Of a stretch of 64,000 nt of DNA, positions 1-64,000 are shown one piece after another (position 1 is the stretch's first letter; the number at the start of each line of letters is the position of its first letter). The notes below the pieces were generated by a model. The model had not been told where the DNA came from. It searched no databases and saw only the letters and a list, made by a program, of their open reading frames with translations. The position numbers and the translations under genes are program-made. The stretch lies in contig NC_036450.1 of the NCBI RefSeq assembly GCF_002775205.1, forward strand, positions 26,128,288-26,192,287, given 5' to 3'. The DNA comes from Xiphophorus maculatus (lineage: Eukaryota > Chordata > Actinopteri > Cyprinodontiformes > Poeciliidae).

Positions 1-2234
1 GACACGGGTTGGGAGGGAGAGTTGTGTGAGACGGACACTGACGACTGCGCATCTCAGCCCTGTGTCTACGGCAGCTGCAAGGACTACCTGGCTAGCTATG
101 AGTGCCGCTGTGACCCAGGTTACACCGGAACGCTGTGTGACGGAGATACTGACGAGTGTGCTCTTCATCCCTGTGAACATGGAGGAACCTGTCAGGATGG
201 GGTTAACATGTACACCTGTGTGTGCCCCACGGACTACAGCGGCCCCCGCTGCCAGTGAGTGCTCATTCTTTTTTCTATACTACATCCCTTCTATTGACAG
301 AGTCATGAGGTATTTCTTATCTTTGAAATATTACAAACCATGAGAGAGATCACCCAAACTGTTGATTTTGTTATGAAAAAGTGGTGTGTCTCCTATCGCC
401 AATTAAATATTTTGGCTCTGGACAAGATGATTGTCCAGAGCCAAAATATTTAAGTGGCGTTTAATGGATTTACTATATAATGAAGGCAAGGTGTAGATCC
501 AGTATCCACTTTTGAAATTCCTTTTATAACCTTTTTGCTTTTTGTTTTTTAGGTGGGACTATCCCCCATTACAATGTGACACAGATGTCCAATGTGCAAA
601 CGATGGAATATGCAGAGATGGGCTCTGGGGAGCTAACTGCACATGCATGCCAGGTTTCACAGGCAGCAGGTAAAATAACCTGAACATTTGCAGTATGTAG
701 TTTTTTACTTTTGACAAAAATGTGTTTTTTTTCTATATTTGTTAAAACTGTCAGATAATACTGTCTCATCTCTAAACTAAGCTCTTCCACCTGCTCCCTG
801 AGCTGCTATTGCCATCTGCAAAAATGGTCCACTCCTAGAAAAAAAAAAAAACAACCAATCACAGCAAGGAGGAGGTTCTTAGCGCTGTCAATCAACATGT
901 TCATGCGCTGCTCAATGTGCTAAGAGCAGAGAAACAACTTACCGTTACAGAAAAACTGCTTATCTGCTGTCATGAATGCTAAAGCCATGTTAATTAGCCT
1001 TAGCATTTGTGACAGGATAGTGGTCATGAGCATATCTGGTGGCATGAAGTCATATAAACCATGATTAACATGTAATGCATTAAACAAGTATTGCTTAATG
1101 CTGAGTCAGGTGGAAATGCTTATATACAGTGATGTGTCTGTTGGGTGTAATAACATCGTTAACTGTGTGGGGAACTCCACTGGCTTGACTGATTTAAATG
1201 GATTTCACACAAACACTCTTCCATCAGTTATCTGTGACAAGCAGACCAAGACAAAGCTCAATTCTAGAATAAATATGAAGAACAAACTGCTTTTCACATG
1301 ACAAAAACACAAGATATTCCCAAGTACTTTTGTCTAGTTTCTAGTTCAAATATTTTAGTGTATGAAATAAGACAATATTAAATTAAAAGTAAGTTTTCAG
1401 CAAGATAAACACACTCAATAAATCATGAATATAGAAAAAAATAATATGTTTTTTTCTGTTTTATGTGAAAAAATCTGCCAGTGGAACTGGTGCTTGGTAT
1501 TAGTATTATTCTATAATAGTTCTTCATGTTTTGTTTGCCTTGTCTGTGGATTTGTAAAGGGGGTTTCCAGCCAGGTGTTAACTTTAGGGGGTGGCATGTA
1601 AAGTTTGTGAATCCTCCTTCAGCAGATTCTGATGATGGAATCTGCTCCTCAGTACGCCACCCAGGACGCTGGGCCCTGGAGCCCAGGCCTGACCATCACT
1701 GCCTGCTACATGACATCATTTCCTCTTTTCCTTAGGTGTGAACTGGAGCTTGATGAATGTAACTCCAACCCTTGTCGGAATGGCGGCTCCTGTTTGGATC
1801 GCTTCAACATGTTTGTATGTGAATGCCCGGCGGGGTACAGCGGCCCGCTCTGTGATGTCAACGTACGTTTCCTCCGTTGGTCTTGTTCTCATATTTTCTG
1901 GGTGTATGGATGTCTGGGATGTGTGTAAGCCAAAGACTGCAGCTAAAACAAAACAAAGAAAGAAGAAAGGCCCCGCATCATTGCTAGTGTTTGTTTTCCT
2001 GTGTGTTTGCAGAAGGAGGCCCATAAACAGGGGATCCCGTGGCTGATGGTGGTTATCCCGCTGCTCTGCCTCTGTGTGGTGGTCCTGCTCATCGGCGCCA
2101 CCTTCATGCTGCTCACAGCCAGGAAGAAGCGCCAGTCAGAGGGGGCTTATAGTCCCAGCGCTCAGGAGCTGGCCGGAGCCCGGCTGGAGATGGACAGCAT
2201 GCTGAAGGTCCCACCAGAGGAGCGACTCATCTGA
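1..2234 (+). CDS. crb2: Crumbs homolog, crb2-type (3' part, cut by window start)
   Basis: Crumbs is a single-pass apical membrane protein that organises epithelial and photoreceptor polarity through Pals1/Patj and FERM proteins. Coding exons: 1-254, 553-669, 1736-1862 and 2013-2234; splice phases join cleanly. The visible part holds about four EGF-like repeats (e.g. [28 protein letters not shown]), then a membrane helix ([17 protein letters not shown]) and a short tail. The tail has the FERM-binding stretch GAYSPSAQE and ends with the PDZ ligand EERLI. The ending [16 protein letters not shown] resembles vertebrate CRB2 rather than CRB1, whose tail I remember as differing here. The N-terminal EGF and laminin-G region lies left of the window, and the a/b teleost copy cannot be decided. 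A poly(A) signal AATAAA is at 2670-2675. Confidence 0.93.
397..459. repeat. Near-perfect hairpin in crb2 intron
   Basis: A perfect 23-bp inverted repeat (403-425 against 431-453) with a 5-nt loop (GATGA). After one mismatch it is extended by CGCCA/TGGCG at 397-401 and 455-459. The arms read TTAAATATTTTGGCTCTGG and onward. It lies between the exons ending at 254 and starting at 553. It may be a miniature palindromic transposon or a hairpin RNA precursor; the sequence alone does not decide. Confidence 0.85.
775..985. repeat. MITE-like interspersed repeat (family a)
   Basis: Shares CAACCAATCA, CAAGGAGGAGG and TTAGCGCTGTCAATCA blocks with copies near 25320-25720, 40690-41025 and 51770-52255. Those copies contain the same block both forward and inverted, as in a palindromic non-autonomous DNA element. 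This copy is partial. Ends are approximate. Confidence 0.6.
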
Positions 2235-2669
2235 CCGCCGGCTGCTGGGTGGAGGGAGTTCCATCTGATCGGAGCGCTGCGGGATGAGCTGGGCGCTCTG
2301 ACGCATCACAAGGCGCCGCCTCCGTGTGGAGGCCGACGCTTCCTAATCCCGTAAACGTTGTTTGTGGCGGAGCCTTAACGCTAGTTTCCTACCAACTGCC
2401 ACTTATGTGGACTGTATGTGTGTGTGTGTGTGCAGCGTCACAGTCCTCTGGCTCTGCACCTGCGTTAATGGATTACAGCATGTACTGTACTGGACCTATG
2501 ACTTAAATCTCTGGCTTAACTTGTTTTCCTTGTGACACTGGGTCGCTCAGATCCCAGCTGGAGGGAAACGTCCAGCAGCGCCTCTGACCTCTGCAGCTCC
2601 TCTCGTGGCGCGGGAATTAGTGGAGAACTTCACAGAAGTTTGATGTCATCAATTGTGTTGTCTCCATTA

Positions 2670-2675
2670 AATAAA
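2670..2675 (+). terminator. crb2 poly(A) signal
   Basis: AATAAA, 436 bp after the crb2 stop codon and directly followed by the palindrome at 2686-2735. Confidence 0.7.
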
Positions 2676-2685
2676 GTAGATTTTT

Positions 2686-2735
2686 ACCCATATGCTGATT
2701 TTAATTTGTGTACAAATTAACATCAGCATATGGGT
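2686..2735. repeat. 50-bp palindrome at crb2 cleavage site
   Basis: Outer arms of 14 bp (2686-2699, ACCCATATGCTGAT, against 2722-2735) and inner arms TAATTTGT/ACAAATTA pair around a central GT. It starts 11 nt after the AATAAA, where mRNA cleavage would be expected, and abuts a decayed Tc1 copy. Confidence 0.85.
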
Positions 2736-2738
2736 ATG

Positions 2739-3466
2739 CTGATGCCTTGCAAAAGTATTCAAACCCGTCAGCCTTTGTGGAGGAGTAACAAGAAGGAAGC
2801 TGGTGTTGAAAGAAAATCATAAGAAGTTCTGTCTGCATTTTACCAAAAGTCATGAAGAGGACACAGCAGGAAGGTGGTGTGGTAAACACAAGGGTTGCTT
2901 TACTTTAACAGAGCCAGAGAAGTTAGCCGGAAGGTGGATGAAGCTGAGTCCAGAACAGTCCTGGAAGAAAACATGTTTTCTACAAACACGCCTTGAAACT
3001 GAGGCACTGACTCACCTTCCAGCAGGACAACATTTAAATGAAGGATTGGACTAGATCAAATCATCTTTGTGTGTTTCAATGGCTGAGTCAAAGTCAGGAT
3101 CTGAATCCACTGGAAGCACTATAGAAATATCTGTAAGTTCTATTTCTAGAAGCTCTGTTGCCAATTTTAAGTTTGAGCTTCTCTGCTGCCAGAAAGACTG
3201 AGCAGAACTCTCAGTCCAGACGGATCATACTGGTAGAGATGAACCCCAGAAAGGTGCTCAATGAATTATTAACTCAGGGAAGTTGAATATAAATGTGTGA
3301 CATATTTTTTAAGATGTTTCATCGCCTTGTATAATTTTCCTTCCACTTGACCATAACGCTTTATTTCTTCTCGTGATGAATCCCAATGACTTACAATGAA
3401 ATTTCCGGTTCCAGTGTGAGAAACTGGAAAAGGTGCAAGGGATGCAAATACTTTTGTGAGGCACTG
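2739..3466 (+). mobile_element. Decayed Tc1/mariner copy
   Basis: The left end TGCCTTGCAAAAGTATTC and the right end near 3440-3466 (GCAAATACTTTTGTGAGGCA) are imperfect inverted repeats. Around 3015-3110 the DNA still resembles the Tc1 transposase region around its second catalytic Asp and the SPDLNP motif (TCCAGCAGGACAAC; CAAAGTCAGGATCTGAATCC), but it is full of stops and gaps. No working gene remains. Confidence 0.75.
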
Positions 3467-3599
3467 CAGCCTGAGTCAGAAAGGGTCTGGACTCTCAACA
3501 CCACGCTGACATTTTTATTTGACAAAATCACTCAGAAACTAAATGTGAATGAAGTAGGGGGGCTTAAAACAGTTCTGTTTTTAGTCTGCATGTTCTGAT

Positions 3600-4520
3600 G
3601 CTGTTTAAAACGACGGTCAGAACGTCAGACATGTTATGCATGTCATGCACAGCAGAACTCTGTATAAAGCCTTTAGCTGCTGCCTTGTTCATACTGATGT
3701 TGTATTGAATTTTCTACAAAGAACTATTTTTCAAACCAGTTCAGATTATTTATACAGTATTAATTCAGTCATCTCAAGGAGAAAAATCTAGTCGGAAATC
3801 CCAACTCAGGTCCAGTTACACACTCCAATCAGTCCCTAATACAGACCCATCCAATACACTGTAATATTATTCAAACAGCTAATAAGAACATGACATTTAA
3901 CATGATTATGTTCCACATGCTAGGTCATTACCACAGGCCCTGCACTCTGTGCTGTAAATAACTACAGATTACTATGGTAACGTGTGTAATACAAAAATGT
4001 AAGAGTTTAATGAAATAGTGTGTATATCTCCCGTTGTACTTGTTGGGAGTTCTTTGATTTTTCCAAGCTGGGTGAAACGTGTCGTCCACTGTAGGATTAC
4101 AGACCCAAACTAATACAAACCCAAGAGTCGCAGAAATGTATGCAAATAGTTCTAGGTTTACACAGAAAACTTATGTTGCAAGATCGTTGTTGGTAAGTGA
4201 AGGGCGTTTATTATTCATGAGTCGGAAATTACAACTCTGCAAAATGTACTGTTACACTTTTGGTAGTGATGTGACCGAGTATTTGGTTTCCTTTTGCTTT
4301 TTGTCACAAAGGTTTTAGATCGTCAAACACGACTGATTAAATACGGAATGCAGTTTGGTTTAAAAAGGTAATCTCTCCCTCAACATAATTTGTGGTTGTT
4401 CAACTCTTGGCAGCAACAAGCGTTTTAGGTGACAAGCAACGAGTCGCATTAGCATAAATGACCTGTTTGAAACAATATGGCAATTCTAAACCTTCATTGT
4501 TTTCCGTCAGTCGGAGGTGA
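3600..4520. other. Intergenic, crb2-pam, no gene seen
   Basis: AT-rich sequence between the 3' ends of the two convergent genes. Only short ORFs without family resemblance or splice support were seen. Confidence 0.6.
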
Positions 4521-4524
4521 CTTT

Positions 4525-4720
4525 ATCTGGACATTTTCTTATAGGCATGGAAACACTTTTTTTAAAACGTCTCAAGTCATGTGATCAACAACCGGCTGTT
4601 ACTACTGGCAAAAACGTTGAAGAAGACCACAGGAAGTAGTAGGAGGATGGTGTTTTGGGGTTTTTTCTGACCGTGTGCAGCTGGCTCCACCTGAGCTCTC
4701 ACTGCATCTGGAACTCTTCT
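4525..4720. repeat. MITE-like repeat (family b)
   Basis: Closely resembles 37985-38190: both contain a GTCA-GTGATnAACAACCGG block, then GAAGACnnnAGGAAGTAG and GTGCAGCTGGCTCCACC. Two dispersed copies in 64 kb point to an interspersed element. Ends are approximate. Confidence 0.6.
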
Positions 4721-4799
4721 GTAAAATTTCAAACTATTTTCCCAAAATAGCTTCTCCCAATTAAGTATAAGGGGTTTGATGCTCCAACGCTGCCAATTT

Positions 4800-4867
4800 C
4801 CAATAGTTAATCTACCACAGGTCAGCTGCTCCCTGGGCAGATAGCTGCACTGCTACAGGGCAGCAGA

Positions 4868-4957
<90 letters not shown>

Positions 4958-5090
4958 GCGCCTCAAAGCCATGTAGAGACCAATTAACCTAACAGGAGGG
5001 AGGAAGTCAGTGAACTTACGTAACCTGGACACACAAACGCACAGCGAGAACATGCAAACACCACATAGAGCAAACAGCTGCATCACCATG
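4800..5090. repeat. Interspersed repeat with (CA)n core
   Basis: Contains a pure (CA)n tract at 4870-4955, followed by GAGACCAATTAACCTAACAG and AACATGCAAAC blocks. These are typical of a common fish dispersed repeat, a second copy of which ends the window near 63405-63600. Confidence 0.65.
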
Positions 5091-5929
5091 CAACCTCAAT
5101 AGCAAGTTTAGAAGAAGCCTGTCCTTATTATGTATTTTTTATTTATTCATTTGGTCAAATTTGCTCTGTATGATTTCACTCCTTCTCTAATACTTTGAAC
5201 CCCAGCAGGTATTTTCTGTATTTGTGACAGTTGTTTATTTATCCTGTCCCCCAAAACCTACAGACTTCATTTCCTTTCACACTGCTCACCCGTTCAGGTT
5301 GATCCTGTTTGGTTGGAATACACCGACACTCTATGATGGCATATTGGTGCCATTGTATGTAGAAAAAAGAAGTACATCTCTGCCAAAAAGCTCAGGAATT
5401 TTGAAATTCATTTTCAGAACATTTCTAGAAAACATTAACGTTTTTTGACAGAAGTTTCTTTTTTCCCCCGTCCACAGTGGCCCCAATATGCCGTTGTACC
5501 ATTATGTTCGAAAGAAACAAAAACTGACCTAAAATCTCTTTCAGCAGCTATTCCAGTTTTACATTACCACGATACACTGCTGTTTTTGTGTTTCTGATGC
5601 GAATAGTTTCAGAGTACAGTAATTCTGTGACATTATGTAAGCAGCACAAAAACAATGAAAAATGGTGCATATGTGAAAAGAAAGCCAAGTTTTCTCCTCT
5701 TGCTGCACTTGAATCCTTATTGCTGCCAGTGTTTACATCAATGCTGATGCATGTATACATGTAAATAAGTTTATGTGAAAAATAAAATATGGAGTTTTTT
5801 TTTGTTTCGTCAGTCTTTGTCATTCCTTTCAGCTATGAGTGCTTGAATATTAGAGGTTATTTCAGGAAATGTAATGAATATGTCAAAGGTCAATTAGACA
5901 AAGTAATCCACAACATAGTGATGCTTTGC

Positions 5930-7231
5930 AGACACTTTATTACACAAATACAATAGTTACTGAAAATAGTACTCTTGTACTTAAACCGGTGTCACAGCTA
6001 ATACAAGGTAGGCCACATGTGACAGCGTAGCTAAATATCTATGGCATGCGGTTAGGAAAGCAAACTATGAGCAGCGGCAGAAAACATGGAATACAATTTT
6101 AGAAATTATCGAAAAACTGATCTACTAACGTAAAACCTGACATTACAGAAGGTGACTTAACAGATCATTAATTTTTTTTATTTTTTTTTAAAGATGCAAT
6201 TTACTAAATTATTCACTTGAATTCTGCTGTAATAAAATATCTGAACAGCGGTTAAATGAAAAATAAATTCTCTTTCCACGTGGAACTGAATGCAGTTCCG
6301 GATAAATGTGCTGCTTTTAGTGAACTCTGGAAGTGAACAGAGGAAATTGTTTTGTTTAAATTAGCTGGACAAAGAAAAAAAAAGCACAGTGGGTTCAGAT
6401 TAGCCTTTGACAACAAGCAGAAAGCTGCAGCAGCATGAAGTCTGCTCCCCACATGTTAAATAGTTAGCCATGCCACACTACAAGATCTGGGCTATTTGCC
6501 TGGAAGAAAACAAACCAGCAGAAGGCACAGAATTACAAGTGAAATGATAGTCGACCAAATACAATGATGATGCTGAAATGTCATAAAGAACATCAAATGA
6601 CATCTATAATCCCGACTGCAGCAACAAATGTCAGGATTCTCCTCTGAAATCCTCATTCATCTCATCCCTAAACTGACACTGAAACACTGTAAGTTTAATC
6701 TGAGAAAACATTCAGATTGAGCATCAGCATTAATAATCTGTGACAGGAGCTGCAGGAGACAAACATGGCTGACAACAGCCCCACCTAGTGGTACTGTAGG
6801 CACTACAGTCACAGGGCTGCAGGATTTTATGAAAACGATTAAAAAGTGAGAGCTAAGAAATGAAAAGAAAATAATACAATTAAAAAAGATAAATAATAAA
6901 AATCACATGAACATTTTTTCTACATAATAATGCATTTGCAGATTTTCTTAGACTTTTTAAGGCTAAACCTGATATTAGTGGACGGTTGTTTTTGGGGACT
7001 GTGCTGATAGTTTTACCATAAAGGCAATTTGTTTTATATAAAGAAAAAATATAAATATAATCATTTTGTCTCCAAGATTTTGTCAAGATGACAATAAAAT
7101 GAATTTTATATACAAGAACACATTTAAATATATACATTAAATAGCAATATTGGCAGCTGACAACGGTTACAAAAACGGTGAATTAGCACATGTGAGAAAT
7201 CTAAGCTGTGTTTGGAGGGGGGGGGGGCTGC
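5930..7231 (-). other. Probable pam 3' UTR
   Basis: No coding exon lies between the pam stop (7232) and crb2. On the minus strand an AATAAA signal lies at about 5937-5942 (TTTATT on the plus strand), a plausible end for a long 3' UTR. This is inference without transcript data; nearer signals could also be used. Confidence 0.35.
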
Positions 7232-7513
7232 CTAAGAGGAGGACTGAGGAGGAGGAGGGCGAGGAGGAGGAGCAGAGTACTCCTCTGTGTCCGAGTCGCT
7301 GCTGTCCTCCACGTTCCTCTCCTGGTCGCTGCCCTCAGTGCTCAGCTGGTCGAAGCCCTGGCGACTGTAACCTTTATGAGACGCAAAGAATTTCCCCAGG
7401 TTCAGAGTTCCCACTGCTTTACCTGACGGGGAGGAACAAGGGGAGTTACTTCCTGCTGGAGTTCAGGATCAATCTATAGGACATGTAACACAGCCACAGT
7501 CCAGAAATGCTTT

Positions 7514-7546
<33 letters not shown>

Positions 7547-10500
7547 CTTACCTCGAATTTTACCCAAGACTCCTCCCACAGAGCGAGGCTCCATTTTAAT
7601 CTCATTTCTCTCTGAAAACAGTCAGTAAACAGAAAATGAGTGCAGGCCGCACAGCAGAACTAACTTAGTTATGGTTAGCATAACTTAGAACACCTCGTCT
7701 GTCTGGATGTGCAGGCATAGAGGTTTAATGTCCATCAGCAGCTGACCAGAACTGGACAATTTTCAAGCTGTATTGATGTTTTATTAGTGCCCATGAATTA
7801 ATAGACACTAATAATATCCATTAATTAATTTTTTAATGATCAAAAATACTCAAGAATGTTAACATAAAACTCGGCAACACTTCAATACAAAGTGGACAGT
7901 AAAACTGTAATCACAATAATTACATCCCATGACTACGTTCACACTGTAGGTTTACATGCTCAATTCAGATTTTTTGATAAAATATGATTTATTTTTTTTG
8001 CATTGTTCATGTGACTGAAATCAGACAGTGTGCAGTCTGATGGGACGTGTAGTCAGAGTGGTGGGCCTGTGATGTGATGCACTGACAGACTGTTTCATAA
8101 GTTCACAATTTCCACAATGATAATCAGCCAAAATTTACTTTTAAGAGTATTTTTACTATCTTGTACTTTTTCTTTTACTTGAGTAATTTTATTATGAAAT
8201 ATTTCTACTCTTACTTGTAAAAAATGTTTACCCACTGAATGAAGAACAAACTTGTTTACAGCAAAAATTCACCAGACACAGACCTGCAGTTTTTGTTAAA
8301 GTTTCAAAAGTTTTAGGTTGAAAAATTTACGGTGGCCGACAGGTGCAAATGCGCAGCAAAAGAGAAAACATGCGAACAAAAAAGAAGACACCCCCGAATG
8401 AAATGCAGCAAACAAAAAGAGAGACGCAAACACCCCCGAATGAAATGCAGCAAATAAAAAGAGAGACGCAAACACCCCCGAATGAAATGCAGCAAATAAA
8501 AAGAGAGACGCAAACACCCCCGAATGAAATGCAGCAAACAAAAAGTGTTGAAAACGGAAGTGCTCCAGACCACTAGGGGGAGTCAAAGAAAATAGTATTC
8601 ATTTCTATGGGACCAGATGCAAGATTCAGAGAAAGAAATTTGAAAGAAAGTAAAGGTATCTCTCTGAATCTTGCATCTGGAAAGTGTGATTATTGTGAGA
8701 AGTCTGAAACAATAGAGCATGTTATTTTAGAGTGTTGTAAGTATGAAGAAGAGAGAAGATGCATGCTGAGAGAGTGTGTAGGTATTAAAGAAAGGTTTAA
8801 TTTAATAGAATTTTTGAGGAGAGATTTCGGGAGTAGACATATTCAAATAATTATTCGGTATCTTAAAAAAACAAAGCTATTTCATAGGATATGAGTAGAG
8901 CAAGTTGGGTGTGAATGTGTAAAGAATATCAAAGAGGGGTATATAAAGTTATAAGCAAGTTGGATAATATAAGCAGGTGTGTATGTGTGGGGGTATGTTT
9001 AATCAGGAGTTAATGGAGGGAAAAGGTAGAAAGTGAAAGTTTATAGACCATCTCGAACCACACTCCATACTGGTAAGTGGCGGTAATGCTACTGTAAGTT
9101 TGTTGCCAACCGCCAATAAATACCAAGAAGAAGAAGAAGAAGAATCTTGCATCTGGTCCCATAGAAATGAATACTATTTTCTTTGACTCCCCCTAGTGGT
9201 CTGGAGCACTTCCGTTTTCAACACTTTTTGTTTGCTGCATTTCATTCGGGGGTGTTTGCGTCTCTCTTTTTATTTGCTGCATTTCATTCGGGGGTGTTTG
9301 CGTCTCTCTTTTTATTTGCTGCATTTCATTCGGGGGTGTTTGCGTCTCTCTTTTTATTTGCTGCATTTCATTCGGGGGTGTCTTCTTTTTTGTTTGCATG
9401 TTTTCTCTTTTGCTGCGCATTTGCACCTGTCGGCCACCGTAAAAATTGATTTGGAAAAAAAAAAACAACCGTTGCCTGATTTTTTCATTTTCCGTTACTT
9501 AAATGAATTATTGCCATTTTGGTGATTAAAATATCAAAATTTTCACTTAACTTTAAATTTTGGTCCATTTGTTGATGTAACTGTTAAATACTAAATGATT
9601 GATCATTTGATCAGTCACTCAGGACTTGAGTAGACTTTTTACAAAATACTTTTTTACTCTTACTTGAGTCATTTCTTCTTTTATGTTTACTTGAGTAAAA
9701 ATATATTGAAGTAGTGCTATTCTTACTTGAGTATAACTTTTGGGTACTCATCCCCGTTCTGATGGTAAAGCACTCTGGCAGTCTGGCTGGCTGCTTTTTA
9801 AAGGTTTACATAAACCAATAAATGATTGACAAAGTGAAGGAAGTGTTTTCAGTCGTAGCCGCACAAACACAAATGTGCAGATATTTGTTAGGTCTTAGAG
9901 AGAGTCGGTGCATGAAGTGAGATTAGTCGTCCTGTTTTCTCGTCATACATACTGTTTTTCATCCAGCACATGAAGACTCCCAGGAAGACGATGACCAGCA
10001 GAAAGACGAGGAGCAGCGAGACAACAACAGCAGGGAGGACGCTGTTCTCTTTCTTTGACTTCGGTGCGCTTTTCCTTGGTTCCACTTCTACCAGCGGATG
10101 GCTCTTCTCTGCCACGGTTTGCTTCTCCTTGACAGGCGCAGTCTTTGAAATGTTGGGATGTGGCTTCAGCTTGGCTTGGACGAACGCCTCCACTTCTAAA
10201 CAGAGAGCAGGACGGATGAAGCTGGGATCTGATGGAGCAGTCAGGCATTACAAATGGAACTTAGTCTGCTTACCTTCAAGTTCCTGGACCTCGATTCCGG
10301 CTTTCTTCACAGAACGGTGCAACTCTGAAAAGTGGAGGCAGGAAAGTTTCTCATTAAAAACTAATGTATGCAGCTTGTAACCAACAAATCTGTGACTGGA
10401 TTACTCAGAACTACGGTGGCCGACAGGTGCAAATGCGCAGCAAAAGAGAAAACATGCAAACAAAAAAGAAGACACCCCCGAATGAAATGCAGCAAATAAA

Positions 10501-13500
10501 AAGAGAGACGCAAACACCCCCGAATGAAATGCAGCAAATAAAAAGAGAGACGCAAACACCCCCGAATGAAATGCAGCAAATAAAAAGAGAGACGCAAACA
10601 CCCCCGAATGAAATGCAGCAAATAAAAAGAGAGACGCAAACACCCCCGAATGAAATGCAGCAAATAAAAAGTGAGACGCAAACACCCCCGAATGAAATGC
10701 AGCAAATAAAAAGTGTTGAAAACGGAAGTGCTCCAGACCACTAGGGGGAGTCAAAGAAAATAGTATTCATTTCTATGGGACCAGATGCAAGATTCAGAGA
10801 AAGAAATTTGAAAGAAAGTAAAGGTATCTCTCTGAATCTTGCATCTGGAAAGTGTGATTATTGTGAGAAGTCTGAAACAATAGAGCATGTTATTTTAGAG
10901 TGTTGTAAGTATGAAGAAGAGAGAAGATGCATGCTGAGAGAGTGTGTAGGTATTAAAGAAAGGTTTAATTTAATAGAATTTTTGAGGAGAGATTTCGGGA
11001 GTAGACATATTCAAATAATTATTCGGTATCTTAAAAAAACAAAGCTATTTCATAGGATATGAGTAGAGCAAGTTGGGTGTGAATGTGTAAAGAATATCAA
11101 AGAGGGGTATATAAAGTTATAAGCAAGTTGGATAATATAAGCAGGTGTGTATGTGTGGGGGTATGTTTAATCAGGAGTTAATGGAGGGAAAAGGTAGAAA
11201 GTGAAAGTTTATAGACCATCTCGAACCACACTCCATACTGGTAAGTGGCGGTAATGCTACTGTAAGTTTGTTGCCAACCGCCAATAAATACCAAGAAGAA
11301 GAAGAAGAAAAATCTTGCATCTGGTCCCATAGAAATGAATACTATTTTCTTTGACTCCCCCTAGTGGTCTGGAGCACTTCCGTTTTCAACACTTTTTATT
11401 TGCTGCATTTCATTCGGGGGTGTTTGCGTCTCTCTTTTTGTTTGCTGCATTTCATTCGGGGGTGTTTGCGTCTCTCTTTTTGTTTGCTGCATTTCATTCG
11501 GGGGTGTTTGCGTCTCTCTTTTTATTTGCTGCATTTCATTCGGGGGTGTCTTCTTTTTTGTTTGCATGTTTTCTCTTTTGCTGCGCATTTGCACCTGTCG
11601 GCCACCGTACAGAACAGCCCCACAGACACAATCAAATGTGTTGGATAAGCTGAATTTGAACCCAGGTGAACAAGATAAAACACATTTATTGGAACATTTA
11701 GCATAGTGTCATAATGAGAATGAACTTACTTTCTGCAGTAAACTTAAAGACTGAATTGCTTCCTGCGTCTCCGACAAAAACACTTCCATCCTTAGTTACG
11801 ACAATGTCATGAGGCATTTTAAACTCCTGTAGAAAGGAAAACACAAAAGTAACCATGTTATTAACATACTGTACCTTTCAAAAGTATTCACACCTTTGTC
11901 ACATTTGTCACTTTATTTTCACAAACTTCAATGAATTTTAGTGGGATTTTACGTGATAGATAACCATACAGTAATGCATGATTGTGAAGGCGAAGAAAAA
12001 TTAGATTGTTTTGACTTTTATTTAGAACTAAAAAACTGAGAGATGAACTTATTTTCTAACAATATTTCAACCCAGCCACTAACGATGAATGTTACAGCGT
12101 TTGAACTCCCAAACATCAGTGGAGAAATTGAATTAAAGGTGACCCTATTATGCTTTCTTGAACAGGTCAGGATAGATCTGTGGGTGATACAAAACATGTT
12201 CATAACATTTTTTGCACAAAATCATTCTTACAAAATGAGATTCCAGTCTGCTCTGCTATGTTTCAGAATGAGTTGTTTTAGGGCCTCTGTTACTTTAAAA
12301 TCCAAATAAGCTGCTTCTGGCCACGCTCAACATTTACACCTTAAAATGACATATGCGCAAGTATACAACTATACATCTTTGAAAAGCAGAAGTGGAGCCT
12401 CCTACACAACCAACAAACATGCAGCAAGTGGTTTTTGGATGGGAGGTCAAAAACACTTGTCTTTTCCAGCAGCCATTGTACGGCGCATACAGTGGTAAAA
12501 CCAACTGACCGAAAGTGATGGAGCTTGACAGGGGTTGCTAGGTAACAGGCCGGGCGCCGTTACCTGCTAGGTGAGGGACAGTACCTGCTGATATGCGACG
12601 TTAGATTCAGAAGGTTTTTGAAACGACTCATTTTTCAGACACAGAAAAACATCAACTTGCTGCCAAAAACTGGCTGGGTGTTTTTAAACACTTTGGCTGT
12701 TTTTAGAAGCAGCTGAGACTCAAATGAAAGTACAAAACATACAAAATGTGAATTTTGTATGAAACATTCCCTTTAAAGAAAGCACCAACTTCCACATCAG
12801 CATTTCCTCAAATAGGAAAAGAAAGAAAAACACTCAGAGCTTTTTTTCCTGAGCTTTAAAAAGATAAAATATTTTTAAGTGTTTGTGTTCTGAGATTCAA
12901 AATAAATTGATCACAACTGTACAAGATTGCTGATTATTCACTAATTCTTAGTTTGAAAGGAGCAGAAGCTTTAAGATACAAACAGTCTTTAGTTCTTCAG
13001 CTTTGATGAGGGATGATTTTCATTACATCATGATTAAAACATTACATACCAAAAACGTTGATTTTAAATAATAACCTTGCCTCCTCTCTTAAGTTCTCCA
13101 CAACAGGAAAATCCAACAAGACATCAGTATCAATTACATCATCACATCTGCAAAATTATTATTTTTAAAAAGCCAACTTGACTGCATTAAACTGATTAAA
13201 CAATCTGGCATGAAATTACAATTGCCCATCCTAATGTAAGGATCTTTTATGGCAAACCTTTATGAGAGTTTCTAAGTGAGTTTCTAGTGTCAATAAGATA
13301 TACAACTCATAGAGGAATCCAGAAATGGATTTTAAAAAAGTCACAAATATCTAATAATGAAGTTCCGGCTACCACTTTTGTTTCTTCTCTAGTAAGCATC
13401 GGTTTTTAGGGAAAGATCCGTCAGTGAATGCCAGCGTGTTTACCTTCTGGGTGGGGCTGAAGGAATCCAGAATTTGTTTGGTTGAATAATCTAGAACAAA

Positions 13501-16350
13501 CCCTCTGAGTGGAGCTGAGTGGTAGGGCGAGTCTCCGTTCACTGCAAAGATCAGGCCGTCTTCAGGGCGGAGAAGACAGGAAGGAGATTCATTAAAAACA
13601 ACTAAAATGACACATATTCACAATTTAAAAAACCCTCAACAAAAGATGTTGAAACTAAATCATCTGATGTCTGAAATGAAGAAGGATATGAACAAAACCT
13701 AACTTTGGACCAACAGTGCCAGTGTACTCACTTCCAGCAGGGCTGTAGGTGATGGCAAACACTTCTCCTCCAAACTCTTCGTTCTTTATCTCTTTGACAA
13801 ACTCGCCGGTCTCAGCGATGAAGCACTGGATTCGGCCGTTTTCCCTGTCAGCCACACACACTTCCTTCCTTTCAGGAAGGAGAACCAAGCTGTGGGGGAT
13901 CCGGAACGGCGTGCGCCTCCTTCTGTCTGACGAGCCTTTACCCAGAACGTAGAGATGAGAAGGTGAATTTCTGATCCATCAGTGTTAGTGATGTGTAACC
14001 ACAGTGAATTATACTGTCATTGTTGCTCTGACTGCACAGAAACTGGGTTCCTGAAGAATAAGTTTGGCTACATTGATTAAATTTGCACTCTGATATTTGC
14101 CACTAAAGTGTAAACTGAGGAATACCTTGACGTTTCATGAATTTCCTGAACCAAAAACAATTGGTTTCATTACAATGCTTAGGAATAAAACTAAAACCTC
14201 TAGGTTTTAGGGCTTTAACACTCCAAGTATTTATGTGTACTTTGCGCTGGCTACCTGCTCCCCACTGAGTTAAGTATGTGCCATCGGCAGCAAACTTCAG
14301 GATCCTGGCGTTGCAGTAGCCGTCAGACACAAAGACGTTCCTGGTTTCAGGGTCGACGGCCACGTCCGTCGGCTGGCAGAAGTGCTCGGTGTCGCTACCC
14401 GGAGTGAAAGCCTCTCCCAGGACCAGCAGGGTTCTGTCCCTGCCGTCACCGCTCACTTTTAACACCTGAGGAACAGCAACGCACAAAACAGCTGAAGGAG
14501 ACTTCACTGCCACTGTCAGGGTGGGAATTTATCCTATTGTTTATCAGTTACCGTGATAAATCTCTTATCATGCTAAGAATTTTGACTGATCGCTGCCACA
14601 ATAAATTGCCTGGCCTCATACTGTGGGGAACTTACAAAAGCATGCTGAGATGGGCAAAAAGTTGGTCGCATTTTATGGATTTTTTCCTTTTTTTGCAGCT
14701 TTTCTGTCTGTAGAGTGAAGCTATGACTGAACATCACTTCAATCACAGCCCAAAAACTGAAATACCGCTCTTAACACATTTTTAATGAAGAACAACTGAT
14801 CACTCCAGACATTAAATGGTGCATTTTTATCACTAAACAGAACTACGTTACGCTTTCAGGGTTTGCATACATAATCATGTCAAATTTATTCTTCTGATAG
14901 CAAAACTATTTTCACACAAAAACAGTACATTTTTTGTTTAGTATTGCCCATTATTATTGCATGCTTTTTTTTCTAATTCAGGATTATGCCCTACTATGTA
15001 TCGGTCCAACACATAACAGCCAAATACTGAAGTTTGTTTTTGACAAAATGTGAAAAATGTTGAAGAGGTCTGAACACTTCATTTGTGCCGAATTCTTCAA
15101 AAACACAGTTTATCTTTAAAAAATAAAAGATAGCAAAATATCATTTCATTTTGAGAAACAAAAGCAATTTTGAAGGTGTAACTTTTATCTCAGACACACA
15201 CGGACAAGAACATGTCAGTTTTTATCACCACTTGTTTCTAGGTTAGCTTGATGCTACTACAAACTGTGGGTTTGTGTAAAGGCTACGTCGCTCCAGTGTG
15301 GTTAGCGCTCGCGCTCCAGCTCACCTGATGTAAAGCCACATCAGTCACCCAGTAGTTATTCTCCTGGTCTGTCGTTATTCCATGAGGCAAATAAAACCTG
15401 CAAGAACAGAAAACGATCTGAAGTTAATAAAAACAGACCCAACTCTGCAGGGCTTCAAATCGTATCCCAGCATTATAACCCTTACATTTATAACCAGGAA
15501 ACATTTTCTCACACACTCACATGTTCCGGCCTGAAGCCTTCAGGATTCTGCCGTTGGCCGGGTCCACAACCAGGATAGTAGACTGCTGGATGGGCCCCAG
15601 GGACCGCTGCTGGTACCGAGCCTGGCTGTTGAAAGAACTAAGCAAACACACAAGAGAGAACATTTACTGTGCGTAACCTTGGAAACTGCAGCTCCGGCGA
15701 GGAGCTGTGCCTTGAAGGCGGAGCTAGGTCCATCCAGGTGTTTTTGGACAGCTAAATGGTTGCCATGGAGATTAAAGGATTTCTCAAACATGCATGAAAG
15801 AATCAAGGCAACACTACAGGTATGTCTTTGATGAGGAATTAACATTATAACATGATGTAAAGACCTAAAACATCTATTTGACATAATACTGCCCCTTTAA
15901 GCTGAGCAGAAAGGGCTGGGCGTCTCACATGTTGATGTTAGAAGGATTTCTTAGCTGCAGATGAATACTTTGCTACAAATGATCAAATCTACACCAAAGT
16001 AAAGTTGTTGTTGTATTTGGAGCTCAAATGAAGCAAATGTGCTTCATTTGTAAGAATGTGCAAAAACTGGAGATGAAAAAGCTGCATGTGAGATCTCCAA
16101 ATAATTTCTTAGTAGTAGCGGTTTTGATGAAAACAACAGACATTAAAGTGCTTATGCAACATTTGTTAACTACATAACTATGTGAAAAGTGAAAGCAACC
16201 CACTCTGCCCCCCAGTGGTGGTCGCCTCTGTGAAAAATGACCAGGTTGGAATCAGAGTCCAGGGCGAGTCCTGACACCTGGCCCAGCTGAAGAGAACTCT
16301 GCGGCCATGCTGACACCTGCTCCAAATGAGAATCTGCAACCACACCATGA

Positions 16351-16395
<45 letters not shown>

Positions 16396-19300
16396 CACAC
16401 ACACACACACACACCCACACACACACATTTCCATATGAGTCGAAGAATTCTCCACGGTTCTTCCTCATAAATGTTTATTTTCACAAAGCCAATTGGGAAA
16501 CAATAACCACTTTTTACTAGAACCCAGTCAACCTTTCCAGCTTTGCTGTTCACTTTGCTGTTTATATTGTTGAAATTAAGACTATTGTTCAATATTAGAT
16601 TACATACAGTTACATACTGCTACTTCCACTAATATGTTTTTTTTTTTTTTTAACATTTCAGCATCTGCTTTATTACCTATAAGCTGGTCATGTCATGTTC
16701 ACATAGTTCACATTTGATTCACTATAACTCACCCTGATCCAGAACCAGCTCTGCTTTGTTAGCATTCATCGGCTGTTTGTCATCTTGATTGAGAAATACA
16801 GAAAAAAAAAAAATCAGATGCAACTTTGGGATGAAAAACAACTAAATGAACCGATAAAGACAATTCTATTCAAAAATACTTTATGTTACACATCTATGAG
16901 ATTTGTAACAAGCAGCCTTTATTAAAACCTTTGTACTTTTCTTGAGTTATTTATATATATATATATATATATTGTATGTTTTGGACTCAGACCTGACACT
17001 TAAGGACAGTTATAAAGTCAATTTACATTACAGAATTGTATGCACAAAGCTATTTTTGTTTAAATATAACCTATTTGAATTTCACACAGTATGGAATTGG
17101 TTTAATGAATGTTCTGTTTACAATGTCTTTTCCTTTTGTTCCATAATTTAAACAGAATCTCTAGATAGTTTGAATAGAAAAATTGGTTTTTGAATTAAAA
17201 ATCATTACTGAATCTAATCGCTAAACGGTGAAAGTTTTGCATCTCTACTTTGAAGAACCTTGTTACTGAAATGTACGACACAAATAAACTGGACTTCACT
17301 TTTCTAAGTCACGTAGAGATGAACAGGATGTTGTCCTCACACAATTGTCACTTGCTGCCCTGTAAGTTACTTCACTTCAGTTACCATGGAGACTGCTGTA
17401 TCATCAGCGAACAGAAATGGTAAATGGCCTGTACTTGCTTACAGGCCTTAGAGGACCTCTAAGCGCTTCACTCTACATTCAGTCTAGAGAAGCAGAGCTT
17501 TGCAGCTGCAGGTTCTTTCTGTCTAAACAAGGTTTCAGGCTCCATCAGAGAAAGCTGTGGAAGACTGTGTTTAGTTTTCTAAAGTATTGATCAACTCAAG
17601 AGGGAGTGCTGCTCAATTACTAAGAAAAAAAAGAAAGTCCCACATACATTACATAATTTTAATGGATAACGATTAACTGGAAAGCCTATTATCTGGCTTT
17701 TAGTTCATGCTGGCTTCACAACAACGCCTGATGGACTCACTTTCATTAAATCACTTTCACACAACATAAAGGATAATGATAGTCTGCAATGAGCCTAGAT
17801 TTTAGTGAACGATTAAGTTCTACATCTCTCCTCTCATCTGTCCTCATTCAAGCCATTTTGCCGTCACTCATTTGACGCATTACAAGGACACACAGAGTAA
17901 ATCATTTACTTACTGACAGTAAATAAATGAGGAGGATTTTTTACAGAACAATGAGGGAGTAGAAGGAATCATTTAAAAAACGGTCAACTGATTTAGTAAT
18001 TGATTAATTGTTAACTATAGCATAAAGACAAAAAAAAGGTAATTTACTAAAATAATAACATTCAGAGCAGTAATTAAGTCAAAACTGTATGAACGACAAA
18101 AACAGTCTTAAGATAAATGAAGCCTTTGTCTGTAAATATGTTCTACCTAGATCTCCCATTACGCCCCTTCTGCAATCCAATTAATAATTGGTTAATCAAA
18201 AAGATAATAAACAGATCAGATCACTGCACTGATGTTAAAGTCGAGCAGGAAGGACAGAATCTTTTACGTTATTTTATCTGCAGATGCATTATTTTCTACA
18301 AATGATCGAGCTTTCACTGAAGGAATGCTGTTTTTCACTTTAGGCAGCCAAAATGTTTGTTTTTGAATTATGTGCCTAATTGCATTTTTAATGCATTAAT
18401 AATCATGTATAAAAATAGGCTTGAGTGGTTAAATGAAAAAACTCTAGAATTTGCTAAAATTTCTTTCCCCCGATTAATTGATTAATCGTCAGGATAATCG
18501 ATTACTAAAATAATTAAAAACTGCAGTGCTTATAAAGGAGACTTGATAAAGAAAACATGTGGTTAAGTTGACAAGCTAACTGCACAGATGCTGTAAAACT
18601 TCTGTGAGTAGTTTCTGTAGAACTGTTGCTTTACCACAAGCTAAAAGCCGTTATCACACGTGGAGAATGATGAAGCAGCAGCATGGATTGGACATGACAC
18701 TGCAGTACTATCACCTTCAAAAGGCACTGAGCTGAACATGACTCGCTTATCTGGCTGAAGTAACACAAACCACAAGACCAAAACACACAGCTCTCCTCCC
18801 TGAAGCCTGAGCAGGACGGTGAAAGAAACTAAGGCGCTTTAATTGCTTTGGCTGGCAGAGAGTCCAATGAGCACAGAAGATATTTATACAGGATATTTAT
18901 TGGCAATGTTGCTCACTCAGTCAACAGTTTGTTAAAAAAAAAAACAACAAAAAAAACTGGCAGCTGATGGAGAGAGGGCCATGGCCCCCTGAATCATCTT
19001 CAGGTCACAGAAAGTCATATAGATTCATCTTTAATTACAACGTAAATGTAAAGCACAATAAATAAACAAATGATAAAATTCTAAATAATAATCAAAATTA
19101 AATAAATCATGCTTTACTGCCCTGGTCTGGCCATGCCTATAAAAGTTTTTCAATGGCGCCACTGTCACCATGTTTTAACATTTCAGATTAAAATCATTGT
19201 TTTAACTAAATGCTGGCAAAACACACTGTTCTTTATAGTGTAGCGTGTCTGCCGGGACATCATTTCTAAATCTAAATTTTATTTTATTTTACTAGATTAT

Positions 19301-22300
19301 AAAAAAAATTTAAAAACATGTAGAATGCCCCTTTTAACAAGTTTCGGATTTCTTTGACCAAATTCAAAGTTTATGCCAGATTTGAGACAGACGTAGATGA
19401 GGTAGATTTATGTACCTGTAGCGTTTCCCATTGGCATCATGGCGTGCATGTGACCTGGACTCACAGCGATGGGAACATTTGCCTCTGCTGGAATATGTCG
19501 AAAGAGTTCTTTAGAGCCCGTCTCCATGCAGCTCATGAAGGGAACGGCATGTTTGCTGTCCATGTAGTACATCATATAGAAGTTGCACATTTCATCATTT
19601 GAAGTACCACTGCAGAAAAAAAAAGGATTACGATAATTAAAGCCAGAAGCAGCACTGATTGGTGCTGCTACCTCAAAGCCACTTCAGTCTGCATCAACCA
19701 GCAGGTGCTGCGAACCTGATGGTTGGCATGGAAACTTTGACAATGCTTCACAAGGTTATTTGTGGGCACAATCACTAAATTACAAAGGTGGGAGAATAAA
19801 TAAGAAGTTCAAATGAAGTTAAATTGAAGAAATATGCATCATTCTATTTCCTAAACCATTGGAAAAGTTCAATGAAAATTTGAAATATAGTACTTACAGT
19901 ATATTAATATCATAGTCTTACATTCCACAAACAGATGAATTAGACCAAAATCTCCATCAAAATCATCCAAAGAGAATCGTATAAAGATTTCAAATGTGTG
20001 TTTGGATTACGTCTAATCGGTCACTCAGCAATATTTGGCAGTGATCTGTGAAACTCACCCGATGTACGTTTTGGAGATCCGGCCCTCCCCACTAAAAACA
20101 CATCTGGCAGCCATGGTGTCACCGTATCGCACAGTCACATCCTTGTTAGCAGGGTAGAAAGCCTGGAATGGAAACATTCATTAATGAGCAAAGAACAGTG
20201 TGTGAAAATAAGTTCATCTCTCAGTTTTTTAGTTCTCCTTCCTTCATGAAACTATGATCATAGTTCCATAATAAACACACAGCCATGAACCTTTCACATC
20301 ATTTAAGATGACACACCAACATCACAGGCTGTGTGTGTTTTCAGGTTGCTTAGCTGGGACTGCAGAATCAAAGCAGAGGACCAGCTCTGTCTCTCAGTCC
20401 TCATACAAGCTGACTAAATACATTCAGGGCTCTGAATACCAGCAACGTTGCTGTGCACCATCATCACCATGTGACTATCTGCCTCAGGTTGGATCAATGG
20501 ATAATCAATGGATTCCTCAGATTGGACAGACACTGGACAACCTGAAGACAATACTGCTGTCTTTGTTTTCACCCCAAACTGATTTAGATTGCTTTTTACA
20601 TTCTACTCTGAGTGGAAGACAGTAGCCATGGTTCCATCAATGTATTTTTATGCACATTTTGAAGTATCACACTAGATGAGACTGATGGAAACATCAAAAT
20701 CTGAAATATCTTCCTCAATTTTGCAAAAAATATTTTTATGGTCACTTGAGGTTTTTGGCTTTTCTTAATTAGAGTTAATGTGCATAATGGGAGATGGAAA
20801 CACATATTACATATGAAATAAGAGTTTGATAAAAACACCTTGACATCTTTTTATGAATGCACCGTTCAAAGTGGGGATTTTTATACGGAAAGAAAATGTG
20901 AAAAATTGCAGTCAACTATCTTCCAAACAGACAGCAGTGACTTTTGAGAGAAAAATTAGATATCTCTCTCAGAAAAACAACAGTTGTATACAACTGATGT
21001 CTCAGTGGTTATCTACCTGTGGTAGCTGAGGGGACTGTCTCCCAATCAGACTCCATTTCCCATCACGAATCCTGTAACCGCTGACCACTTTGCCTGTGAA
21101 AGAAATGATCATGAAGGACTAAGGATGTAACTCCAGGAGACACAGAAGCAGGAAATGACCCGACTCCTCACCGAGGCTGTGTGTGTGGGTCCTGAAGGCA
21201 AACGGGTAGATCGGGTAGGAATCATAGTCACAAGCAACATCTGCATTTGTAACTGAAAGAACAAAAAACAACAACAATGAACTGCATTTTCTGTCAATGC
21301 ATTTTTGCTTTATCTCCTACAGGAGGTGTTAGAACATATGTGGCTCTCTAAATCTTTGTTTGTTATTGTTACAGATCCTATTCTAGATGATGTTATAAAA
21401 ATTTAACTTGGGGCCAAAATCTGACTGCATAATTAAGTTACTGAAGTACGTATAACTAGTAGCTACTTTGAATAGTAAGGCTTAGTGCACAAGTTCCCTT
21501 TTTAAAAAATGACTTGCTCAAAGTAAAGTTCATAAAAAAACCTCATTGTCATAGTTCCCCATGTGGAACGTCTTATCTCATCATCACACACTCACACAGC
21601 AACACACTTCATCTGCATGATCAACCTGCTCTCTGCTGCTTCCCTTTTCTGTTTGCCTGCACAAATGTGTCACATCTTACAGACAGCTTTATGCTGACAT
21701 TTACATCTGTTAGTCGTCTGAAATCAGTAAAACCTTTTACTGTTTACTGTGGAGAAACGGAACCAGATTGTGTTCTGGTTACAGATTGTAGTGATTGGAG
21801 ACAATTTACTCACTCAAAAAATATATATATATGTATATGACCAATCCCAGCATCCCTGCCAATAGCTCAGGAGGTTATTAGTTCTGTTTTAAATAACAAT
21901 CCCTGCTTGTGAACGCTCTACAATCCTGATCAGCTTTAATCAGCTGTGAAAGCAGCTGATTAAAGCTGACAGGTGATTTCAGAATAAACTGCAGGAAAAT
22001 TAGCGACATTCTATTATTCTGATGTTAATGTGACATTTTCAAATCGTTGAAGCATAATGTCTCCTCTTTCCTGTAGTGGATCTGAAGCCGGTTTACTGGG
22101 TTGCGGCTGGAGTTTGTCTCTTTGAATTCTCCTGCTCTTTCTAAACTTTGCTTTCAAGAAATCATCACAACATGGCTCCTCTATTAACCCTTTAACATTG
22201 TTTTTACCAGCATTTAGAAGTAGCTCCTATAATGAGCTCAGCTGATGCTCAGTTCCACCAGATGTTTGCTAATTTCTGCTGGCTAGCTCTTGAAAAACAT

Positions 22301-25300
22301 TCTGTTTGTATTCTATTTCTTCAGTGTACCAGTCACAAAGAAGAGGGATTTCATCACTAAACTGTTCACAGCAACGACATTAATCAGTCAAGAAAATAGT
22401 AATACTAACAATACAGTCAGTTTTGGAGAGTTTTTACCAGCATTACGGTACTTGAAATTTATCATGACAAGAAATTCATCACAACAAATGACCACCGCTA
22501 TACTGGAGCTACACAGATTAATAATATTGTCTGAGAATCTATAAGCAGGTAAGCCATCATCTAATGTTACAGTGCTCCACATGATTACACTACTTGATAA
22601 AGTTTATGAATCAACAGCCAGTCAGAGAATAATACAGCGACTTTGAGGTTTATCAAGTTAAAGCTTCAGAAACAACAAATGTACCTTTTTTTCCTGGAAG
22701 GATGACCGTATCCACAGACATTAGCAGGTAGATGCCCGCAATGAAGGGCTGCCTTTAATGGAGAAACAAAGAACAGAGGAAGCTCTTACTTTCTCCATGT
22801 TAACTCAGTTATTGAATTGAACAAACAGGCAGTACCAGCCAACAGGCCAGACCTTCCTTGATTTCACACACAGCTTTAGTGGAAGGTGTTTTATGTTTGT
22901 TATCCAAGTTACTGCAGGCAGGTACAACCTCTTTAATATGGCAACTTAAGGAATGTTTTCATTTTATCTCTGCTTTCCTATCCCTTCAAAAATGGCCGTC
23001 AGTACCTTCACTATCTGCATGTGGCATACTTTCCCCAGCTAAACCAAAATGTTGCAGTATTTTTTCATCTTTGTCTTTAAGAAAACAAAAATCCTACTTT
23101 ATTATTTATCTGAATGTATTGAAGAGTCAGTAATCTGGACTGGATGCTAACTGCAGTGCCAGTGAGTGGACTTACGGTTTTAAAGTCATTCTTAAAGTTA
23201 GTCCAGAGCAATCTCTGTGATGATCTGGAAAAGAGGACAAAAAAACGATTATTAATAATGTTACTAACATCATCCAGTCTCCAAGTCCTACGGATGTAGC
23301 CATGGTCTGCTCATGGCCCAGAAAACGTTCTTCTTTTCTGGCTCAGAATGGCACAATGTGGAAGTGACTGTAAATGCTGGATGTCTGATGGAGCTAAGCA
23401 ACAATCCAACAACTCAATTAGTCTTCAGTGAACTTATATGAGCTCTGGAGCAAATGATAAAGATATGGATCCAATTTAAAGCTGATAACATTCACTGGAG
23501 ATTCAACAAAGCTAACCATTTCTAATTTAAGAGTAATGACCAAAAACCTACAACTTATCAGTTACTGAAAAGAGATTCAGACACCCGTACCTGAAATTGC
23601 ATTTTAGTTATTTAACAAATCTCTGTTAGCAATTTTTCTAAATAGCTTTTGCCATCTTTGACTTTTTGGTCACCTTACTTAAAGGGTTGGTTAGCAACAC
23701 CTGCTACTGCTGCAGAGAAGTGAAATGTGGATGCTTTTGCTGGGCTGGAATATTTTCACGCATGTCTGTCTGTAGATGTGTTCAAGGTTGTTCAGTCTGT
23801 TTCTCAACAGCTTATCAACCAGGCTTTTCAACATGTGTGGGAGTTTCTTTATCACAAGAAAAAGACTCAAAAGTATTTAGAAAGTAAAGTGTAAAAATAT
23901 TTAGTCCTTTTTTGATTTGTGAAGAGATACAGGAAGAAAGCCCAACAAAGTATTCTGAATTGAACTGAAGGTGGATCGGGTGTGTACTACTGATGGATGA
24001 CTCCAACGGCCTGATTCATTTCACTTGATCGCAAAACGTGATTAAGTGAAATGATGTTCTGAAACCGTTTACAACTTTTTTCCCCATTTTGTCCTCTGCA
24101 TTAACTAATAAATTGCAACAACTTGGATCTTTTCAGAAGTTTGGGGAGTTTGATTGAAAGGTTAAGAAACACGATGGCACTCACCTCTGAAGGCACTGAC
24201 GTCTCCATAATGTATCTGCAGCACAAAGTAGGACATTCCTGAATTTCTTCCGACTTTAAAGCCAACATCTGATGGAAGAAGAGGAATACAAATCAGCAAA
24301 AAACAGACAGCCGGAAAACACAAAAACGTCTCTCTTTTCTGTCTGAATGCAGGTGTAAAAGTAGCTAACCAACTATTTACTGAATAAAGAATGAATTCTG
24401 AATATTGTATCCGCAGCTATTTATATTCACCTGAACCTTTCCTAAAACTGTTTTTGTTAACGTTTCTCCTAATAAAGTGGTTTAATACCTGTTAAAAAAA
24501 AATACATAAGTTGAAACGATGCAAATTGTTTACCTTGAGTGTGTGACTTACCTTTAGGTAATTTTGTTGGAGGAGCGTTTCGAGCCCAGGCATACATAAT
24601 GGAAGACTCGTCTTCACAAGTTCCCTGTACGCTGCCACAGTCCCTGAACAGAGAAGGGATAAAACCAATGCCATGAAAAGACATGCAACCTTTTTTATAG
24701 ACTTAAATTAAATCCAACTAAACTTTTCCTTTTTTAGGTCATTTAGGATCAGCAAAATTATTTCTATTTGCTAAATGCCAGAATGATGGGAGGTTTACAA
24801 ATATTTTCCTGGCATCTCTCCTGTTCCCAACCAGCTACTGTACATGCGCCACCAGGGGGTCAACTGCAATCTCTCATATCATGATGGGACATTTTAACTG
24901 ATCAGAAGGCGTAAAAATAATGAGAAAAAAATTATGAAGATTATGGATCAAACGTTTGGTGAAACACAGCATTCACAACTGAGCTCCAGCTTGTAAAAAT
25001 AATTCTCTTCATACTATTTTGACATGCGGTTCTTACCAGTAGCTGCTGGTGGAGACGGGAGTCTGGCAGCCAAAAAGCAGCATGTGGTGAACAGTGTCCA
25101 TACTGGCATGAGGTAGGAAGTCCACTGAGGGGGGAAACACACTGTGCTTAATGGAAACATTTTCAACAAAATCAACAGAGTTTTGCCAATTTTTCAAGAT
25201 TTCCATATGAATTTAACATTAATGTAAGTAACTTTTAGAATTGTGTTTACAATTATTACTCCTGTCACTATTCCTGACAGCATAAGATAAGACAGATAAT

Positions 25301-28300
25301 CTTTAAAAAAAAAAAAGAATAAAAAAATATCGAGATCCCCTGCCTCTTCCTTGTTGCCCTACTGCCATCTGCTTCCAGTCAGAAACAACCAATCAGAGCC
25401 AGGAGGAGAATCGTAATGCTGTCAATCATCTTGTGCACGCGCTGCCTGCACACTCTCCTGCACAGCACTCATGAGCTCCAGCTGTTCCAATGGTAGGCAA
25501 ACAACCTAACATTACAGGAAAACTGCCATTGGTGGCTGATTGACAGCGCTAAGACCCTCCCCTGGCTCTGATTGGTTGTTTCTGACAGGAAGTGGTGTAT
25601 TTCTGCAGATTGCTGTAAGACCATATTGAGGAGGCAAAGATTACCCGTCTCATTTTGTACTGTCAATTTGAACAAATATGATAAAATCATATTTTTCGAA
25701 ATGTTTCATACTGAAGCTTTAATTCAAACAGACCATGTTGTTTTCTCATGGTGAATAAAAACATGGCCTTACCAAACATCTGTATATTTACAACAGCTAT
25801 TTCATTCAGGAAAAGTGAAGGCTTGCTCACCAATATATGAATCACGACTAGTTGGCACAGGAAAGGCCATGCACAGGTAAGTGTCCGACTGAAACAACAA
25901 GAGGATGAGACTCATCACTTTATTTCAACCAAACACAAATGTTCTGCGCAACATTCATATGAAGGTGAACCAAAAACTCATCATAATTTTCTTAAATTAG
26001 CAGTAGATTTAGGATAGTAAAAAATGAAAAGACTCACCTCAGTTGGCAAAACCCCAGGCATTCGAAGATCCACTGTGAAATTCTGAGAGTTAAAGAGCTG
26101 CGGCGGCCTGACTCTGGACACACAGTCACTGGGATTTAAGACATCTTCCCAAACCCTTAGGAATGACAACAACATACACTCCATTACTAACATATACACT
26201 CCTCCTTTATTTATTTAAAGTAGATCTGTTCTGTTTGTCATTACTGGGAGTACATTCAGCAGGAAACACAGAATTCACACCTCAGTCAATATAAACGGCA
26301 TGTAGATATTTAAGCTAGAATCTTTTAGTGAATAAAAGGTTCTGAGTTGAATTTCAGGAGTTCCTTACCTCTTCGACCCATACAGGGAGGGCTGCAGTTC
26401 CACACTGTGACTGTGATGGAGGAACGCTACCACCAAACTGACCACCAGGAGTCCCATCACACCTACAGGTTTCACTCTGCCGTTCACTACCAGGCTGCAA
26501 ATGGGAAAACAAGCCACTAGAACATAAAGATAACTAAAATACACAATGTTGAGTTCCTGTATCAGAATCAAAATTCTTTTATTTTCATTATACAACAAAG
26601 CAGATAAATAGACCCTGATCTTATACTTCTATTTATTCTATATATTTCTTTATGTAATTTTACAGGCCAGAACTTTTTGCCCAGGGGGGAATAATTGGCA
26701 AATTTTTACTACTGACAGGCCACAAAATTCATTAAATAAAATGCAAAAATGTGTTTATTGTTATTATTTTTTTTGTTTGTTTTACCTGCTCAACAATAAA
26801 CAAAACTTCTTTGGAATCTGTATATCATTAGAAATCCAAAACACACTTGCTTCTGATTGCTGCCTTATTAAAAGAAAAAACAGATCATTCTCAAATTTTG
26901 GGGGTCATGAATCGTCTCCTATTTTGTTGGCCAAATTTTTGATCATTCTTGATTTGTGGTCAGGGGCCGAACAAAATCCTATCCAGAGCCAAAAATGGCC
27001 CACGGACCACACTTTGACCTTTACATTAAATTACTGTAATATCTGACTAAATCCAAGTAAAGCTCCTAAATAAATGACTGTCAAATTTATTGCAACAGCA
27101 GCACAGGTTATGGACACGTTCTGGATTCTCAAGTAGTGTAATAACTTGTAATAGATCATTTTCAAGCAGTTCAATAGAACCACTGATAATTGAGCCTTGT
27201 CCTCAGGCCACTGACACATTTCTAACCTAAAAAAGATAGAAATTGGTTGTGAGCTTTACTGACAACAATAAGCACTTTACCAAACTGATGTGTCTAATTA
27301 TGTTCATGAACACATTTCAAACATTTTCTTTGTTATCCACAAATTGGAAAATTATTTTGATACTCCAGTATTTTGTCACCATAGTTACGCTTGCCGCTTG
27401 TCCTTAAAGTTCGGTTGTAGCTACAGTACGTTCTGTGACACCAGTGAAAACACGCTACATTGTTTCTTCTGAAACACTGAATGTCTGTTCCTTGAAATGC
27501 TATAGTTACAAACATGGCCTCTGGCTAAACAACATTTCATCTAACCACCATTTATTGTAACCACTAAAAAGGCAGATAATAATCATTTCATCCCAATACC
27601 TGAAACATTTTTTTGAACATCAAGTGTTTTTCTGCTGATGCTGGGTTCAAAACTTTTCACAGATTTTAATGAAAATTAAGGGACAAAAATTCAGCTTTGC
27701 AAAATTACTGCAACAAACTTCGTTTTCAACCTGCACACATGACCTTGGTGCCATTTGAAAGATTTTTATTGCTCTCTCTGGCATTATGGTGGATGATGCC
27801 ATCATCGTCCCCTCTCTCACCTGGACACTGTGAGAATCTTGTTTTATCAGCTTCTCCAGTTACTTCAACACCATCTGACCCACAATTCTGAGAGACAAGC
27901 AGGAGAAGAAAGGAGTGGACCACCAGCTCGCCTCGTGGACCCTGGACTACCTCACACACCGAGGTCAGGGCTGTGTTTCAGACGGTACCGGAGCACCACT
28001 GGGAACGGTTCTGGCAACGCCACAAACTGCTTTCTACAAACGTTTTCTGATGACTCCACAAGCACAATCCTGCTATAGACTTGGTAGTTTTCTGTTGATA
28101 CGCAATATATCTACGAGTGTAATTATGAACACATACATGTCTGTGGGTGCATGTGTATATGTATATGTACGTATATATGCATGTGTGTGTGCATGCAACT
28201 GCGGTTTTGTAAATGTAAATTTGTGTGTGTACATTTTTATACATGCATCCTTTATATACTTATATTGCCATTTTCATATTTATGTTTCTATTTCATCTTG

Positions 28301-28604
28301 TATGCTTCTACTCTGTACCGTTCGTTCATTTCTGTTACTCTTTTGTTCTGTCATGGCAGCTTAAATTCTCCGCTTGTCGGACAAATAAAATAAATAAATT
28401 GCTTGTTTCAACATACAACTATTGAAAATGTGGGGAACATTCCTACTTACAGCCACTGCAAAGCTCAGTGATATTCTCCTCTGCGTCAGAGTGTGGAAGC
28501 AGCTGTTTGTATCATTGAACTTTAAATTTAGAGGATGCTTTTCAGTGTTAAAACTCATTGAAATGCTCTGCTTTCCTGATGACTCACCGCTGTTGACAGA
28601 GCAT
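7232..28604 (-). CDS. pam: Peptidylglycine alpha-amidating monooxygenase (bifunctional PHM-PAL)
   Basis: Converts glycine-extended neuropeptides to C-terminal amides in secretory granules. Exons in order: 28588-28604, 26369-26494, 26038-26155, 25831-25888, 25037-25124, 24552-24643, 24185-24268, 23176-23224, 22685-22752, 21172-21252, 21017-21093, 20059-20162, 19416-19609, 16733-16783, 16204-16333, 15521-15637, 15325-15397, 14255-14465, 13732-13935, 13444-13559, 11730-11826, 10274-10324, 9953-10195, 7552-7611, 7232-7422; 2700 nt, 899 aa. Signal peptide about 19-37. PHM copper ligands are present: TVHHM (~119), IHYGD (~186), HTHSL (~256), DEMCN Met (~328). The PAL zinc/catalytic set is also there: LPHGI, DGYCN, IPHSL, MPHDI in NHL-like repeats. 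Membrane helix ~789-815; tail ends EEYSAPPPRPPPPQSSS. The PHM-PAL linker is short, with no exon-A equivalent. A non-coding first exon probably lies near 29321-29360. Exon numbering elsewhere counts that UTR exon as 1 (so 7552-7611 is 25 and 7232-7422 is 26). Confidence 0.96.
7519..7546. repeat. (GT)n microsatellite beside pam 5' splice site
   Basis: Fourteen GT units on the plus strand. In the pam transcript this is a (CA)n run that starts 5 nt downstream of the donor of exon 7552-7611 (CGAG|GTAAG). Confidence 0.95.
8391..8549. repeat. 42-bp minisatellite, copy A left arm
   Basis: Four units of a 42-bp repeat (core ACCCCCGAATGAAATGCAGC), the last one partial. Because 42 is divisible by three, long repetitive ORFs appear on both strands; they are not genes. 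Confidence 0.95.
8681..9142 (+). mobile_element. 5'-truncated LINE nested in foldback copy A
   Basis: Flanked by a 14-bp direct repeat AATCTTGCATCTGG (8667-8680 and 9143-9156), the mark of target-primed insertion. It keeps only the last ~70 codons of a non-LTR reverse transcriptase ORF, with the C-terminal zinc-knuckle pattern CDYC-(x10)-H-(x4)-C, ending at 8894. A 3' UTR follows with a TGGCGGT/ACCGCCA stem-loop and a (GAA)n tail. The visible ORF begins upstream, in the foldback DNA, so its first ~25 codons are not LINE sequence. Confidence 0.88.
9233..9385. repeat. 42-bp minisatellite, copy A right arm
   Basis: Inverted counterpart of the left-arm array, four units; core on the plus strand is GCTGCATTTCATTCGGGGGT. 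Confidence 0.95.
10476..10712. repeat. 42-bp minisatellite, copy B left arm
   Basis: Six units (five full, one partial) of the same 42-bp repeat, two more than any other arm in the window. Confidence 0.93.
10849..11310 (+). mobile_element. 5'-truncated LINE nested in foldback copy B
   Basis: Same junctions as in copy A: target duplication AATCTTGCATCTGG at 10835-10848 and 11311-11324, the same C-terminal reverse-transcriptase fragment (stop at 11062), the same 3' stem-loop and GAA tail. Sharing both junctions means one LINE insertion, later copied with the host element. Confidence 0.88.
11398..11550. repeat. 42-bp minisatellite, copy B right arm
   Basis: Four inverted units, differing from each other only at an A/G position (TTTATTTG against TTTGTTTG). 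Confidence 0.93.
11870..12020. mobile_element. Short Tc1-end relic in pam intron
   Basis: The block CTTTCAAAAGTATTCACACC with GTGGGATTTTACGTGATAGA resembles the ends of a common fish Tc1-type element. Similar fragments lie near 52800-52870, 60830-60930 and 62585-62650. No coding remnant. Confidence 0.45.
12130..12790. repeat. MITE-like element (family d) in pam intron
   Basis: Begins TTAAAGGTGACCCTATTATG and ends with CATTCCCTTTAAAG, imperfect inverted termini around about 650 bp with no coding capacity. Other parts of this large intron (11827-13443) show nothing recognisable. Confidence 0.5.
15690..15900. repeat. MITE-like repeat (family e), pam intron
   Basis: Contains TTGCCATGGAGATTAAAGG, CATGCATGAAAGAATCAAGGC and the end ATAATACTGCCCCTTTAA. 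The inverted counterpart is at 56836-57000, showing a dispersed family. Confidence 0.7.
16353..16427. repeat. (AC)n microsatellite before pam 3' splice site
   Basis: In the pam transcript this is a (TG)n tract ending about 20 nt upstream of the acceptor of exon 16204-16333, the first exon of the PAL domain. Confidence 0.95.
16784..19415. other. Large pam intron at PHM-PAL linker, no gene seen
   Basis: 2.6 kb separates exon 19416-19609 from exon 16733-16783. It holds a (TA)n run (16949-16972) and a fish repeat fragment near 17418-17480 (GGTAAATGGCCTGTACTTG). I found no exon equivalent to the alternatively spliced exon A that mammals have at this junction, but a diverged one could be missed. 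Confidence 0.55.
21931..21968. repeat. 16-bp-arm hairpin in pam intron
   Basis: CAGCTTTAATCAGCTG (21931-21946), loop TGAAAG, and its exact reverse complement (21953-21968). With one bulge the pairing continues outward a few bases. Confidence 0.85.
25300..25720. repeat. Palindromic MITE, family a, pam intron
   Basis: AAACAACCAATCAGAGCCAG near 25383-25402 is matched in inverted orientation at 25560-25581 (CTGGCTCTGATTGGTTGTTT). Both flank CTGTCAATCA/TGATTGACAG blocks. The AAGCTTTAAT-like end matches other copies. Confidence 0.7.
26670..27015. repeat. hAT-like non-autonomous repeat, pam intron
   Basis: The right end AAAAATGGCCCACGGACCACACTTTGAC resembles a dispersed end seen at 31519-31545 and 57065-57110 (GTCCAAAGTGTGGCCC and its complement). 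The interior is decayed, with no ORF of known family. Confidence 0.45.
27780..28400 (+). mobile_element. Decayed L2/CR1-like LINE 3' fragment
   Basis: Frame-broken reverse-transcriptase coding sequence at about 27912-28080: HQLASWTLDYLTHR and GAPLGTVLA in one frame, and the catalytic-box remnant FSDDS in another. A non-coding tail ends TTGTCGGACAAATAAAATAAAT, the style of L2/CR1 3' ends. It lies in the first large pam intron. Confidence 0.7.
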
Positions 28605-28615
28605 GGTGGATCCAA
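28588..28615 (-). other. 28-nt pam microexon with the start codon
   Basis: Minus strand: acceptor CTTCCTCAG|, 28 nt, donor |GTGAGT. It contains GATCCACCATGC, a good Kozak context (A at -3), whose ATG is in frame with exon 26369-26494. A second in-frame ATG in that next exon lies just before the signal-peptide core. Confidence 0.7.
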
Positions 28616-29320
28616 CTGAGGAAAGAAGGCTGAAGGTCAGCGCTGTGCTAACATGACAACCCTCTGAGAGCAAAAAGGAAACTATGGAAACGAGACTCTT
28701 CCCACACACGGAGTACGTGATAAACCGTCAACCACATTACATCTATACGCAGTGTTGATATGAACATTTATACAACTGTGTAGACTCGCAAGAACGAATG
28801 TAGAATCATTTTAAATTCCCACTGATGTGGTAAACAGGACTTCTTAGGCGACAGCTGGTTGAGGCCAAGCAGGGATAAGAAATGTGTTAAATATAGGAGG
28901 TTCTTACGATTAGCATGTAGGAACTTAACGTTCTCACTTGGTGGCGTTTTTTCATTTGGTGTGCTAAAATATGTTTGGTCCAAATCTAAAAGATAGCTAA
29001 AACATTGACGGCGAGCCTGAATCAGACCAAAACATGTCACCATTATGTTTCCCGACTACCGGCGTGTTACACCTGCTCAAAATGGCTAAAATAGAGCTCA
29101 GTGTAGCTAATGAGCGCTGGAACGATACACCTTCGCTGTAGAGATGCTCTAACATTGTTAGCTAATGTGGCTAATAGGGTTTTAACAGTAATATCTATGA
29201 GCTCCATATGCTAAAGACGGTTGTCTGCATTGTAACCGACTTCTATTAAACCGCCACCAAACAAGAGAAAACCATTCGCAAAGATACGGCTAGTATTTTT
29301 CATCAAAGGAACACAATACC

Positions 29321-29360
29321 TGCTGGTGGCCGCAGCACGTCTTTCCAGATGACGATTGTT
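29321..29360 (-). other. Probable non-coding first exon of pam
   Basis: A GC-rich block in an AT-rich area, ending in a donor-like CCAGCAG|GTATTG at 29321 on the minus strand, about 0.7 kb upstream of the microexon. The transcription start is not determined. Confidence 0.4.
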
Positions 29361-29494
29361 TTCCCGTTTTTTTTTTTTTTTAATTGATAAGAAGTCACGT
29401 CTGCACTTCCCCTTTCAGAGTAAAAGCACCAAATAGCTCATGATTGACCATAATAGTCCACGGGAGGCATAGACAGCATACGTAGACGCCGAAG

Positions 29495-29540
29495 TGACGT
29501 ATGACCTTATTGGATCGTTACGTCAGCGCGTCTGACGTTT
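29495..29540. promoter_or_regulatory. Cluster of three CRE-like sites upstream of pam
   Basis: TGACGTAT (29495-29502), TTACGTCA (29518-29525, i.e. TGACGTAA on the other strand) and TGACGTTT (29533-29540). All share the TGACGT core bound by CREB/ATF factors. They lie about 140-220 bp upstream of the inferred pam first exon. Function is inferred from motif only. Confidence 0.5.
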
Positions 29541-29550
29541 AGCCGTAAAA

Positions 29551-29574
29551 TCAATCAATCAATCAATCAATCAA
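29551..29574. repeat. (TCAA)n microsatellite
   Basis: Six TCAA units in the pam-pomk spacer. Confidence 0.9.
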
Positions 29575-29930
29575 CAGGAAACTGATGTTCTGCTCATGAG
29601 ACAATTAATACTGTAATAGAAAAAAAACTATCATAATACCAATTATGAATGCTTGGTTTTTCTTCCTATGCTATTTAAATATATTTATGTTCTGCATTAT
29701 AAGCCGATGTTTTCTTGAACTATAACACATTAAAGTCCTTTTAATGCACTGGCGTCATTCAAAGGATTCCAGTGCATTAAACTGACAGCACTGACATGAA
29801 AACCTGTAACTAAGATTTTTATGTTTTTCGTTTGTTTGTTTTTTTACATTACAAACAACATTTAGTGACTGTTTCTTCCGTCCATCCTCAGTCAGATTGG
29901 ATGGTCTACCTTTGCTGACCCATTCTAACA

Positions 29931-29994
29931 GAATATAATAGAATAGAATAGAATAGAATAGAATAGAATAGAATAGAATAGAATAGAATAGAAT
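29931..29994. repeat. (AGAAT)n pentanucleotide repeat
   Basis: About a dozen GAATA units, nearly uninterrupted, in the pam-pomk spacer. Confidence 0.93.
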
Positions 29995-30139
29995 TTTAAT
30001 AGAATTGTTTTAATCCCAGAGTGGACAAATTCAGTTGTTACAGCAGAACATATTAGGGAGAAGCAGGACAGAAGCGTGAAAATTTGAATCTGATAATAAC
30101 AACAATAATAATAAAAATTATAAAGACAATAATTCAAAA

Positions 30140-30560
30140 TAATATGATTTGACCTAAACCAGTTCATTGTAGCTATGGTTGTATGTTGAGGATCATTGTC
30201 CTACTGTACATCTCAAGTTCTTTTGCGACGTCCCACAGCATCATGCTGCTTCCATCATGTTTCACAGACAGAGACAGGGCGGTTTTCTTTGGGCTGCAAC
30301 ATTTTGCATGCAGCCTGAAAAAAAAAAGAAGTTCCATTTTAGCTGAACAGGGCTTCTCTTTCCAGGTTTGCTGTTTCCCTCACATGAACTCCTGTGGTTT
30401 GCTTAAAACATTGACTTTCTTCTTGCTAGTTTTTTAGGAAGCCCAAATTTATTAGGAGCAAGACAAATAGTTGCTTTGCCAAAAACCTCTTTAATAAGCT
30501 GCAGATTGCTGTAATCTTTCTGAAATAAAAACAAAATAATTGGAATTAGTTTTTTATTTG
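30140..30560 (-). mobile_element. Decayed Tc1/mariner fragment
   Basis: Blocks GAGGATCATTGTCCTACTG, CCCACAGCATCATGCTGC and CCATCATGTTTCACAG resemble antisense Tc1 transposase sequence. Several stops; no intact ORF or terminal repeats recognised. Confidence 0.6.
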
Positions 30561-30835
30561 CCATCCCCCCTCATGCATTACTTTGTTTACATATCATTCC
30601 AAAAAATACATTGAAGCATGGAATTACATTTTAGTAGTAACTCACTTCAAATGTAACCTCAAGATGTTTTGCAAGATAAGCAACTCTAGCTTATATCAAC
30701 TGAGTTGAGAACAGTCCGAAGTACAAAATGTCAGTTTTTCATGTCATGTCAAGAGAGATTGAACAATAACAGAAAATGTTGAAGCAAGAACAAAATACTT
30801 GATAATTAAAATAAAGAGAGATGAAATAAATTCAT

Positions 30836-30851
30836 CCACCAGATGGCAGTA
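30836..30851 (+). promoter_or_regulatory. Full-consensus CTCF-type motif near pomk start
   Basis: CCACCAGATGGCAGTA fits the CTCF core CCASYAGRKGGCRSYV at every position. It lies about 50 bp upstream of the inferred pomk first exon, between two divergent genes. Confidence 0.5.
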
Positions 30852-30889
30852 ATACAGCTCTGCAGTCGCAAGCTGCGTCAATATATCTC

Positions 30890-30947
30890 GAGGAAGAAGA
30901 AGCAGCTGAGGGGGAAAATGAAGACGCTGAACTGTCAGATTAGAAGG
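30890..30947 (+). other. Possible non-coding first exon of pomk
   Basis: A purine-rich block ends in AGATTAGAAG|GTTTGT, a usable but weak donor. The coding exon at 32153 begins directly after an acceptor and has only 6 nt before its ATG, so an upstream non-coding exon must exist. The exact exon is inferred. Confidence 0.35.
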
Positions 30948-31284
30948 TTTGTACGTAAAAACTGATGTTCAGGATCAGCTGGTGAGATTCTGTGATTGAA
31001 GCTGGATTTGAAAGAGACTTGGTGGCTGCGCTGATGCCTGATAAACGGAGTGTAGAGAAATAACACACAATATTCTCGGTTTTTAGCACATTAAACATTT
31101 GTGCTTCGTTAGACAATCTTTGTCTGTTTATAATAGCATGTTGTGAAAATGAACGGTGTCACAGTGAGAGAGACTGGCATGTTTTTAATCCTTTTTGCTC
31201 ATTGTTAAACTGTAACAAACAGACATGATCTCACAGGCATGGTCATGTTTACTGGAGCGTCTTATGGGGATGAGAAGTTTGGTT

Positions 31285-31512
31285 CAGTCCATTGGTGTCA
31301 AACTCTAGTCCTCAAGGGCCGCAGTCCTGCAGTTTTTAGATGTGCAACAGGTACAAAACACTGGAATGAAATGGCTTAATTACTTCCTCCTTGTGTAGAT
31401 CAGTTTTCCAGAGTCTTAATGACCTAATTATTCTATACAGGTGTGGAGCAGCAGAGGCACATCCAACAGTTGCAGGACTGCGGCACTTGAGGACTGGAGT
31501 TTGACACCCTAA
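31285..31512. mobile_element. Palindromic hAT-like MITE
   Basis: Long inverted repeat: GGTGTCAAACTCTAGTCCTC at the left is matched by GAGGACTGGAGTTTGACACC at the right, and GCCGCAGTCCTGCA pairs with TGCAGGACTGCGGC. About 230 bp, no ORF. A common type of fish non-autonomous element, in the pomk 5' intron. Confidence 0.85.
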
Positions 31513-32158
31513 ACTAGGGTGTCCAAAGTGTGGCCCAGGGGCAACTTAATATTACTCAAGCAATATTCCAAATTTCCGAGAACCTCAAAACAATAAAAAA
31601 AATATTTCATTTTCAAAATGTTTTCGTTTGCTGTAAGCCGTAATCATGTAGACAAACAGAAAAAACTGTGGATAGAAATGAGTGAATGTGAGTTCAATGG
31701 TTTTGAATTGATATATTGAACTTTTTCCTGTACTGAAGTATTTTATATTTCTTAAATTTATATTATTGAATAGAAAAGCCATTGGAAACATCTCAATTTT
31801 ATTTCATTGTAATTTAGAGCTTTTAATGATTTGGACACATTTTTGGATGGAATTATGAAAACAGAATTTTGAATCTTTTCTAACAAGTTTATTCTAGATT
31901 TCCTCAAATCTGGACAGGATCAAAATTAGTACACAAAGATTTAAATACATACTCATCCAATAATATCTGGTTAAATGTCCTTTAGTAAGCTGCACTGCAA
32001 ACACAAATGTATGTTTGGGTTCCTTCACCCAGGATATTATGATGCAGATGTTATATAGAGCGAGGATGATAATTATTTGATCACCTGCACATTTTATATT
32101 TTTTACCCACTTTATATGTCCTATAATATTTTGCTTTCTCCTTCACCTGCAGAGTAGC

Positions 32159-33631
<1,473 letters not shown>

Positions 33632-35811
33632 GGTCACTCTCTGAGTAATGTTTAGCTGAGTAGAAGGAAAAGACAACATAAAATTTGATGGTTACAAAAA
33701 CTTCAGAACTGTGGTTTAAAGGTGTCTGTTTAGACTAAAGGTGTTTTCACAACTTATAGATTCAGTTTGATTTGGAACCAAAATTACAACATTTGTCACA
33801 GTTGGTGCGGCTTGCGTTCTTCCATTGAAAAACCTGTTCACCTCCTTGCCTGTGTGGGCGCTGCACCAAAACCCACTGAAAAAGATATTGAGCGCAACTA
33901 CCTTCTTCACAAAATGTAACCAAAAAGGGAGTGGCGTCAGATTTTAGCGGTTGTAGTATTTCTCTTTTGTTGTTCTCATTTTGTTTACATTTCATGAAGA
34001 AGGAAGTTGCACTCATGTCTTTTCTGAGGTTTTCATGTTGTTGCTTCAGTGGTTCTTGGTGCAGCAGACAGGTGAGGGGGGAACAGGTTGCTGGATCATT
34101 TGACACAGTGCAGTGAGAAAGAGAACCACAGCAGCTGGAAATGAAACAAATGTTGCAATTTTTGTCCCCAACTGAAATGAGTTTATGGGACTATCGGGTG
34201 TGAAAACAATCTAAATTCGGATTGGGCCTGTGAGTTCAAAAAGTTCACTTTTCACTGTATTTTTCTAGCCTCAGTAAAGGCATCTGGTAAAAAGATGTTC
34301 ATGAATGTTCAGTGTTTGGGGGAAGATGGTTCCAGACAGACCGTCATTATAAAAATACTCAAGTTAGAGGATGGAGGAAACTGATTTGCTATCACATGTA
34401 ATGTTTGTATGTTTACTAAAATAAACTTTAGTAAAAGTCTGGTCAGTCATTTTCAACACTCAGCAAGTCGCTTCCACTAAATGGGACCTTATCTGATGTA
34501 GACAGAAGTGAGTTTGCAGAAATAGACAATAGTATGTAATGGAGGAAGTTTCATAATTAGCCCAACTAGAGCGTCCAATAAAACTGCTTTAAACTAATAT
34601 AAAAAGAAAACTCAAACTTTCTTCTTACTTTGAAAACAGAATATAAGCTGTGAGTCTCTACATGTTTAAGCCATTGCTTACTTTATTGCTATTGTCTGAG
34701 CCAAAGAACCAAGTGATTTGATCTGCCTCATCAACTAAGAATTATCATCCTGACTGTATTATTTCAGAACAACTAAAATTCAGTAATAGTTGTTGATTAC
34801 TGCTTCCTTCACTACTTAATATGCTTCAGAAAAATCTGAATTAACACCAACTGTGTGTTGTCAAATCGAAAATAAAATTAAAAGTATTGTGAGAGCAAAA
34901 CTGTTGTGGTGAGACTATTGTCTCACTGATAGTTATAATTTCATTTCAAGGTCATTAAAACTGCAGTATGTTACAGTTTTTTCAGAATATTTTTCACTGC
35001 CAGGAGTCAGGAGAAAAATAAAAGAAGATACCGTACTTGGGTCCTTACATAACAAACTAAATTGGAAGCCAAAGATTGGAAACTGCTGACCTGCTTTCTG
35101 TGAGCACAAAGGCACTAAACAAAGGTACTGAAGTGTTTTTCTTCAGGTCTGAGCTGCTCGGTGCTGTGTGCTTGTGTCCGGAAGGGGACTGAAAAAGCCC
35201 AGATGATGACCTCATTAAGAAATGGTTTTGGATTTTAACTGCAGCAAAAAAAGAAACAAACATATGATCTTGCCTTTAATTATAGCCAGATAACATCAAA
35301 CACCTGCATATGGATAGTCTGAAGCATCAGCGTAGATTTTACTTGAAGATAACCAAAACGCATATTTTCTATCTTATTTTCCCTCAAGATGAAATTACAT
35401 TTGTACTGACTTCTGGAAAAGTACAGCTTGGATAAATACACAAGCAAAAATTAATTAAGAAATAGTGGTGTTATTTCTTTCTCTTACCCATCATCTTAAA
35501 GTTCCAAGAATTTAAAAGCCTCTGCAATGGTTTATTAAGAATGATGTATTCACTACTCTGTAAATCATTTAAAGCTGTTGAACTTACATTGGGCAACACT
35601 AAAATAGAACAGTTAAAACATGTAAGCATGTTTTAAAATCAAATTTAAGGTTTTCATTTTGCGGCATTGTTATTCTATTCATTTCAAATTGAAGTACATA
35701 GCCTCAAGGAGGACAGCATTTTTATTTTTTTTGCTGTAATTCATAATAACAGACACAAAGAAGGAGATTACCGGATTGTATTTAAATATGTTTCAGATGT
35801 AAACACGTGGT
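33632..35811. other. pomk 3' UTR and spacer, no further gene
   Basis: AATAAA-type signals occur near 34425. A MITE-like unit is seen at about 33736-34212 with GGTGTTTTCACA and TGTGAAAAC ends. The rest is AT-rich with only short ORFs of no recognisable family. Confidence 0.5.
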
Positions 35812-38800
35812 TCATGTTTTGGGATGTTGCTGACTGGCAGTGCGGCCAGGCAAAGTCTCTCTGTAAACTTGTGGAGTGATGCTGAGGAACTGGCTTCTAG
35901 AGTGGTACGCCTGCTTTTGGCACAGCCCCATCCGACTGAACAGCATCAGGATGTCTCTGTGAAACGCCTTGGTCAAGATGGCGTAAAAAAACGGGTGTGC
36001 ACAAGAGTTCAGTGGGTAGAAGACCACAAGCAGCACCTGCGGAGAAAATACAAGTTTGTTATTATTTTAATAAAAATTAAAAAAATCTGAATTTAAACTA
36101 TAGTGGACCCCTAGTAGTTATGTGGACTAGGAAACACAAGTGTGCACAAATAGCTGTAGTCCATGAACACTTCAGACTGGAGATCTCCTCTAAAAACGTT
36201 CAATATGAAATGTGAGTATTCACCTCCTTGGATGTTTTGTCCTTTTTATTGCTTTTACAAATCAATAATGAGTAATAGTGATGTTCTAGCACCAAATATA
36301 CCTCAACATACATTAACACACACGATAGCACAAAAGCTGGTGTCATGGTGGTTGACACTAGCTTGGTGCAAGCTAGTGTCAACCATTAGCTAATGCTAGC
36401 AGAACTCCCAAGCTGCTCTTGGGGGTTCAGCCAATCAGTGCTAACGAAAATAAATGGAGGTTTTGGATTGGGTCCTTTGCAAACGTCAGACAATAGCAGC
36501 ATTGCTTCTAGGTATTACAGCGTCCCAAGCTGCATTTTCTTTAGAATATTGCAGATATGCTCTATGGAAAAATAATCAGCAGATAGCCAGATTTTCCCTG
36601 AATAGCTTGGAGTCACATTCCAGAGAGAAATCAAATAAGTTGATCAACGAATACCAAACAGCCAATAGACAGGGGTCCACTGTCCAGAGAAAAATGCAAA
36701 CCTTAGAATCTGTGATGGTCATCAGTGGCTGGTGGAACACTGCCGCCAAGCCATAGAAACAAATAGGAGCCAGACACAGGAAGTTGGTAAAGATAAGAAC
36801 AGCCATCCGCTTGGCCATGCTGGTGTCACATCGGCTGGAATCATGCTGGGGATTGTGCACCATGCAGTAGATGTGCAGGTAACACAGACATACTACTATA
36901 AAAGCCATTATGTTTAGAATTAGAACAGAAACTATATAAAACTGGGCAACGACTGTCTCGGTGTCCATGGGCAGACAAATGCTCACTCTCTGGTACGTGT
37001 TCACACCAAGCACTGGCAAAAAGGCCACTGTCCCACAAAGTAGCCATCCACTGAGCATCAGCACGGCCGCATGCCGTAGCCTCATCTGTCTGTCCGGCCT
37101 CATGGCGTTGAAGATCGCTTGCCAGCGCTGGAAGCTGATTGCAGTCAACGTGTACACAGATAATTCACTGGCAAACAGCGATAAAATCCCTGCCAGCTGA
37201 CAGCCACTTCCTGTTTGCCAGGAAATAGCATAATGGTAGTAGTTAGAATGCGTGTAGTAATCGACTGACGCTATCAGCAGCAAGTACATCCCCATACAGC
37301 TGTCGGCAAAAGCCAGGTGGCCCAAAAGGAAACGGGTGACAGACAGCTTCTGTTGAGATGTCAACAGGATGAAGAGCACCAGCGAGTTAGCGGAGATGGC
37401 TAACAAGCTAACGACCCAGACCAACACCCGCAGGAAGCCCTGGCTCATCACATCCTCACAGGGGTTCAGCGCATCAGGCAGAGGCGTGCATAATGGTACA
37501 GTATCTTGGTGGAGATCATCACACGGAGCAAAGTCCAACTCTTCCCCTCGCTCCTCTGAGGATAAATACACAACAAACAAGCCCTCATCCTTAGCCTGTT
37601 CGTCCAGACACCGAATGCCAGGGTTGTTTAGATGGTAAGTTTGGGTCTGGGAGTTGTTTTTCAGATGGTGGGGCAGATCATTTCCCAGAACTGTAAAGGA
37701 TTCCTGCAGCTGTGCGACAGCAGCCCTGGTTTGGTTGCAGAAATGTTCCTCTCTGTTTGGAGAGACAAAACACAAGAATGTTTTTATTGTTGCAAACCAT
37801 CCTCAGGTGTCACGATATGGTTCACGTTCAGTCACATCTTATGAAAATGTCTGTCTGTCTGGATACTTCAGGTCAGTCACTAGCTACCTTTGCATTAACC
37901 GTAAAATTACGCAAATTGAAATTACAAAAATAAATTAGCTTAACAGAAACAAAGCAATTTTGAAAAGATATGTTTTTAATGAAACATTTTTGCGCTAGGA
38001 TGAGGTGGCTTTTCTGTCATAACGAATCACATGAGTCACGTGATAAACAACCGGATGTTACTAATGGTGAAAATGACAAAGAAGACAGGAAGTAGTTGGA
38101 GGATGATGATTTGTTTTAGGTTTTTTTTTTTTTTTTTCGGACAATGTGCAGCTGGCTCCACCAGAGCTCTCACAGCATCACAGTTCATAAAAAGTTGAGT
38201 CATTCCAATGATCTGAATCCATAGCTCTTCTGCAAAATGGCTGACTACAATTTCTCCAAAATGCTGCATTCAAAGCCGCTCCCAAGTAAGCAGGGCTAGT
38301 CAAGACGCCAACTTCTCCTCTGATTGGCTGGTAGATGTTTAGCACTATGGCTGAATTATGAATATATCCCAGCAACTGTTTACATCTTGTCATTGCCATG
38401 ATTTTTAATGACTTATCATGTGAACAAGATTATTGACATGTGATTTTAATCTCCACTCTTATTTAATAGAAACACTGCAAAGGTTTTTTTTGACATTTTA
38501 TCAGACAGATTTGTAATGGAAATGAAGCAATTGTTCCTATAAACTTTTATATTCATTAAAACATGTTACAATCCGAAACTTAGCTAATAGGTCCTCAAAA
38601 TCAAAAATCATGGTTGGTTGGCCAATTTAATCAACCCTAACGTCTCTTCAACCAATTTTAAACATCACTGTACCTTTTACTTTTTAAGCAGAAGGTAAAG
38701 TCATAAACAAGTCTTGTATCATTATTTATCTATAACAAATAATATTCTAACGTTGCAACTCGTGTCTTCACATGAACTTGTTGCATTGTGAGAACTGGAG

Positions 38801-41800
38801 TTGATTGGAATGTGAGGAACGTGGGAACCGTTTCCAGCACTTGTTGTTTTCTTACTCACCTTCTCCATCTCTTGAGCATTTTAAGGCCGCAGCAATGGCT
38901 TGCGAAGGTCATGTGAGCACTCTGCAAATGAAGAAAAGCACCAAAAGGAGGCAGAGCTTTGAGTGCCCATGTTTTACGAACTTGAAGGATCTCAATGCTG
39001 CTCATGCCCATTGAAGGCAGAGAGTGTACTTTGGTTTCTGAAAGGTCTCTGGAATGATAGAAGCAGAGATAAGAGTAAGGAATTCACTCACATTGGCATT
39101 TTATATTTAACTTAGACTTAAAACCATGCAATGATTTGATGTCAGAATTTTTATGTGAAAAAGCATTTGCCCCCTTTATCAAACACGTGCTAACATCAAA
39201 GATCAATGGAGTAAATTCAAAATGTAATTTTCGAACGATGATCTAACTTATTAATTGAAAATAGGCTATCGGAATCACAAGCACCCTTGATCAATCATGA
39301 ATTAAAAATAGTTTTATGGTTAATTTGGTTGAACTTATGTGATTATCCGCATTTTAATGTTTAGTTTCTTTAGCCACACTCAGGCTTGATTACTGCCTGA
39401 TTACAAAAACATTGAAACAGAAATAAAATATTTATAAAAGGAAATCATCAAGTCCTGATTTAAAGAATTATCATAACAGATAATAATTGCTACAAGGTTG
39501 ATAACATCTATCAATCTGGAAAAGTCATTTCTAAGACTTTGTGAGTCCAGCCAAGCACAACGAGTGTTATTATCCACAAACAGAGAAAACATGGAACAGT
39601 GGTGAACTTTCACTGAGGTCATCTAAAGAGCCCAGAGTGACATCTGAAGCGCTGCAGGCTGTACCTGCTTTAATAAAGCTCAGTGTTTATGATTCAACAC
39701 AAAAAAGAGAGACTGATGAAAAATCATATCCATGGGAAAGTTTCAGGATAAAGAAACCTGGTGAACAAAAAAAAGAAAACAAAGATCGACTTCACACCTT
39801 ACTGACTCAAAAAATGAGGCAATAAGGTGCCTTACAGTCTGGAGTCAAACTCATGTGACATGACTGTAAACAGGTCAATGATTCTAGAAGAGACATCCAA
39901 CCAGATGCAGTTTCAAATGAAATCATTTGAAATCTAAATCTGCTTGGGGAATTAATAACTTTGCCCTTGACTGTTGTTTAAACATTTTTGGTACAATTAA
40001 ATAAAGGGTAAACACACATACTGTATGTTCTATAAGTAAGTTGAGACAACATGAATCAACACACATTGAGTTATTAATAAACTTACAAGTGAGTGGGGCC
40101 AAGAATCACCCCATAAAATGCATATTCTGCGATATGTTCCAAATCCATATTCCTGTGAAGGTATCTGGAATTACAAAGAGAGAGTTTTTAAAAAGTGATC
40201 AATCAATTTTTTGTTTTTTCTTTTTGAAAGAGTTATGCCAACATTTCAGACAATGTGGTTTTAGCAGAAAAAACAGGGAGCTAATTTTTAAACATGTAAC
40301 ATGGGCTCCCAAAAAAAAAACTAAAATGGTGTGCTAATATAACAGTAATGACTTCTATATAGTGTTATTCCTTTGAGTTCTCAATATTTTAATATTTGTT
40401 TTATTATTAATTCAAAAGGCCTCACACTTCTTCCAGCTGGCTGCCATTGAACGCGTAGTCCTGGATCTCTGTCAAACCGTTTCCGTTAAGCATGCTGCGA
40501 GACAAAGAATGCTGTAGACATGTTGTGACACCAAAAACATCTCATAACTCTACGGTGATCCAGATAAATAATGAAATGCTCAAAGTCTCAATTACAGGGC
40601 CAACTAGCATGATGTAAACTTCACAGACAGCGACTACCAAGCTGTCCTACTTATGTAAATATGTGCTAAAAAACAGCGCTAGCCGGCAGCAAGCTGCAGC
40701 TAACTGGTTAGCATAGCAACCGATGACAGTGCATAAATGGTTTTCCTGTAACAGTTGTTTCTCCACCATTAGCTCATTGAGCAACGAGTACATGAGTTTG
40801 ATTGACAGAGCTAAGCCCCTCCTCCTGGCTCTTATTGGCTGTTTTTGGTCAGCAGTGGTGTGTTTCTTCAGACGGCAATAGCAGCTCAGGGAGGATGTGG
40901 AGGAGATTAGATTTTTTCACAGATTATTTGTCTCGGATTGCGCTGTCACAACAAGGTGATAGTTTGGAGAAATATGGAGAAAATATACATTTTTAGGAAA
41001 ATGACATACTGCAGCTTTAATCTGTCATGTTTTTCACTTACTGAATGGAATCACTGAAATAAATAAACGTTTTCTAAAATACCCAAATTAATTGAATGTG
41101 ACTGTGATGTTTGATGCTTAAAAGGGTTTGCTGTGCTCAAAGTGCCTAATTAGTTCAGGAAAATGACTGGAAATGACTAGTTTGCTATTTTTTAATTGCC
41201 TTAGCTGACTTCAACTAACTCCAACTTACACTGTCAAAGCGTTCTCAGATACTCCAGTGAAGGAGTTGGCAGGGATCACTCGTAGGAAGACATTTTCCAC
41301 TATTTCCCTGAATAAACAGACAAAATGACTAAAATTATTCACACCAGGTAAAACACGTTGAGGTTTCTCTTGACTAGCAAAGTTTGCTTACACCTCTAGA
41401 ATACATACAAAATGAAATCCTCCTGTCTTGACTGAATGTATTGTAAAACAGGAAATGATGTCAGACCCGTGTTGGTGATCCCACTGCAATGAGACACATC
41501 CAAGTCAGTAACTGCTGAATGGGAAAGTAATAAAACGTTTACAGTGGATCCTCACCTGTTATAGGTTAATATTTGAAGATTTTTCTGTAGAACATTAACT
41601 CTAAATTATTTTTGCCTATTTGTGAGTTTTTTCAGAGGACATATCTAAAATATCTGATAGAAAATGCATCTTGGGAATCTGAATCTAAATCTACTTGACA
41701 CTCTATTGGCTGGTGTTTACAAAGCAGCCAATCCAGGAGCACCATTAATTTTCCTTGCAACTGATTAGTCTAGTAGAGAAGGTGTCAAGTGTTCAAGGAT

Positions 41801-43736
41801 TCTAGTTATTTGCAGGAGGTTGTTGTTCCTAATCCCTTGAATTCCAGGGGAACACTGTAATCATAGGATTTTCATTTACTCTCTTAAAAAACAAATACTC
41901 TTAAACGCTAAACATATAAACAAAGACTTACAGATATTTTAAATTTGGAAGTTCCTTGAATGCCTCTGGATCAATGTATGACAGTGTTTTGATGCTGTGC
42001 AGCTCTCTGTGGGACACACAGACACAACCATCATGTGTACACACATCACATGCACACAAGCAGATCTGACACTAAGAACAAATGCTGTTTTTGGTCTTTC
42101 ATGCATTTTTGTCTTGAAAATAATCTTCTAATGTAGCTTATTTAACTGAATCCTTATGTGATACACTGGGGTCCAATGAGAAGTTATTGGTATTCAAATT
42201 AATTAACAAATGTTAATTTGTCAAATTAACATTTGTGACAATAAAGGAAGACAACTCAAGCTGTTTAAAGTTGACAGCTCACCTACATGTGCATGATGCT
42301 GGACAGATTGTAAAAAGAATGTCTCTCAAGAGATCTTAAGGCATTGTCATCAGAGATGTATCTGTAAAAAAAAAAGAAGCAAAAAAACAGAACCTTTATT
42401 ATTCACATAGTATTTTAACTGATTTGAAAAACAAAGCATTTATTTTTGCTTCTTGAGATAATAACTTGAGTGAACCAGAACGGTGTCTTGAGTAAATCCT
42501 GGTACAAAACATTATTCATCCAAACGCTCATGCAATGTTACTCTTGTTATTAACAGAAGTGAACTTTTGCTTCAGTAGCTCTTCAAGGTAGATTCATTTT
42601 ATCCACTCAGTTTTGCTCATATATGGTAAGGTAAGCTTTACTTATATGGCTCCTTCCACAGGATAAAACCACCAAGTGATTAAGAAACACAATCATCACA
42701 GAAAAATAAAACATCAAAACATCATATATATAATACCACCCATTTAATCCTGCCTTAAGATTTTCCAGGGAGGCCCCCTGGTGGCCCCCACTTTCAAAAA
42801 CCCTGTGTTCAACTGTTCTCTTTCTTTAATGCTTTTGTCTTTACTTTTGTCTCTCCATCTTTGTGTTGGCCAGACTGTCTTCACGCTGACTCACCACTGC
42901 AGCACACACAAGTCACCCCATCTTGAAGGCATCAGGCATCCAGAAAACTTATTCTGTCAAACCGTTTTGTTTATGTTTCACAGCAATGTAGGCCCTCAGG
43001 GCTCCCAACATGCACTGAAGCAATCCATGCAATGAACAGACAAAACGTGCATCCAGTTTAACATTTCTAACTGGCAGAAAAAGATTGTTTAGTTTAAAGA
43101 GCATGTATCAAACTCACGTATCACTGTTTCAGACATAAAGACAGAATTTTTTTTAAAGGGTCAAGACAAATTTTGTGAGATAAAAAACATAACAAGCAGT
43201 TGTTTTAGTTTAAACGGTTTAGCTAATAAATGGGATCATTTTCAGTTTCCTCAATGACATTAAAAGTTGCCTTGAGTTTCACTACAATTACAATAAACTA
43301 GCTTAGAGAGACTAGCTTACAAATAATAATTCGTAAGCTAGTTTTACACATTTCAGAGAAACATTAACGTTGATGAAAATAAAAATCTTACATGTGAGAA
43401 ATGTTGGGCAAACTAGCAAAAGTATTTTGAGGAATGAAAGCAAGCTTTGTCCTCACGAGCCACCTAAAACACAAGTAAGAAACGCATTAGTCATCACCAC
43501 TTGCTGACTGACATTTGAGTCAAAAACCTAATTACTTACACCTCCTGGAAGGACAAATGGAAAACAGGCACAAGTTCAACTCCAGTGCACGACACACGTT
43601 TGGTTTTCCAATCGCACTGGCAGCGGGGAGGACAGCCGTCCACAGGGAGAGACAGTCCGACGAGGAGGAGGATGACAGAAGGAGGCTTCAGGTCAGGCTT
43701 CATTGTGAATGTGGCGATGCAGGCAGAAGGCTTCAA
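35812..43736 (-). CDS. Divergent glycoprotein hormone receptor (FSHR/LHCGR/TSHR family)
   Basis: Leucine-rich-repeat GPCR. Exons: 43540-43736, 43392-43463, 42287-42361, 41932-42006, 41409-41483, 41230-41307, 40426-40494, 40087-40152, 38860-39048, 36702-37752, 35812-36036; all LRR exons are phase 2 and 66-78 nt, as in the family. Total 723 aa, or 712 from the second Met at 43703, which sits closer to the signal core PPSVILLLVGLSL. The Cys cap is CPPRCQCDW; the hinge has SHCC and ALNPCEDVM, then seven helices from ~405. Odd points: QRW instead of ERW (~507), TNF instead of TDF (~622), HPFFY instead of NPxxY (~663), no sulfotyrosine site before the hinge Cys, and an extra intron between helices 6 and 7. 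It is intact. It may be a duplicated LH-receptor type reported in teleosts, but I cannot assign a symbol. Confidence 0.88.
36101..36682. mobile_element. MITE filling an extra receptor intron
   Basis: Terminal inverted repeats AGTGGACCCCT (36102-36112) and AGGGGTCCACT (36671-36681) bound about 580 bp without coding capacity. Inner sequence AGCCAATAG near the right end matches CTATTGGCT in a related element at 41548-41862. It occupies most of the 665-nt intron between receptor exons 36702-37752 and 35812-36036. Confidence 0.7.
36349..36385. repeat. 16-bp-arm hairpin inside the MITE
   Basis: TGGTTGACACTAGCTT and its exact reverse complement with a GGTGC loop, centred in the element at 36101-36682. 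Confidence 0.85.
37985..38345. repeat. MITE-like repeat (family b), receptor intron
   Basis: Second copy of the family at 4525-4720, here longer, with TCACGTGATAAACAACCGG at the left and a CTCCTCTGATTGGCTGGTAG block near the right. Confidence 0.6.
39049..40086. other. Receptor intron, nothing recognised
   Basis: AT-rich; an ORF-like stretch at 39541-39825 has no family resemblance and no splice support. Confidence 0.5.
40690..41025. repeat. MITE, family a, receptor intron
   Basis: Contains GATTGACAGAGCTAAGCCCC, CTCCTCCTGGCTCTTATTGG and the end GACATACTGCAGCTTTAA shared with 51770-52255. Confidence 0.7.
41548..41862. mobile_element. MITE related to the one in the extra intron
   Basis: Ends TTACAGTGGATCCTC and GGGGAACACTGTAA are inverted repeats. 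CTATTGGCTGG / AGCCAATCC blocks inside resemble the element at 36101-36682. Confidence 0.6.
42206..42236. repeat. 15-bp-arm perfect palindrome
   Basis: ACAAATGTTAATTTG, one unpaired T, then the exact reverse complement; it lies in a receptor intron. AT-rich, probably a mutational foldback. Confidence 0.8.
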
Positions 43737-43904
43737 ACCACTGAACTCAAGAGTCTTTACTAAACACTTCTAGTCAAGACCTTCAAAATAACATTTTCAA
43801 CTCAGACCCTTCAAAATAAAAACCATCATGTAATTTTAGTTCAACATATTTGTCTCTAGAAACGTTTTACAAATACCGGTAGCACGTTATTTGAAGAGGT
43901 GTGC

Positions 43905-44190
43905 ATAAGACTGACAATGACACTGTCATAAATATGACACAACGCCGGTTATGAACATGAAGGAGTCTTCATGAATGTTTATGACTGTTGTCAGTAAATG
44001 TCATTCTGCAAATAAAGACACGTTTAGTGCAAAGTTGATTCTTTTATTGGACTTTTAATGCAAGTTTTAGTGCATTAAAATTCAGCTTTGCAATCAAAAT
44101 GCCATTATTTACAGAATGACAGTTCATGATAACAGTCATAACTACTTCATGTTTATGACAGTGTCATGTCAGTCTCATGCACACCCATCA
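43905..44190. mobile_element. Long inverted-repeat MITE between receptor and pdzph1
   Basis: Left GTGTGCATAAGACTGACA mirrors right TGTCAGTCTCATGCACAC, and ATGACACTGTCATAAA mirrors TTTATGACAGTGTCAT. Internal TGACTGTTGTCAGTAAATG is also inverted. About 285 bp, no ORF. It fills most of the 0.7-kb gap between the receptor start and the pdzph1 stop. Confidence 0.85.
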
Positions 44191-44255
44191 AAGAAAGTTT
44201 TAGCCAAACACTCCATGAGAAATTAAAGGAAAACAAAAGACAGAGTTGATCAGCT

Positions 44256-44261
44256 TTTATT
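44256..44261 (-). terminator. pdzph1 poly(A) signal
   Basis: AATAAA on the minus strand, about 180 nt past the pdzph1 stop codon. Confidence 0.6.
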
Positions 44262-44440
44262 TACATTTCTTAAATCTCATTTGACAGCCTGTTGGATTGA
44301 GTACAATTTTTAATGGCTTGAACATTTACGAGCAATATTATTTTCATAACAGCAGCACAGTGGGAGCGGTGAAGCCGTCATCATATCGGAAGCTCGTCTC
44401 GGCCCTCAGGCTGCTAACATTTACAGAGTCCAGCTGCTCC

Positions 44441-47400
44441 TCACATTCTGGTTTCTTCTGGTGGGAGGCTCATGTAGTCCTGAAGGACCTGCTGAAATGG
44501 CCTCCACTTCTTTATGGAGGCTTTGATGGCTAAAATCCATCTGGTAGAGCACAAACAAAACCGTCATAAAATCACTGAGGTTGCATGTCAGACATTGAAG
44601 CTGATCAGCAGGGGCTGATACTGCAGGCTGCATACTTTCTGAGGTGTATGCGAACATGTCATCCCCCCCCCCCTCCTCTCCCGCCCCCTGACATAAACTT
44701 GCACAACTCATTTTTAATTAAAGTATCAATAATATTAAATGTACATATATGTGAATAAATTGTTGCCCTCAGGGCAATTAAAGGAGAATGAAACAAAAAC
44801 AGGGCAGTATTTCATAACTTAATATAACTCATACCTAATTTAATCATTTAATTTAATATTCAGTCTGTTCTACAGAATAGATCTGCTCCAAACAGCACCT
44901 CTACTGGCTTATCACAGACTGAGTTATTCTGACTGTCAGACATGCGTCCTGCTGTTGAAGCCTGTACAGAGCATCAAAGAGCCAACTCCTTACCGTTTAT
45001 TTTCAGCTGAATTATCGGCACAGAAGTAAAACGTCTTGAACTCATCAGACAGAGGTTTCAGTTCAATTGTGGACTTTTTGGATCCATTGGCCTGCTCCCG
45101 CACCACGTAGCCCTGAAGGTAAATCCCACCTGAAAGCAGAGACAACATGGTGTTCTGATAAATATATTAGTAAATCATTTCAGAAATGAAAAATGTAATC
45201 TCTCTGAGGAAACAAGGACTAACAACTGACTGCTTATATCTTTATCAGATGTTTGGATTTTCGTAGCTAGTCAGATGGCTCAGTCAGTCACACACTGACC
45301 AGTTCCTCCAGGAAGTTGTGATGTTGTGATTGCACCCAATAACACAGATTGACTGACCATTCACAAAGTTTGCATGGACAGGCAACTTTCAGCAGTCACT
45401 TTCCACATCTGGTCACCTGGGTCAGATTATCTCATATCTCTGAAATAACCTTATCTATGATATGTTTTCCTTCTTTTCTGACCAATCACTGCAACTTGGA
45501 TGAATTTTGACCAATCCTTTTTTCCCCTTCTAATTGAACTTCCTGTTTTACAAACCTGCATGATGGAATCATGAGTGACACTGAAAAGTACCTCTTTTTT
45601 TGGCAAAAGCCATTCTGAGATGTTCTGTAGGATTTGCTTGTACTGTGTCTACAATTCATATTAATTTGAATGACCAATATGAAATTCTTATTTTGCACTT
45701 TGACCCCTCCTGATTTGATTTGTATTAGAGCTTACAAAAAAAATTGCAACTTTGACTTAAACCTTTTTGAAAAAGGCGATCAGTCAAAATAACTCATTTT
45801 GAGCTGCAATAATCACAAAAAGAAAAGAAAAAACAACACAACATCCTGGAGAGACTGATGCTAATTCATGACGGCCCCAGTCTCTGAAACTTGGTGTAAT
45901 GCACATTAATACATTCATTCTGCTTAAAGATATAGGAAGCAAATTATAATGTATAATAAAACAATTAAATATATGACAGCATTTAACACCAACACTACAT
46001 CTGCTGACAAGGCTTCAACAGCTTCACCTGGCACAGATTCCTACCATGTGAGTGGGTGGAGCGGATGCCGCTGTACAAGTAGAGACAAGCATCTTTCAGA
46101 ATGCAGTAGTGCTGGACCCACGTGTCTTTACTCCTGTCCAGTTTGTTGAGCAGTCCCAGACAGTCCGGGTTTTTCACAGCCAGCGGCGGCACGTTGGAGT
46201 TGTGTCTCGTGACGTCAACCCACACATGGTTCTGAAACAGAAAGAGTTTATGTAAAACATGATATTGTGATAAGTATAAACGTCAGAGAAATTTGCGATT
46301 CAAAAGCTTTAATAATAAAAACAAGGTGGTTTTTTTGACAGACTTTGGTGTACCTGTGTAATGGGATGAACAGCTCTTTCCATAGCTTCACACCATCTAG
46401 TCACAAAGGAATCAAGATCAAAACATTATTCAGTAACATATTGATGAAATATGAATGAAACTGAAACACGTTTCAGACTTAAATTCATGCTGCTTTAAAT
46501 TAGAGTCTGAAGAACAAACTTTATAAACCTATTTGATTTATTTGGTCCTACGCTACCTTTTCATTTCCTGATTGGAAGTGGCGCAGAGAGAGTACACCCG
46601 ACTGCCAAACTGAGGGCGACACTTGAAAACAAACGGCTTTCCCAGGGAATCATCCGGCCCCACCTCAGCGCCTTCCAGCTTCACTGAGGATAACGGCTGC
46701 CGCTTGCCTTCATCCTGGATTACAAATGGAGTCATGTTCATCAGAGGCATTTTATTTTTCTATAGACGTTCATCTTCAGAGCGAGCATTCCTCTGCCTAT
46801 ACTCACTCGTTTGTTTTTGAAGTAGTACAGACAGCAGTCGTGTGTGAGAACAAACCACCTCTTCCTCCAGCCTTTGATTAGACCAGACTGGGTTCGCTTA
46901 TGGAGGTAACCACGGCATGGTGGTCTGGGTGTGTTAGGACCCCGAGCAATGTCTGATCCAATGGTCAATGTTAGAATATCTGGACCTACAATAAATATTA
47001 CAACTTTGATCAGTGTCAAGTTTCAGCTTAACAGCTGTGACAAAATAATAGCTTAACTAAGGTCATGCTTTGCTGTGCAGACGCTTTGTCTGCACTGATG
47101 AAGATTCACTCCCCTTAATACATAGATAGATATTTAGATAAATATTTATTTTTCGGTCATTTTTGACCTGTTTATACACAAGAAAAAAAAGAAAAAAGCA
47201 CATACTGCTGAATAACAATAAAACATCAGAAAAAGAAAGACAGAAACAGTTAAACAATATTCAATTTCCTGTCAATGGCAAGAACACCAAGTGTAGTCTG
47301 AAAAAAGTGTAAGTAGAAGCACAAGCTTATTACACCTTCACTTTGTTACACATAAAGCATCATCAAACTCAAAGGAGCAGAATCTTTTCAGAATGTCTCA

Positions 47401-50400
47401 AATGTTTCTGTGTTTAACCTGACAGAACTTCTTACCTTGTCTGGCTAAATTAGCTGCCTCCGAATGAGGAATGCTGGTAACGTCAATTCCATTAACAGCA
47501 AGGACGTAGTCGCCCACTATTAGCCCGGCTTCCTCTGCTGCTCCATCTGAAAGCAAACAGATCACATGTATGATCCTACAAAGAAAAAAATAAACAGAGC
47601 CACACAATATCCTGTGGACAAGAAAATTATATTCTGTCAATTGGTAAGTTTTAGTTTAGAAAATGAATGAGCCATTGTAATAACATTGACTTGGTTTAAT
47701 TATCTCAAAACACAAAACTACATGTTTGTTCACTTTTCTGCAGAAGAAATACACTCAACATTAGCGTACCCAAAATCTGGAAAAGATTCAGTTTACATTT
47801 GACTAATCACTTCTCTATGAGTTGTTCTGCTAACTCAAAAAAATTAATCACTTAGAATTACTCATCACTTACTTGTGTCAACTTCAGTTACAACAATGGG
47901 TTTGGAAAACTGTATTCGAAAGCCCCAGGGATATTCTCCTGCCCCTTTGCTGATTCGAACAGTCCTCTCTCGAACTGGGAAGAGAATTTAGACAAAACAT
48001 TCAAACCCGTCCTGCATTCATGATACTCAAAGCATTTTGTTTCAACAAAGACCATTGTAAAAACTCCAGAATAAATAAGTTTTCTTATAGAGTTTCAACA
48101 TCAGCTTACTTGAGACAGCACGCGTTCTGACTGTGAGATTGGGACCGATGGCGCCTGAGTTTATGTTGTCTCCTTGGTAAATCCACGCTGAAGAGTGGAA
48201 TGTCTCTGTGTAAAACCCCCTGTCTTCATTGTCTTGAACTGTCACATTTGTAGAAAGCGTATCCTCTGATACTAGAAAAAGACGTATGAAATGTCAGCAC
48301 TAAATGCAGTAAAGAACTAAAACAGACAATGTGGGCCTGTTGAGTTGTAGTAACAGTGGATTGGCCACCTTACCACTAAGCACAATACAGAGAGACAACC
48401 TCTCAGCTTCAGTCAAGATGTGTGTGTTGTTAATTTCATTAAAATAATATCCTGTTGCGGTGCTATAATGGAGCCCATATTTTGGTACCAGAACTAGGTG
48501 GATGCAGCACGATGGGCTTGAGCTCAGTTCAAATGTGAATAATTGTTCCAGTGAGTCTCTTTTAACCCTGTGATGAAATAGCAATCTGTGAAAGCCCAGT
48601 TCAGTACGATTTTTTCAGTTGCACTTAATCTAAATTCTGTGATAGTGATCAGTCCAGTCCACTGTCCTCCACTGGTCTAAGAACAGGTTGCAGGTGTAAC
48701 TGTTCTGAGACCAAGACCAAGACATCCTTCTCCCCACAATCCCAACATGATCCCAGGTCAGATGGGAAATATGGTTACCTTCAGCACTTTCTGCCCAAAG
48801 GTCACCTTCCTTGGGAACATGTACATAAAAACCTCAAGAATGAGGACCTTAGGAAGATCCTGATTAGATGTAAGAACCAGATAAACGGTCAACTTTCAAA
48901 GTGGAGGAGAAGCTGCTTTACTCCAGGCTCTTCCTGGATGATGGAGGCCATCTCCCAGTTTCCAACCGCCTACATCCTGGATCTTGTTCTTTTCATCATG
49001 ATCCATTTCTTTTTACCACAGGTGACAGTGAAAAATAAATTGCTTGAAGACATTAAATAGTACACGAGTACATAATTATGTGTGTTTTTACTAAGGTTGA
49101 AAGAGCATGAACAAAATTCCTTCTGGTCAAGACCGAAGAAGCTAGTGAAGTTATTTCACAAAACCTGCAGAAGTTTCGGGAAGACCCTGTAAGTCCCTTC
49201 TATTGCAGCATTTGTGTAGTCAGACCACAAGAAAAACATTTTGCTTGGAAGATATGTGAAGAACATGTTGCATGAAATCCCAAACCAGCTCGCACTTATA
49301 GAAGAGAGAACAAATGTCTCCATTCTTGTGAAGTAAGTACAGACTTTTGACTTTTTAGCTCAACTCTTTCTTGACCATGACAGACCAAATGACTGCAGAC
49401 AGGGTCTCAAACTATCTGTCCATCTCTTGTCTCATACTACCGTCACTTGGGAACAAAATTCTTGAATTCCTCCATGTCATTCAAAGACAAAGGCCCACTA
49501 TGAAAGGAGCATGTTACCATTTTCTATTAGAAATGTGCGACTTCAGTCTTTGAGGCTCAGTTTAATCCAATTATAACTATTAGTTACCTGATTCCTCTGT
49601 GATGTCGCTGGTAATTGAACTTCCACCAGCAGAGCTCCACTGCTTGCTCTCCTTGAAGAGTTTTCTCTTCCTGGCCCAGTGGTCTGTGCCGTCTCTGTCT
49701 TTGTGAGATCCAGGCTTCAGATGCTCTCTAGCCTCGGAGTTAGCTGGAAATAGTCATAACGGGTCACGCCAGATCAGTTTTATTCTGGACAGTTTTAGTC
49801 GACTGATAAAAAAAGATGAAACTGCAACTTACATCTGTACACAGCGGGTTTCTCTGCCTTGCCGACTTTAACAGGCAGCTCCTTTGCATGGAGCACTACG
49901 TCTATAGATGGTTTTACAACACATAATAAACCGTCTGCTGCTTTGTTGGTGTCTTCTGAATGCCTTTTTTTAGCCGCCTCCTTATCATTCAGCTCATCAG
50001 TAACAAGAAGAAGTGGAAGGCTACTAACTGACTTTTCAGTTGGGTTGGACTCGATTTCCATGGCAACATTGTGTTTTTTTAGGGAATCCATGTATGGCTC
50101 CTCAGATGTTGACCTGGACAGGACGTTGTGCTGAACAGCATCAACATGTGCCGTCATGACTGAACATTCTGATAAAGTGGAATCAGAATTGCTTTGCGTG
50201 GAACTTCTGTCATCTTTGTCCTTGGCAAATACCTTGGGAATCGTCTGTAGGATTTGTTCCTCTGAACCACTGCAGGATGGAGGGATGACTTGTATAGCAA
50301 GGCCTCCTTGAATAATCTCTTCCACATAAAGTTTTGGGCTCATTTCTCTGTCAGGCTCCATGCCTGTAAGTTCTCCGGTAGTTTCTGAACTGTCTGAGCA

Positions 50401-53400
50401 AGTTTTAGAACTCTCTCTGCTTTGTGAAGAAAATTTTTTTCTCACATATGTAGAAAATATGTCATCCAACTGTTTGCTTTTTTCCAGCCTCTCAGTTTGG
50501 AAAGGAAGAGAGCACATGACGAACGAAGAGACTGATTCTTGGTACGGGAGCAGAACATCCTCATGAATCAGTTCTTGATCAAACGACGTCCCAGGGAACG
50601 TCTGCCGTCTTTTCCTCATTAACAGACACTCCTTGCGCTCCACGGTGGCGATGCTGTTGTTTCTGATCCAGGACTTTCTCTTCTGGCAGTAGATGAAATC
50701 TTTGACAAAGCTGGACCTGTTGGTAGACACAGAGGGCCGAATGGACATCGGCTCGTAGTTATCTGATTCTGACAGCTGATCAAAGGAACGGGTCATATCT
50801 TCTCTTTCCTTCTCCAGTGAAGAAAATGGGGATGCTAATTCTGCTGATGCTCCTATCCTAAAGGAAGCTAGGTCATTTGTCAGGTCTTCTAAAGTGCTGC
50901 TGCATTTAATGTCATCAAAGACTCGTTGTGTTGAGATGTGGAAGAAACCATCCCTGTTCAAGGCGTCTTGCTTCTTCCCCTGAATATTATCATCTAGCAG
51001 TGATGGTGGACCCAATAAATGTTTAGCCAGGTTTTGTTGGATGTAATCACTGCAACAACGACAGTAACTCGGATCTCCACGTACATTTGATGAGCAGACT
51101 GATCTTGACTCACTTTGTTCCTTTGTTTGTTCATTTATGCTGCCAAACGTAAACCTATAATTTATATCCTGGTTGTGACTGGTCACGTGTTTTGGGAGCT
51201 GCTCCAAAGGCTGATGGTCAGGGATTTGCATCCCCTCATATTCCTGGTTAATAATGACCTCAGAAGCCTTGTTTTCATTCATAAAAACACAAGTGGTCTT
51301 AATGCCATAAGGATTCCCCTGTCGAACTTCTTGGATTTCCACTTTCACGTGTGACCCAGTGCAGCTGACATTGAAGATGTTTGTTACGGGTGTAGATGAG
51401 TTGGTTGGATCGTCATTTAAAGACTCATGTGACTGTTGGATTTTCACAGTTTGGGACTTTTCCATGTCATTTTTGGACACTGATGTTACTATCTTCACTC
51501 CTTGCTCTTCAAGCTCCGTTGTTTTTGTGTACACACTCCTTTGTTCCTGAAATGCTGCCATGTTAAAGTCTTGTTTACATCTTTTTTGGCTGGGTGGAGT
51601 GTGATCATGTTGGTGATCTTCAAATCCAATCAGAACATTTTCTTTTTGAAGAGAGTTTTCTTCATGCTTTCCAGCTAGGTCCTTCTTATCGCTGACAGTT
51701 GTACTGCGGCTCTGGTTTTGAAAGAGAAAGGCGGAGGAACTTTCTGAAATAAAAGAAAAGATATGTTTGCTAATTTTATAAATTCTTCTGCTTTCTCCCA
51801 GTGCTGGCTAGAAACAACCAATCAGAGCCAGGAGGCGGATCTTAAGGCTGTGAATCACAACATGAAGCACTGCTCTTACCACCTTCATCTCCCCCACTTA
51901 CTGTCTAGTACGCTGCAGCTAGCAGATCCTGTAGTGAATTATAAGGCTAAATGGAGGTGGATAAACAGTTTTCTTGTACCAGCAAGTCATTTTTCTGCTA
52001 TTAGCATATTTAGTAGCGAGTATATGAGCATGATTAACAGTGCTAAGCCCCTCCTCCTGGCTCCAATTGGTTATTTTTAGTTGGGAGCGGTGCATTTCTT
52101 CAGGCAGCAATAGCAGCTGAATAGGAGGAAGTGGAGGAGGAGGAGGTCCATCTGCTCACACATCTGTCTCATAACATACTGTCACGACACAATGACTGTT
52201 TATATGTAAAACAACAAAACATACTCTTTATAAGAGTTACATACTGCAGCTTTAAACACTCAGACTAGATAGCATGAACAGCTTCTCCAGAAGAATGGGA
52301 CTGACTACCTGCAGGAAATACAGATAATCTGTAGGAAAATTGATTTCAGTTCAAAAATTCTAAATAACTTTATTAATCCCAAAGGGAAATTAGTAACTGA
52401 TATTAATTTTAAAAAAAAAAGCTCAAATAATTATTGCAGATGATGATGTGGGCATAAAGGATCTCATGTAGCGGTCTGTATTACAACGAATTTGAACACT
52501 GTCTTCTGACTGAAGACAGTGGTTTTCTATGGCAGTATCATGAAGACGACGCTCAGGGCTGTTCATAAGTTTCTTGATTTTATTTAACATTCTTCTTGGA
52601 ATCATCATCTCCAGAGGTTCCAGTTGATGTGTGAAGGGATCGCCCAAAGTAAGCTACTGAAAACCTTTTATAGAGCTCTCACTGATACAATATTAGCTGA
52701 ATAACCACTGTGTTGGTCAATGATGAAAAATTGTAAGATAATACATTGATACATTGTATTTAAATACAATGTATCTTCAAATACATTGATTAGAACCACA
52801 AGTTTGGGGTTGTAACATAAAGACATGTTAGAAACGTTTAAGGGGTGTGAATACTTTTCCACTGTAAGTTCATGACTTTTAAGTGTAAATGTACTTATTG
52901 TCGTATTCTAAAACTCATGAAACTTAAAAAATGTAAAGAGAAAACAGATTTGTGATCACATTGAATCATTTCTACTAGAGAGTTGTTGGCTATGTATCAA
53001 CATTATGAGGTTAATAGATTAAAACTTCCATTTATGTCAATTTTATGGGTTTTATAACTGGGAATTTGGGAGTTAAAAATGTCCAAATTTGATCAATGTC
53101 TCAATATGTTACTATGAAGTTGAACTGAGAATTTTTTTGTTTAGAATTTGTTCAGTTGACATTCATTTAACACAGAAGAATTTTTGTATTTCTACAATGT
53201 CAGAAAATCTGTGTCTATAACATCTGGTTCATGATCTTCACATATTTGGAACTACAGGCAATTTACAGCAAAACTCTGAACCTGCTGCTCAGCAGGATGT
53301 ATTGAGAGCCAATAAGAGCTCATGTTACTCCTTTCCAAGATGGAGGAAGTCCAAGTATGAGACTTTTCTGCTCAATTCAAAGCTTGCAGGTGCACAGAAA

Positions 53401-53512
53401 ACGTGAGCGAGTTAAGCACATGATTAATCTGATGGAGCTGCTCCCACTCACGTTTGCTGCTGCTGGAGCTCTTCCTCCTCCTGCTGCTCCGTCTCCTCCC
53501 CCTTTTGCTCAT
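44441..53512 (-). CDS. pdzph1: PDZ and pleckstrin-homology domain protein
   Basis: Probable membrane-associated scaffold; no enzymatic motif. Exons: 53452-53512, 49833-51743, 49588-49743, 48110-48271, 47873-47974, 47436-47546, 46807-46985, 46557-46714, 46354-46396, 46045-46231, 44994-45129, 44441-44540; 3306 nt, 1101 aa, all phases consistent. Residues 1-~760 are low in recognisable structure, encoded mostly by one 1.9-kb exon rich in Ser, Glu and Lys. A PDZ domain lies at ~764-835 (EYPWGFRIQF; EAGLIVGDYVLAVNGIDVTSI). The first PH domain is ~850-960 (GYLHKRTQSGLIKGWRKRWF to RWCEAMERAV), the second ~975-1095 (GLLNKLDRSKDTWVQHYCIL to RWILAIKASIKKW). This PDZ-PH-PH order and the nearness to pam fit pdzph1, which lies near Pam in mouse and is a pseudogene near PAM in human as I recall. 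The start exon is Arg/Ser-rich with a good donor (AAAC|GTGAGT) and is less certain than the rest. Confidence 0.88.
48374..48584 (-). other. Candidate alternative first exon of pdzph1
   Basis: An open frame of 70 codons runs from an ATG at 48584 to a donor-like TTAGTG|GTAAGG at 48374. It leaves one base, which joins in frame to exon 48110-48271. An acceptor-like TTTCATCACAG also lies at 48568, but splicing exon 49588-49743 into it would shift the frame and hit a stop quickly. So it can be an alternative start exon, a poison exon, or chance. The peptide matches no family I recognise. Confidence 0.3.
48620..49040. repeat. Decayed interspersed repeat, pdzph1 intron
   Basis: Blocks GAGGAGAAGCTGCTTTACTCC and CATCCTGGATCTTGTTCTTTT resemble a dispersed fish repeat of LINE origin. 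No ORF left; assignment is from memory and weak. Confidence 0.35.
51770..52255. repeat. Palindromic MITE, family a, pdzph1 intron 1
   Basis: AACAACCAATCAGAGCCAGG near 51809 is mirrored by CCTCCTCCTGGCTCCAATTGG near 52050. Right end TTACATACTGCAGCTTTAA. About 485 bp, no coding capacity. Confidence 0.75.
52256..53451. other. Rest of pdzph1 intron 1
   Basis: Holds a Tc1-end relic near 52800-52870 (GGGTGTGAATACTTTTCCA) and AT-rich unique sequence. No exon recognised. Confidence 0.5.
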
Positions 53513-63099
<9,587 letters not shown>

Positions 63100-63293
63100 G
63101 ACTGATGCCTTCGCACACCGCCGGCTCCGGACCCGACTGTGGTACAGAAGCTAAATGTTTTTAGGTCATCACAACTGTTGGCTTGAGCTACATGCTGGAT
63201 GTGTCTCATTTAAATCAGTCTTGCATTTATTAAAGTTGTTTCACATATCTATTAGCCTGTATATGTATTCATCGGCGTGTGCTTCATGACCCA

Positions 63294-63299
63294 AATAAA
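63294..63299 (+). terminator. reep5 poly(A) signal
   Basis: AATAAA about 195 nt after the reep5 stop codon; an ATTAAA variant lies earlier near 63228. Confidence 0.6.
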
Positions 63300-63404
63300 A
63301 GAGACACATTGAAGTTGTTTTCTCGTTCTTCAGTTTTTTGCCTGATTTGTTGTGTAAAGCAGCAACAGATGAACAATAAGCAGGCAGGTGTTTGTCTGCA
63401 GTGG

Positions 63405-63600
63405 TTACTGGGCGAGATTCAGGTACACACTGGACAGACCACCAGTCTGTCACAGAGCAACACACACCTAATGAGCAATTTTAGAAAGGTCAAGCTTTTG
63501 GTTATGGGAGGAAGTAAAAATACCCAGAGAGAACACATGCATGTACTAGGAGAACACACAGACTGCAGGGGAACAGTGCTAACATCTGCTCCACTCTGAA
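63405..63600. repeat. Interspersed repeat downstream of reep5
   Basis: GTACACACTGGACAGACCACCAGTCTGTCACAG and later GGGAGGAAG, AGAGAACACATGCATG blocks; a copy of the dispersed repeat also present around 4800-5090. Nothing else recognised to the window end. Confidence 0.6.
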
Positions 63601-64000
63601 TCCCCACCACTGTCTGCTTGGTACATTATAGGATTTTAAAGGGCATACTATAGCAAGCTTTAGGCAGGCTGACGTTGCTGAAAAGTGATGTTGCCAAATT
63701 AAATACAACTAAACTCCTGGCAAATTTACAAACAACAAATTTACAACAAGATGTTGTAGTTTTGTTGCTGGTGATCAGCATTTACTCTTCTCACAAAAAT
63801 GAGGACGTTTACTGATGAGTCGTGCAGCGTTTAGCAGTAGTGAATGGAAGCAGCTGAAAGTTTCACTTTCCACCTTAAAACCACCACAGGACTGGAGCTG
63901 TCCAAGCGCTGAGGTTGAGATGTTTTAAAGAGACGGTGTTATGCAGAATCAGCTCTTTTGTAGCTTTACATCATGTTATAATGCCATTCCTTCTTCACAA

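Follow-up and report, generated by a model that had tools for sequence, protein, structure and literature searches.

The receptor gene on the minus strand of the window (the whole 64-kb stretch of DNA that was analysed) is, as judged from its sequence, tshrb, the known teleost-specific second TSH receptor gene. The teleost TSHRb as such was already known; in this gene, four residues of the activation switch differ from those of the other receptors of the same genome and of TSHR, LHCGR, and FSHR. The reading that we favour is a genuine TSHRb whose switch has been re-tuned, probably damped, rather than a constitutively active or a decaying receptor, and we consider its chances about even.

An apparently intact gene of eleven exons

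The gene model for tshrb consists of the following features of the window:

43703-35812, minus strand: whole coding sequence, 11 exons, 2,151 bases, 716 residues plus stop
43540..43703, minus strand: exon 1, N-terminal cysteine box and, by eye, signal peptide; donor GTAAGT; the TSHR alignment starts at residue 23
43392..43463, minus strand: exon 2 (LRR), GT-AG, phase 2
42287..42361, minus strand: exon 3 (LRR), from the gene model
41932..42006, minus strand: exon 4 (LRR), from the gene model
41409..41483, minus strand: exon 5 (LRR), from the gene model
41230..41307, minus strand: exon 6 (LRR), from the gene model
40426..40494, minus strand: exon 7 (LRR), from the gene model
40087..40164, minus strand: exon 8 (LRR), from the gene model
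38860..39048, minus strand: exon 9, final LRRs and start of cysteine box 2 (FASHCC), from the gene model, with a match to an FSHR query
36702..37752, minus strand: exon 10, hinge, cysteine box 3, and TM1 to TM6; Pfam 7tm_1 at 1.3e-29 for the spliced protein
35812..36036, minus strand: exon 11, TM7, short cytoplasmic tail, and stop TGA; a split tenth exon is a published TSHRb mark

All 10 introns are of the GT-AG type, with phase 2 at the ends of exons 1 to 9 and phase 0 at the end of exon 10, and besides 7tm_1 the protein matches the Pfam domain LRR_8 (9.6e-17). Stops, frameshifts, and broken splice sites were looked for across the 716 codons and none were found; the frame thus has no mark of a pseudogene, and the original prediction that the gene is open and correctly spliced is borne out. 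In the LRR domain, 124 of the 260 aligned residues are identical to human TSHR (the PDB lists molecule names alone, and we take its TSHR, LHCGR, FSHR, and LGR4 chains to be human), and the six conserved hinge cysteines are kept. Taken with the intact frame, these features argue for constraint on tshrb until recently, rather than proving present function, and the gene apparently still encodes a full-length receptor.

An additional hinge cysteine, beyond the six conserved ones, is present at residue 340 (GIRCLDE), and sequons are located at residues 75, 97, 196, 298, and 324. A truncated TSHR-like transcript has been mentioned for sole (PMC4227674). The exon-10 donor of tshrb (AAG/GTTTGC) looks weak, by eye only; retention of intron 10 would extend the frame through the start of that intron (window 36576-36701, minus strand) by 42 codons up to a stop and would yield a receptor without TM7.

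The neighbourhood of tshrb in the window includes:

32159..33631, plus strand: kinase-like gene, probably POMK, of two open stretches (ORFs), with a kinase match on the second; outside the receptor gene
14106-14528, minus strand: NHL-repeat fragment (Pfam)
59134-59646, minus strand: DDE transposase fragment (Pfam)
62045-62440, plus strand: weak TB2/DP1 fragment, under the Pfam cut-off

The name POMK is our own reading of the sequence, and the three fragments are presumably PAM-like (NHL repeat), Tc1-like (DDE transposase), and REEP-like (TB2/DP1). A tandem repeat at 10358-10766 is open on both strands, with PPNEMQQIKRETQT units on the plus strand. The region 44993-51807 (minus strand) contains a weak PH match under the Pfam cut-off and, by eye, a PDZ-like piece, and a 670-residue open frame within it has no Pfam match. 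Both the Rfam scan (at gathering scores) and the tRNA scan were empty.

Identification as the teleost TSHRb

Among the PDB chains, TSHR matches the encoded protein best, with 681 bits, compared with 574 bits for LHCGR and 557 bits for FSHR. A protein search across the whole genome (704,300,149 bases in 101 contigs) found, in addition to tshrb on contig C8, which holds the window, tshra on C15, two lhcgr-like genes on C22, and an fshr-like gene, matched in several exons, on C10. An identity as FSHR or LHCGR was rejected, given the lower PDB scores and the presence of genes of those types on C10 and C22. The two lhcgr-like genes on C22 lie 345 kb apart, in agreement with the published finding that platyfish has two lhcgr genes and with the 350-kb spacing of the pair in tilapia (PMC4536197). 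In a ten-row tree, the LH and FSH receptors formed a clade that excludes tshrb (support 90/99, under the star of the tool), and tshrb, tshra, and TSHR formed an open fork. The end branch of tshrb was 0.72 long, versus 0 for tshra, and its nearest neighbours by path were tshra (0.8) and TSHR (0.93). Scans of viral and of bacterial and archaeal contigs yielded no relative.

The teleost TSHRb is a copy of TSHR that stems from the teleost genome duplication. Its published marks are a tenth exon that is split in derived teleosts, the absence of the LKNPQ and Y-(D/E)-Y motifs, the replacement of a key hinge Glu by Ala, an added N-glycosylation site in the hinge, a short tail, the lack of a negative charge at alignment position 262 (the start of LRR9), and a conserved translocated synteny (PMC4227674). 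Six sequence marks were tested on the window gene, and all six were present. The tenth exon is split into exons 10 and 11 by an intron at 36037-36701; LKNPQ and Y-(D/E)-Y are both absent from the hinge; the hinge reads PDALNPCED, versus PDEFNPCED in the fish's own tshra; an extra sequon is found in the hinge, and those close to LRR2, LRR6, and cysteine box 2 are retained; and the cytoplasmic tail, counted from GLC, is 38 residues long, versus 67 in tshra. Alignment position 446 was equated with Glu404 via reference 49 of the TSHRb study (PMC3531376 and PMC4227674, respectively), and since Ala at this place is also found in LHCGR and FSHR, it is a weak mark alone. The sequons were assigned to the named sites by alignment with TSHR, not by published numbering. 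The separate TSHRa gene on C15 has LKNPQ, YDY, PDEFNPCED, and an unsplit exon 10.

Taken together, the best match to TSHR, the marks, and the existence of a separate tshra identify the window gene, at the level of sequence, as tshrb. The original prediction of a glycoprotein hormone receptor was thus right, if incomplete. TSHRb is known as a fast-evolving duplicate, with a branch 3.1 times that of TSHRa, that was lost in several groups of teleosts and is possibly dispensable (PMC4227674), and this history is a natural setting for the switch changes.

Four altered residues in the activation switch

Direct reading of the codons located the four switch changes at the following positions of the window:

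37130-37128, minus strand: CAG, Q3.49 (E in the seven other receptors compared)
36785-36783, minus strand: AAC, N6.44 (D in the seven others)
36773-36771, minus strand: CTG, L6.48 (M in the seven others)
35997-35995, minus strand: CAC, H7.49 of the NPxxY motif (N in the seven others)

The seven receptors are TSHR, LHCGR, and FSHR (PDB rows) and tshra, fshr, and the two lhcgr of the same genome, and the Ballesteros-Weinstein labels are our own assignment, set from anchor residues. All four positions are invariant across TSHR, LHCGR, and FSHR. Q3.49, N6.44, and H7.49 had been predicted and proved real, encoded by CAG, AAC, and CAC on the minus strand, whereas the fourth change, M6.48 to L, had been missed. 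The span given for the changes, 36036..37752, is bounded exactly by the opening bases of exons 11 and 10, respectively, so that the H7.49 codon starts 39 bases outside it.

D2.50, L3.43, R3.50, D6.30, Y5.58, P7.50, and Y7.53 are all kept in tshrb. Of the ionic lock, R3.50 and D6.30 are retained and E3.49 alone is lost. Further alterations affect 7.40 (L to V), 3.32, 3.33, 6.52, and 7.52, and in the hinge activation unit two of the seven named members are Ala, at the places of Pro280 (FASHCC) and Glu404 (PDALNPC); at the first of these hinge sites the fish's own fshr likewise departs (YSSHCC).

At the switch positions, the other four receptors of the genome, tshra, fshr, and both lhcgr, have ERW, FTD, CMAP, and NP, so that E, D, M, and N are kept throughout. 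For a quantitative comparison, we used the 135 TM positions that are invariant in TSHR, LHCGR, and FSHR, comprising 30 switch positions and 105 others. Altogether, 27 of these are changed in tshrb, but only 6 in tshra, 16 and 20 in the two lhcgr, and 15 (of 134 covered) in fshr. At the 30 switch positions, tshrb has four changes and retains 26 residues, and each of the four paralogues has none. Pooling the paralogues gives 4/30 versus 0/120 (Fisher p=0.0014), which is a guide only, because the 30 positions were listed with the finding already known and do not count as independent sites; with the fastest paralogue as the sole reference, the comparison is only 4/30 versus 0/30. Within its own genome, the switch changes are thus specific to tshrb. 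Overall speed does not explain them: outside the switch, the faster lhcgr copy is changed nearly as often as tshrb (20 versus 23 of 105, p=0.73), and inside it has no change.

Within tshrb itself, enrichment of changes at the switch was tested across the 135 TM positions and was not found, with 4 of 30 switch positions and 23 of the remaining 105 changed (p=0.44). The switch of tshrb changes at about the rate of the rest; what sets it apart is that it has lost the extra protection seen in the other four receptors, rather than that change has been focused on it. At 19 of the 131 positions that are invariant in the seven other receptors tshrb differs, and these tshrb-only changes amount to 9/35 in TM6 and TM7 versus 10/96 elsewhere (p=0.046), a clustering too weak to rely on. 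The ratio dN/dS relative to the paralogues is uninformative because the synonymous sites are saturated: 58 of the 90 fourfold sites shared by tshrb and tshra differ, and NG86 yields no dS.

Candidate ligands

The genome contains two TSH-beta-like genes, both found as partial matches: one of the classical type on C20 and a divergent one on C1. On the basis of their motifs and of the glycosylation site described for TSH beta-b, we take them to be TSH beta-a and TSH beta-b, respectively. The first exon of the C1 gene (locus L036, G000:C1:16944500-16947500, minus strand) encodes three sequons (NHT, NCT, and NTT), versus one in the C20 gene. In the second exon, the C1 gene has RSCVPI, versus RSCTYD in the C20 gene, and an extra cysteine. 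One of the match rows of the C20 gene contains TAG. Possibly, the divergent C1 TSH beta is the partner of TSHRb and evolves fast along with it. TSH beta-b is described as having gained a second N-glycosylation site, and the activation of both receptors by both teleost TSHs is stated as unknown in the same source (PMC8522476). In medaka, which has two TSH receptor genes, the one named tshr2, which may be either paralogue, is active in folliculostellate cells, and these cells are proposed to pass day-length information on to gonadotropes (PMC10980775).

Predictions from known mutants

In models of TSHR, D6.44 contacts N7.49 and also N7.45, and the active state features a bond between N7.49 and D2.50 (PMC5136658). 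On the first of these contacts, the source differs between passages: it reports a weak contact at 3.8 Å in one place and, elsewhere, 4.6 Å with a possible bridge by water and without direct contact between D633 and N674, so that the picture of a D6.44-N7.49 pair is itself a model. Many substitutions at D6.44 are activating, namely, D633A (13.6-fold) and D633E (3.3-fold) in TSHR and D578 to G, Y, E, H, or Q in LHCGR (4.3- to 14.4-fold), and N674D, at 7.49, is strongly activating (11.3-fold) (PMC5136658). The notion that D6.44 is a classic site of activating mutations accordingly holds for many substitutions but transfers only weakly to D-to-N. LHCGR D578N was reportedly found not to be activating by Kosugi in 1996. 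For human TSHR, the basal cAMP was 1.10-fold for D633N, 1.22-fold for D633E, and 1.33-fold for D633Y, all significantly higher than the wild type. The assay reads all mutants low, and D633N was the mildest of them; older work quoted in this source gave about 1.3-fold with a near-normal TSH response, and a carrier of D633N was hyperthyroid (PMC13306117). Considering the low-reading assay, the significance, and the hyperthyroid carrier, D633N is mildly activating, not neutral.

The other altered positions pull in different directions. Judging from titles in the reference list of PMC5401882, activation needs a free carboxylate oxygen at 674 and, whether brought about by mutations or by hormone, depends on the Asn at 7.49; the His of tshrb has no such carboxylate oxygen. 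Human L665V, equivalent to L7.40V, is listed as silencing (0.3-fold; PMC5136658), and the published silencing positions that are changed in tshrb are 7.40, by the same residue, and 3.33, by another. N7.49 and L7.52 of TSHR, both changed in tshrb, are among the positions where mutation raises constitutive activity (PMC4422131), and activating mutants have been published at 3.32, 6.48, and 6.52, by residues other than those of tshrb (PMC5136658). Altogether, the changes in tshrb do not seem to point to strong constitutive activity; the sign of their net effect is not fixed, because activating sites are changed, N674D reaches 11.3-fold, and D633N exceeds the wild type.

Among the 15 of 19 papers listed in a literature search for N674H and N7.49H, N674H had a single match, a soybean paper, and N7.49H had none. 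In the passages of PMC4227674 covered here, the switch residues in TM3, TM6, and TM7 of TSHRb are not mentioned, and no description of the TSHRb switch changes was found in the literature searched, supplements aside. A single-sequence AlphaFold2 model of 285 residues of exon 10, without TM7, had a mean pLDDT of 47, too poor to use.

Discussion

The favoured reading, that tshrb is a real receptor with a re-tuned, probably damped switch, draws on its identity, the TSHRb marks, the 716 intact codons, and the 26 retained switch positions, with 0/30 changed in each paralogue. It draws as well on the mildness of D633N, on the silencing L665V, on the modelled D6.44-N7.49 and N7.49-D2.50 contacts, on the titled need for an oxygen at 674, and on the two TSH-beta-like genes of the genome. 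In the sequence, the polar pair of TM6 and TM7, D6.44/N7.49, is replaced by N6.44/H7.49, beside Q3.49, L6.48, and V7.40. R3.50-D6.30 would continue to hold the inactive state, together with a hydrogen bond between Asn and His that replaces the Asp-Asn one, and, if so, basal activity would stay low to normal. The active state, which involves N7.49-D2.50 in the TSHR models, may be weakened or may be reached via the imidazole of H7.49. The outcome would be a receptor that binds hormone and activates Gs in a damped or re-tuned manner, possibly serving local responses to TSH in tissues other than the thyroid. Counting against this reading, the switch of tshrb is no better protected than its other TM positions (4/30 versus 23/105), which fits relaxed selection, too.

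Relaxed selection, under which a dispensable duplicate would be slowly losing its function with the frame still open and the switch drifting because signalling became unimportant, is the less probable account, but a serious one. The published speed, frequent loss, and possible dispensability of TSHRb (PMC4227674) agree with it, as do the long branch of tshrb (0.72 versus 0 for tshra), the equal rates within and outside the switch, the alterations of the hinge activation unit, and the fact that strict conservation is seen in tshra alone (6/135 changed). Yet the 11-exon frame is open with GT-AG splice sites, the LRR identity to human TSHR and the hinge cysteines are maintained, 26 of the 30 switch positions are kept, and outside the switch tshrb has not changed more than an lhcgr copy. 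Constitutive activity, with basal cAMP lifted by loss of the restraints at D6.44, E3.49, and N7.49, was suggested by the original prediction, which spoke of altered basal signalling or coupling. Such an alteration is plausible in general, but raised basal activity is not the best guess and appears unlikely to us. Other D6.44 substitutions and N674D do activate human TSHR or LHCGR, D633N has a small but significant activating effect, N7.49 and L7.52 count among the listed activating sites, and, in inactive LHCGR and FSHR, R3.50 forms bridges with E3.49 as well as with D6.30 (PMC6281744). The very substitution found in tshrb at 6.44, however, is the mildest of the mutants in the human TSHR assay, LGR4 naturally has N6.44, D6.30 and R3.50 are retained, L7.40V is silencing, and the oxygen at the 7.49 side chain is, by title, needed for activation.

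This last requirement also bears on a further account, in which tshrb binds hormone but signals nothing and acts as a decoy or a dominant-negative partner of TSHRa. The lack of that oxygen in H7.49, the changes at the silencing positions 7.40 and 3.33, and the Ala residues at the places of Pro280 and Glu404 would be in line with a dead receptor, whereas R3.50, Y5.58, and Y7.53 are retained; we rate this account as unlikely, marginally more so than constitutive activity. That the switch codons are sequence or assembly errors is very improbable. A single assembly was used, and the loci L009 and L016 are the window's own contig, but the changes are separate single-codon changes inside a clean frame of 716 codons, and the differences at 19 of the 131 positions invariant in seven receptors are those expected for a fast-evolving gene.

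A bolder version of the re-tuned switch, which we consider a long shot, holds that Asn6.44-His7.49 replaces the Asp6.44-Asn7.49 lock and was fixed and selected in derived teleosts, alongside the fast-evolving second TSH beta. The imidazole next to D2.50 would then substitute for the conserved sodium and water site and would either abolish sodium sensitivity or make the receptor pH-sensitive. Teleosts would thereby have a second TSH channel, with an activation rule of its own, that acts locally in brain, pituitary, or gonad. If the switch is indeed re-tuned, tshrb would represent a natural combination of changes at residues that are mutated in human thyroid disease, and a few swaps against tshra could show how the lock between TM6 and TM7 is rebuilt.

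Comparison with known receptors

The window gene resembles the published teleost TSHRb in the split exon, the motif losses, the Ala, the sequon, the short tail, and the long branch (PMC4227674). From cysteine box 3 to the tail, tshrb shares 191 of 302 residues with the fish's own tshra and 187 of 302 with human TSHR, and the LRR-hinge-7TM layout is common to all three. In contrast to tshrb, TSHRa keeps E3.49, D6.44, M6.48, and N7.49 and has an unsplit exon 10 and a longer tail. Among human TSHR mutants, D633N and L665V are substitutions identical to those of tshrb, and N674D affects the same position; these are, however, single mutants, unlike the natural combination in tshrb.

Outside the glycoprotein hormone receptors, two LGR-type loci of the same genome, L014 (C1) and L015 (C4; best PDB match LGR4), have N6.44 (IFTN), and L014 has QCG in TM3 where others have ERS or ERW; both are distant, with 26% and 30% identity. 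LGR4-6 are not known to couple classically to Gs. The LGR4 PDB chain is like tshrb in having N at 6.44 (IFTN), whereas LGR4 and L015 differ from tshrb in having ERS at TM3 and in keeping N7.49.
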